Below, in pieces: positions 1-64,000 of a stretch of 64,000 nucleotides of DNA; the first letter of the stretch is position 1; every line of letters begins with the position of its first letter. The DNA comes from Xestospongia bergquistia. Taxonomy: Eukaryota; Porifera; Demospongiae; Haplosclerida; Petrosiidae. The position numbers and the translations under genes are program-made. The DNA is taken from NCBI GenBank assembly GCA_963965975.1, contig OZ014412.1:2420501-2484500 (forward strand), in the 5' to 3' direction. The notes under the pieces were generated by a model. That model was not told where the DNA came from and ran no database searches. It saw only the letters and a list, made by a program, of their open reading frames with translations.

Positions 1-133
1 AGAAATAAACAATATCAATTACATAACAATATTGTTCTCTAGTTGATCAACAAGCTATCAGACATAATCTAGCATATGAAGAAAGTAATTTATATAGTTG
101 TATCAAATGTCATATGTTATCATTCCATTGTAG

Positions 134-246
134 TCCATATAGTTGAAATGAGAAGTAGAAGAGTGGAGTTAGAGAGTAATCTATCATATATAACAATACA
201 GCCTAGTAGGACATGTACTGCTGACTATGAAAATATTATAATATAA
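134..246 (+). CDS. Last coding exon of an upstream receptor paralogue, with ITAM-like tail (partial gene)
   Basis: An acceptor (pyrimidine stretch then TAG at 131-133) opens a phase-1 exon that reads to a TAA at 244-246. The peptide contains SYITI and ADYENI, with tyrosine codons at 187-189 and 226-228. The arrangement YxxI, nine residues, YxxI fits the loose ITAM consensus, and the first half alone fits an ITIM. A sister sequence lies at 5246-5364, at the end of the Ig/FN3 gene, so this is probably the cytoplasmic tail of a neighbouring paralogue whose other exons lie left of the window. The coding call is inference from open frame, phase and paralogy. Confidence 0.5.
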
Positions 247-1696
247 TTATTGTGTGATCATTTGTTATGTATGACTATGGATATATGTAACCATGGATAT
301 GTGTAACCATGGTTACATGTGACTATGAGTACATGTTACAATATTTTGTGTGTTACTTTTTTAGTGCCAATTTTAATGATATTTTTGTGACACCCAAAAA
401 TTAAAAATTAAAAACCAAAAATAATCCAAGTAATAGTAAAGATAATGATGTTAATACAAACATCTTACAATATAGACTACAATAATAGTATATGATACTA
501 TAGAGGATTATGTAGAGTAGATAGTATAATTAGATCATATTTGTGAAAAAATGATCACTGAGTGGTAATGACTGTACATGTACATCTTCCTGGGTTAGTC
601 TCATCATTATAATAATATAGTGTAATATAATATAATATAATATAATAATAATATAATATAGTATAATATAATATAATATACTATAATATAATTGTTGTTA
701 ACATATCTAGTTCCCAAATACATACCTGTTGTATATGAACAAAAGTTGATTGTTATGTCATTACTAGTATCAACTGATAGAGGATATGTTGAATTCATGG
801 AGACTCATTATTATGATTTTAATATAAATATAATAAGTGTATGTCTATAGTATATAATAGTGGTACTATAAGAGAGTCAGACATATAGTAGTAATACCTA
901 TGTATATTAATTAGTTATATTATAGATGAACACTAGTTAATGATATGATATAAATTTTATATAACTTTAATATATCAATTATTTGTTTACTGTAGTGTAG
1001 TGATAATGTCTTATATATAATGATCACTAGTAGATTTAAGAGATCATTATATTATAATAATTGGTATCATTATATCACTTTAAAACTAACTGTCAATCCA
1101 ATATTTAATATATATTGGATAATGTACCCTCAGATATAAGTTCAAAGGTCACATAATAGATCATGTATAGTATAATATTATCAACTATTGTTATAATTAT
1201 AATAAGTGTCATTAGAAAATTAATGTAATTAATTATTAATATTATGTTTGTATTAAATTTGTAAAGAATATAATAGTCATACATAATACAATTAACAAAG
1301 TGTTATTATAACATTGTACAGAAACAGTAGGTGTTTAAAATTATAATTACAAATACTACAAGTAGATTGAGTAGACATGATATAGTAAAGGTATATGTCA
1401 TATATATAACTTGATATTGTCCTTTATATTATAAAATAAACAATTAAATAATAATAACTATAATATCAATTAATATTAACAAATATCACTGAGAGACTGT
1501 GTATACTAAAATATTTATGACACAATATACTTGATATATAATTTTAATATCACTGTTCCTATATGGAAAAGAAATAGCTACAGATGTTTTTCTGTTTCGG
1601 AGAGTAAGTCAAAATAAGAACTGAAGCCATAAAGGTATGATGGTGTTCAGTGATATATGTAATGATTATAAACTATTGATTAATGACTCATAATGA
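247..1696. other. AT-rich intergenic DNA
   Basis: This stretch is very AT-rich and contains TA-type microsatellite around 617-690. No convincing exon was seen on either strand. Small open frames here come from the low-complexity sequence. Confidence 0.7.
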
Positions 1697-2295
1697 TATA
1701 TAATGATCCTTCCAACTATTCCAAACCAGCTATATCATATAATGATCCTTCCAACTATTCCAAACTAGCTATATCATATAATGATCCTTCCAACTATTCC
1801 AAACTAGCTATATCATATAATGATCCTTCCAACTATTCCAAACTAGCTATATCATATAATGATCCTTTCAACTATTCCAAAACTAGCTATATCATATAAT
1901 GATCCTTCCAACTATTCCAAACCAGCTATATCATATAATGATCCTTTCAACTATTCCAAAACTAGCTATATCATATAATGATCCTTCCAACTATTCCAAA
2001 CCAGCTATATCATATAATGATCCTTTCAACTATTCCAAAACTAGCTATATCATATAATGATCCTTCCAACTATTCCAAACCAGCTATATCATATAATGAT
2101 CCTTTCAACTATTCCAAAACTAGCTATATCATATAATGATCCTTTCAACTATTCCAAAACTAGCTATATCATATAATGATCCTTTCAACTATTCCAAAAC
2201 TAGCTATATCATATAATGATCCTTTCAACTATTCCAAAACTAGCTATATCATATAATGATCCTTCCAACTATTCCAAAACTAGCTATATCATATC
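1697..2295. repeat. 39/40-bp minisatellite, about 15 copies
   Basis: Direct tandem repeats have the core AATGATCCTTCCAACTATTC and a linker that varies between CAAACTAGC, CAAACCAGC and CAAAACTAGC. Early units are 39 bp and stay in frame as 13 codons; later units are mostly 40 bp and shift frame. Variants alternate (CCTTCC/CCTTTC), suggesting two-unit expansion steps. Confidence 0.95.
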
Positions 2296-3247
2296 TAATA
2301 TATCAATATATCACTGACTGTGTATATGCTCTTGTTGAGGAGGATCAGTGATTTGTAAACTTTTAAAAATAAACTATTGTCAGTATAATTGTGTACATTA
2401 CTGTATATTGAGTTCATTTATAAACAATGAATTAAATGATGGTAACTGTTTGTATTGAAAATGTTAAATATATCAAAATATATAATGAATAATAGAATAA
2501 TGAATTAAGCAATGCACACAATTATACTAACAATGGTTTTTAACAAGTTTATAAAATAGGATATTAGTAGTTTAATAATTATGTTAAAACTTAACATTAT
2601 TAACATCACCACTAGTACTATTATATATTATATACTAAGTGATATCACTATATATATTACTCTCTTCTATAATGGTGACTTACCAAAGTTAACAGCTTCA
2701 ATACAAATACCAGCTACATGATAACAATAATTGTTACATTACTAATATATTTACTATTGATCTATCCTATAATAATTTTAGGAATACAGTTAATAACATG
2801 CTTCAGTAATATCATTATATCTAATGAGATATATACAGTAACTATATCAGTTACTAATGGAGCTAGTACTGGAAATGAGACAATGTACTATATCAATACT
2901 TCATTAGGTAATATCACTATATACTATATCATTAATACTGTCCTTAGTTCCACAGGTAATATTAACACATTATCATATTGAAGTTGATCCTAACAATCCA
3001 CATAATGCTATTGTTATCTTTAGAGCACAAGTTAGTGGTCTTTATTCTAATTAAATTAATCCTTTATATACAATTGTACTCCATCATATACATGTAGTAG
3101 TAAATACTACTAGATATATTAGAATATACTAATATATATATTGTATGTACTATATATCATAGATACTATATTATCAATGACTATACATTTAGTAGTAAAT
3201 ACTACTAGATATTAGAATATACTAGAAATACAGATATTATCAGTAAA
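2296..3247 (+). other. Spacer with decayed receptor-exon fragments
   Basis: The region is AT-rich. Around 2660-2960 there are short stretches that read like parts of an Ig/FN3 domain (NGASTGNETMYYIN with several N-glycosylation motifs), but no complete exon set can be drawn. A ~30-bp sequence is duplicated at about 3099-3130 and 3186-3230. It is probably a relic of another paralogue. Confidence 0.35.
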
Positions 3248-5117
3248 ATGGAGGTAGCTGAAATCATTGTGAGAAATATTCTTATGATAATTATCATTAC
3301 ACCTTGGTTTATAAATGAAGCTGGTAAGTTATATATCTTGTCTATATTATAATAATATAAGTTATGCTATAGCTGTGATCACAGTAGCTCCTTCATCAGT
3401 GTCTGCTCCACTTTACACACTGGCTAACTTTACCTGTGAGGGTACAGGAGTTACATTAATATGGATAGTAGGAGGTAATTCACTTACTGATCCCAGTAAT
3501 CAAGATAGAGAGATATCAGTAACTACTAACAATATATCAGTTGATGTGTGGTCATCAATACTAACTATTAGAGCACTACCTATTAATGACAAGATAAGTA
3601 TTCAATGTCTTGTTGTGGATCAAAACCTTGATTTTGATCATAATGGAACTACTTTGACAATTAATGGTTAGTTTATGTACTTTGTGTATATGATGTCATT
3701 CATTGATAGATATCACACCAGTAGAGAACCTCTGGTTTGCTTTTAATGTTACGCTTTATTTAGGCTTATTAACCTGGTCTCATCCATTTGAGAACTATCC
3801 ACTATTATATCACATTTATATAGAGAACCAACATGGCCAGTTACTATATAATGATATCACTAATAAAACATCTTATGAGTTATATAACCTCACATTCTGT
3901 GATATTTACACTGCTACTGTTATAGCTAATAGTGGAGGATATAATTCTAGTGATGTTACCATTAAATATGAATATTCTGGAGGTATATTCCAATTTAATA
4001 TCATTAGAATTCAATCATTTATATAGAGTATTATGTTATGATCTTACCAAATCATGAGATCATCTTTAATGAATATAATAATTCCTTTGATATACAATTT
4101 CAAGTTATTGTAAGTAAACCAATAGTCACCTTATAATATATTACATTATATTAACATACAGGTTGTAGGTTATCATAGACTATGTAATAGTACATTACTG
4201 GGTACTACAAGAGAGATATCACAACAGAATGGAACAGGACACATTCAGAAAGATATAATACATTCTTTAGAAGATTGTCAGTCTGTGAAAGTTAATTACA
4301 CTACATCCGATATTGGTCCTCAATTGAACTATATCTTTATTGCTGATATATTGGATTATTTTAATAACTCTAAAACAAAGAATGAGACGTATTTTAGTAA
4401 GTATAATGTTGTTGATTGATATAACAATTCATTCTTTATCACCATAGCAACCTATCATGTTCAAGAACTCACTCTACAGTACTACTCTGATAACGAATCA
4501 GTTGTTGTAGAGTGTATGTTTGCTGAGAGATCTACTGCTGATGGATGTCATGTGATATTTAGAGAGTCTTCTAAAGGAACTATGAAGTCTATTAATATGA
4601 ATAAATCCAGTATAGAGGAGAGTACAGTATACCAGTATATAACTCTACCAGTTAGTGGTAACTATACTGTGACAGCTCATGATATAGTAGATGGCACTAT
4701 CATAACTAACCCATCTGTTGTGTACCCTCAAATACTGGAGTATATTTTATTACTACCATCTCCTACTGAGAGTGTTATTATTACCAGTAAGTACTATTGT
4801 ACTCTACTATATGATGTCTTACTACACATAAAATCAAGTGGTAAGACAATATCTCTGATCAGTAACATTCTAATAATAGTGTAATAAAAGCATCACACTC
4901 AATAGAACCACCTACTAGTGGACTATCAATTGTTAACTAATGAATATTAATTCTTTCTTTGTATATAGCTATCAGTCAGTCTGTGTTCATCCTCATTACT
5001 ACTAGTAGTACAGTTGGTGTCACAGTAGTCATTATTATTATAATAGTGACAACTGCTAGTATTACTTTCTATTGGATTAAAAAGAAAAGGAGTCAACAAT
5101 ATGAGTCTGGAACTTGA
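3248..5117 (+). CDS. Ig/FN3-like single-pass membrane receptor (seven exons)
   Basis: Exons: 3248-3323, 3373-3666, 3710-3982, 4027-4109, 4162-4396, 4448-4786, 4969-5117. All phases agree and give about 482 residues. Exon 1 encodes a hydrophobic signal peptide. Exon 2 is an Ig-like domain (FTCEG, then LIWIV, then SIQCLV: Cys, Trp, Cys). Later exons look like fibronectin-III or Ig modules rich in NxT/NxS sites. The last exon encodes one transmembrane helix (VVIIIIIVTTASITFYW) followed by a basic stop-transfer, KKKR. A TGA at 5115-5117 ends the frame just before a donor (GTAAG at 5119). A further exon at 5246 continues in the matching phase but has its own early TGA. Either the receptor is genuinely tail-less or it is decaying. 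The ligand is unknown. Confidence 0.7.
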
Positions 5118-5245
5118 GGTAAGAAGGGGAGTAGTTATAAATTATTATTCTATACAGTTGATTAGCAGGTTATCACTTATAATCCTGGAAGGTAAAAGTG
5201 TATTGTCTACCTACATCATGCATTATCATCATTATATATATACAG

Positions 5246-5364
5246 TGAACAGATTGGAGATGTGAAGTAGAAGAGTGGAGTTAGAGAGTAATCCATCATA
5301 TATAACAGTACAACCTAGTAGGACATGTACTGATAACTACAAAAATATTGTAATGTATTTATAG
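5246..5364 (+). pseudogene. Disabled ITAM-like tail exon of the Ig/FN3 receptor
   Basis: A good acceptor (TATATACAG) precedes a phase-1 exon whose codons match the intact sister at 134-246: SYITV, nine residues, then YKNI. The frame is broken by TGA at 5263-5265, where the sister has AGA. The preceding membrane exon also ends with TGA before its donor. Confidence 0.5.
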
Positions 5365-5975
5365 TGTGCCTATTGATATGCATGACCATGGATATGACCA
5401 TGAGTATAGGTCAGACAATTTTGTGTAATATTAGTATCATTGTGTGCTATATAACAGAAAGATACTTTATAACTTAGTTTTAGTGACAGTAGATAGATAA
5501 ATTGCTGGAAGACATATTTAGAAACAAAATTTGATTTGAAAAATGGAATTGGGAAATCAGCCAGAATGATCTCACCAACACATCCTCAATTCTCCTTCAT
5601 ATCATTGGTCACTGTCTCTTCTTATCTATCAATTTCTTAATCAGATATTCATACATCATTATATACTTCGAATTCCATTTAATCTTCTTTTAAATACACA
5701 AAAACAATAGTAATTATTCTATTATATTATCCTAAAATAGTTTAACTTCATTATAAAATATATTAATAAATGAATATTTTTGTCTTAATGGCTATCATCA
5801 ATCATTGGTAAGTCAGTCCAATTGTTCTAAAGTTTTGGTTTGAAAATGGAATTGGGAAACGAGCCAGAAGGATCAATATATGATAAATACTTGAGTCCTT
5901 TGCATGCTCCAAGGTTTCAGTTCGAAAAAGGAGTGGTTTGAGGTTTGCAAAGGGTTAAATTTGAACTCCTATACT
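5365..5975. other. Intergenic DNA with a dispersed ~35-bp direct repeat
   Basis: Two copies of a sequence around GAATTGGGAAA, each followed by an A/G-rich stretch ending in GATC, lie near 5540 and 5845. No gene was seen. Confidence 0.5.
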
Positions 5976-8706
5976 ATGACCAGTTTTATGCAGGACTATG
6001 GACTACATTGTACGTTATATAAAGATAGAAAATTAGAAGGAATTATAAAGAAAAGGTAATTATCAATTATATATCTTTATATTTACTTAATAATTAACAA
6101 GATTTATTAAAATATAGTGCTGGTGATTTTATTGTTACTGAGATAGACCTATCGGGACACTATGTGACATTAGAACAGACCACACCCCTTGTTAATGACG
6201 TAATAGAGGAGATACAAAAGGAAACAGATGAGTCAGTTGATGCTGTAAGGTCATATGATCATGACCACACCCACTTACATGCAATGGTAGTATTAACAGA
6301 TGGCCAACTACAGGCTTTACAGGATTTAGCATTAAAATGGGAGGAGTTAGCTTCAACTGAAAGCTCACCCCCAAGTATAATTATTAATTTGGGTATGATA
6401 CGATTTAATGCTGCAATCTTTCTAATTAGTCTATTTAAGGTTGTCATAGCGACAAAAGGATTAGGTCAGATATACATAAGACTGTCCGAGAGAGGTTCCC
6501 TTCATTAAAGACTGAAACAAGACATAATGAACAAGTAAAAAGGAAATCATTTAGCAATGACATCATAATGACATCATAGGGTTTACAAGAGGTTATTGCT
6601 TATCCCAATCCTGTATATTGTCCATTGGTCCAACTACTAGGAGTGGATGAAGCAAAGAAGTATTTTTAATCATTATAGTCATGTGATAGTCACATGATAT
6701 ACAATACAGGTTATTGCAGTTTATTAATTCACCAGATGATGTCGGAATACACATGTTATCACCTGATCACTCCAAAGAACATCGTACTAAAGTTAGTGTA
6801 GTCACACCTACTAGTTCTTACTTGACCACACCCATCAGGTTCATCGTACATTAGATGAATTGTTTGGTCATACATTTGAAAGTAAGACATATATTAAACC
6901 ACACCCACAAAGACAGAAATGTCCAAGACTTAATGAGGAAGATATAAAAGGTCCATGTATTGCAATAAGATTAAGAAATATGAAGAGGAAAAGAAAAAGT
7001 TCAACATCAAATATATTTACTAGTTTTGTAATGAGGAAAAAGAATTTAGTAAGTTATCCACAATAGTGGTAAATTTAAACAGTTTATACACATGAGTTAC
7101 AGATATTTCATATTTTAATATGCTCTATTATATTACATGCTGTAAATGTTTTGAGTTGTTATAATATAGTTACTTTATATTGTATTGTATTAACAGGAGA
7201 CATTTGAAGCTCTTCATCATTTATCTAAACTGTTAGACTGTCATCCATCACAGTTTACTATAGCTGGTTTGAAAGATAAAAGAGCAATTACTACTCAACA
7301 AGTTACAGTTAAAAATATTACAATAGAACAGTAAGTATGTTATATCTCTAATATATTTATATCATTGTAATAATACTGGTTATTAGTGAACTCTATCTTA
7401 CACACACAGACTGGCATCAGTCAATTCCTCTATACATCATTTAGTTGAAGTTGGTAACATACAGTCTGTACAGGGACCATTATCTTTAGGAGATCTTTCA
7501 GGCAACCATTTTAATATTACAGTACATGATCTACATGTACCTAATGAAGACAATATAGAGACTATTATAGAGGTAATGTAAGACATAATAACTATTAATA
7601 TATGGCTGTTATATTAGACTGCTATGACATCATTGAATTGTAATGGTTTTATAAATTATTTTGGTACACAACGATTTGGTAATATACCACTGTCTACTCC
7701 ACATATTGGACTAGCTATGTTACAAGAAGACTCTGTAAGTATGTGTAAGTATATTCTAGTCATTTATTCTTTCTTAGGAAAAGGCAGTCAAGTTATTTCT
7801 TCAACCTACTGATAGTCCAGATACTGTAACTGAACAAGCAAAGAAGTCAGTGGAATAGTACATATGTCACATGACAATCACATGACCTTCCTATATTAGA
7901 CTCTTTACAACTGAGGGTGATATTGCTGGAGCACTCTCACTAATGCCATCATATAAAACTAGAGAACTTCAAGTATTAAAAGTTATCAAAAGATATGGAT
8001 TTACAAAAGTAAAATGGCTGACTGATCTTTTACCCCCTCTCTCTCACTCTCTCTTTCTCTCTAGCATGGATGTCATCGTGCTCTTATGAGTATACCCTAT
8101 CAATTAAGATTAATGTACGTGCATAGTTTTTGTAGCTTAATATGGAATCACTTAGCCTCATACCGGATCCAGCAGTATGGGATTCAGCCTGTTGTGGGTG
8201 ACTTAATAATAGTTGATGAAAATAAAAGCGTCAGGTAGGCCTCTTAATTAATGGGTGTGGTTTAAAATAAATTGTATCATATAGCGAGTGTGTGCGACCT
8301 CTTGTATCACATGACATCACATGTGGTCATTATACAATAAAAGACGTGGTCCTACCTCTAGCTGGTAGTCATGTGATCACTCCTAGTAATGATGTGGGTA
8401 CTAAGTAAGACCACATTCATTCATGTCATTTGTTCAAGTCTGTTTAGGTTCATGGAATTACTGGCTGCTACAGGTTTAACCCTCACCTCATTTAAAGTGC
8501 TACGGAAATATGACTTATCAGTTTTGGGATCTTATCGTAAATTGATTGGTCATGTTAAAGATCTAAAGTGGAAACTGGTCAATGAGACTCCACCCCCAAC
8601 AACATCTCTTGGCGAGACAAAATCAAACATTAGCCTTGACTTGGAATTCAGTCTTAATCCATCATGTTATGCTACAACAGCACTTAGAGAAATATTATTA
8701 TTGTAA
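5976..8706 (+). CDS. PUS7L: TruD-family tRNA/RNA pseudouridine synthase, PUS7L-like (14 exons)
   Basis: Exons: 5976-6055, 6118-6392, 6470-6534, 6580-6659, 6710-6791, 6839-7048, 7197-7330, 7410-7572, 7618-7734, 7778-7845, 7900-8008, 8065-8234, 8285-8404, 8448-8706. All phases agree, about 643 residues. The enzyme family isomerises uridine to pseudouridine. The TruD signature GLKDKRAITTQQ, containing the expected catalytic Asp, is in exon 7. GFINYFGTQRFG is in exon 9. The C-terminus has the family's SCYATTALREIL. Two separate FPSLKTET and RTKVHRTLDELFG segments before the catalytic domain match PUS7L better than PUS7, from memory. The start is the first in-frame ATG of a plausible first exon. 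The gene converges on fibrillarin with 141 bp between stops. Confidence 0.85.
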
Positions 8707-8847
8707 GTTATTATTATATAACAAATTAAATGGAACAGATGATTAACAAAGAAAAAGTAAAAGTAGTTTAGTTTCTATGACGACCCTTTCTTAACTGGTC
8801 TGTAAGAGAATATTAAATAAGGGGTGTGGTCAATAATTACGCTCCAC

Positions 8848-10374
8848 CTACCTGTATACTCCAACAACTACAGCATGATCTCTCTCATAAGGTTCCAATG
8901 TAATTTGTTCTTGAGGTTTTAACTTTTCAGTTTGTAATTTCTTGACTTCACCAGCAAATACTTTAGTAGGTTCAGCTGTACTATCAATACAATTAGCCTA
9001 TGAACATTATTGTTAATACTCTTAATAGTAATGGTCATTGTACCTTGATGGATATGACAAAGTGACCTTGGTTCTTGAGAAAATTGTGAGCATTAATAGC
9101 AACAATTCTAGCTTGATCAGGTTGTGCAACATCAGCAAATATAACATCAACCATACCTATTATAATATTAACAATAATGACAATATTATAGTAGTGTATT
9201 CTACATCAGCTCAAAAACAAAAGAAATCATATTACATAGAATCTATAATACTAACATTAAGAGCCTTATGATCAGTTATTATAAAGAGGATACCAACTAC
9301 TATATAATGTCCCACTTTATTAATACAAAAGTATACAGACATAATGTAATGGACCAATATTCCATTATATAGACTGTACACTATTAATGTAGGCTGGTGG
9401 AAGGAATAACAGTACTGAACAAACTGATATCAAAAGTTGCCAGCCTTAATTTACTTTCCGTTACCCATCTGGGAGTAAGACCACACCCACTCTCATGAGT
9501 GGCAACAGTCTCCACCAATCGGCAGTAACGGATTCACTACACCATTTTTTCCCTTACCCATTAACATCCTATATTTGTGTGGATGACGTGCATCTTCAAT
9601 AATTGGAATGATATTAGTACGTTTCTTAGCAACATTAATTAAGTCACGCCCACTACGATGGGAGAACTCAACAGCATATACTAGTCCTTCCTATATAACA
9701 TAATATGAGGACAATAACATGTATCTCTTACTGGTCCAACAATATCTGAGACATGTGATACTGTAGTTCCTGATGCAGCTCCCAAATATAACACTTTGGA
9801 ACCAGGCTTAATATAAATGTTATCAACTCCACCCAAAATGGCAGCTGCTAGCTTGCTACGGAATGGATTCCAAACACGATATTCAATCTTATCAGTAGGT
9901 TCAGCTCCCTATAATAGTACGGATATATTGTAATTTAGTTATGAGATATGTGGAGACTTGTATAAACATATTAATAGTATATTGCAACTTACCTCAACAC
10001 TAACTCTCTTTTCTCCATACACAGCTTCTCCAGGTACCATGTTTCTAGTGACAAGAGCATCCTCTTTCCCACGGCAGATAAAGACACCTTCATGTCTGTG
10101 TGGTTCAATAACTACTTTTTTACCACCTCTCATTCCTCCTCCGCCACGCCCACCTCTCCCTCTGCCTGGACTTTTGAATCCTATAATAGGACATTATTAA
10201 AGTTAAATTAAGGGATTACTGTGTACCTCCTCCTCGGCCTCCCCCTCTCCCTCCTCTTCCTCTACCTCCCCCTCTCCCCCCACGTCCACCACCTCTCCCT
10301 CCACGACCTCCACCTCGATCATAACCTAATAGGTTAATAATAACAATTAAGAGATAAAGTCAATTACTTGGCAT
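8848..10374 (-). CDS. FBL: Fibrillarin, C/D-box snoRNP 2'-O-methyltransferase (seven exons)
   Basis: Exons, 5' to 3' on the minus strand: 10374-10368, 10325-10227, 10180-9993, 9908-9732, 9690-9558, 9156-9044, 8997-8848. All phases agree and give 288 residues, close to the family length. The protein starts with a Gly/Arg-rich GAR domain (exons 2-3), then the Rossmann methyltransferase fold: [18 protein letters not shown] (SAM-binding loop), [35 protein letters not shown] and GHFVISIKA. Known role of the family: 2'-O-methylation of rRNA and other RNAs guided by C/D snoRNAs, in the nucleolus. Exon 1 is only seven coding bases. The 401-bp intron 5 carries a candidate H/ACA RNA. The gene shares its upstream region with the DYRK1-type gene. 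Confidence 0.95.
9385..9531 (-). ncRNA. Candidate intronic H/ACA snoRNA in fibrillarin intron 5
   Basis: Read on the minus strand, the first hairpin is closed by CCGTTAC with GTAACGG and capped by CCACTC-ATGA-GAGTGG. It is followed at once by an H box (AAAGTA fits ANANNA). The second hairpin is closed by AGGCTGG with CCAGCCT, then ACA, then exactly three bases (TTA), as expected for the 3' end. Length is about 147 nt. All H/ACA landmarks are present and lie in the sense orientation of the host gene. The rRNA target was not determined. Confidence 0.8.
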
Positions 10375-10590
10375 CGTTGATCCTTTCTATAATACTTCTC
10401 AAACAGTGCAAAATCTAACACATGGCTTAGACACGTGGGCCAAGTATTTCTGAGCATGCGCAGTAGGAAAGTGGTTTTTTTAATGGTCTCACAAAAGCAA
10501 GTCTTCCTCCTCCTCCTACTCTGACCTTACCTCATCCTCCTCCTCCTTCATCTAACCACTTTGGCGCGTACCTCTAACCTGAAGGCTGGG
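10375..10590. promoter_or_regulatory. Bidirectional promoter region of FBL(-) and DYRK1(+)
   Basis: Between the divergent genes lie a CACGTG E-box (10432-10437), a GCATGCGCA element like an NRF1 half-site pair (10453-10461), a CT-rich tract (10506-10555) and TTTGGCGCG, which fits the E2F consensus (10560-10568). The motifs are seen; function is inferred from other animals. Confidence 0.5.
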
Positions 10591-10688
10591 CTGGGAGAGC
10601 TGCAGAAGACGTCCCAAGCTAACAAACGTCCCTATCAAATCGACCACAATTCACTCCTAAAGATCCTAGAGGCTTTGTGCACTAAGAG
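10570..10688 (+). other. Probable non-coding first exon of the DYRK1 gene
   Basis: A GC-richer stretch ends in a strong donor (GAG|GTAAGC at 10688/10689). The next acceptor in good context is directly at the DYRK1 ATG (CACTCAG|ATG at 11618). The 5' end is a guess from the promoter motifs. Confidence 0.5.
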
Positions 10689-11617
10689 GTAAGCTTTGTT
10701 AGCATATACCGAGAGAGAGAAAGAAGCGAAAGTCTTCTAAACGAGAGAGAAAGCTGTAACAAGGTGTGCTAAGCTAGAGAGAAATATATTACTATAATTA
10801 AGACTTGAAATACACTTTTTAACATCTAGTTAGTTTAAATTATTGAAATATTAGTTAGTTTTCTGACAGTATACTTCAGAAATTTAGTGTGTACTGTTTA
10901 CTAGAAATAACTTAGCTTATATATGTTGTATAAGAAAACTATTAGAAATCAGTTGCCAAGTCTAGTCTATTGAAATCTTATCTTTCATCATCTTCGATTG
11001 CAGTACATTAATTCACTGTACTTGTAAGTGCCTATGTCAGAATTGTCTATGTATATTTGTGTATGATATCCAGTAACATATTGGCAATTGTAATGATTAA
11101 ATTAGTAGTTGAACACTTGATGCATGAAGAAGACCCAAAGAGGTCACATCTATCTCCCACTCTTCTGGTATGTACTCTTATATCAACTTCTAGTAACCTA
11201 ATTTGCCTTTCATGGTGAGTTAAGTATATTTAGATCAGCTGTTGAAAATAACTTATCACACACAGTTAGTTCTAATGCCCATAAGCTCTTTTTAAGGGTA
11301 CTTTGTCTGTGGGGGAGGTAGCTATAGGATATTGGTGGAGCTTGCCTTGTAAAGACTGTTGCATCCATGCTGTGTGTGTCATTGTAGCATATTGAGTCAG
11401 CAAATGATATCACATATTATGAGCTGTTTCATTGTTTATTTTATGATTTATTAGTAGTTTTGTTTATGTGCATAAGGGTCATCTCTTTCAAAGAAAGAGT
11501 TGTACGTTTATATAAACTTGAATTTACTTTCAATATAGTGTGTATATAATTAGTCTCTCTCTCTCTCTCTAACACACACACACACGCACACACATGCATA
11601 TTCACTCACTCACTCAG

Positions 11618-15107
<3,490 letters not shown>

Positions 15108-15676
15108 TAATAATAATATTAATAATTATAATTATATTATATTTAATGTCGCATGTTTTTTGAAATCAGGCATGTACTACAATTAATTTATATCTCATTT
15201 TCTCTATCTCTCTGACTTTTTTATTAAATTTTGTTTTTCAAATTCACTTCTTTTTGCCTTTTCTGTCTCTACTTTTTAAAAATAGATTTCTACACTAATT
15301 TCTCAACTGTTGCATAATTTTAAAAAATAGTTTTCTACCTGCATGCATGAAAAGTCAATGAATAACAGCGACAGTTTTAGCTCTAGTGGGTCCTGTGTTG
15401 TCAACTATAATAAATGAATTTCATGTTGCTTTCTTATCAGTTATTAAAGTAGTCTCCAGGAAATGAACATTTTACAAAGAGCTCAATTCCAGACACAACT
15501 ATAATGGAATTACAACAACTAGTGCCTGCTCTCTATGTTACCAATATATCATTTTACCAGAAAAAACTGAATTCTTTAGTTTACTGAATTGATAAATATT
15601 TCCAAAAATGAAAAGAGAAATATCATTAGAAATGTTGTTCAATTATATAATCTATCTGTTTTTATCACCATACATA
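15108..15676. other. 3' intergenic region between convergent DYRK1 and PSMD9
   Basis: AT-rich sequence with T-rich stretches around 15200-15330. No exon, RNA gene or repeat family was recognised. Confidence 0.6.
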
Positions 15677-16639
15677 TCAACTGTTTTGAGGAGCAATGAC
15701 ACACCTATAATGTAATAATAGAAAAATATACTATAATGTAATGTATTATATTATGTACACTTAAGTCATGTAATCCATTTAGTTATTATACAAGTATTAG
15801 TGTGTGTCTGCTTACCCCAGTAGACCTCTTCCAGCCCACCTCTGTGGTGTGAGACTAAGAACAAGTGACTTCTCATCTCTCAAGACAACTACTCTTACTG
15901 GACGCTAATTTAACAATAACAGTTAATTAAAAGAGGCGTGGTCAACTTACTCCCTCGCTGTGTTGCACTATCTCTGCAATATTAGGTAGACCAGTAAAAT
16001 TACCAGCTGTTACTGAACCAAACTCCACCAAAGAATCACCAACTTTTAAACCCTAAATTAAAACTAATTAAATTAAATTAAATTAAAATAATGTTCTTCA
16101 GACCCTTCATTGTTAAGGGGCCTGGAGACCAATTATCCATTATCATAATAGAGTTATCCCCCTTACTGCAATACTAGCTGGAGATCCTTCAGATATCATT
16201 GTAATACGAGCAAATGTTTCTACTTTATTTTCCTCTTCTGATCTCTGTGTGTTAGTAGATACATATCCCTTCTCTCTAGCTTCAGCATGTATTACATGTA
16301 ACTGTTGCTCAATGAGTTTCATAATATCCTTGTGATCATTACGAAGACCTAGTGGGTGGAGCATTGGGTGGAGATTGGATTTAACAGATATTTCCATCTC
16401 ATCTTACAGATAATCCTATTTCTAGCTTTTCTTACAGCATATATATCAATATCATCTCTTGGAAAACCTTCTCTATCAACTAGAGGTCCATCCATACCTA
16501 CATTAGCATTCTATAAGGACAGCAACAGTTATGACAGTACAGTAATAATATCATAACATACAGCTTCTAATATTTGAGATTGTAGTAAGAGTTCAGCTTC
16601 TATCTCATCTTTCTTTTGGATTAGTTCATGTGCCGCCAT
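15677..16639 (-). CDS. PSMD9: 26S proteasome assembly chaperone PSMD9 / p27 (six exons)
   Basis: Exons on the minus strand: 16639-16562, 16510-16408, 16348-16167, 16052-15951, 15904-15816, 15704-15677. Phases agree and give 193 residues, somewhat shorter than the ~220 of vertebrates. The N-terminal helical part includes MDGPLVDREGFPRDDID and RNRIICLRNDHKDIM. The PDZ-like domain begins at SEGSPASIA and continues with GDSLVEFGSV and IVQHSEG. The C-terminus RWAGRGLLGCVIAP matches the family's tail. The final splice is needed to avoid an immediate TAA after LLG. Known role: chaperone for assembly of the proteasome ATPase ring. Broken copies of this gene lie near 41.4, 44.7 and 49.0 kb. Confidence 0.93.
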
Positions 16640-17570
16640 AATAAGTGGGTGACTGGGTGTGGCATATAAAGAAATAATTCAACATTAATTTTCTTTTGAA
16701 ATTTTTGTCCGCTTTTGTAATTTTTGTCCCACCACAATTCTGTTAACCTGGTATGTTGTGGAAAAAAGATATTTAGAAGAATATTCTGCTACTAGAAAAT
16801 GACAAATAAGAAAAAAGCAGAGAAAGTTGTTGTAAATAATGGTGAAATATTTTATTTCTTGAGGAAAGATAAGTTAGTAGGTAAAATGCCTCTATTAACT
16901 CTCTTAATAGCTCTGAGTTCTGAGCCTGTTAAATACAAGTAACAAATTATAAAGTATGATACATCATGTACCTCTAATTTAAACAAGATCACTTGTCTTA
17001 GCTAAGGAATTATCTTATAAACAATGACAAGAGAAGTTTTGGATTACCAACTTTTAATCTACTTCTTATACACAAGAGAAATGAGTAGATGATTGTCTAT
17101 ATATGATGAGCATCTTCTGATAAGCAAAGACTGGCTAAATGACATCCTAGTGAATACAGTCCAAAACCTGAAGGTTATGGAATGACAATAGGATTGCTAT
17201 GACTGTAAGGATATATGAATAAATTGATGTAGGATGATTGGATAGATAATATCAAATTGAGAATGAGCATAAAATGATGTAAGCATATTACCACATATGA
17301 TAGATCATAATATTTGTACTATTAGTTCAACATCTATTAACATATCATTAATACTTTGAAGAATTGTCTCATAGCAGTAAAAATTTGCAATTCATTGTTA
17401 GACTGGATGAAATAATGATGTGTTAGTTGAATCAGGTTGAAATATTTTGTCAATTTGAAATTTTGTTGAAATTTTATATGGTTTATCAATTTCAAAAATA
17501 TGTAAAAAGTAGATTATAATGTCACTCCTTCCTAGCATTAGTCAACAAGAACTTGTGTGTCCTTAGCATA
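16640..17570. other. Intergenic DNA upstream of PSMD9
   Basis: AT-rich with no supported exon. The stretch just above the PSMD9 start has a GGGTGTGG element that is also kept next to the decayed PSMD9 copies. Confidence 0.6.
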
Positions 17571-17639
17571 CAAGAGGGAGAGAGAGAGAGAGAGAGGATA
17601 GTCTACTAGCATACAAGAGGGAGTGAGAGTAGTGGTGTC

Positions 17640-19885
17640 ATGTACCTTATATAGGGATCACATATATAGATATATCACATCCAGTAGCAGTCCTGACTTC
17701 TTTTCCTACATGTAGTTAGCACAATAGTAGTAGTGTCATGTACCTTATAGAGATCACATATATAGGTATATCACATCCAGTAGCAGTCCTGACTTCTTTC
17801 CTACATGTAGTTAGCACAATAGTAGTAGTGTCATGTGCCTTATAGAGATCACATATATAGGTATATCACATCCAGTATATAGCAGTCCTGACTTCTTTTC
17901 CTACATGCAGTTAGCACAATAGTAGTAGTGTAATATACCTTATAGGGATCACATATATAAGTATATCACATCCAGTAGCAGTCCTGACTTCTTTCTTACA
18001 TGTAGTTAGCACAATAGTAGTAGTGTCATGTACCTTACATCCAGTAGCAGTCCTGACTTCTTTCTTACATGTTGTTAGCACAATAGTAGTAGTGTCATGT
18101 ACCTTATAGGGATGACATATATAGATATATCACATCCAGTAGCAGTCCTGACTTCCTTTCCTACATGTAGTTAGCACAATAGTAGTAGTGTAATGTACCT
18201 TATAGGGATGACATATATAGATATATCACATCCAGTAGCAGTCCTGACTTCCTTTCCTACATGTAGTTAGCACAATAGTAGTAGTGTAATGTGCCTTATA
18301 GGGATCACATATATAAGTATATCACATCCAGTAGCAGTCCTGACTTCCTTTCCTACATGTAGTTAGCACAATAGTAGTAGTGTAATGTACCTTATATAGG
18401 GATCACATATATAAGTATATCACATCCAGTAGCAGTCCTGACTTCCTTTCCTACATGTAGTTAGCACAATAGTAGTAGTGTAATGTACCTTAATAGGGAT
18501 CACGTATATCCAGTAGCAGTCCTGACTTCTTTCTTACATGTAGTTAGCACAATAGTAGTAGTGTCATGTACCTTATATAGGGATCACGTATATATCACAT
18601 CCAGTAGTAGTCCTGACTTCCTTTCCTACATGTAGTTAGCACAATAGTAGTAGTGTAATGTACCTTAATAGGGATCACGTATATCCAGTAGCAGTCCTGA
18701 CTTCTTTCCTACATGTAGTTAGCACAATAGTAGTAGTGTAATGTACCTTATATAGGGATCACATATATAGGTATATCACAACATCCAGTAGCAGTCCTGA
18801 CTTCCTTTCCTACATGTAGTTAGCACAATAGTAGTAGTGTAATGTACCTTATAGGGATCACATATATAAGTAAATCACATCCAGTAGCAGTCCTGACTTC
18901 CTTTCCTACATGTAGTTAGCACAATAGTAGTAGTGTAATGTACCTTATAGGGATCACATATATCCAGTAGCAGTCCTAACTTCTTTCCTATATGTAGTTA
19001 GCACAATAGTAGTAGTGTCATGTACCTTATATAGGGATCACGTATATATCATATCCAGTAGTAGTTCTGACTTCCTTTCCTACATGTAGTTAGCACAATA
19101 GTAGTAGTGTAATGTACCTTATATAGGGATCACGTATATCCAGTAGCAGTTCTGACTTCTTTCCTACATGTAGTTAGCACAATAGTAGTAGTGTAATGTA
19201 CCTTATATAGGGATCACGTATATCCAGTAGCAGTCCTGACTTCTTTCCTACATGTAGTTAGCACAATAGTAGTAGTGTCATGTACCTTATATAGGGATCA
19301 CGTATATCCAGTAGCAGTTCTGACTTCCTTTCCTACATGTAGTTAGCACAATAGTAGTAGTGTAATGTACCTTATAGGGATCACATATATAAGTATATCA
19401 CATCCAGTAGCAGTCCTGACTTCCTTTCCTACATGTAGTTAGCACAATAGTAGTAGTGTAATGTACCTTATATAGGGATCACGTATATCCAGTAGCAGTT
19501 CTGACTTCTTTCCTACATGTAGTTAGCACAATAGTAGTAGTGTAATGTACCTTATATAGGGATCACGTATATCCAGTAGCAGTCCTGACTTCTTTCCTAC
19601 ATGTAGTTAGCACAATAGTAGTAGTGTCATGTACCTTATATAGGGATCACGTATATCCAGTAGCAGTTCTGACTTCCTTTCCTACATGTAGTTAGCACAA
19701 TAGTAGTAGTGTAATGTACCTTATAGGGATCACATATATAAGTATATCACATCCAGTAGCAGTCCTGACTTCCTTTCCTACATGTAGTTAGCACAATAGT
19801 AGTAGTGTCATGTACCTTATAGGGATCACATATATAAGTATATCACATCCAGTAGCAGTCCTTTTGTCTCCAATACCCAGTAGCA
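17640..19885. repeat. ~80-100-bp satellite array 1, about 24 copies
   Basis: The unit core is CTACATGTAGTTAGCACAAT, followed by AGTAGTAGTGTAATGTACC, a GGGATCAC block and ATCCAGTAGCAGTCCTGAC. Units are either long (with TATATCACATCC) or short (with CACGTATATCC). Within 19.13-19.78 kb a four-unit pattern of about 348 bp is repeated twice, a small higher-order repeat. The array is preceded by a GA microsatellite (17578-17596). Confidence 0.95.
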
Positions 19886-20219
19886 GTCCTTTTGTCTCCA
19901 ATACAGTCACACACCATTATTCTATATGTACAAATAAATTCAATTAACATACTAAGAATATTTTAATCTAGTCTGTATTAGCTATAACCTCTACCTAAAC
20001 ACACTACAAAATATACCTCTCAACCACTAGACCATCTCACTCACATTTGTTCTGATGGAGGTTTCATGTACTGTGACAGTAACTCTTGTATCATTGTCTT
20101 GTATATAGTCCACTCATCCACAAAGACATCACACAATGTCTCTTAAGCTTTACTGCTTTCTTTTCAAAGATCACAGATGGCTCTTCATGGCAGTGGCAGG
20201 ACAACCATTAGTAGAGTCA
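19886..20219. repeat. Link segment of the macro-repeat
   Basis: It contains CTGATGGAGGTTTCATGTAC and is repeated at about 32540-32860 and 36535-36860, each time between the short satellite and the 876-bp-type units. The minus strand holds a ~60-codon open frame in one copy only, so it is not called as a gene. Confidence 0.85.
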
Positions 20220-23200
20220 CACAACAATAACCTAGAAAAAACAAATTTACATTTAAATCTTGTCTACATTATTAGCTATAGCATCTACTCAAACACTATC
20301 AAGTAATTTCTATTAATCAGTAGCCTACATCATCTACTACTAACTAGCCTGATCTATAATCTACCTATACTAGTTCACAAATAAAGCCTCTTACCTAAAC
20401 ACTAGTGAATAACAGAGGGACCCTCCAGTCCTGCTCCCCACAGCAGGTCTCTAATCTCTTCCATCTTTTAACACAACAATAGTAGAGCTTCATGACATTA
20501 ATGATCAAGATATGAGTGGGTATCATCTCAGTAGACTAACATCAACAATGATTGTCAAAGATCTATACACATAGAATCCACCTATTAACAAATAAAATAT
20601 TTAGTATATATTCTGGTCTATATACCAGCTATGATAAACTACATATTATTAAAGCTCCACTCATGTACTATATAAACATATAATTATAGCCTATATACCT
20701 AACCAATGTTTTAACAAATACTCAATACATTAATACTTACATGTCTTCTCATCTGTTCCAAAGTAAGAGATATATAATCACTTCAGTAATGACTTTATAT
20801 TCTATTGTAACTCTTTAATCTTCATGGTAGACTCACACAAAAATGGTAGACAACAATTGTAGACATGCAGAGACAGAATATCTAATCATATTGTGAACAG
20901 TACATCTAACCACATTGAGAAATCAATTTCATTCAATCTTCACAGTAGAGTCACACAGCAATAACCTAGAAAAAACAAATTTACTTTTAAATTTTGTCTA
21001 CATCATTAGCTATAGCATCAACTCAAACACTATCAACTAATCAGTAGCCAACATTTATTACTAGTCCACTCTAATCTACTTATACCAGTAAAGTTGCTTT
21101 AAATCTAGTCTGTATTAGCTATACATAGCCTCTTACCTAAACACTAGTGAATAACAGAGGAGGGACCCTTCAGTCTTCATGGTAGACTAGACTTCACATA
21201 ACAGTTGATAGAAAGATTAAAGAAATTGATTTCTGACAAAGTGTTAGACATCTGTTCACAATATCTGATTCAATCTTTATGGTTGATGACTTAAGAAATG
21301 GCTCCCCACAGCAGGACTCTAATCTCTTTCCATCTTTTAAGTTTTTAACACAACAATAGTAGAGCTTCATGACATTAATGATCAAGATATGAGTGGGTAT
21401 CATCTCAGTAGACTAACATCAACAATGATTGTCAAAGATCTATACACATAGAATCCACCTATTAACAAATAAAATATTTAATATATATTCTGGTCTATAT
21501 ACCAGCTATGATAAACTACATATTATTAAAGCTCCACTCATGTACTATATAAACATATAATTATAGCCTATATACCTAACCAATGTTTTAACAAATACTC
21601 AATACATTAATACTTACATGTCTTCTCATCTGTTCCAAAGTAAGAGGTATCTAATCACTTCAGTAATGACTTGTATTTTATTGTAACTCTTTAATCTTCA
21701 TGGTAGACTCACACAAAAATGGTAGACAACAATTGTAGACATGCAGAGACAGAATATCTAATCATATTGTGAACAGTACATCTAACCACATTGAGAAATC
21801 AATTTCATTCAATCTTCATAGTAGAGTCACACAGCAATAACCTAGAAAAAACAAATTTACTTTTAAATTTTGTCTACATCATTAGCTATAGCATCAACTC
21901 AAACACTATCAACTAATCAGTAGCCAACATTTATTACTAGTCCACTCTAATCTACTTATACCAGTAAAGTTGCTTTAAATCTAGTCTGTATTAGCTATAC
22001 ATAGCCTCTTACCTAAACACTAGTGAATAACAGAGGAGGGACCCTTCAGTCTTCATGGTAGACTAGACTTCACATAACAGTTGATAGAAAGATTAAAGAA
22101 ATTGATTTCTGACAAAGTGTTAGACATCTGTTCACAATATCTGATTCAATCTTTATGGTTGATGACTTAAGAAATGGCTCCCCACAGCAGGTCTCTAATC
22201 TCTTTCCATCTTTTAAGTTTTTAACACAACAATAGTAGAGCTTCATGACATTAATGATCAAGATATGAGTAGGTATCATCTCAGTAGACTAACATCAACA
22301 ATGATTGTCAAAGATCTATACACATAGCATCCACCTATTAACAAATAAAATATTTAATATATATTCTGGTCTATATACCAGCTATGATAAACTACATATT
22401 ATTAAAGCTCCACTCATGTACTATATAAACATATAATTATAGCCTATATACCTAACCAATGTTTTAACAAATACTCAATACATTAATACTTACATGTCTT
22501 CTCATCTGTTCCAAAGTAAGAGATATATAATCACTTCAGTAATGACTTTATATTCTATTGTAACTCTTTAATCTTCATGGTAGACTCACACAAAAATGGT
22601 AGACAACAATTGTAGACATGCAGAGACAGAATATCTAATCATATTGTGAACAGTACATCTAACCACATTGAGAAATCAATTTCATTCAATCTTCACAGTA
22701 GAGTCACACAGCAATAACCTAGAAAAAACAAATTTACTTTTAAATTTTGTCTACATCATTAGCTATAGCATCTACTCAAACACTATCAACTAATCAGTAG
22801 CCAACATTTATTACTAGTCCACTCTAATCTACTTATACCAGTAAAGTTGCTTTAAATCTAGTCTGTATTAGCTATACATAGCCTCTTACCTAAACACTAG
22901 TGAATAACAGAGGAGGGACCCTTCAGTCTTCATGGTAGACTAGACTTCACATAACAGTTGATAGAAAGATTAAAGAAATTGATTTCTGACAAAGTGTTAG
23001 ACATCTGTTCACAATATCTGATTCAATCTTTATGGTTGATGACTTAAGAAATGGCTCCCCACAGCAGGACTCTAATCTCTTTCCATCTTTTAAGTTTTTA
23101 ACACAACAATAGTAGAGCTTCATGACATTAATGATCAAGATATGAGTGGGTATCATCTCAGTAGACTAACATCAACAATGATTGTCAAAGATCTATACAC

Positions 23201-25318
23201 ATAGAATCCACCTATTAACAAATAAAATATTTAATATATATTCTGGTCTATATACCAGCTATGATAAACTACATATTATTAAAGCTCCACTCATGTACTA
23301 TATAAACATATAATTATAGCCTATATACCTAACCAATGTTTTAACAAATACTCAATACATTAATACTTACATGTCTTCTCATCTGTTCCAAAGTAAGAGG
23401 TATCTAATCACTTCAGTAATGACTTGTATTTTATTGTAACTCTTTAATCTTCATGGTAGACTCACACAAAAATGGTAGACAACAATTGTAGACATGCAGA
23501 GACAGAATATCTAATCATATTGTGAACAGTACATCTAACCACATTGAGAAATCAATTTCATTCAATCTTCATAGTAGAGTCACACAGCAATAACCTAGAA
23601 AAAACAAATTTACTTTTAAATTTTGTCTACATCATTAGCTATAGCATCAACTCAAACACTATCAACTAATCAGTAGCCAACATTTATTACTAGTCCACTC
23701 TAATCTACTTATACCAGTAAAGTTGCTTTAAATCTAGTCTGTATTAGCTATACATAGCCTCTTACCTAAACACTAGTGAATAACAGAGGAGGGACCCTTC
23801 AGTCTTCATGGTAGACTAGACTTCACATAACAGTTGATAGAAAGATTAAAGAAATTGATTTCTGACAAAGTGTTAGACATCTGTTCACAATATCTGATTC
23901 AATCTTTATGGTTGATGACTTAAGAAATGGCTCCCCACAGCAGGTCTCTAATCTCTTTCCATGTTTTAAGTTTTTAACACAACAATAGTAGAGCTTCATG
24001 ACATTAATGATCAAGATATGAGTGGGTATCATCTCAGTAGACTAACATCAACAATGATTGTCAAAGATCTATACACATAGAATCCACCTATTAACAAATA
24101 AAATATTTAATATATATTCTGGTCTATATACCAGCTATGATAAACTACATATTATTAAAGCTCCACTCATGTACTATATAAACATATAATTATAGCCTAT
24201 ATACCTAACCAATGTTTTAACAAATACTCAATACATTAATACTTACATGTCTTCTCATCTGTTCCAAAGTAAGAGGTATCTAATCACTTCAGTAATGACT
24301 TGTATTTTATTGTAACTCTTTAATCTTCATGGTAGACTCACACAAAAATGGTAGACAACAATTGTAGACATGCAGAGACAGAATATCTAATCATATTGTG
24401 AACAGTACATCTAACCACATTGAGAAATCAATTTCATTCAATCTTCACAGTAGAGTCACACAGCAATAACCTAGAAAAAACAAATTTACTTTTAAATTTT
24501 GTCTACATCATTAGCTATAGCATCTACTCAAACACTATCAACTAATCAGTAGCCAACATTTATTACTAGTCCACTCTAATCTACTTATACCAGTAAAGTT
24601 GCTTTAAATCTAGTCTGTATTAGCTATACATAGCCCTCTTACCTAAACACTAGTGAATAAGAGAGGAGGGACACTTCAGTCTTCATGGTAGACTAGACTT
24701 CACATAACAGTTGATAGAAAGATTAAAGAAATTGATTTCTGACAAAGTGTTAGACATCTGTTCACAATATCTGATTCAATCTTTATGGTTGATGACTTAA
24801 GAAATGGCTCCCCACAGCAGGTCTCTAATCTCTTTCCATCTTTTAAGTTTTTAACACAACAATAGTAGAGCTTCATGACATTAATGATCAAGATATGAGT
24901 GGGTATCATCTCAGTAGACTAACATCAACAATGATTGTCAAAGATCTATACACATAGAATCCACCTATTAACAAATAAAATATTTAATATATATTCTGGT
25001 CTATATACCAGCTATGATAAACTACATATTATTAAAGCTCCACTCATGTACTATATAAACATATAATTATAGCCTATATACCTAACCAATGTTTTAACAA
25101 ATACTCAATACATTAATACTTACATGTCTTCTCATCTGTTCCAAAGTAAGAGGTATCTAATCACTTCAGTAATGACTTGTATTTTATTGTAACTCTTTAA
25201 TCTTCATGGTAGACTCACACAAAAATGGTAGACAACAATTGTAGACATGCAGAGACAGAACATCTAATCATATTGTGAACAGTACATCTAACCACATTGA
25301 GAAATCAATTTCATTCTT
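20220..25318. repeat. 876-bp satellite array, about five full units plus a divergent first unit
   Basis: Equivalent points recur at 21194, 22070, 22947, 23823 and 24700 (spacing 876, 877, 876, 877). Diagnostic variants (CAGGACTCT/CAGGTCTCT, GAGATATAT/GAGGTATCT, CATCAACTC/CATCTACTC) alternate over the earlier units, so the array amplified partly as a ~1,753-bp dimer. The first unit (20220-20940) is more divergent. A 69-codon minus-strand frame in every unit has no recognisable domain. Confidence 0.95.
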
Positions 25319-26930
25319 TCTTGTCTCTTTCAATCTTCATGGTTAGCAGTATCATGTAGTTGTACAACCAGTCGGATATATATGGTAGTATTCTGTATCT
25401 GTAGAGAAAGCCTCTTTCCTACCATCAATTAGATATGTGGCCATCAAAGACTCTCTGCAACAATCCTTCCTAACACTAATCGGTCACATAAGGCAACTAT
25501 GTGGTTAGTCCTTTCTTTCTCTAATACTCTGTGCAGCAATCCTACATCATACTCAGCCCCAGCTGGAATTCGCAGTCATTACAGGTTACAGGAAAATATT
25601 GTAGAGGGTTCTTTTACAGCAAATGTCAGCTGAAGCAGGTTACAGAGAGCCAGCTGTTGCAGAGAGCCAGTTGTTCCAGAGAGAAAGAGAGAGAGGTCTC
25701 AAGTCCTTTCCAAATGAAGAGAAGGCTTGAAAAAGATGAAACTGGTTTGATTCTTTAAATTCACCTTTTTTGTACTTATTGTGTGCTATGATAAGACAGA
25801 CAATCTGGCTTCATGAGAGAATAACAAATACACAATGTGAGAAAAGCAAACTTAGATGATATCAGTAGCCAATCAAATTTCTTCTACAAATATTTTGGCT
25901 CCATTATAATTAGTAGGCGTTTTAATTATAAATTAAAAGTGTTGTTATCATATAATTTGGTATTCAACAGTCACTGTTAATATAAGAGCACACTATAGTA
26001 GTTTGTGGTCTAGCTATTGTAACCAGCTGAAATTTTGATTTGATCCTCACTTGATTTCTATAGTAGGAAATCCGTGGAGTGTGTTGTGATCTAAATAAAA
26101 TCACTTAAACCAAGCATTGATTGTACCATAATCATAGTAATGTATAGTAATGTGTTAGTTGTTATTGATTCTAAACCCAGTGGTAATAATCCCTACCATA
26201 AGGCAGCTGCTAATCTTCACAAACAATTGCGAATTGGTGCAACTAAATGCGTATTTTTCCTTAAATTCATTTTAAACCTTTGGTCATAAATTTTTTTAAA
26301 CTTTAATGATAACCATTGCAAGTAACTTACTAATATCATTCAAATATCAAAGATTAGATAGATTTAACGGTATAGCAGAGAATAAATAGTACTACATCAC
26401 CATAACAACAAAGTTGCTATGGTAACAAGATGCATATTAGGATTGTGTATTTAGAAATCAGACATCATAGGTCATCAAAGTAAGTGTGGTCAATGCTGCC
26501 ATGATCTCTCATTAGACTCCTTCTCCACTTCATCATCCAGGAGATGGACTACCCTCAGTTTGGAGTGAATATCTCAAGTGTGGGTATCGACTTAAAGCTT
26601 CATGTCAAATTCTTGAAGGTCTTGTACCTGTTGTTATGACAACACACATAATAACCTACTTTGACTTATACCATCCATCATATACAAATCCATGTCTTTG
26701 AGTGGGCGTGGTTTTCCATTTGTCCTTTACCCCATACAATATACGTTACAATGTACTTACTTGCGTCCATTCATATCAGTCTATCCTTCCATTCATCTAT
26801 CAATTCATTTATCCGTCCATTTATTTGCATCATTTAAACAATAATAGAGATAAAGGAGGAGACTGTTATTTTCATTATATGTTCAGGTTCAATGTTTGTT
26901 GTTGAACTATCTTCCTTACATTATTTTATC
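25319..26930. other. Unique stretch inside the repeat block, possible decayed exons
   Basis: Mostly featureless. Two stretches look coding-like on the plus strand: about 26180-26245 (NPYHKAAANLHKQL) and about 26540-26700 (SVWSEYLKCGYRLKASCQIL). I could not assign a family or draw a complete gene, so they may be relics. Confidence 0.35.
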
Positions 26931-27250
26931 CAAATTTTGTTTAACTGGTATTTTCAACTTTGTGCTTATAACTTACTATTTACCTGGCTTCTCTTGATGT
27001 ACTTTATTTAGATAGAAGGAACAAAAGATAATGAGAAGAGTGTTTATGTAGTGATTTTTATTTTTTTAAGCCCCTGTAAAATTAAAATGTGATAAAAATT
27101 ATTATAATTAGTAGTGTTGTTCTAGTTTAGGACTAGTTTTATTCTTCACCCTTAAAAGTATAGTTTTAATTTCAATTATTTTAACAGTCTCATCTAGTAA
27201 TCATATTCATAGTTTACGTTAATGACATTCATAAGCGTACACAGTGCAGT
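26931..27250. repeat. Upstream segment of macro-repeat copy 1
   Basis: Sequence around TACCTGGCTTCTCTTGATGT, followed by TAAGCCCCTGTAAAATTAAA, recurs at about 30240-30620, 34018-34140 and 37985-38110, always several hundred bp before the 347-bp element. Confidence 0.9.
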
Positions 27251-27293
27251 CCCACAAGAGCATGAAGACAAAATCTGCAGTACATATAAAAGG
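27251..27293 (+). promoter_or_regulatory. Proximal block and TATA box of 347-bp element, copy 1
   Basis: TATAAAAGG at 27285 lies 31 bp before the start of the closing stem. The block from CCCACAAGAGCATGAAGAC (27251, about -65) to the TATA is conserved in all four copies, including copy 2, where the sequence further upstream differs (CGACAAACAACGCG instead of CGTACACAGTGCAG). The spacing matches PSE plus TATA of polymerase III type-3 promoters. Equivalent TATA boxes start at 30830, 34331 and 38309. Confidence 0.65.
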
Positions 27294-27314
27294 AAACGAA
27301 AACCACCTTGGATA

Positions 27315-27661
27315 GGTTGTGTTGTGGGCCAGCGTTCTGCAATGCATCAGACCTCTGAGATGGTTACCAGCATACTCTACGGAGTATCCGAAAGGCCGAC
27401 TAGGATAGGGCTGGTAGTCTCCCTTTAAACGAGATGAGGCTGGTGTATTTGTGGTTCCTGGTTCCTGAATGCGACATTCCCTAAGAGCTGGAATCCCGTA
27501 CGGCTGGTTTTAAGTTAGGGCGATGCTCCAGCCAGGATTACCTCGCGAAGACGAGGGTTACCAAGCCAGGTGGCGGTCCCAGCTAGCAATAGCAGGGAAT
27601 CCTGGAGCCTAAGTGGAAGCCTGAGTGGGTGAGCGAGTAGGAATCGTTTGGGCAACACAAC
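27315..27661 (+). ncRNA. 347-bp structured RNA gene candidate, copy 1
   Basis: GC-rich (roughly half, against about one third around it). The ends pair as GTTGTGTTG with CAACACAAC. Internal hairpins include ATACTC-TACG-GAGTAT (a UNCG-type tetraloop), CCTCG/CGAGG, ACCAGC/GCTGGT and GACTA/TAGTC. A TATA box lies 31 bp upstream, and a T5 run starts three bases after the closing stem, as for a polymerase III terminator. Four copies are exactly 347 bp and differ at only a few positions. No protein frame is kept. It does not match my memory of RNase P, MRP, 7SK, SRP, U3 or telomerase RNA. RNA identity is inference. Confidence 0.65.
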
Positions 27662-28257
27662 ATGTTTTTACTTTTTTTAATAAATCTTAACTTTATTATT
27701 TAAACTACGAGCCAATCCAAAGTAAAGTTAATGTTGTTGCTAAAAGTCAAAATTAAAGGACATATTGGAAGTTCCTTTAATTTCAGTTCAACATAACACT
27801 AACTATAATAGATATTTGGTAACAACATCCATGATGTCTCACTGACTGAAGATCTTCTCCTTGTGCTATCATCACAACATTGTCAATATTATAATAGTTT
27901 TCAATGGATCCTGGATAATAAGTTCCACCATTGAGTCAGTAATCATTTCAAGCACAGGGTATATCGTAGAACTATTGCCTCATTGTTCTATTGTATTTCT
28001 GAGTCTGCATGAGCATTTTTTCAACAATTATAAACAACAATAGATTGAACAGTTGGTTATATTTTGAAACTTTCTCCAACTCAAAGGGATAACTAACTCC
28101 ATAAAAAATCAAGTCATTTTGTTGCTTATCATCTTAGGCCATTTTTAAGCAGGGCACGCACGATTTACTGTCCAAAAGTGTCTCGAGAACAAAAGGAGTC
28201 CCAAATTCCCTTTGGACATTTGATGGCAATACTGGACAATCACATCCTTTTCTTTGT
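27662..28257. repeat. Downstream segment of macro-repeat copy 1
   Basis: Nearly identical to 31207-31800, and to 34708-35735 apart from an insertion there. It includes GTCCCAAATTCCCTTTGGAC near its end. A 60-codon plus-strand frame occurs in two copies but is interrupted in the third, so it is not called as a gene. Confidence 0.9.
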
Positions 28258-28342
28258 TTAGTTGAGTGATTTTATTTCACCATCTATGAATTCTGTTTTG
28301 CTTTGCATAACATTCAGGATTGTCACGACAAATTTGGTCCTG

Positions 28343-28372
28343 GTGCAAAATTTGGACTTAGGTCCAAACTTT
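28343..28372. repeat. 30-bp imperfect palindrome
   Basis: TTTGGACTTAGGTCCAAA with flanking GCAAAA/CTTTGC forms an almost perfect inverted repeat beside the truncated copy of the 347-bp element. It could be an insertion scar or a short foldback. Confidence 0.7.
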
Positions 28373-28377
28373 GCAAC

Positions 28378-28452
28378 GGTTGTGTTGTGGGCCAGCATTC
28401 TGCAATATATCAGACCTCTGAGATGGTTACCAGCATACTCTACGGAGTATCC
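28378..28452 (+). ncRNA. Truncated copy of the 347-bp element inside the nocturnin relic
   Basis: The first ~75 bases of the element are present with a few changes, starting exactly at GGTTGTGTTG. The sequence before that is unrelated to the other copies. The copy ends just after the TACG hairpin and abuts nocturnin codons. The shared left border supports GGTTGTG as the true 5' end of the mobile or transcribed unit. Confidence 0.75.
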
Positions 28453-29373
28453 AATGCTATGTGATGTGAAGGATAGTGTTGACATGGTAACCCACTACAA
28501 CCAATGACATCCTCTGGTGGTATATCTAATATACTCACTAACTTCAGACTCTGTGATGAATACTATATATAATCTGCTGGCAATTTAACATTGCCAGATG
28601 CACTGCATTTTCATACAGTAAAGTTTGGCTCAGAACCCTCTCTGTTGTACGCACTAGAGATAGGAGGTTTTGATGATGAGAAGTGACCATAGACTAGTTC
28701 TTTGGGACCAGCATTGAAGTTACCACAACATATTAAAGGTAAGTCTCCTGCAAGCTCACATACTTGATCTAAGATATAGTCACCTTGAAGTAATCTTGTC
28801 TGAACTAAAAAGTGTCCTTCTTTTAATCCAGTTGCTACTACACATATCTTATTACTGAAAGTTTGGAATCTGGCTAAAATAGCAACCTGGTTAGAATTAG
28901 ATAGAGCAAGATCATTTGTAGGTAAGATAATTTCTTTCTTCTTGACTAATTGCAAGCATTTAGTGTTATAAACCAATGCAATATCATCTGAACCATTGTT
29001 AGGTACAGATTTAAGACATTTTGAGTGTGGCCTTGCAACAAAAATACTATGATATCCATCTCTTTGAAAAAAAGGCTTTAAGAAGTCATGATAGTGATCA
29101 ACACCTTGTAAGCATATGAGATCAGCATCTATTCTTTGTAATTGCTCCAATATTAATGGTTTACGATAGCTCCATGACAGATAGTCCAGTGGTACTTTAA
29201 AAAGTGTTGCCCCTGTATATTGGTTAGTAATTGCCATACCTAATGTACGCTGTATTAAATGATACAATCTAAATATCAGTATATTTACCATCTGCTAATA
29301 TATCCCACTGAACCACTTTTATAGTGTTGCCTTTATCAGCATCTAAAGGCATCCAGTCTCGAGCTAAAAGCAT
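28440..29373 (-). pseudogene. NOCT: Nocturnin-like deadenylase/phosphatase, disrupted
   Basis: Two exons (29373-29289 and 29239 downward) flank a 49-bp intron. The reading VVQWDILADG, then LICLQGVDHYHDFLKPF, ICVVATGLKEG, PLICCGNFNAGPKELVY and SAYNREGSEPNFT follows the endonuclease/exonuclease/phosphatase fold of nocturnin. Family knowledge: nocturnin removes the 2'-phosphate from NADP(H) and is related to CCR4 deadenylases. After EPNFT the alignment runs on through two in-frame stops, TGA at 28611-28613 and TAG at 28563-28565, both where the family has Trp. The next 40 codons (SILDIPPEDVIG, YPSHHIAL) still align. The end is cut by the truncated 347-bp element. The DFNA-type motif reads NFNA here. 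I call it a pseudogene, probably recent. Confidence 0.75.
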
Positions 29374-30239
29374 CTCTACTGCCAGGATCAGCCACACCCT
29401 TCAATTTTTGCAATGAGCCACACCCATTACAAATTATGAATAATCAAAAGTACACGAAGTGGAAATATTTATATCTACAGTATCATGTATGCTATAACAT
29501 AATACAATGGAGTATAGCATATATCAAGATATTATACTCATATCGTGTACATGCTCAAACACAATATAGTATGGGACACATATACTGGACACTAGTCACT
29601 GAATGTCTAATGCACCAGTAATATAGTTATACTATCTTCTTTATGTGCAGCAGGTTAGCTGTGAGGTTTATATCTCATTGATGTATAGGTCATAGATGCC
29701 AGAGTATTCTAACATGTATGACAATACTTATATTATTTACTGACCTTAGATATCCAGTATAAAGATTTAGGAACTTTTTGAGGGAGATCTATTCATGATT
29801 TTCTATCAATCAGATGAAGGTGAAAATGTACATGCACTTTTCATATAGAAAATGTAAACTGCAGGCAATAGAACAACCACTGTCTATGTCATCTATTATA
29901 TATCTCACTACAATGGACTACCTAACAGATGAAGTGAGGTGAATACTATGTGTATACTAACTATATGGTCAGTCTGAAGAAAATGATTTCAGCTCATTCA
30001 AGCATATATGGACATCATAACAGCAATGAGGGACAGGAGTCAACTCCCTTCTGGAAGTGGAGATAAAGAAAGAGGTGAGGCTTCATTTTATCTCTCTTCA
30101 TTCGGTGTAAGATCTTCAGGTACTTCTAATATTAATTTCTCAATACACTGATCTTTTGAAGGGGCAATGTCTTGATATTTAGTAGTTTGTTAAGCCTTTG
30201 TGACTGATAATATATATATATTATATAATTATTATATCA
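29374..30239. other. Spacer with one possible exon
   Basis: Mostly AT-rich. About 29988-30075 reads as an open exon (AYMDIITAMRDRSQLPSGSG) ending in a good donor (GAG|GTGAGG). A later stretch, 30462-30536, continues in phase (KAIGLRELSKAGALEELKEL, then stop). The pair could be the 3' end of a small coiled-coil gene with some likeness to IFT20; I am not sure. Confidence 0.3.
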
Positions 30240-30795
30240 AAAACCTGTTTGACTGGTATTTTTAACTTTATGCTTATAAATTATATTTACCTGGCTTCTC
30301 TTGATGTACTACATTTTTACATTGGACTTTTTTTAAAAGCTTAAATTTATGCCACCACTTCTTATAAAATTGAGACATAAAATCATGAATTTCCATTTTT
30401 GTATTAACTGTTATATAGACAGTTAGGTTGACCCTATATAATTAGCTAATTATAGCTACAACAAGATAAGTCGAAAGCCATTGGCTTAAGAGAGTTATCC
30501 AAAGCTGGAGCACTTGAGGAACTAAAGGAGCTGTTATAAATTTAGATAATGAAGAAGAGTGTTTAGGTAATGATTTTTACTTTTTTAAGCCCTTTTAAAA
30601 TTAAAATATGATAAAAATTATTATAATTAGTAGTGTTATTCTAGTTTGCTTAAGTAGGGCTAGTTTTATTTTTGGCTCTTGAAAGTTACAGTATTTTAGT
30701 AGTATTAATTTTTTTAGCAGTCTCATCGATGCCATGTTCAGAAGTGTCGTTAGCTCACTAGCGTTAATGATATTCATAGACGACAAACAACGCGC
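30240..30795. repeat. Upstream segment of macro-repeat copy 2
   Basis: Diverged relative of 26931-27250, interrupted by the unique stretch at about 30400-30545. It leads into the conserved promoter block and TATA at 30830. Confidence 0.8.
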
Positions 30796-30859
30796 CCCAC
30801 AAGAGCATGAAGACAAAATCTGCAGTACATATAAAAGGAAATGAAAACCACCTTGGATA

Positions 30860-31206
30860 GGTTGTGTTGTGGGCCAGCGTTCTGCAATGCATCAGACCTC
30901 TGAGATGGTTACCAGCATACTCTACGGAGTATCCGAAAGGCCGACTAGGATAGGGCTGGTAGTCTCCCTTTAAACGAGATGAGGCTGGTGTATTTGTGGT
31001 TCCTGGTTCCTGAATGCGACATTCCCTAAGAGCTGGAATCCCGTACGGCTGGTTTTAAGTTAGGGCGATGCTCCAGCCAGGATTACCTCGCGAAGACGAG
31101 GGTTACCAAGCCAGGTGGCGGTCCCAGCTAGCAATAGCAGGGAATCCTGGAGCCTAAGTGGAAGCCTGAGTGGGTGAGCGAGTAGGAATCGTTTGGGCAA
31201 CACAAC
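30860..31206 (+). ncRNA. 347-bp structured RNA gene candidate, copy 2
   Basis: It appears identical to copy 1 over the element, with TATA at 30830-30838 and a T-run after the closing stem. Upstream of about -65 the flank differs from the other copies, so the conserved region begins at the putative proximal element. Confidence 0.65.
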
Positions 31207-31809
31207 ATGTTTTTACTTTTTTTAATAAATCTTAACTTTATTATTTAAACTACGAGCCAATCCAAAGTAAAGTTAATGTTGTTGCTAAAAGTCAAAATTA
31301 AAGGACATATTGGAAGTTCCTTTAATTTCAGTTCAACATAACACTAACTATAATAGATATTTGGTAACAACATCCGTGATGTCTCACTGACTGAAGATCT
31401 TCTCCTTGTGCTATTATCACAACATTGTCAATATTATAATAGTTTTCAATGGATCCTGGATAATAAGTTCCACCATTGAGTCAGTAATCATTTCAAGCAC
31501 AGGGTATATCGTAGAACTATTGCCTCATTGTTCTATTGTATTTCTGAGTCTGCATGAGCATTTTTTCAACAATTATAAACAACAATAGATTGAACAGTTG
31601 GTTATATTTTGAAACTTTCTCCAACTCAAAGGGATAACTAACTCCATAAAAAATCAAGTCATTTTGTTGCTTATCATCTTGGGCCATTTTTAAGTAGGAC
31701 GCGATTTACTGTCCAAAAGTGTCTCGAGGACAAAAGGAGTCCCAAATTCCCTTTGGACATTTGATGGCAATACTGGACAATTACATCCTTTTCTTCATTT
31801 CTTTATTTA
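31207..31809. repeat. Downstream segment of macro-repeat copy 2
   Basis: Near-identical to 27662-28257, then continues into satellite array 2 through TTTAGTTCACATATATAG. Confidence 0.9.
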
Positions 31810-32540
31810 GTTCACATATATAGATATATTACATCCAGTAGCAGTCCTGACTTCTTTCCTCCTACATGTAGTTAGCACAATAGTAGTAGTGTCATGTACC
31901 TTATAGCTAGGAATCACATATATAAGTATATCACATCCAGTAGCAGTCCTGACTTCCTTTCCTACATGTAGTTAGCACAATAGTAGTCGTGTAATGTACC
32001 TTATAGGGATTCACGTACATCCAGTAGCAGTCCTGACTTCTTTTCTCCTACATGTAGTTAGCACAATAGTAGTAGTAGTGTCATGTACCTTATATAGGGA
32101 TCACATATATAGGTATATCACATCCAGTAGCAGTCCTGACTTCCTTTCCTACATGTAATTAGCACAATAGTAGTAGTGTAATGTACCTTATAGGGATCAC
32201 GTATATCCAGTAGCAGTCCATAAGTATATCACATCCAGTAGCAGTCCTGACTTCCTTTCCTACATGTAGTTAGCACAATAGTAGTAGTGTCATGTACCTT
32301 ATAGGGATCACGTATATCCAGTAGCAGTCCTGACTTCTTTTCTCCTACATGTAGTTAGCACAATAGTAGTAGTGTCATGTACCTTATATAGGGATCACAT
32401 ATATAGGTATATCACATCCAGTAGCAGTCCTGACTTCCTTTCCTACATGTAGTTAGCACAATAGTAGTAGTGTCATGTACCTTATATAGGGATCACATAT
32501 ATTCATATATTAGGTATATCACATCCAGTAGCAGTCCTTT
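31810..32540. repeat. ~95-bp satellite array 2, about seven copies
   Basis: Same unit as array 1 (CTACATGTAGTTAGCACAAT), ending in the same CTTTTGTCTCCAATACA junction. Confidence 0.95.
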
Positions 32541-34015
32541 TGTCTCCAATACAATCCTATATGTACAAATAAATTCAATTAACGTACTAAGAAAATTTCA
32601 ATCTAGTCTGTATTAGCTATAACCTCTACCTAAACACACTACAAAATATACCTTTCAACCACTAGACCATCTCACTCACATTTGTTCTGATGGAGGTTTC
32701 ATGTACTGTGACAGTAACTCTTGTATCATTGTCTTGTATATAGTCCATTCATCAACAAAACATCACACAATGTCTCTTAAGCTTTACTGCTTTCTTTTCA
32801 AAGATCACAGATGCCTCTTCATGGCAGTGGCAGGGCAACCTTTAGTAGAGTCACACAAAAATAACCTAGAAAAAACAAATTTACATTTAAATCTTGTCTA
32901 CATTATTAGCTATAGCATCTACTCAAATACTATCAAGTAATTTTTATTAATCAGTAGCATCTACTACTAACTAGCCTGATCTAATCTACCTATACTAGTT
33001 CACAAATAAAGCCTCTTATCTAAACACTAGTGAATAACAGAGGAGGGACCCTTCAGTCTTCACGATAGACTAGACTTCACACTACAGTTGATAGAAATAT
33101 TAAAGAAATGATTTGACAAAGTGTTCAACATCTGTTCACAATATCTGATTCAATCTTTATGGTTGATGACTTGAGAAATGACTCCCCACAGTAGGACTCT
33201 AATCTCTTTCCATCTTTTAACACAACAATCTCAGTAGACTAACATCAACAATGATCGTCAAAGATCTATACACATAGAATCCACCTATTAACAAAAAAAA
33301 TATTTAATATATTCTGGTCTATATACCAGCTATGATAAACAACATATTATTAAAGCTCCACTCATGTACTATATAAACATATAATTATAGCCAATGTTTT
33401 AACAAATACTCAATACATTAATACTTACATGTCTTCTCATCTGTTCCAAAGTAAGAGGTATCTAATCACTTCAGTAATGACTTTATATTCTATTGTAACT
33501 CTTTAATCTTCATGGTAGACTCACACAAAAATGGTAGACAACAATTGTAGACAGAGACTGAACATCTAATCATATTGTGAACAGTACATCTAACCACATT
33601 GAGAAATCAATTTCATTCAATCTTCACAGTAGAGTCACACAGCAATAACCTAGAAAAAACAAATTTACTTTTAAATTTTGTCTACATCATTAGCTATAGC
33701 ATCTACTCAAACACTATCAACTAATCAGTAGCCAACATTTATTACTAGTCCACTCTAATCTACTTATACCAGTAAAGTTGCTTTAAATCTAGTCTGTATT
33801 AGCTATACATAGCCTCTTACCTAAACACTAGTGAATAAGAGAGGAGGGACACTTCAGTCTTCATGGTTGACTAGACTTCACACAACAGTTTATAGAAATA
33901 TTAAAGAAATTGACTTCTGACAAAGTGTTACAGATCTATTCACAATATCTGATTCAATCTTTAATTCATGGTTGATGACTTGAGAAATGGCTCCCCACAG
34001 CAGGGCTCTAATCTC
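32541..34015. repeat. Link plus about 1.4 units of the 876-bp repeat, copy 2
   Basis: The link (32541-32860) is followed by shortened, diverged 876-bp-type sequence. The first unit lacks parts of the segment carrying the 69-codon frame. The second begins at about 33610 and stops at 34015. Confidence 0.9.
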
Positions 34016-34360
34016 TGTACTTATAACTTACTATTTACCTGGCTTCTCTTGATGTACTTTATTTAGATAGAAGGAACAAAAGATAATGAGAAGAGTGTTT
34101 ATGTAGTAATTTTTATTTTTTAAGCCCCTGTAAAATTAAAATGTGATAAAAGTTATTATAATTAGTAGTGTTGTTCTAGTTTAGGACTAGTTTTATTCCT
34201 CACCCTTAAAAGTATAGTTTTAATTTCAATTAGTCTCATCTAGTAATGATATTCATAGTTTACGTTAATGACATTCATAAGCGTACACAGTGCAGTCCCA
34301 CAAGAGCATGAAGACAAAATCTGCAGTACATATAAAAGGAAGTGAAAACCACCTTGGATA

Positions 34361-34707
34361 GGTTGTGTTGTGGGCCAGCGTTCTGCAATGCATCAGACCT
34401 CTGAGATGGTTACCAGCATACTCTACGGAGTATCCGAAAGGCCGACTAGGATAGGGCTGGTAGTCTCCCTTTAAACGAGATGAGGTTGGTGTATTTGTGG
34501 TTCCCGGTTCCTGAATGCGACATTCCCTAAGAGCTGGAATCCCGTACGGCTGGTTTTAAGTTAGGGCGATGCTCCAGCCAGGATTACCTCGCGAAGACGA
34601 GGGTTACCAAGCCAGGTGGCGGTCCCAGCTAGCAATAGCAGGGAATCCTGGAGCCTAAGTGGAAGCCTGAGTGGGTGAGCGAGTAGGAATCGTTTGGGCA
34701 ACACAAC
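34361..34707 (+). ncRNA. 347-bp structured RNA gene candidate, copy 3
   Basis: Differs from copy 1 at two visible positions (GAGGTTGG and TTCCCGGTT). TATA starts at 34331. A long T-run follows the stem. The stem sequences are unchanged. Confidence 0.65.
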
Positions 34708-35735
34708 ATGTTTTTTTTTTTTTTAAATAAATCTTAACTTTATTATTTAAACTACGAGAATGTCAGCCAATCCAAAGTAATGTTGTTGCTAAAAGTCAAA
34801 ATTAAAGGACATATTAGAAGTTCCTTTAATTTCAGTTCAACATAACACTAACTATAATAGATATTTGGTGACAACATCCGTGATGTCTCACTGACTGAAG
34901 ATCTTCTCCTTGTGCTATCATCACAACATTGTCAATATTATAATAGTTTTCAATGGATCCTGGATAGAAGTTCCACCATTGAGTCAGTAAGCTTGTTTGG
35001 AATAACAAAACATACCTTTTTTAAATGTAATAGAAATATGTTTATAATACTCCAGAACATTTTCAACTTTTGATGCTTAATTTTACAATATTAATTGATC
35101 AATTTTTAGAATTACTTTGCATTTGTCTAAATTGTAATAACTGTTTATTTGCCACTTGAATTGTGGCTAAGATATTAAAGCTACTTTTTCTCTAACCAGG
35201 ATAATATAGATTGTGTGTAAAATAGCAACATTATTCTATATTTCTGGATATCTTCCTGTAATCCATATCAACTAAATTCCAAAACCAGCAGTCACACTCT
35301 ACACTCTCAAAACATAAATCAAAGATTGTCTTTTGCATTAACTTTGGCCTGTACTAGTGTACTCATAGTTGCTCACACCTACTGCAATATCAACTGTGCC
35401 TCATTTCAAGCACAGGGTATATTGTAGAACTATTGCCTCATTGTTTTATTGTATTTCTGAGTCTGCATGAGCATTTTTCCAACCAATATTCAACAATTAT
35501 AAACAACAATAGATTGAACAGTTGGTTATATTTTGAAACTTTCTCCAACTCAAAGGGATAACTAACTCCATAAAAAATCAAGTCATTTTGTTGCTTATCA
35601 TCTTGGGCCATTTTTAAGTAGGACGCGATTTACTGTCCAAAAGTGTCTCGAGGACAAAAGGAGTCCCAAATTCCCTTTGGACATTTGATGGCAATACTGG
35701 ACAATCACATCCTTTTCTTTATTTCTTTATTTAGT
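34708..35735. repeat. Downstream segment of macro-repeat copy 3, with insertion
   Basis: Equivalent to 31207-31800 but carries an extra segment between GAGTCAGTAA and TCATTTCAAG, annotated separately. Confidence 0.85.
34989..35401. mobile_element. ~413-bp insertion in macro-repeat copy 3 (unclassified)
   Basis: The sequence is absent at the matching point of copies 1 and 2. It is AT-rich with no open frame. No clear terminal inverted repeats or target duplication were seen by eye. It is either a short transposon or copy-specific filler. Confidence 0.45.
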
Positions 35736-35739
35736 TCAC

Positions 35740-36535
35740 ATATATAGATATATTACATCCAGTAGCAAGCAGTCCTCACTTCTTTTCCTACATGTAGTTA
35801 GCACAATAGTAATAGTGTCATGTACCTTATAGGGGTAACATATATAAATATATCACATCCAGTTGCAGTCCTGACTTCCTTTCCTACATGTAGTTAGCAC
35901 AATAGTAGTACTAGTGTAATGTATCTTATAGGGATCACGTATATCCAGTAGCAGTCTGACTTCTTTCCTACATGTAGTTAGCACAATAGTAGTAGTGTAA
36001 TGTACCTTATAGGGATCACATATATAGATATATCACATCCAGTAGCAGTCCTGACTTCCTTTCCTACATGTAGTTAGCACAATAGTAGTAGTGTAATGTA
36101 CCTTATAGGGATCACATATATAGATATATCACATCCAGTAGCAGTCCTGACTTCCTTTCCTACATGTAGTTAGCACAATAGTAGTAGTGTAATGTACCTT
36201 ATAGGGATCACATATATAGATATATCACATCCAGTAGCAGTCCTGACTTCCTTTCCTACATGTAGTTAGCACAATAGTAGTAGTGTAATGTACCTTATAG
36301 GGATCACATATATAGATATATCACATCCAGTAGCAGTCCTGACTTCCTTTCCTACATGTAGTTAGCACAATAGTAGTAGTGTAATGTACCTTATAGAGAT
36401 CACATATATAGATATATCACATCCAGTAGCAGTCCTGACTTCCTTTCCTACATGTAGTTAGCACAATAGTAGTAGTGTCATGTACCTTATAGGGATCACA
36501 TATATTAGGCATATAACATCCAGTAGCAGTCCTTT
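35740..36535. repeat. ~95-bp satellite array 3, about nine copies
   Basis: Same family as arrays 1 and 2. Five consecutive long units between about 36000 and 36420 are nearly identical, the most homogenised part of the family here. Confidence 0.95.
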
Positions 36536-37985
36536 TGTCTCCAATACAGTCACACGTCATTATCCTATATGTTCAAATAAATTCAATTAACCTACTAAGA
36601 ACATTTCAATCTAGTCTGTATTAGCTATAACCTCTACCTAAACACACTACAAAATATACCTCTCAACCACTAGACCATCTTACTCACATTTGTTCTGATG
36701 GAGGTTTCATGTATTGTGACAGTAACTCTTGTATCAGTGTCTTGTATAGTCCATTCATCCACAAAGACATCACACAATGTCTCTTAAGCTTTATTGCTTT
36801 CTTTTCAAAGATCACAAATGTCTCTTCATGGCAGTGACAGGACAACCCTTTAGTAGAGTCACACAACAATAACCTAGAAAAAACAAATTTACATTTAAAT
36901 CTTGTCTACATTATTAGCTATAGCATCTACTCAAACACTATCAAGTAATTTCTATTAATCAGTAGCCTACATCATCTACTACTAACTAGCCTGATCTAAT
37001 CTACCTATACTAGTTCACAAATAAAGCCTCTTATCTAAACACTAGTGAATAACAGAGGAGGGACCCTTCAGTCTTCAGTCAGTCTTCAGTCTTCACGATA
37101 GACTAGACTTCACAATATCTGATTCAATCTTTATGGTTGATGACTAGAGAAATAGCTCCTCACAGTAGGGTTCTAATCTCTTTCCATCTTTTAACACAAC
37201 AATCTCAGTAGACTAACATCAACAATGATCGTCAAAGATCTATACACATAGCATCCACCTATTAACAAAAAAAATATTTAATATATTCTGGTCTATATAC
37301 CAGCTATGATAAACTACATATTATTAAAGCTCCACTCATGTACTATATAAACATATAATTATAGCCAATGTTTTAACAAATACTCAACACATTAATACTT
37401 ACATGTTTTCTCATCTGTTCCAAAGTAAGAGGTATCTAATCACTTCAGTAATGACTTTATATTCTATTGTAACTCTTTAATCTTCATGGTAGACTCACAC
37501 AAAAATGGTAGACAACAATTGTAGACAGAGACTGAACATCTAATCATATTGTGAACAGTACATCTAACCACATTGAGAAATCAATTTCATTCAATCTTCA
37601 CAGTAGAGTCACACAGCAATAACCTAGAAAAAACAAATTTACTTTTAAATTTTGTCTACATCATTAGCTATAGCATCTACTCAAACACTATCAACTAATC
37701 AGTAGCCAATATTTATTATTAGTCCATTCTAATCTACTTATACCAGTAAAGATGCTTTAAATCTAGTCTGTATTAGCTATACATAGCCTCTTACCTAAAC
37801 ACTAGTGAATAAGAGAGGAGGGACACTTCAGTCTTCATGGTAGACTAGACTTCACACAAAAGTTGATAGAAAGATTAGAGAAATTGATTTCTGACAAAGT
37901 GTTAGACATCTGTTCACAATATCTGATTCAATCTTTAATTCATGGTTGATGACTTGAGAAATGGCTCCCCACAGCAGGGCTCTAA
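36536..37985. repeat. Link plus about 1.4 units of the 876-bp repeat, copy 3
   Basis: Parallels 32541-34015 closely, including the break points. The macro-repeat period between copies 2/3 and 3/4 is about 3.5 and 4.0 kb. Confidence 0.9.
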
Positions 37986-38338
37986 TCTCTGTACTTATAA
38001 CTTACTATTTACCTGGCTTCTCTTGATGTACTTTATTTAGATAGAAGGAACAAAAGATAGAAGAGTGTTTATGTAGTAATTTTTATTTTTTAAGCCCCTG
38101 TAAAATTAAAATGTGATAAAAGTTATTATAATTAGTAGATTTGTTCTAGTTTAGGACTAGTTTTATTCTTCACCCTTAAAAGTATAGTTTTAATTTCAAT
38201 TATTTTAACAGTTTCATCTAGTAATGATATTCATAGTTTACGTTAATGACATTCATAAGCGTACACAGTGCAGTCCCACAAGAGCATGAAGACAAAATCT
38301 GCAGTACATATAAAAGGAAATGAAAACCACCTTGGATA

Positions 38339-38685
38339 GGTTGTGTTGTGGGCCAGCGTTCTGCAATGCATCAGACCTCTGAGATGGTTACCAGCATACT
38401 CTACGGAGTATCCGAAAGGCCGACTAGGATAGGGCTGGTAGTCTCCCTTTAAACGAGATGAGGCTGGTGTATTTGTGGTTCCCGGTTCCTGAATGCGACA
38501 TTCCCTAAGAGCTGGAATCCCGTACGGCTGGTTTTAAGTTAGGGCGATGCTCCAGCCAGGATTACCTCGCGAAGACGAGGGTTACCAAGCCAGGTGGCGG
38601 TCCCAGCTAGCAATAGCAGGGAATCCTGGAGCCTAAGTGGAAGCCTGAGTGGGTGAGCGAGTAGGAATCGTTTGGGCAACACAAC
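38339..38685 (+). ncRNA. 347-bp structured RNA gene candidate, copy 4
   Basis: One visible difference from copy 1 (TTCCCGGTT). TATA starts at 38309. A T-run follows the closing stem. The macro-repeat ends about 200 bp downstream, at about 38889. Confidence 0.65.
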
Positions 38686-38889
38686 ATGTTTTTTTTTTTT
38701 TTAAATAAATATTAACTTTATTATTTAAACTACGAGCCAATCCAAAGTAAAGTTAATGTTGTTGCTAAAAGTCAAAATTAAAGGACATATTGGAAGTTCC
38801 TTTAATTTCAGTTCAACATAACACTAACTATAATAGATATTTGGTGACAACATCCGTGATGTCTCACTGACTGAAGATCTTCTCCTTGT
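38686..38889. repeat. Truncated downstream segment of macro-repeat copy 4
   Basis: Matches 31207-31405, then breaks off after CTTCTCCTTGT, where unique sequence leading to the gene cluster begins. Confidence 0.9.
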
Positions 38890-39039
38890 AATACTGAGTG
38901 TGACACTAAATAGTACTGCTTGTGTCAAAATATTTGTTTTATTGTGTTAATTTCATATTACTAATGTAAAATATCATTGTCTCTTTTCTTATGTTACAAC
39001 AAATAAAAATCCTTACCTAAACTCTCTATCGATCCACAA

Positions 39040-39150
39040 CGGTAATAAACTTTAAAAAGGGGTTAAAAATTTGGATAACCTTCGAAGCTCTGTCATCAAA
39101 GGGGATGTGACGTAATAGGGTAGGTTCCTTTTTTTGTTTATGATGCATCG
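39040..39150 (+). promoter_or_regulatory. Upstream region of the first cluster gene
   Basis: A TGACGTAA element (39108-39115) fits the CREB/ATF-type consensus. GGGGTTAAAAATTTGG followed by CTTCGA resembles the block before the gene at 41759 (GGGGTTAAATTTTTTGG, then CTTCGA), which may be a shared promoter motif. Confidence 0.4.
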
Positions 39151-40836
39151 ATGGCTGAAAGAGCAGACATGACAATTGTTTTTGGAGAAGAAAAAGGTGA
39201 AGAGACAACAGACAAGAGCTTAAAACAAATCAAACAGGAAGTCAAGAATGTCATTACAAGTTGCTATGCCGATTTATCTTCGGCAGTGTCCGGTTGTCTA
39301 CCTGATTTTGCCAAGGAAATGTTACAGGCACAACTAATAACTCATTGTGTTATGAGAAGTGAACACTTTGATAAAATCATGCAAGACTATACAGCTTGTT
39401 TAGATCTCATTGGTAGTTATACAGACTTGGTGGAAAAGTGTTCAAATCTTCTTGGTGTGCTTCGAAGCTCAAGTCTAGGTGGCCCAACTAAACTAGCTGC
39501 TAATGTTTTACAAGAGAAATGGAATGAGGTTATGAAAAGAAAGTTTGGCCTATATTTTATTCCACAACCTCGTGAAAAGAGAATCAATTCTTCACCAATA
39601 GTACCATCTTGTCCACCACCTACAAAGTCATCTTATAGTAAATTTTCTAAAACGTATCCTTCAAACATGAATACAATACAAGATGAACCTAGTACTGACA
39701 ATAGTCAATCTAATGAACCAGACAACATCACTGAAGAAAGTACTGTTACAGATCTTCCGTCTTCTCATAACGTAACAATGATCACAACCAGATCTAATTC
39801 CTTAGTATCTGAAGGTTTTGTATCTGGAGTAGAGAATAGGAAGTCATTACCATCATTTAATAAGCCTGCTGAACAAGATTCTGGTATATCACCTACAATG
39901 TGCGTGTCACAAACACCAGAAACTCTACACTCAATGTATGCGTCTGCTTCTGCTGAAGAGTCCCCTAATCACCCTGAGACAACAGACAGCAATGGCAGTA
40001 ATGATAACTCTGGTAACACTAATAGTACTGACAAATCTACTAACCACACAACTAAGACAACAGATGATGTTAAATCTCCCAGCCATCTCTCGTTAAATGG
40101 GTTAAATATCTCTGACAAGAAAACAGATAATGACGTAGAAACTCCATCTGACTATCTTTGTTTTGGTACTGAGGAGTCAGGTAATAATCCACACCCACAT
40201 GTTCCCACTCCAGACAACAATAAAGAGGACACCTCCTTTGATAATGCACAACACTCAGTTAGCCAAAATGATGGAACAGAAGAAGTAACAACAGTGCCCA
40301 AATCAACTCAAGATGTTGATGTGATATCACAAACACAATCAAGGAAACCTGATGATGATGAGCTACAACCACATCTACCAGTTGAAGAGAGTCAACCTAT
40401 TGCTCCACAAAATGAAATACAATGTAGTGATCATCATCAAGGAACAATGACGTCACAAAATCAACAATGTAAAAGACGCCGTAGTCGCCATCGTTATCGT
40501 AGACACTCGAGTTCAGCCCAAAAAAAAGCAGATAGATACTCTTTTGGTATGTTTGTAAGAGAAATTAAACAAACATTGATCAACAATGCTCCCTCCTTGT
40601 CAAATAAAATTGCATATATTGTTAGTCTTATTGTAGTTAGTATATTAGTAACTCCTTTGTTATTTATATTGAACTTACAATGGTATTGGTTTGGTCCATT
40701 CTTGTTTTTTATTGGCTTATCATTAACTTTGTATGTAAACAAGAATCCAATTTATATACAAGAACCTCGTAATCGATATATTGTTTGGTTCTTGTGTGTT
40801 GTTATGTTGTTTTTAATATTTAAATGTATGAGTTGA
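39151..40836 (+). CDS. Class A CARD-like membrane-anchored adaptor, gene A1
   Basis: Single exon, 561 residues, ATG start. Residues ~25-145 form a helical domain with pattern LPDFAKEMLQAQLIT, FDKIMQDYTACLDLI, CSNLLGVLRSS, then GGP and a Trp helix (LQEKWNEV). This looks like a CARD or another DEATH-fold member; the assignment is by eye. A ~330-residue linker is rich in Ser, Thr, Pro, Glu and Asn. It contains phrases shared with paralogues such as SGVENRKSL and EQDSGISPT. A basic patch (KRRRSRHRYRRH) precedes three hydrophobic segments at ~486-510, ~514-533 and ~543-561. I infer a membrane-anchored signalling scaffold with a cytosolic N-terminus. Function is not established. Confidence 0.75.
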   Translation: MAERADMTIVFGEEKGEETTDKSLKQIKQEVKNVITSCYADLSSAVSGCLPDFAKEMLQAQLITHCVMRSEHFDKIMQDYTACLDLIGSYTDLVEKCSNLLGVLRSSSLGGPTKLAANVLQEKWNEVMKRKFGLYFIPQPREKRINSSPIVPSCPPPTKSSYSKFSKTYPSNMNTIQDEPSTDNSQSNEPDNITEESTVTDLPSSHNVTMITTRSNSLVSEGFVSGVENRKSLPSFNKPAEQDSGISPTMCVSQTPETLHSMYASASAEESPNHPETTDSNGSNDNSGNTNSTDKSTNHTTKTTDDVKSPSHLSLNGLNISDKKTDNDVETPSDYLCFGTEESGNNPHPHVPTPDNNKEDTSFDNAQHSVSQNDGTEEVTTVPKSTQDVDVISQTQSRKPDDDELQPHLPVEESQPIAPQNEIQCSDHHQGTMTSQNQQCKRRRSRHRYRRHSSSAQKKADRYSFGMFVREIKQTLINNAPSLSNKIAYIVSLIVVSILVTPLLFILNLQWYWFGPFLFFIGLSLTLYVNKNPIYIQEPRNRYIVWFLCVVMLFLIFKCMS

Positions 40837-41385
40837 GATTGTATATTCGTTTTTTTGGAATGTTAATTAATGTGATTCATTAATTGGAGTTTTATTTATT
40901 AAAATATTTTATTATTAAATCATACCAAATAGTTTGGTACTAAATAAACCTGAAAGATATAATCGACAAATGTAATTATGTTGTCATTGTTATCAAAGAT
41001 TATTGTAAAATAAAGTAATAAATTCAAATATAATACATAGTTCATTTGTACATATAGCATTTTATTGAACAGTCCAATTATAAGGGAAGTAATGAAATAA
41101 AGGAACACCTATATACTTGTCTCAAACCTCTTTATAATTTTGTCTAAAATTCCAAATCAAAGTAAAATATTAGATAAATCATATTAAAATATTCCAAGAA
41201 CTTTTTAATTGATTATTAATATTATATTTCTACATAATTATACAATCTATTAATTAAATAAAATAGTACTGTTTACTGTGTTTATCACCCTATAGTTTTA
41301 TTATATTTATGCATGATATATTTTGCATTGTATTATTCACTGTCTGTTAAAATGTTAATTTGTGGAGCATTGGAGTATTTACTGC
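40837..41385. other. AT-rich intergenic DNA
   Basis: No supported gene. Several AT-rich stretches could hold poly-A signals for A1 (ATTAAA, AATAAA). Confidence 0.6.
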
Positions 41386-41585
41386 ACACACATTTCTATC
41401 TCGTCTTACAGATAATCCTGTTTCTAGCTCTTTATCTCTCAAGAAAATCTTTTCTTCTCTATCCAAAGGACTTGCTTATAAGACTATAAGTACAGCTACT
41501 GTTATAATACAAAAGTAATAAATATAATAAGACACAATTTCTAATATTTGAGATTGTAGTAACAGTAGCTTCCTCTCTATTAGGT
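41386..41585 (-). pseudogene. Decayed PSMD9 5' fragment, copy 1
   Basis: Retains sequence of PSMD9 exon 2 and its donor (TCTTACAGATAATCCTGTTT) and the start of exon 1 (CTAATATTTGAGATTGTAGT), in the same order as 16393-16590. It has many substitutions and no usable frame. Confidence 0.8.
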
Positions 41586-41758
41586 GATTGTCTGTCTCCA
41601 TAGTGGAAGCGGTTTATCATAATTAGTCTCGAGCCAACCGACGTTCTGAAGGGAACACCCGAAATCGATATCAGGGGTTAAATTTTTTGGTCTTCGAGTG
41701 TTTGTGATAGTAATATATTTTGTTGCTGAATGAAGACTGCAAAAGAGAGCAGATTATT

Positions 41759-44591
41759 ATGAGGCCTTTTCACGCTAAGAGTCATGCTCAAAACGCATAC
41801 GTACAGTATCTTCCACAACAACGTCGTACTATGAGTCAGTCAGGATATCGGCCAGTTTTCCATCATCCAACAGTAATGCCAAGACGTTCCCATCATATTA
41901 ACCGGGTATTTCGACAATGCCCACGCTTGCAACAAGTGGTCTTTGAAACGGTTGTACATGGTCACTCCAATAAAACATTAGGAACAATATATTCACAACA
42001 AGTAAACCAAACAAGACCTGACCCGACAACATCTTTATCTCATCAATTGAGTACTCCTTTTGTTCCTCAAGATAATCCTTATGAAATGACTGATTACTCA
42101 TATGATGATGTTCAACAATCCACTCCAGATCCTGATAGGAATAGTACGTGGGGACTAGAAGACTATACCTCCACTGGTCATATGGCAGGAAGTGATATTG
42201 TCGTTCCTTCTGGTGATGGTTACTGTCCGTGGTTAACAGATCCATCAGTAAGGGCAGGTGGTTACTCTGTAATTCATTCTAACCATTACGTGCCTCGAAC
42301 TGATGGATATTCTGATATGGTCCCTGGATCTAATGTATATAAACATTCCTATTTATTTCATCAACGGTCCGGACAAACCAGACCACAATCAAATTCTGTT
42401 TATCGTGGTGAAGTAGGAAATGTTGCTCACCAAGAAACTGGTAAGTTTATTGATGCTTAAGTTATAAGAACACAATATAATGTAATTTGAAGATAATTTT
42501 ATATATAATTTCTAACTTTTGTTTAGAAGATTGGCATTATTATCAATTGTTGTTGCTCTCAATGAAACCAACAGCCTTACTTGCTATATAAAAAACAACA
42601 CACTAAAGAAACACAAACAAGCATGTACTGTTTACAAAAACTAAATTGACGAATTATGTGGCATGTAAACAACATCACTAAAGGTAGATGACATCATAAT
42701 GAATCCAATATTAAGATATGTGCAAGTGACAATCACTAGCTGTCCTCCAATGTTATACTATAACATCATCACTTATAATATTCTTGAGATGATTTTTACA
42801 ATGATGACTTTTATTATTATTGTTGTAGAGTATGTGACAGGTACCAGTCAGCAGGAGATAACAGTAACAGATCAATTCTACTCTAAACAAATGAAGGATT
42901 TTCTTGATCTACGTAAGTTACAGTGATAATCTGACAATATAAATTCCATCTCAACTTTATTTTTAGTTGACAAACCTACCAAACATGATGTTTTAATACT
43001 ATTAGTTTCTATTGATGCATCATGGCGAGATATTGGTAATGGTCTTGGTTTATGTTTTAATTATCTTGAAGGTTTGGAACAATCCCCCATGTGTAACAAA
43101 ACAAAACTTGATCATGTACTCCAGAGATGGATAGATAAAGATAGTCTTGTCACTTGGAAGATGATCATAGATGTTGTTAGAGGACCACTCATTCAAAACA
43201 ATACTTTAGCTAAGAAGATATTCCAGTATTTGAAACAAGAATTCTCCAAGCAACAGAAAGCTACTGGTATAAGTAGTAATCATTGATAAAATGTTTGATA
43301 TTCTCATAGACCTAGAGACAAAGGAGCTCACAAGGCATGAAGAGACAGATTTTCTTGATAGAAATGCTCAGCAAGAAGCTGGTAAGATTAATATTTGACA
43401 TGGACAAGGATATTTGTAATACTGATACTTAAATGCTATATGCATTTAAAAATCTATTTTATTTAAGTCCATTAATTAAAAGTTGCCATTTTACTTTGCG
43501 TTAGAAGGTGATGATAACAAGATTGATGAAAAGAATAGTGAGTTATTAGATTCCTTAATACCAGTATAATATCTTTTATCAATTTATTATAGTACAAACA
43601 CAACCTTATATTTGCATCTTGTGTTTTTATTCTTTAGTTGAAACAGAACTTTGTGATAAATACAATGAAAGTGATGATGATAAAGCAAAGAATATTCAAC
43701 ATCTCTTGTTGCAAGAGTTAGATCGTTTTAATGATAGTCTATGTCGTACACTCGATCAATCCTTGCCTAAATTTGCTATCTTAATGTTAGAACAAAACTT
43801 CATTTCTGATTATGTTCATGACAACAATCAAACATTTGATGCCATCATGTACGAGTTAAAGGTTGGACTAGAATGGTTGGATATTGACGAGCTACGTGAA
43901 TATTGTACATCTTTTTTGTCTGTTCTTCATAATGTTGGTGGCCCTTCTTCAAAAGCTGCTCACCATCTAAAACTGAAATGGAATAAAGCAATATCCAATA
44001 AATACAATATGACCTTTCTTCCAGATCAAAGATCACAATCTGAGCCATGTATTAAACCTAGTCCCTCTTGCGTAATAAACCAATCACAATCAGATGGACA
44101 ATTTCCAAGATGTACTAGGACACACACAACACTACAGGCATTGAGTAAGTACCAGATAATTTTAATACATCACAATATTTTATTAATATTCAAAAAGAAC
44201 AACTTAAAGAAGAAAAAACTAACTTTCATTTGGCAGATAGTTCCCACGAAACAGGTAAGTTGGATTTCTGCCAAATTATTAACATTACTGTGAAATAGAA
44301 TTGTATAAAAAAGACTTAAAAATATTGTTTATTTTATTAGATGATCTGAATGATCGAATTAATGTCTACCCTACATCTCATCACAGTTGTAATTCATCTT
44401 CACTAAATACAACAAGAGGAGGACTATATCATAGAGGACATAGTAGTGGGACAAATTTATTATCCTTGACAATTCCTGAAGAGACAACAAATGATGATTT
44501 TTCTACTGTAAATACAAGAGATGAGATAGTTACAAATACATTGACTTTACCTGTCACATTGTCACCAAAATTTGAACACCTTCAAAATTAA
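41759..44591 (+). CDS. Cluster gene D1: Tyr-rich N-terminus, Death-like domain, CARD-like domain (eight exons)
   Basis: Exons: 41759-42440, 42829-42912, 42967-43266, 43310-43381, 43505-43537, 43638-44144, 44237-44254, 44341-44591. All junctions are phase 1 and the sum is in frame, 648 residues. Exon 1 encodes a ~227-residue Tyr/Pro/Ser-rich region. Exons 2-3 encode a Death-like domain (ASWRDIGNGLGL, LDHVLQRWIDKD, TWKMIIDVV, AKKIFQYLK). Exon 6 encodes the cluster's CARD-like domain, class B type (SLPKFAILMLEQNFI, FDAIMYELKVGLEWL, VGGPSSKAAHHLKLKWN). The last exon has GGLYHRGH and then stops, without the membrane segment seen at the equivalent place in 55900-56694. I infer a soluble multi-DEATH adaptor. 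Confidence 0.65.
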
Positions 44592-44699
44592 ATTTATAAG
44601 TTATACCACTAGAAATGACATAATAACATTATACATATTATATATATATCTTTTTCACTTTGTATGTTCTACAATGAGATCATAATGTCATTCATTAAG

Positions 44700-44810
44700 A
44701 TCATCTAGTGAGTGGAGAAATAAGTGGAGACAAGATTTAACAAACATTTCAATCTTCTCTTACACTTTTCTATTAATAAATATGGGTGTGTCAGAAAAGA
44801 TGCATAGTGT
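44700..44810 (-). pseudogene. Decayed PSMD9 5' fragment, copy 2
   Basis: AGTGGAGACAAGATTTAACA followed by CATTTCAATCTTCTCTTACA corresponds to the PSMD9 intron 2/exon 2 border at 16360-16407. The rest is deleted except a GGGTGTGTC promoter trace. Confidence 0.7.
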
Positions 44811-45415
44811 TGCATAGCCAGTCCCTCCCTCAAATGAAAAGTTTCATTTAAGGGAGTAACAGGCTATTTGAGACTAATAGCTATAGATGTTGAGAGAAAA
44901 TCTCCTTATGCAATCATTTAATAATAATTAGTTATTAGTTAAATTTATTTTTGTCAAGACTAATATTCTTATAATTATATTTTCTGTTACAATTGTTAAT
45001 TTTGTAATTTGGTCTTGTGATATATGATGTCAGTGCTCCTAATAGTTAGATAATTTTATTTAAATTGATCATGTGTTTCTTATTAAGTCATTTTCTAGAT
45101 ATTTCTAGTATTGCATCATATTTTTGTATAAATAGTTGGTATTTTGTTGGTAATGATAAGTCTATTTTAAACTCTATTTCAATTTCTACCTTGTCTGTAC
45201 ATTACAGTCTCAACTAATCTTCAAACTCTTATACTTGGTCCACTACAATAGATCAAAGAAACCCTACTTGTATATCTGTGGTTAGTTATCATCTACTTAA
45301 ACAGGTAGTTCCCCAAGCTATTATCACTTCTCCTGTTTCCTTGTTTTTATCCTTTTAGACTGCTTTTATTGTCGTTTTATTTTGTTTTTGTTTCATATTT
45401 CACAAACTATGGATA

Positions 45416-48254
45416 ATGGCAGAAAGACCAGATACACCAAGTGTCCTAGAAGAAGGTGAAAAGACAAGAGATGAAGACTTGAAACAAATCAAACAAGAAG
45501 TCAAGAATATTATCACAAGTTGCTATGCTACTTTATCTTCAACAGTGTCTGGTTGTCTACCTGATTTTGCCAAAGAAATGTTACAGGCAAAACTAATAAC
45601 TCATTATGTTATGAGAAGTGAACAATTTGGTAACATCATGCAAGACTATACAGCTGGTATAGAATGTATTTGTAGCTATACAGACTTGGTGAATTATTGT
45701 TTGAAATTGCTTGGTGTGCTTCGAAGTTTAGGTGGTCCAGTTGAACTAGTTGCTAACGTTTTACAAGAGAAATGGAATGAGGTTATGAAAAGAAAGTTTG
45801 GCCTATGTTTTATTCCACAACCTCGTGAAAGGAGAATCAATTCTTCACCAGTAGTACCATCTTGTCCACCACCAACAAAGCTATCTTACAGTGAATTCTC
45901 TAAAGCTTGTCCTTCGAAGATGGATACAATACAAGATGAACCTAGTGTTCACTGTAAAAATTGATTAGTTAATTTAACCAATACATGGTTATGTGGGTTG
46001 CATATGTAAAAAGTAACCTTAATACTACTTTGATTACTAATGTACTATGAAATTATTGGTTATGTAGCTACATAAACAGTAGGACATTAGTAATGAAAAC
46101 AGTATTATGCTTACTTTTCTAGCAAAAATATATTTGTAATTGCAACCTGTATAACCAAATAATGGTTAAATCAACCAATCATTTTTTACAGTGTTCGTCA
46201 GGAAATTGGTAGGTTTATTGATGCTGAGAGTACAATATAACTAGTTGCTAATGTTTTACAAGAGAAATGGAATGAGGTTATGAAAAGAAAGTTTGGCTAT
46301 ATGTAATTTAACAAAGATGGCTTCATAATTTCTAACTCGTGTTTAGAAGATTGCTGTTATTAACACTTGTTGTTGCTCTCAATAAAACCAACAGGCTTAC
46401 TTGAAATATAACAAACAACATACTTAAAAACACAAACAAGCATGTAGTGTTTAAAGAAACTAAGTTGATAAATTACGTGATGTGTAAACAACATCACTAA
46501 AGATAGATGACATCACAACCCAATATTAAGATATATAACAATCATTAGCTGTCCTTCCTATGTTATACTGTAGCATCACACAATTATCTTAAGACGATTT
46601 TTACAATGATGACTTTTATTAATATTGTTGTAGAGTATGTGAGAGGTACCAGTCAGAAGGAGATAACAGTAACAGATGACTTCTACTCTAAAGAAATGAA
46701 GGATTTTCTTGATCTACGTAAGTTACACTGATAATCTGACAATATAATAAATTCCATCTCTATTTTATTTTTAGTTGACAAACCTACTAAACATGATGTT
46801 TTAATACAACTAGCTCCTATATATGTATCATGGCGTAGTATTGGCAATGGTCTTAGAGTGAGTGATAATGATCTTAACAGTTTGGCTCAGTCCAATAAGT
46901 TTGATCAAGACAAACTTGATCATGTGCTCCAGAGATGGATAGATAAAGACAATGATGTCACTTGGAAGATGATCATAGATGTTGTTAGAGGACCACTCAT
47001 TCAAAACAATGCTTTAGCTAAGAAGATATTCCAGTATTTGAAACAAGAATTCTCCAAGCAACAGAAAGCTACCAGTAAGTATATATATCAGTAATCATTG
47101 ATACAATGTTTGATATTCACATAGACCTAGAGACAAAGGAGCTCACGACACATGACGAGACAGATTTTCTTGATATAAATGTTCAGCAAGAAGCTGGTAA
47201 GATTAACAAACCAGACAACATCACTGAAGAAAGTATTGTTCAAGATCCTTCATCTTCTCGTAATGTAACAATGACCAGATCCAGTTCTTCAGTATCTGAT
47301 GGTTTTGTATCTGGAGTAGAGAATAGGAAATCATTACTATTATTTGATAAACCTGCTGAACAAGATTCTGGTATAGCACCTACAACATGTGAGTCCCAAA
47401 CACCAGAAACTGTATGTTCAATGTATGTGTCTGGTCCTGCTGAAGAGTCCCCTAATCACCTTGAGACAGAAGAGAACAACAACAGCAAGAATAATGACTC
47501 TGGTTATCTTGCTGTTAGTATGGCAGAATCCACAAGTCATACAGCTAGTACACTAGATAATTCTCATTGTCATCTCTCATTCGGTACAGAAGACAAGACA
47601 GCTGATCATGACCCGGAGACTCCATGTGGTGACTATCTCTGTAATGTTACTGAAGAGTCTGGTAATAGTCCAGTCCACTCCAACAGTCAAGAGATCACTT
47701 TATCCAGTCATGAAACTGAGGATTCCACTAACTCAAATAGTCAAGTGGAAGTCAATATAACAACAATTACCACTCCTTCTCATATTGTCGAAGTACCTCA
47801 TACAGTCTCTCAGTCTCCAACACAGCCTGCTGACCACAAACCTTTTGGTAATACTAATGAGAGATCTATAGAACCGCCATTTCCTGTTGAAGAGAGCACC
47901 CAACAACATCAGACAACTCCAGAGACTCTTTGTCCTGAGTATAATTCACCAAGTCATGTACCTCCTCAGAAACCAAACAGCACTTCTCAAGATAAGTCTG
48001 AACAGCCTCAACAAGATAAACATCAAGTGACTTCATCAACTGTAAGAGATATAGTACAGTCATGGGTTAATAATATATTCAATACTCCATTATTGCATAA
48101 ATCAGCTATAACAATGTTTGATGTTACAGTACTCTGTATACTAAGTATACCATTACAAGGATTGTTATATGGAAGTTGGTGTGTGTTTGGTCATTGTATG
48201 TGTTTTGTTATTTTATTGATATTATTACTTATTTATATTATACATCGACAATGA
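45416..48254 (+). CDS. Class A gene A2 with inserted Death-like cassette (CARD-like, Death-like, linker, membrane hairpin)
   Basis: Proposed exons: 45416-45944, 46634-46717, 46775-47074, 47125-48254, 680 residues, phase-consistent. The first exon is the A-type CARD-like domain (LPDFAKEMLQAKLIT, LQEKWNEV). If unspliced it stops at 45964 after 182 residues. The donor used here (CCTA|GTGTTC) is weak, so two separate products are possible. Exons 2-3 carry the Death-like domain (VSWRSIGNGLRV, LDHVLQRWIDKD). The last exon reads straight from the cassette into the class A linker (KPDNITEES), where gene D1 has a donor (GTAAG). The C-terminus has two hydrophobic segments (LTVLC-type and FVILLILLLIYII). 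Confidence 0.55.
46243..46302 (+). pseudogene. 60-bp piece of class A CARD-like coding sequence inside an A2 intron
   Basis: CTAGTTGCTAATGTTTTACA and the following ~40 bases match the LQEKWNEVMKRKFG codons of class A genes (for example 45746-45805). They interrupt sequence otherwise colinear with 42450-42480. Confidence 0.8.
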
Positions 48255-48384
48255 TATTGTTAATATATGATTTTTTGTGTGGATTTTATGTTATTTTTTA
48301 AGTTGTATAGCAGTGCTCTTTCTATGTCATCTTGTTAGTTTTTCTCAGCTTCTTTAAAAACTTATTAATAAATCATTATTGTGT

Positions 48385-48870
48385 AGGTATGGCCATGCTT
48401 AGAAGAGTTAAAAGGATGGCTGAAAGGGGAATTTTAATGTTAGAACACGAATTTATTACCAACAATGTTCACTAGAAAAGTTAAAAGTTTGACACCATTA
48501 TGCACGACTTCAAGGCCAGACTGAATTGGTCGAACCTTTATGAGCTTTGTGATCACTGTATAAAATTCTTGTCTATACTCACTGAAGTATGTGGACATGC
48601 TGTAAAGACTGCTGAATGACTGAAGAAAAATTGAAACACGAAGATATATAAAAAACATACTATAACGTTTCTTCCAACTCCACTACAAGAAAAATCACAA
48701 TCAGAACCTAGTTTTAAAAATAATGTTGGGACAAATTTATTATCATTGACAATTCCTGAAGAGACAACAAATGATGATTTTTCTACTGTGAATACAAGAA
48801 ATGAGATAGTAACAAATACATTGACCTTACCTTACTATTGTCACTAAAACTTGAACACCTTCAAAATTAA
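48385..48870 (+). pseudogene. Class B pseudogene fused to a D-type last exon
   Basis: It starts like gene B1 (ATGCTTAGAAGAGTTAAAAG), skips the first helix region, then follows the CARD-like domain with stops (CACTAGAAAAG, GAATGACTG). It jumps from AGTTTTAAAAATAATG into the GACAATTCCTGAAGAGACAA exon seen at 44460. It ends near the same ACCTTCAAAATTAAA as gene D1. Confidence 0.85.
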
Positions 48871-48982
48871 ATTATAAATTATACCACTAGTAAAGGAAAT
48901 GATGTAATAACATTATACATATTAGATATATATCCTTTTCTCTTTGTATGTTCTACAATGAGCATATCATTTATTGTGAAAA

Positions 48983-49215
48983 CCTAGTGGGTGGAGACAA
49001 TGTTGAATAGACATTTCAATCTTCTTACAGTTTTTCTAGCTCTTCATCTCTTGGAACACATTCTATTAATAAAGGGGCTGCCATTCATACTTACATTAGT
49101 ATTCTATAAGTACAATAACATTTATGACATTACAGTAATAATATCAGTTCAAATATTTGAGATTGTAATAAGAATTTAGTTTCTATGTTATCAACTAGCA
49201 TTCATAATAAACGTG
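48983..49215 (-). pseudogene. Decayed PSMD9 5' fragment, copy 3
   Basis: The longest copy: intron 2 border, exon 2 remnant, CTTACATTAGTATTCTATAA, exon 1 remnant (AATATTTGAGATTGTAATAA) and the GTGGGTGTG upstream element, colinear with 16360-16660. It has many small deletions. Confidence 0.85.
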
Positions 49216-49371
49216 GGTGTGTTCAGAAGAGAGCCAAATAGTTCACACATGAGTAGTTTCCTTATATCATCTACCAAACAGGTAGATCCCCAAGCTATTA
49301 TCATTCCTCCTATTTCCTTATTTCTTCCTTCTTTAGACTGCTTTTATTGCATTCTTCAAAAGCTATAGATA

Positions 49372-51003
49372 ATGGCAGTAAGACCAGATACACCAAGTGT
49401 CCTAGAAGAAGGTGAAAAGACAAATGATGTGGACTTGAAACAAATCAAACAGGCAGTCAAGAATGTTATCACAAGTTGTTATGCTACTTTATCTTCAACA
49501 GTGTCTGGCTGTCTACCTGATTTTGCTATGGAAATGTTACAGGCACAACTAATAACTCTTTTCGTTATGAGAAGTGGGCAGTTTGGTAACATTATGCAAG
49601 ACTATACAGCTGGTATAGAATGTATTTGTAGCTATACAGACTTGGTGAATTATTGTTTGAAATTGCTTGGTGTGCTTCGAAGTTTAGGTGGTCCAGTTGA
49701 ACTAGTTGCTAATGTTTTACAAGAGAAATGGAATGAGGTTATGAAAAGAAAGTTTGGCCTATGTTTTATTCCACAACCTCGTGAAAAGAGAATCAATTCT
49801 TCACCAGTAGTACCATCTTGTCCACCACCAACAAAGCTATCTTACAGTGAATACTCTAAAACTTGTCCTATGAAGATGGATACAATACAAGATGAACCTA
49901 GTACTGACAATAGTCAATCTAACAATCCAATATCAGACAACACCAATAAAAGTACTGTTCTAGATCCTCCATCTTCTCATAATCTAACAATAACAAGATC
50001 TAGTCCCTCAGTATCTGATGGTTTTGTGTCTGGAGTAGAAAATAGGAAATCATTACTATCATTTGATAAACCTGCTGAACAAGATTCTGGTATATCACCT
50101 ACAACATGTGTGTCTCAAACACCAGAAACTCTACACTCAATGTATGTGTCTGCTCCTGCTGAAGAGTCCCCTAATCACCCTGAAACAACAGACAGCAATG
50201 GCAGGAATGATGACTCTGGTTATCTTACTGTTAGTATGACAGAATCTATATGTCATACAGCTAGTACACCAGATAGTTCTCACAACCATTTCTCATTTGA
50301 TGCAGAAGAGTCGTTTTTAGAGAAAACAGTTGATCCTGTCCCAGAGACCCCATCTGGTGACTATCTCTGTATTGTTACTGAAGAATCTGTTGATAATCCA
50401 GTCCACTCCAACACAGATGACATCAATAAAGAGAATATTTCATCTAGTCATGAAACTGAGAATTCTACTAACTCAAATAGTCAAGTAGAAGTCAGTATAC
50501 CAACAAATACCACTCCTTCTCATATTGTCGAAGTACCTCATAATGTCTCTCAGTCTCTAACACAACCTGCTGACCACAAACCTTTTGGTAATACTAATGA
50601 GAGATCTATAGAACCGCCATTTCCTGTTGAAGAGAGCACCCAACAACATCAGACAACTCTAGAGACTCTTTGTCCTGAGTATAATTCACCAAGTCATGTA
50701 CCTCCTCAGAAACCAAACACTACTCCTCAAGATAAGTCTGAAGGACATCAACAAGATGGATCAGATGAACATCCAGTGACTTCATTAGCTGTAAGAGATA
50801 TAGTACAGTCATGGGTTAATAATATATTCAATACTCCATTATTGCATAAATCAGCTATAACAATGTTTGATCTTACAGTACTCTGTATACTAAGTATACC
50901 ATTACAAGGATTGATATATGGAAGTTGGTATGTATTTGGTCATTGTATATACTTTGTTATTTTATTGATATTATTACTTATTTATATTATACATCAACAA
51001 TGA
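49372..51003 (+). CDS. Class A CARD-like membrane-anchored adaptor, gene A3
   Basis: Single exon, 543 residues. The N-terminal CARD-like domain (LPDFAMEMLQAQLIT, YTAGIECICSYTDLV, LRSLGGPVELVANVLQEKW) is nearly the same as in A2. The linker keeps the phrases SGVENRKSLLSFDKPAEQDS and PSGDYLCIVTEES. The C-terminus has two hydrophobic segments separated by a short YGSW turn (ITMFDLTVLCILSIPLQGLI; YFVILLILLLIYII) and ends HQQ, suggesting a membrane hairpin with a cytosolic N-terminus. The ~100 bases before the ATG match those of A2, including a TTTAG|ACTGC acceptor-like site, so an untranslated first exon is likely. Confidence 0.75.
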   Translation: MAVRPDTPSVLEEGEKTNDVDLKQIKQAVKNVITSCYATLSSTVSGCLPDFAMEMLQAQLITLFVMRSGQFGNIMQDYTAGIECICSYTDLVNYCLKLLGVLRSLGGPVELVANVLQEKWNEVMKRKFGLCFIPQPREKRINSSPVVPSCPPPTKLSYSEYSKTCPMKMDTIQDEPSTDNSQSNNPISDNTNKSTVLDPPSSHNLTITRSSPSVSDGFVSGVENRKSLLSFDKPAEQDSGISPTTCVSQTPETLHSMYVSAPAEESPNHPETTDSNGRNDDSGYLTVSMTESICHTASTPDSSHNHFSFDAEESFLEKTVDPVPETPSGDYLCIVTEESVDNPVHSNTDDINKENISSSHETENSTNSNSQVEVSIPTNTTPSHIVEVPHNVSQSLTQPADHKPFGNTNERSIEPPFPVEESTQQHQTTLETLCPEYNSPSHVPPQKPNTTPQDKSEGHQQDGSDEHPVTSLAVRDIVQSWVNNIFNTPLLHKSAITMFDLTVLCILSIPLQGLIYGSWYVFGHCIYFVILLILLLIYIIHQQ

Positions 51004-51129
51004 TATTGTTAATGTATGATTATTTGTGTATACTATTAATTTTAAGTTGTATGGTTGTGCTACCCTTCTATGTCATCTTACTCAGCTTCTTTAATAACTT
51101 ATTAATAAACCATTTGTGTGGGTGTGGCT

Positions 51130-52899
51130 ATGCTTAGAAAGGTTAAAAGGATGACTGAAAAAAAAAGTTCACAAGATTTTGAGCTAAACGAGGAAAGAGA
51201 TGAACATGACGATGTACAAACGAAAGACATTCGACGTATTGTTGTGAGAGAGTTGAGCAACTGTAATCAACAATTATCTGATGCTCTTTATAATTCTTTA
51301 CCTACATTTTCGAGTTTAATGTTAGAACACGAATTTATAACCAATCATGTTCACCAGAAAAATCAAAAGTTTGACGCCATTATGCACGACTTCAAGGCCA
51401 GACTGAATTGGTTAAACCTTGATGAACTTCGTGATCACTGTATAAAATTCTTGTCTACACTCACTGAAGTTGGAGGACCAGCTGTAAAGGCTGCTGAACG
51501 ACTGAAGAAAAATTGGAACACAAAAATAAATAAAAAACATACTATAACATTTCTTCCAACTCCACTACAAGAGAAATCACAATCAGAACCTAGTTTTAAA
51601 GTTTGTAATCCACCACCAGCTCAGAAAACAAACCGCTCCCTATCAGCAGATAGTGGTCGATATTTTACTCCAGCTACTACAGAATATAATGACGTAGGTA
51701 ACAGTCCTACTACTGCTAATACATTATCATCTGTACCAGAAGAGTCTCCTCTTGAATTACCTATTTCACTTGCCAATCATGATGCTAATCAAGAGGTACA
51801 TTCTAGAGGACAAACAGCTATGATGAGAACTCTGGCACCACAATCTGATCCAACAGGACCCAATGACCACCACTTTTCATATGAAACTAAAGATCTTCCT
51901 GAAACAAAGAAAGAGTCTGGAGTTAGATCATCAGAGGACATGGCACTTCTTAAAGTCAACAGTCTTCCACAAGGTCATGTTGTTGTTAGTACTGACTTAA
52001 AAGTTAAACCTCCCCCTCATACTGATCCAATTAGTCTTGGTCCTCACCAAGAATCTTCATTTCAGCCTCTACTACCAACAGGTCTTAGTCCAGTAGATAA
52101 TGTATGGAACCGTTCTCGACAAAATTCAATTGATCCAACTTATGAAATTTTGACAGAAGTTAGAGAATTGAAAAATATGTTTTGGAATGAGAAAGAAGAG
52201 AATGATAAATCCTTCAAGACTAAATTACAAGCAGATATTAAAGATCTAAAAGCAAATAGTGATAAGAAACATGATGAAATAGTTGAGAGAGGGAGAAAAT
52301 TATCAATGCAAGAGAGTGAACTTGAAACTCAACGGAAACTTCTTAGCATACAGAGTAAACGTTCAGATGACAGAGACAAGTTACTATCAGAAAGAGAAGA
52401 ATCATGTACTGAAAAATTAAAATTGATGGAGAAACTGTTAACTGATCTTAAAAAGATGTGTAAAGAGAGAGAACAAAGATTACACAATGTTGAAATGAAG
52501 CTACAAGAAAAAATAGATCAGTTTGGGAAAGAGTTGGAGACAAGAGTACGCAATTTAAAAGAGAAAGAGGTTAAAATTATGGAACAAATACGCACTTTAC
52601 AAGACCAAGAAAGACAACAGCAAAGTGAAAAATTTGAGCATCAATACAAACTAATGTTAAAAGAATTTGAAAGACATACTAAAGACATTGATACAAAGTA
52701 TACAACATGGAAGGAGAAGTTAATGAAGGAATTTGAACGCCATGATGATGAGAAACATGTATCATTGAAAGAGGAATTATCTAAACATTTTAACACACAA
52801 CAAACCAAACAAGACTTGTTGAGACAAAGACAATGGCTATTTGTTGTTATAGCAGTGTTGATTACAATATTAATTATGTATTGGTGCTTAACAAATTAG
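51130..52899 (+). CDS. Class B CARD-like, coiled-coil, tail-anchored protein, gene B1
   Basis: 589 residues from the ATG at 51130; a second ATG at 51151 is also possible. Residues ~40-150 are the CARD-like domain (SLPTFSSLMLEHEFIT, FDAIMHDFKARLNWLNLDEL, HCIKFLSTLTEVGGPAVKAA). A Pro/Ser-rich linker follows to ~residue 335. Residues ~345-565 form a long charged coiled coil (TEVRELKNMFWNEKEEND, LMEKLLTDLKKM). The protein ends in one hydrophobic helix (LFVVIAVLITILIMYW) with a four-residue tail, a typical tail anchor. From 51370 to 52979 it is almost identical to gene B2. Confidence 0.75.
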   Translation: MLRKVKRMTEKKSSQDFELNEERDEHDDVQTKDIRRIVVRELSNCNQQLSDALYNSLPTFSSLMLEHEFITNHVHQKNQKFDAIMHDFKARLNWLNLDELRDHCIKFLSTLTEVGGPAVKAAERLKKNWNTKINKKHTITFLPTPLQEKSQSEPSFKVCNPPPAQKTNRSLSADSGRYFTPATTEYNDVGNSPTTANTLSSVPEESPLELPISLANHDANQEVHSRGQTAMMRTLAPQSDPTGPNDHHFSYETKDLPETKKESGVRSSEDMALLKVNSLPQGHVVVSTDLKVKPPPHTDPISLGPHQESSFQPLLPTGLSPVDNVWNRSRQNSIDPTYEILTEVRELKNMFWNEKEENDKSFKTKLQADIKDLKANSDKKHDEIVERGRKLSMQESELETQRKLLSIQSKRSDDRDKLLSEREESCTEKLKLMEKLLTDLKKMCKEREQRLHNVEMKLQEKIDQFGKELETRVRNLKEKEVKIMEQIRTLQDQERQQQSEKFEHQYKLMLKEFERHTKDIDTKYTTWKEKLMKEFERHDDEKHVSLKEELSKHFNTQQTKQDLLRQRQWLFVVIAVLITILIMYWCLTN

Positions 52900-53047
52900 A
52901 TGATTGGTTTGTATTAATGAAGTTATTCTCTTCCTGTTAACTATAATTATAATTATATGTAATTGTAATCATGATGGGGCGTGTGGGTGTGTTGACTCAT
53001 AGCTAGTGATCATCTGGTAAATTTTCTACGATAACAAGAAGGAAGTG

Positions 53048-55243
53048 ATGGCTTCTATTGGCGAATGTGAAAAGGATTTAAAAAATTTACGTAGAATTCT
53101 TAAATCGACTCTTGTTTCAAAACGTGCTATTTTCAGCGATTTGTTAACTGGTCCATCACTAAGTAAATTTGCTGAACAAATGTATCAAGCTCGTCTGATC
53201 ACAGATGTTCAACAAGATTATGGATCAATAGTCAAGTCATTCAAGATCCTAATGGACTTAAAGCATACTCTAAATGACCTGGAAGACCATTGTCGTGAGT
53301 TCTTTAATGCACTTGAAGACGTGGGTGGTCCATTAGTAGAAGCAGCTAAAGACTTGGAGAAGTCATGGATGGATGATGTTAAAGCTGAGCTTAACATTGA
53401 TTTCATAATCAATAGATCTCTACAAGCCAGTACTGATGATGCAGAATCGACACTCCACAAACTACAGCAAAATGCTTATCCAGTTTACTATTCAATATCA
53501 TCTCATGATTTACAAAACATTCTCAGACAGTATCCTCAGTTACGTCAGAGTATTAGAAAAAGAACAGCAAAGAACATTAAAACAAAGAGGACAGGTAGAT
53601 ATAGTAATCAATCAAAGCAATCAATGAGAGAGATGTTGAAGGAAGAAATGCCATCCTCACAACATAACAGAAGAACCAGTGATATCACTCCTAAAGTACT
53701 TAATAGCTATGAGACCATTGCTGATTATAGATCAGAAGCAATTCAATCTGAATATGAAGATAACAATCCTCAGTTTGCTACCTCAATGCAAGGAATTTAT
53801 AACCATGGTTACTCTGATCCTTATTTAATGGATGAAAGGTCATCATCACAGCTTCCATCTATACCCGAAGAAGACACACCCATCTCATCTAAGGAAGCTA
53901 GTCATTCATCCACTGAAGCTACCAACACAGTTGAACAAGATACACCATATCCTTACACCAATGATACTTCATCTCAACTAAGTACAGAAAGAGACGAACA
54001 ATGGAGTAATGCTGGGACATCTACAAATACCTCAGATATATCGCACCCAACACAGTTAGCTGAAGGTATGGAAAATAATATCCCTACATTTGTACATCCT
54101 AAAGCCATATCTGATCAACTAAGCACAAAGACTGGAGAAATACGATATGAAGTTGACAATGCTACGTCAGATACGGAATCAACACTACTAGCAGGTTCTG
54201 AAGAGACAAAAATTGATTTAAACATGGATGCAAAAGACGAAATTGTAACTAACCCATCTACTTTTTTGGTTACAACTACTGGATTAAGTAAATCTATCGC
54301 TGAAAATGGTCAGGTGAAAGACCTACAAGGCCGTCTGTCCCAACTGGAAACACAGATGACAACATTAAGTAAATTTATCACTGAAAATGGTCAGGTGAAA
54401 GACCTACAAGGCCGTCTGTCCCAACTGGAAACGCAGATGACAACATTAAGTAAATCTATCACTGAAAATGGTCAGGTGAAAGACCTCCAAGGCCGTCTGT
54501 CCCAACTGGAAACACAGATGACAACATTAAGTAAATCTATCACTGAAAATGGTCAGGTAAAAGACCTCCAAGGCCGTCTGTCCCAACTGGAAACACAGAT
54601 GACAACATTAAGTAAATCTATCACTGAAAATGGTCAGGTGAAAGACCTCCAAGGCCGTCTGTCTCAACTGGAAACACAGATGACAACATTAAGTAAATTT
54701 ATTGCTGAAAATGGTCAGATGAAGGACCTCCAAGGCCGTCTGTCTCAACTGGAAACACAGATGACAACATTAATCACTCAGAATGATCAGGTGAAGGACC
54801 TCCAAGGCCATCTGTCTCAACTGGAAACACAGGTGACAACATTAAGTAAATCTGTTGCTGAGAATAATCAGGTGAAGGACCTTCAAGGCCGTCTGTCTCA
54901 ACTGGAAACACAGGTGACAACATTAAGTAAATTTGTCGCTGAGAATGATCAGGTGAAGGACCTTCAAGGCCGTCTGTCTCAACTGGAAACACAATTAAAA
55001 GCAATAAACAAATCCCACTCTAAAAGTGAGACGAGTGATCAGCTGGAAGACCTTTATAGTTGTCTGTCTCAAGTGGAAACACAGTTGAAATTATTAAGTA
55101 AATCTCACTCTGAAAATGGGCTGAAAGAGAAAAATGAACAGATATATCGACTCAATATAGCTGTTATAAGTTTATTTGTACTTTGCTTAATACTTACAGT
55201 TGGAATTGCACTTTGTGCTATACTAGTACTTAAAAATAGTTGA
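53048..55243 (+). CDS. Class C CARD-like protein with 27-residue coiled-coil repeats and tail anchor, gene C1
   Basis: 731 residues from the ATG at 53048. The N-terminal domain has the family pattern in diverged form (SKFAEQMYQARLIT, HCREFFNALEDVGGPLVEAA, then a Trp helix). The linker contains SYETIADYRSEAIQSEY and NHGYSDPYLMDERSS. Residues ~415-680 hold about ten repeats of NGQVKDLQGRLSQLETQMTT, probably a parallel coiled coil. The C-terminus is a hydrophobic helix (LNIAVISLFVLCLILTVGIA) followed by LKNS. It starts ~150 bp after the B1 stop in the same orientation. Confidence 0.75.
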   Translation: MASIGECEKDLKNLRRILKSTLVSKRAIFSDLLTGPSLSKFAEQMYQARLITDVQQDYGSIVKSFKILMDLKHTLNDLEDHCREFFNALEDVGGPLVEAAKDLEKSWMDDVKAELNIDFIINRSLQASTDDAESTLHKLQQNAYPVYYSISSHDLQNILRQYPQLRQSIRKRTAKNIKTKRTGRYSNQSKQSMREMLKEEMPSSQHNRRTSDITPKVLNSYETIADYRSEAIQSEYEDNNPQFATSMQGIYNHGYSDPYLMDERSSSQLPSIPEEDTPISSKEASHSSTEATNTVEQDTPYPYTNDTSSQLSTERDEQWSNAGTSTNTSDISHPTQLAEGMENNIPTFVHPKAISDQLSTKTGEIRYEVDNATSDTESTLLAGSEETKIDLNMDAKDEIVTNPSTFLVTTTGLSKSIAENGQVKDLQGRLSQLETQMTTLSKFITENGQVKDLQGRLSQLETQMTTLSKSITENGQVKDLQGRLSQLETQMTTLSKSITENGQVKDLQGRLSQLETQMTTLSKSITENGQVKDLQGRLSQLETQMTTLSKFIAENGQMKDLQGRLSQLETQMTTLITQNDQVKDLQGHLSQLETQVTTLSKSVAENNQVKDLQGRLSQLETQVTTLSKFVAENDQVKDLQGRLSQLETQLKAINKSHSKSETSDQLEDLYSCLSQVETQLKLLSKSHSENGLKEKNEQIYRLNIAVISLFVLCLILTVGIALCAILVLKNS
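54290..55015 (+). repeat. 81-bp coding tandem repeat in gene C1
   Basis: The period is exactly 81 bp (27 codons), with GGTCAGGTGAAAGACC at 54309 and again at 54390. The central units are nearly identical and the last ones diverge; one unit is shortened near 54770. Sister gene C2 lacks the expansion. Confidence 0.95.
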
Positions 55244-55389
55244 TAAGTAATCACATATATTATTTTCTGGTCATTGTGCATGTTTTGTTATTTTATTGAT
55301 ATTATTACTTATTTATATTATACATCGACAATGATATTGTTAATATATGATTATTTGTGTGATTTTTATATAGTTATCTCAACCAAGTT

Positions 55390-55899
55390 CATAACTATCC
55401 TGCATCGTGCTCCGCCCCCAGCAGAAATGCCAAGATCATCACATGATATAAACAGTACACTATGACAATTCCCTCAGTTTCAAGAAGAACTTGTAACTAT
55501 GGCAGTCATGATTTTATACCAATATGGTGATCAGTCGAATGAAACCTTAGAAGCAATATGGTCACAACAAGCAAGTCAGACCACGCCCCAGCAATCTTTA
55601 TCCTATTGAGCAAGTATGTCTTCTGCCTTACATATTCCTCAAACGATTCCTTCTTACCAACTATCTGATAACTATTCCACATATTCATATAATTAGGCCC
55701 AACAATCGACTCAAAATCTTAACAGTACAAATAGCACATGGGGGTTGACAAGGCAACAAAGCCACACCTCAAATGTTGGCCATCACAGCACTGTGTGTAA
55801 TGATAAGGTTGTCCCTTTAAGACATCCATCAGTAATGGTACGTGGTCCTCCTTAACTCATTCTAATCTTCATGTACCTTGTACTGATGGACACTCTGAT
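55390..55899 (+). pseudogene. Decayed Tyr-rich first exon of a D-type gene
   Basis: Follows gene D1 exon 1 (GGTCACAACAAGCAAGTCAG beside AACAAGTAAACCAAACAAGA) but has several in-frame stops and deletions. It runs directly into the open frame at 55900. Confidence 0.7.
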
Positions 55900-56694
55900 A
55901 TGGTACCTGAATCCAATATATTTAACCACACCCATTTATTTCAACAACAGTCTAATATTCCGGTCAGCCAGTTCTCAACAGGTGATACAGTGACACCTTT
56001 AAAATCACTAAATTTTAGTGGAGGAACTCAACAATATCTCTTTCATGTCAAACAATCCTTCGTCTTCTTATGTCCAACCTGTCCATCACATAGTGAAAAT
56101 AAATCCTTAAAAACAAGAACACACCCTAATGGTGTAGGGTCACCATCACTTCATTCTGATACCACTAACCTTACTATAAATGGACAAGATACACAAAGAA
56201 TGTCAAACTCGTCTACAGGAGCTGCTAACACACCAATTGCCAATGAACAAGATGATTCAGTGCATCCTCTTTCCAGTAATGCTACTTTCTTAACTAAATC
56301 AAGTCATGTTTACTCAGAAGATGAAATTTCCAATAGACCGCAACTAAAAACAGACTCAAAAGGAGGTGGACTACGACATAGAGGACATAACATTGGGACA
56401 GATTTACTATCCTCGATGACTCCTGAAGAGACAACAAATGATGAGATATCAACTGTTAATACAAGAGATGAGATAGTAACAAAGAAATCAACTCTACTAG
56501 TTACCATTACTGATAATGCATCATTACATAAAGAACTAGAACAGCTCAAACATGATATCACTCTATTAAAAAATGATCTGAGTCACAAGAAACACTTAAT
56601 ACGTTTACTTTATGTAGCTGTTGTTTGTTTATTTATATTTTGTTTACTACTTTTATATTTAATTGCTAAATTAGCGGGTAAGCCAATCTCTTAG
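55900..56694 (+). CDS. Truncated D-type gene D2 with coiled coil and membrane segment
   Basis: An open frame of 264 residues begins inside the D-type Tyr-rich region (SDMVPESNIFNHTHLF beside SDMVPGSNVYKHSYLF in D1). It lacks both the Death-like and CARD-like domains, then has GGLRHRGHNIGTDLLSS, a short coiled coil (ELEQLKHDITLLKNDLSHK) and one hydrophobic helix (YVAVVCLFIFCLLLLYLI). It shows what D1 lost at its end. It could be a membrane-only remnant protein or a pseudogene. Confidence 0.45.
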   Translation: MVPESNIFNHTHLFQQQSNIPVSQFSTGDTVTPLKSLNFSGGTQQYLFHVKQSFVFLCPTCPSHSENKSLKTRTHPNGVGSPSLHSDTTNLTINGQDTQRMSNSSTGAANTPIANEQDDSVHPLSSNATFLTKSSHVYSEDEISNRPQLKTDSKGGGLRHRGHNIGTDLLSSMTPEETTNDEISTVNTRDEIVTKKSTLLVTITDNASLHKELEQLKHDITLLKNDLSHKKHLIRLLYVAVVCLFIFCLLLLYLIAKLAGKPIS

Positions 56695-56825
56695 TTATAG
56701 AATTTAAATTGTTTTATTTATTACTAAAATTTTAAAGTACCCAATAACGTGGAAGCCACGCCAGTCATTATGGGTGTAGCTGGATAATTCCGTTCTAATA
56801 AGGGTGGGGCTGACTGACTCGCTTT

Positions 56826-58610
56826 ATGGCTGAAAAAAGAGAAGAGACAGAGCTATACGAGGAAAACGATGAGGTGGATGATCCAAAAACGGTCGAAATC
56901 AGACGTATTGTAGTCCAAGAGTTAAATCGCTATAATGACAAGTTATCTCATGCACTTGATCAATCCCTACCGAAGTTCGCAAGCTTAATGCTAGGACGTC
57001 AATTTATCTCCAATTATGTCTATGAAAAAAATCAAACGTTTGACGCCATTATGCACAACTTCAAGGCCGGACTGAATTGGTTAAACCTTGATGAACTTCG
57101 TGATCACTGTATAAAATTCTTGTCTACACTCACTGAAGTTGGCGGACCTGCTGTAAAGGCTGCTGAACGACTGAAGATAAATTGGAATACAAAGATAAAT
57201 AAAAAACATACTATAACATTTCTTCCAACTCCACTACAAGAGAAATCACAATCAGAACCTAGTTTTAAAGTTTGTAATCCACCACCAGCTCAGAAAACAA
57301 ACCGCTCCCTATCAGCAGATAGTGGTCGATATTTTACTCCAGCTACTACAGAATATAATGACGTAGGTAACAGTCCTACTACTGCTAATACATTATCATC
57401 TGTACCAGAAGAGTCTCCTCTTGAATTACCTATTTCACTTGCCAATCATGATGCTAATCAAGAGGTACATTCTAGAGGACAAACAGCTATGATGGGAACT
57501 CTGGCACCACAATCTGATTCAACAGGACCCAATGACCACCACTTTTCATATGAAACTAAAGATCTTCCTGAAACAAAGAAAGAGTCTGGAGTTAGATCAT
57601 CAGAGGACATGGCACTTCTTAAAGTCAACAGTCTTCCACAAGGTCATGTTGTTGTTAGTACTGACTTAAAAGTTAAACCTCCCCCTCATACTGATCCAAT
57701 TAGTCTTGGTCCTCACCAAGAATCTTCATTTCAGCCTCTACTACCAACAGGTCTTAGTCCAGTAGATAATGTATGGAACCGTTCTCGACAAAATTCAATT
57801 GATCCAACTTATGAAATTTTGACAGAAGTTAGAGAATTGAAAAATATGTTTTGGAATGAGAAAGAAGAGAATGATAAATCCTTCAAGACTAAATTACAAG
57901 CAGATATTAAAGATCTAAAAGCAAATAGTGATAAGAAACATGATGAAATAGTTGAGAGAGGGAGAAGGTTATCAGTGCAAGAGAGTGAACTTGAAACTCA
58001 ACGGAAACTTCTTAGCATACAGAGTAAACGTTCAGATGACAGAGACAAGTTACTATCAGAAAGAGAAGAATCATGTACTGAAAAATTAAAATTGATGGAG
58101 AAACTGTTAACTGATCTTAAAAAGATGTGTAAAGAGAGAGAACAAAGATTACACAATGTTGAAATGAAGCTACAAGAAAAAATAGATCAGTTTGGGAAAG
58201 AGTTGGAGACAAGAGTACGCAATTTAAAAGAGAAAGAGGTTAAAATTATGGAACAAATACGCACTTTACAAGACTTAGAAAGACAACAGCAAAGTGAAAA
58301 ATTTGAGCATCAATACAAACTAATGTTAAAAGAATTTGAAAGACATACTAAAGACATTGATACAAAGTATACAACATGGAAGGAGAAGTTAATGAAGGAA
58401 TTTGAACGCCATGATGATGAGAAACATGTATCATTGAAAGAGGAATTATCTAAACATTTTAATACACAACAAACCAAACAAGACTTGTTGAGACAAAGAC
58501 AATGGCTATTTGTTATTATAGCAGTGTTGATTACAATATTAATTATGTATTGGGTGCTTAACAAATTAGATGATTGGTTTGTATTAATGAAGTTATTCTC
58601 TTCCTGTTAA
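56826..58610 (+). CDS. Class B gene B2, recombinant with B1
   Basis: 594 residues, ATG start. The first ~70 residues differ from B1 and resemble the CARD-like exon of gene D1 (LDQSLPKFASLMLGRQFI). From TTTGACGCC at 57039 to 58649 the sequence is almost identical to B1, in coding and flanking DNA alike. One extra G near 58552 changes the end. Instead of stopping after YWCLTN it reads YWVLNKLDDW and adds a hydrophobic FVLMKLFSSC, so the tail is ~14 residues longer. Architecture: CARD-like domain, linker, coiled coil, C-terminal membrane helix. Confidence 0.75.
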   Translation: MAEKREETELYEENDEVDDPKTVEIRRIVVQELNRYNDKLSHALDQSLPKFASLMLGRQFISNYVYEKNQTFDAIMHNFKAGLNWLNLDELRDHCIKFLSTLTEVGGPAVKAAERLKINWNTKINKKHTITFLPTPLQEKSQSEPSFKVCNPPPAQKTNRSLSADSGRYFTPATTEYNDVGNSPTTANTLSSVPEESPLELPISLANHDANQEVHSRGQTAMMGTLAPQSDSTGPNDHHFSYETKDLPETKKESGVRSSEDMALLKVNSLPQGHVVVSTDLKVKPPPHTDPISLGPHQESSFQPLLPTGLSPVDNVWNRSRQNSIDPTYEILTEVRELKNMFWNEKEENDKSFKTKLQADIKDLKANSDKKHDEIVERGRRLSVQESELETQRKLLSIQSKRSDDRDKLLSEREESCTEKLKLMEKLLTDLKKMCKEREQRLHNVEMKLQEKIDQFGKELETRVRNLKEKEVKIMEQIRTLQDLERQQQSEKFEHQYKLMLKEFERHTKDIDTKYTTWKEKLMKEFERHDDEKHVSLKEELSKHFNTQQTKQDLLRQRQWLFVIIAVLITILIMYWVLNKLDDWFVLMKLFSSC

Positions 58611-58708
58611 CTATAATTATAATTATATGTAATTGTAATCATGATGGGGGTGTAGCTTACTAGGTTGTGAAGATCTGTTAAATTTTCTACGAGAACAAGA
58701 AGAAAGTG

Positions 58709-59968
58709 ATGGCTTCTACTGGCGAATGTGAAGATGATTTTAAAAATTTACGTAGAATTCTTAAATCAACTCTTGTTTCAAAACATGCTATTTTCAGCGA
58801 TTTGTTAACTGGTCCATCACTAAATAAATTTGCTGACCAAATGTACCAAGCTCGTCTGATCGCACATGTTCAACAAAATTATGGATCAATAGTCGATTCA
58901 TTTAAAACTCAAATGAACTTGTTACGTACTCAAAATGATCTGGAAGACCATTGTCGCAAGTTTTTAAATGCACTTAAAGAAGTGGGTGGTCCTATAGAAA
59001 CAATAGCTAATGAGTTAGAGACATCATGGATGGATGATGTTAAAACTAGTCTTCACATAGATTTTGTGATCAGCAGATCTCTACCAGTCAGTGATTTTAC
59101 AGACACATCCTTCCATCAAATACATGTACCCAAGGTTGAACAAATGCACATTTTTCCTGAACCAGTTTATTACATTCCTGTACTACCATCTCATAACTTC
59201 AATAAAGCTCTCAGAAATAACCCTCAGTTTAGGCAGAGTATTACAACAAAGCCAACTAAGTATCGAGGTCAGTCAGGTATGAGAATGTCAGCTGAGCCAA
59301 TTCCATCCTCAAAATTTAGTAGGAGACACAGTGATGTTCCAGCTCCTCCTCAGTATTTATCAGAAGCAACTCAATCTGAACGTCAAGATAATGATCCTCA
59401 CTTTGCTACCTCAGCAAGAAAACTTGCTTTCCCTGTAGTTTCTACACATGAGAATTATGTGCATTGTCATTCTGATCCTAGTTGGATGGATCGAGGGTCA
59501 TCAATGCTCCCATCTATACCTGAAGAAGATACATTCATTGAACATAGTCAATCATCAACTGAAGTTACTAACACGCCAATTACCGATGAACAAGTTGTAC
59601 GGCTTCCACTTGCAAATACATTTATTTCAGGATTACAACATAATTCTGGGACATCTACAGGTGCCGCACACCCATTTCCATTAACTGTAGACACAGAAAA
59701 TGATATATCAACTATAAATACACAAGATCATGAGATGGTAGCTAATCAATTGACTCTACCATCAGTTGTAAATACTGATAGACTAGCAAGTAATGTATAT
59801 TTACAAAAGGAAATCGATAATCTTCAAAGTCGTGTATCTCAACTGGAAAAACAGATGCAGAAAGTTAGCTCTGAAAATGAACTAAAGGAGAAAAATGTTC
59901 AATCATTTCAACTCAATATAGTTATTATTGGTTTGTTTGTAATTTGTTTAATAGTCTCTCTTAAGTGA
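58709..59968 (+). CDS. Class C CARD-like tail-anchored protein, gene C2
   Basis: 419 residues from the ATG at 58709. The N-terminal domain parallels C1 (NKFADQMYQARLIA, HCRKFLNALKEVGGP). The linker shares SVYYI-type Tyr/Pro-rich phrases and HSDPSWMDRGSS. There is a single short coiled coil (LQKEIDNLQSRVSQLEKQM) where C1 has ten repeats. It ends in a hydrophobic helix (LNIVIIGLFVICLIVSLK). The B2-C2 pair repeats the order and ~100-150-bp spacing of B1-C1. Confidence 0.75.
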   Translation: MASTGECEDDFKNLRRILKSTLVSKHAIFSDLLTGPSLNKFADQMYQARLIAHVQQNYGSIVDSFKTQMNLLRTQNDLEDHCRKFLNALKEVGGPIETIANELETSWMDDVKTSLHIDFVISRSLPVSDFTDTSFHQIHVPKVEQMHIFPEPVYYIPVLPSHNFNKALRNNPQFRQSITTKPTKYRGQSGMRMSAEPIPSSKFSRRHSDVPAPPQYLSEATQSERQDNDPHFATSARKLAFPVVSTHENYVHCHSDPSWMDRGSSMLPSIPEEDTFIEHSQSSTEVTNTPITDEQVVRLPLANTFISGLQHNSGTSTGAAHPFPLTVDTENDISTINTQDHEMVANQLTLPSVVNTDRLASNVYLQKEIDNLQSRVSQLEKQMQKVSSENELKEKNVQSFQLNIVIIGLFVICLIVSLK

Positions 59969-60784
59969 GCTCATACATTTGTATCTCTTTGTTTAACTGC
60001 TGGAATATATACCTTAGGTTTTTTTTAGTGTCAATAACTTTTTGTCACTGGTTGTAATGTGATATATAATATTATTTATACAAATGATTGACCTTATGTC
60101 TGTAACTATATAAACACTGTGTTATTTGACTATTATCATTTTAATTTTAATTTTAAGGTTAATATAATGTATTATATTACTGTTAAAATAATTAAATCAT
60201 TTTAACTGATTCATGGACATCTTTTGGTTGCATGGATCTCTACATAATACATTGGCAGAAGTGTATATATATGATTAAAATAATAAAAACCATAGAACTG
60301 TCTTTGTACTGAGACTGTTCATGCATCACTGTTACAATAGATTAGTTGTTTAAATTGATCCTTACCAAATACATAGAAAATATCAACAAAATACACACTG
60401 TGGAACTGCCAAACAAAAGTTAAAGCACATAACTATTGTTAATACACTGTATTAAAAGTCAAGTTCTTCTTATTTATATGCATCATTAGCTAAAGCTAAT
60501 TGCTATCAATATAATAATTAAATACTGAATTTCATCATACGTTTCAAAGCTATAACATAAGTGAGCAAACATAGTAAGCACTGTAATTAAAATAAGTTAA
60601 TCATATTTATGACTATTAAATCAGTTCCCAGAATAGCAATAGTAAATATTATTATGTTCAATGGACATTTAATACAGAGTGAAAAGTGACAAACAATTAT
60701 GAATATATTTTATTATGCCTTAGCTTGAGGCAAATAATCTAGTCAGTGCTACAAAATCTCACCTTATCTATATAAATTTTATAT
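59969..60784. other. AT-rich intergenic DNA after C2
   Basis: No exon or recognisable repeat was seen. The sequence is AT-rich with scattered T-runs. Confidence 0.6.
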
Positions 60785-61138
60785 ATGAGTGGTTATATAA
60801 CACTTAGGAGCTTGATTGTTGCTTCACTGGAGACATTGCTAATCTTAATGAAGCGAGAGCAATTGTTATGTGACTCCCTCAGTAAAGTAAGACAATTAAG
60901 AATACAAGATTTGGAAAGACAACAAACTGACACTATTAAGAGATCTGGAAAACTTGAAAAGCTAAGTAAACAACAGACAGAATTAGAAAGACTACAAAGT
61001 GAGGGACTCAAGAGACTGATAACAAAGGAACTTGAGAAACTAAATAACCATCAAACAGAATTGGAAAGTCGACAGCTAAAGGACTTAATTAGAGGATCTG
61101 ATAATGAAAGAACAAAAGGAATTAATATTATAAACTAA
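60785..61138 (+). CDS. Small coiled-coil open frame, possible class B fragment
   Basis: 117 residues with an ATG start. From residue ~25 it is a charged heptad-like coil (QDLERQQTDTIKRSGKLEKL, QTELERLQSEGLKRL). IQDLERQQ resembles LQDLERQQQ in B2's coil. No CARD-like or membrane segment. It could be a relic of a cluster gene. Confidence 0.35.
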   Translation: MSGYITLRSLIVASLETLLILMKREQLLCDSLSKVRQLRIQDLERQQTDTIKRSGKLEKLSKQQTELERLQSEGLKRLITKELEKLNNHQTELESRQLKDLIRGSDNERTKGINIIN

Positions 61139-61251
61139 GTAAAAATCAGATAGATGTATGTCTCAGGATCAAAACCATGGTGCCCATAGCTATGGAATAC
61201 GAACAACGACAAAAAAGACATAAATTCTTAATTATATATTGCAATGTCATG

Positions 61252-61390
61252 ATTCACGATTTTACCGTGAATTCGTGATTATTAAGATTGCCGATTAAAT
61301 CGAGAGCAAGAATTTGAAGGAATCACGAATTCTTGGTAAATCATGAATGGGGAGTTGCAATAATCGTGAATTTTCGGTAAAATCATGAAT
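61252..61390. mobile_element. ~140-bp foldback (MITE-like) element
   Basis: The left arm (about 61252-61283, ATTCACGATTTTACCGTGAA) and right arm (about 61359-61390) are imperfect inverted repeats of ~32 bp. A third, similar segment lies between them. No coding capacity. Target duplications were not clear. Confidence 0.55.
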
Positions 61391-62995
61391 TAGACTGTGC
61401 AAATTTTTTTTCGTAGTTTGTATTCAATAACTACAAACCTGGAAGAGAGAATCAGGTAAAATGACAAACATTTGTAAAATAAAGTTTTAATGATTGTTAG
61501 CACTATAATTATAGTTAAATATACATAGACATCTTGAAGTGAGCAATTAAAGATTGTGAAATCCTGTCAAATTGATCCAACAACCTTTAATACCATCTTA
61601 ACCTCTTATTTCTGTACCTGTAGCTTCTTTATCGCAACCTTCATTATTACAACCTGTGACTTTTTTATCTGTCACAGTGCAACCTTCTTTATCACATCAG
61701 CCTCTTAGTTCTGTACCATCACTTCATCATCACAGCCTTCGCAAACAATCATGCTAAATGTCTTGACATAAAGATGCGACTGAAGGCTAAGCTAGCAAAT
61801 CTGAAAGAGATAGCAAATAACAGTGAACAGATCGATAGGGTTAATGTTGATGGTCTACACACAGGAAAAATATATTGAATACATTCATTGTTTTTATGTT
61901 GAAAATGTGTTGATTTTTTCTGTAATTATAGTCGTAAATAGAGCTATCATAATGTCATAATAGAAAGTGGAGTGTATGTGGGTTCAGAAACTATCAAAGG
62001 CTAATGAACATATTCTGTTATCTATAGGTAGTGGTTGAAGGATACCATTGTAAATGCATCACAAAAGACTTATAGCAACATCTTTTTCTCTCTGCAGTGG
62101 GTTACAAGATACCAATCTTGGACAAACTTTGGCATTATAATTAATTAGATATTAAAAGGGCTTCATTTGTTCAAGTCTTAACATACAGAGACCATGCACT
62201 TGTTCATATATGGTCTTTAGGTGACTATCTCCACATATGGATGTGACCTCAGATTTGTTGATATTTATGACAGCTTACCTCCTGCAATGAGTTCATCACT
62301 TCAAAGACAAATTGTTGCAATTTTTTGTTTGCCACCCACTCATTAAGAAATGAACATTGGGTATATTGGTCTTATCTGTTTTCACTCACTAAGTTTCGTT
62401 TTATCTTTCAAGGTATAGGTATTGCTAGTCACAAGTTGGCTCATCAGATTGTGGTCTTTTTGTTCTGACTTTTATGTCAGTGATTGCTATAGGAGATAAT
62501 CTAGTCAGATACATTTGAGCAATGAAAGATGAGAGACCACTTGTTCTTTTTAAGTACATTTCCTCTTATTGATAGTCCATTTCTTATGAACTGTTGTACT
62601 GATGTATATTCAAACGTCTTAAACGTTGAATGATGTCACTTTTTACATATGATAAGCCATTATGACTATTATTTGCAAATAAGAATGTGAAGCTTGTTGC
62701 TGTGAGGTTAACTTAAGCAATCTGTTTCAACTTATAGCAATGAAATTCATGTAATGCTTACAATAACCTAAGTTTAAATTGTTTTATACAAAAAGATCTA
62801 GTGTAAGGAATTAAGGACAAATTTTGCTAGAGGCCAGTGACTGAAGTGCTAGTTTCTTGATTTTTATTTATGCTAACAATTTCATGATAAAAATATTTTT
62901 TAAGAAAGTATATTTTAATTTATTTAACAAAGTTTTTGGAATGAATAGACTATCATTTATAATATATTAACTAAACTGATGGAATATTCTGTCAT
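61391..62995. other. Intergenic DNA
   Basis: A Ser/Pro/Leu-rich short open stretch at about 61620-61755 might be a decayed exon. Otherwise nothing recognisable. Confidence 0.5.
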
Positions 62996-63004
62996 ACACA
63001 CAAA

Positions 63005-63120
63005 CTCTGTTGAAGTTAGCAGCACATTCTTTTCTGATGCAGCTCCACCCTAATACTTGAAACCACAAATATTTAATAAGGCGTGGTAATCTGAGGAATG
63101 TGCTGCTAACTTCAGCTGAG
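63005..63120. repeat. Inverted repeat just upstream of gene B3
   Basis: CTGTTGAAGTTAGCAGCACA (from about 63007) is inverted as TGTGCTGCTAACTTCAG (from about 63101), arms of ~22-25 bp around a ~65-bp loop. The right arm ends ~10 bp before the B3 start codon. Confidence 0.8.
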
Positions 63121-63129
63121 CCATCAAGG

Positions 63130-64000
63130 ATGGCAACTTCACAAGAAGATTTTGAGCTAAATGACGAAAGAGATGAATATGACGATGCACAAACGAAAGA
63201 CATTCGACGTATTGTCGTGAGAGAGTTGAGCAACTGTAATCAACAATTATCTGATGCTCTTTATAATTCTCTACCTACATTTTCAAGTTTAATGTTAGAA
63301 CACGAATTTATTACCAATCATGTTCACCAGAAAAATCAAAAGTTTGACGCCATTATGCACGACTTCAAGGCCAGACTGAGTTGGTTAAACCTTGATGAAC
63401 TTCGTGATCACTGTATAAAATTCTTGTCTACACTCACTGAAGTTGGAGGACCTGCTGTAAAGGCTGCTGAACGACTGAAGAAAAATTGGAACACAAAAAT
63501 AAATAAAAGACATACTATAACATTTCTTCCAATTACACTACAAGAGAAATCACAATCTCTATCAGCAGATAGTGGCCAATACCTTACGCCAGCAACTATA
63601 GCTACAGGATATAATGACGTAGGTACTACTGCTAATACATTATCATCTGTTCCAGAAGATTCTCCTCTAGAGTTTCCTATTCCGCTTTCCACTCATCATC
63701 AGGAAGTGAATCGTCTGTCTATTACCTCAATACAAGGAATTTATAACCATGGTTACTCTGATCCTTATTTACTGGATGAAAGGTCATCATCACAGGTTTT
63801 ATCTAATCCTGAACCTGAAGAAGATACACTCATCATATCTAAGAAACCCACTGAAACTACTAACACAGCAATTATTATATGTGGAAGTGAACAAGATATG
63901 TCACATCCCTATTCCAATTTTGGTTTAGCTCAAGTATGTATAGAAGGAGAAGAACAAAAGAGCATTTATGTACTACCTACAAATACCCCAGATGTATCAC
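63130..64000 (+). CDS. Cluster gene B3 (partial, runs off the window), B/C chimera
   Basis: ATG at 63130, open for 290 codons to the window end. The N-terminus is class B (QDFEL-like QEDFELNDERDE, SLPTFSSLMLEHEFIT, VGGPAVKAAERLKKNW), followed by SLSADSGQYLTPAT. From about codon 198 it switches to class C linker (SIQGIYNHGYSDPYLLDERS, PEEDTLIISKK, closest to gene C1). The coiled coil and membrane anchor, if present, lie beyond 64000. Confidence 0.7.
   Translation, partial: MATSQEDFELNDERDEYDDAQTKDIRRIVVRELSNCNQQLSDALYNSLPTFSSLMLEHEFITNHVHQKNQKFDAIMHDFKARLSWLNLDELRDHCIKFLSTLTEVGGPAVKAAERLKKNWNTKINKRHTITFLPITLQEKSQSLSADSGQYLTPATIATGYNDVGTTANTLSSVPEDSPLEFPIPLSTHHQEVNRLSITSIQGIYNHGYSDPYLLDERSSSQVLSNPEPEEDTLIISKKPTETTNTAIIICGSEQDMSHPYSNFGLAQVCIEGEEQKSIYVLPTNTPDVS

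Follow-up and report, generated by a model that had tools for sequence, protein, structure and literature searches.

A large, dispersed family of 347-bp putative RNA genes with U6-like promoters in the sponge Xestospongia bergquistia

The genome of the sponge Xestospongia bergquistia harbors a large family of near-identical 347-bp putative RNA genes, whose upstream regions resemble those of the U6 and RNase P RNA genes of the same genome and whose conservation follows the gene and its promoter elements; one subfamily is concentrated near contig ends, and a satellite derives from the family. The reading that we favor, with reasonable but not strong confidence, is that these are U6-type polymerase III (Pol III) genes encoding a stable, abundant ribonucleoprotein (RNP) scaffold, kept in many copies for its dose and spread by duplication and exchange of DNA.

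The window analyzed here is a stretch of 64,000 nucleotides (assembly GCA_963965975.1, contig OZ014412.1, positions 2,420,501 to 2,484,500, forward strand). An initial annotation of it had placed four copies of 347 bp at 27315, 30860, 34361, and 38339, and these positions and lengths were borne out, as was the description of a GC-rich RNA in AT-rich DNA (53.6% GC in the RNA versus 33.6% in the window). The features of the cluster are as follows.

27227..27233, + strand: ATTCATA, candidate distal element of copy 1 (−88), in a block (−100 to −80) that is 84% conserved
27251..27269, + strand: PSE-like block CCCACAAGAGCATGAAGAC of copy 1 (−64 to −46), 97% conserved
27270..27284, + strand: AAAATCTGCAGTACA block in the PSE-TATA interval of copy 1, largely shared with U6 upstream regions
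27285..27293, + strand: TATA box of copy 1 (−30)
27315..27661, + strand: RNA gene copy 1 (subfamily A), with an internal TTTT at nt 194-197
27665..27669, + strand: T5 run of copy 1, candidate Pol III terminator
27902..27942, + strand: diverged relic that, compared by eye, looks like the 3' portion of the RNA
28378..28452, + strand: truncated fifth copy of 75 bp, RNA nt 1-75 only, 96% identical
30772, 34273, and 38251 (starts), + strand: ATTCATA at the matching place in copies 2, 3, and 4
30796..30814, + strand: PSE-like block of copy 2
30830..30838, + strand: TATA box of copy 2
30860..31206, + strand: RNA gene copy 2, 100% identical to copy 1
31210..31214, + strand: T5 run of copy 2
34297..34315, + strand: PSE-like block of copy 3
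34331..34339, + strand: TATA box of copy 3
34361..34707, + strand: RNA gene copy 3, 99.4% identical to copy 1
34711..34724, + strand: T14 run of copy 3
38275..38293, + strand: PSE-like block of copy 4
38309..38317, + strand: TATA box of copy 4
38339..38685, + strand: RNA gene copy 4, 99.7% identical to copy 1
38689..38702, + strand: T14 run of copy 4

Neither a PSE nor a TATA box was found upstream of the truncated copy, and the end of the relic (27942) coincides with a boundary common to several dispersed copies. Beside the cluster, the window also contains repeated related open reading frames (ORFs) and a weak Death-domain match.

The promoter layout was recovered in all four copies. The conserved block that the annotation had located at about −65 to −36 contains the 19-bp CCCACAAGAGCATGAAGAC at −64 to −46; the TATA element, reported 31 bp upstream, is TATAAAAGG, which starts at −30 relative to the first base given and at −31 relative to the first stem base; and the T-run reported after the stem begins 3 nt past it. 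The TTTT inside the RNA, absent from that description, could bring some transcripts to a premature end. A comparison with upstream regions of the U6 genes of the same genome, proposed earlier as a check, revealed similar elements there and at RNase P genes too. AAAATC..CAGTAAATATAAAAG and a distal ATTCAT-like element are common to the family and the three U6 (RF00026) loci found, two of which score over the Rfam cut-off, and CCCACAA is present in two of the three (U6 locus L035 lacks it). The likeness includes the AAAATC..CAGTA.ATATAAAAG block, the candidate distal element, the 3' T-run, and a TATA box 29 nt before the presumed U6 start versus 30 nt in the family, whereas the RNAs are unrelated in sequence and differ in length (∼105 versus 347 nt) and in gene number (three loci seen versus hundreds). 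Upstream of the RNase P RNA gene (RF00009) lie CCCACAA..TTGAAAAC and TATAAAA, but without the AAAATC..CAGTA block between them. This gene therefore resembles the family in its CCCACAA..TGAA.AC block, TATAAAA, and similar length, but its RNA is unrelated (the family has no Rfam match) and its loci are separate, on C5 (best, 156.7 bits), so that the family is not RNase P RNA. A sponge RNase P gene has been described as having typical Pol III signals (PMC4287351). These promoter resemblances support, as far as sequence goes, the type-3 Pol III layout proposed in the annotation; for a type-2 layout, no B-box-like site was found at ≤2 mismatches, and there were two A-box-like sites only.

The family is far larger than the four copies first described. 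One promoter pattern of subfamily A gave 152 genome matches and its reversed control none, and the pattern is therefore beyond chance; one 3'-end pattern of subfamily B gave 159, again with no match for the reversed control. We took these 159 3' ends as the count for B, since satellite monomers, with a start that is ∼3 bases different by eye, are probably among the 392 matches to its 5' pattern. All 15 large contigs carry copies among the matches listed. A set of 29 full copies, which includes 3 duplicates, showed variation at 9 of the 347 positions. Of the 26 distinct ones, 25 dispersed A copies were compared; conservation was 99 to 100% in the RNA, 97% in the PSE, and 100% in the TATA box, but 58% in the spacer between distal element and PSE, and it dropped from 82% to 46% beyond the terminator. 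Conservation thus tracks the gene (distal element, PSE, TATA box, RNA, and terminator) and not the local macro-repeat. Spread with a satellite macro-repeat, as the annotation had suggested, holds for the local cluster but not for the dispersed copies, of which the 25 compared have diverged flanks and near-identical promoter and RNA. A single contiguous conversion tract is unlikely, because the variable spacer separates the conserved distal element from the PSE. PSE, TATA box, and T4+ were all present in 48 of 49 distinct full-length copies, a sample biased by being fetched mostly through core/promoter similarity, scored with up to 4 mismatches tolerated in the PSE, and used as totals only, its A/B labels being unreliable.

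The 9-bp closing stem and the C-UACG-G hairpin noted earlier are present in both the predicted fold and the sequence. The predicted fold stands out only modestly by its stability (z = −1.92; 4 of 100 shuffles were equally stable). An alignment of 35 rows includes the partial or decayed L049, L065, L075, L078, L108, L114, and L115. The closing stem is preserved through a change from U-A to G-C or G-U in 11 of the 29 rows with letters; 98.1% of cells are paired, versus 34 to 47% with slid partners, and the loop variants among copies are of a stable type. Double changes occur in 3 pairs, which 11 of 500 shuffles match and a slide of −3 also gives; further pair types showed no excess over shuffles (165 of 500). 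The main double change is probably a single event, and covariation support is thin.

The absence of a known counterpart, as first reported, was upheld by a search with 4,227 Rfam families, which gave no match at E ≤ 10 on 27200-27720; over the window, none was found at the gathering score. ARAGORN found no tRNA, and no convincing box C or Sm site was seen in the RNA. Stops in all six frames speak against coding sequence. Signal recognition particle (SRP) RNA (RF00017) was rejected, as the genome encodes it at a locus of its own on C8 (226.2 bits); 5S genes, with at least 26 matches, were found on C1 only, apart from the family. Counts from family-based genome searches, which score part of the candidates (40 of 430 in one), are lower bounds. 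Telomerase RNA was likewise rejected: its template should span over one telomere repeat, and the longest match to CCCTAA/CCCTAAA repeats is 7 nt. Sponge telomerase RNAs are described as having a pseudoknot, CR4/5, and H/ACA domains (PMC8480181). One 21-mer of the family had no match in prokaryote or in viral contig collections, a result that the nature of the collections makes little informative, and such an RNA is named in none of the titles and opening lines of abstracts among the papers listed.

Subfamily B is strongly biased toward chromosome ends, with 86 of 92 exact copies ≤1 Mb from a contig end, a zone comprising 20.5% of the genome. Near several contig ends we also found a 341-bp satellite derived from the promoter and RNA nt 1 to ∼157. 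All 47 monomers tabulated (38 exact and 9 with one mismatch; 357 in all) are oriented toward the contig end, which may reflect origin from one ancestral array. Telomere-directed transcription by the full genes was rejected, since their orientation is random: within the 1-Mb zone, the exact matches facing the contig end number 43 of 86 for B 5' ends and 39 of 89 for B 3' ends.

Much of this could describe a selfish or passive subtelomeric repeat, i.e., an old Pol III gene that was swept up in subtelomeric duplications and that recombination now copies, having little function and owing its high identity to recent homogenization. The enrichment of B, the numerous truncated and rearranged copies, and a satellite made of promoter and RNA 5' half all fit this explanation, which we hold to be rather unlikely while taking it seriously. 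Against it stand the retention of PSE, TATA box, and T4+, the closing stem that survives two-sided change, and conservation that follows promoter elements and RNA ends across a variable spacer; homogenization alone is insufficient, because it has no reason to halt at gene and promoter borders. A chromosome-end RNA or RNP without known counterpart is suggested by the many genes with U6-type promoters, the subtelomeric location of B on most chromosomes, and a satellite pointing telomere-ward, and we consider it improbable.

It is very unlikely that the RNA regulates adjoining subtelomeric gene families in the manner of Plasmodium falciparum RUF6 with the var genes. The family and RUF6 are both multicopy and GC-rich in AT-rich surroundings, the family has a promoter of Pol III type and is subtelomerically biased, and the ORFs and weak Death-domain match beside the cluster would suit such a role, but an accompanying gene family is not demonstrated for the copies, and RUF6 comprises 15 members, each 135 nt long, with A and B boxes and a link to var genes (PMC9670795). 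Still more doubtful is a mobile element carrying the RNA gene, either a retroposon or a non-autonomous DNA transposon. Copies are indeed dispersed and some truncated, but the untranscribed promoter was copied along with the RNA, flanks are alignable for hundreds of bases and decay gradually, and the one recurrent boundary inspected (27942) is, by eye, a relic of the family itself. The truncated copies are not retrocopies, because L022 and L063 run past the terminator into the 3' flank and L076 fuses the promoter to mid-gene; from the copied promoter, the truncation types, and the gradual decay, we judged both retroposition and transposition unlikely. GAUC is a motif of 7SK RNA, and GATC is absent from subfamilies A and B. 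This, the hundreds of genes, a copy number unlike that of 7SK, and the lack of any sequence or Rfam model match at E ≤ 10 leave a strongly diverged 7SK RNA (RF00100) the least credible candidate, despite comparable length (331 positions in the Rfam model) and a closing stem joining 5' and 3' ends; that the genome search found no other 7SK is uninformative either way, as its controls were also empty.

For a family of U6-type genes encoding an RNP scaffold, we propose the following. SNAPc on the PSE and TBP with BRF2 on the TATA box make up the U6-type machinery, which would recruit Pol III to start at about 27315 and stop in the T-run at 27665. The product would be an RNA of ∼350 nt, in which a stem of 8 to 9 bp joins the ends around arms with stable loops, and which may act as a stable, abundant scaffold in a ribonucleoprotein. 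If the dose needed exceeds the supply of one gene, very many near-identical genes would be retained; copies would spread by DNA-level duplication and exchange, mainly between subtelomeres, and their likeness would be upheld by selection together with gene conversion. The dispersed 5S rRNA genes of some fungi offer a parallel for copies kept alike, being numerous Pol III genes with a near-identical transcribed part and different flanks; the 5S promoter is internal, whereas the conserved promoter of this family lies upstream.

To our knowledge, few animal RNAs are of the type-3 Pol III class, most of them discovered through conservation in well-studied species. If our reading is true, an early-branching animal would possess a new major RNA, structured, ∼350 nt long, and encoded by hundreds of near-identical genes of U6 type. 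The family would also offer a natural setting in which to test how dispersed non-coding genes stay alike, and it would exemplify the origin of a satellite near chromosome ends from a Pol III gene.

The four copies of the 347-bp RNA gene proposed in the initial annotation are real, at 99.4 to 100% identity, and are accompanied by one partial copy.

27315-27661, RNA gene copy 1
30860-31206, RNA gene copy 2
34361-34707, RNA gene copy 3
38339-38685, RNA gene copy 4
28378-28452, partial copy, a 75-bp 5' fragment

The RNA has a GC content of 53.6%, compared with 33.6% for the window, and the earlier failure to match it to a known RNA was borne out, as no Rfam family matched the window at the gathering score or the gene at an E value of ≤10. 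Directly ahead of the cluster lies a ∼876-bp tandem repeat (20433-25322; units ∼98 to 99% identical), and a ∼96-bp tandem repeat forms related arrays around it (17628-19862, 31812-32538, and 35736-36533). The window also contains a protein kinase ORF, a 227-amino-acid ORF matching the endonuclease/exonuclease/phosphatase family between RNA copies 1 and 2 (28611-29294, minus strand; 27.7 bits, cutoff 24.5), and a series of related repeated ORFs adjoining the cluster (39124-61138, plus strand), where one exon-like ORF (46735-47094) gives a Death-domain match of 22 bits, slightly below the cutoff of 22.6.

Every full window copy carries, relative to the RNA start, ATTCATA at −88, CCCACAAGAGCATGAAGAC at −64 to −46 (a PSE-like block, hereafter PSE), and TATAAAAGG at −30, and in each a T-run (T5 or T14) begins 3 nt past the closing stem. 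A comparison with the U6 genes of the same genome, found on contigs C5 and C15 (114.1 bits each) together with a third, partly masked U6-like locus, had been suggested as a check. A pattern made from one U6 upstream region, scanned over the genome with up to 3 mismatches, gave 17 matches (0 in the reversed control). Inspected singly, these were 3 U6 loci, 7 members of the RNA family (3 of subfamily A, the window-copy type, and 4 of subfamily B, a variant differing at both RNA ends), 5 loci with a by-eye resemblance to Y RNA genes, and 2 without an assigned name. Of the 17 loci, 16 were run against Rfam at the gathering score, which recognized only the two unmasked U6 genes. Upstream, the gene for RNase P RNA (C5, 156.7 bits) has CCCACAA..TTGAAAAC and TATAAAA, without the block that lies between those two elements in the RNA family. 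U6 and RNase P, both established as Pol III genes, thus share this upstream layout.

The five Y RNA-like loci (L034, L039, L046, L047, and L048, on C13, C2, and C14, three of them in tandem on C14) combine a U6-type promoter with a GGTGGTCC ... GACCACTTTTT layout; L034, the only one scored at a relaxed threshold, reached 19.7 bits to RF00019 (cutoff 38). The two unnamed loci, L036 (C9:7318381) and L040 (C3:5832861), have a U6-type promoter (TATATAAG), a short stretch downstream with a T-run at its end, and in common a stretch like AATGTCACTTAGA, with no Rfam match at the gathering score.

Genome-wide, the subfamily A promoter pattern had 152 matches, the B-type 3'-end pattern 159 (99 exact), and the B-type 5' pattern 392, a count probably inflated by satellite monomers; all controls gave 0. 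Subfamily B has distinct ends (5' CCAGTGTGTTG, 3' CAACACACAAGGG), and 71 of 92 exact B 5' ends were followed by an in-phase exact B 3' end. Mean pairwise identity among 25 dispersed A copies was 0.63 to 0.67 far upstream and 0.84 at the distal element; it dipped to 0.58 in the spacer and rose again to 0.97 (PSE), 0.98 (PSE to TATA box), and 1.0 (TATA box). It was 0.93 immediately before the start and 0.992 to 1.0 in the RNA, and beyond the T-run it dropped from 0.82 to 0.46; the conservation tracks the gene. Only 9 of 347 RNA positions varied among 29 fetched full copies (3 of them duplicate fetches). PSE, TATA box, and a terminator of at least four Ts were present in 48 of the 49 distinct full-length copies with sufficient upstream sequence, the sole exception being the diverged L108.

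Among the 15 large contigs (C1 to C15), exact B copies lay close to contig ends, with 86/92 within 1 Mb (20.5% by chance) and 68/92 within 500 kb (10.3%), as did exact B 3' ends (89/99 and 74/99, respectively). End enrichment was weaker for A copies: of 100 listed of the 152, 33 lay within 1 Mb (20.5% expected), 27 of them within 250 kb (5.1%). C1 to C3 carried 81 of the 100, many at internal positions, as in the window (C2, 2.42 Mb). C6, C9, and C12 start within family sequence (L115, L116, and L114), there a tandem satellite with a period of 341 bp on C12 and ∼340 bp on C6 and C9. Each unit contains the promoter region together with nt 1 to ∼157 of the RNA; the ∼341-bp satellite near contig ends is derived from the promoter and 5' half of the RNA gene. 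The satellite pattern matched 357 monomers (control, 0), and the 47 tabulated all pointed towards a contig end that lay within ∼70 kb. Sampled intervals between satellite and tip held other repeats and CCCTAAA-like sequence; at L125, L126, L131, L132, and L122 (C2 and C5, near contig ends), another repeat between satellite and tip had recurring TACGCGTATTTTA and GGCGCCAAAA motifs.

A 65-pair structure model was tested on 35 alignment rows against slid partners and 500 shuffles. Paired cells made up 98.1% (34 to 47% with slid partners), and two-sided changes occurred in 13 cells (shuffled mean, 4.4; reached in 0/500). Three pairs had a two-sided change, a number reached in 11/500 shuffles and by one slide, and further pair types showed no excess over shuffles (165/500). 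The main double change affects the closing stem (18 rows with U-A, 10 with G-C, and 1 with G-U) and is probably a single event; the pair next outward is lost in the 11 rows with G-C or G-U. In most rows, the loops varied in the manner of stable loops, with UACG, UUCG, or UUUG on a first arm, GAAA, CAAA, or UUCG on a second, and either a six-base loop or an extended stem capped by UUCG or UUUG on a third. RNAalifold alone left the closing stem unplaced when partial rows were included, and its covariation term did not favor the fold; fold energy alone is weak evidence for structure. The RNA is likely structured, with the exact fold unproven.

As to how the copies spread, truncated copies in L022 and L063 include DNA past the terminator, L076 joins the promoter to mid-gene, and copy flanks are alignable with similarity fading by degrees, which fits DNA duplication and exchange and not retroposition. 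A DNA transposon could conceivably have carried the gene. As to identity, a diverged 7SK RNA is still conceivable, the 7SK search of the genome having been empty, likewise in its controls, but the gene has no Rfam match and lacks GATC. Telomerase RNA is unlikely, and RNase P RNA, SRP RNA (C8, 226.2 bits), and 5S RNA (at least 26 matches, all on C1 among the matches listed) are encoded by separate genes.

The chief doubts about a type-3 Pol III family are the internal TTTT (RNA nt 194 to 197) and the thin covariation, with one genome compared. Judging from the sequence features, we regard the family as a real one of this type, and the RNA is quite probably transcribed from these promoters. Its putative role is most likely that of an abundant structured RNP RNA, with copies kept alike at many loci.
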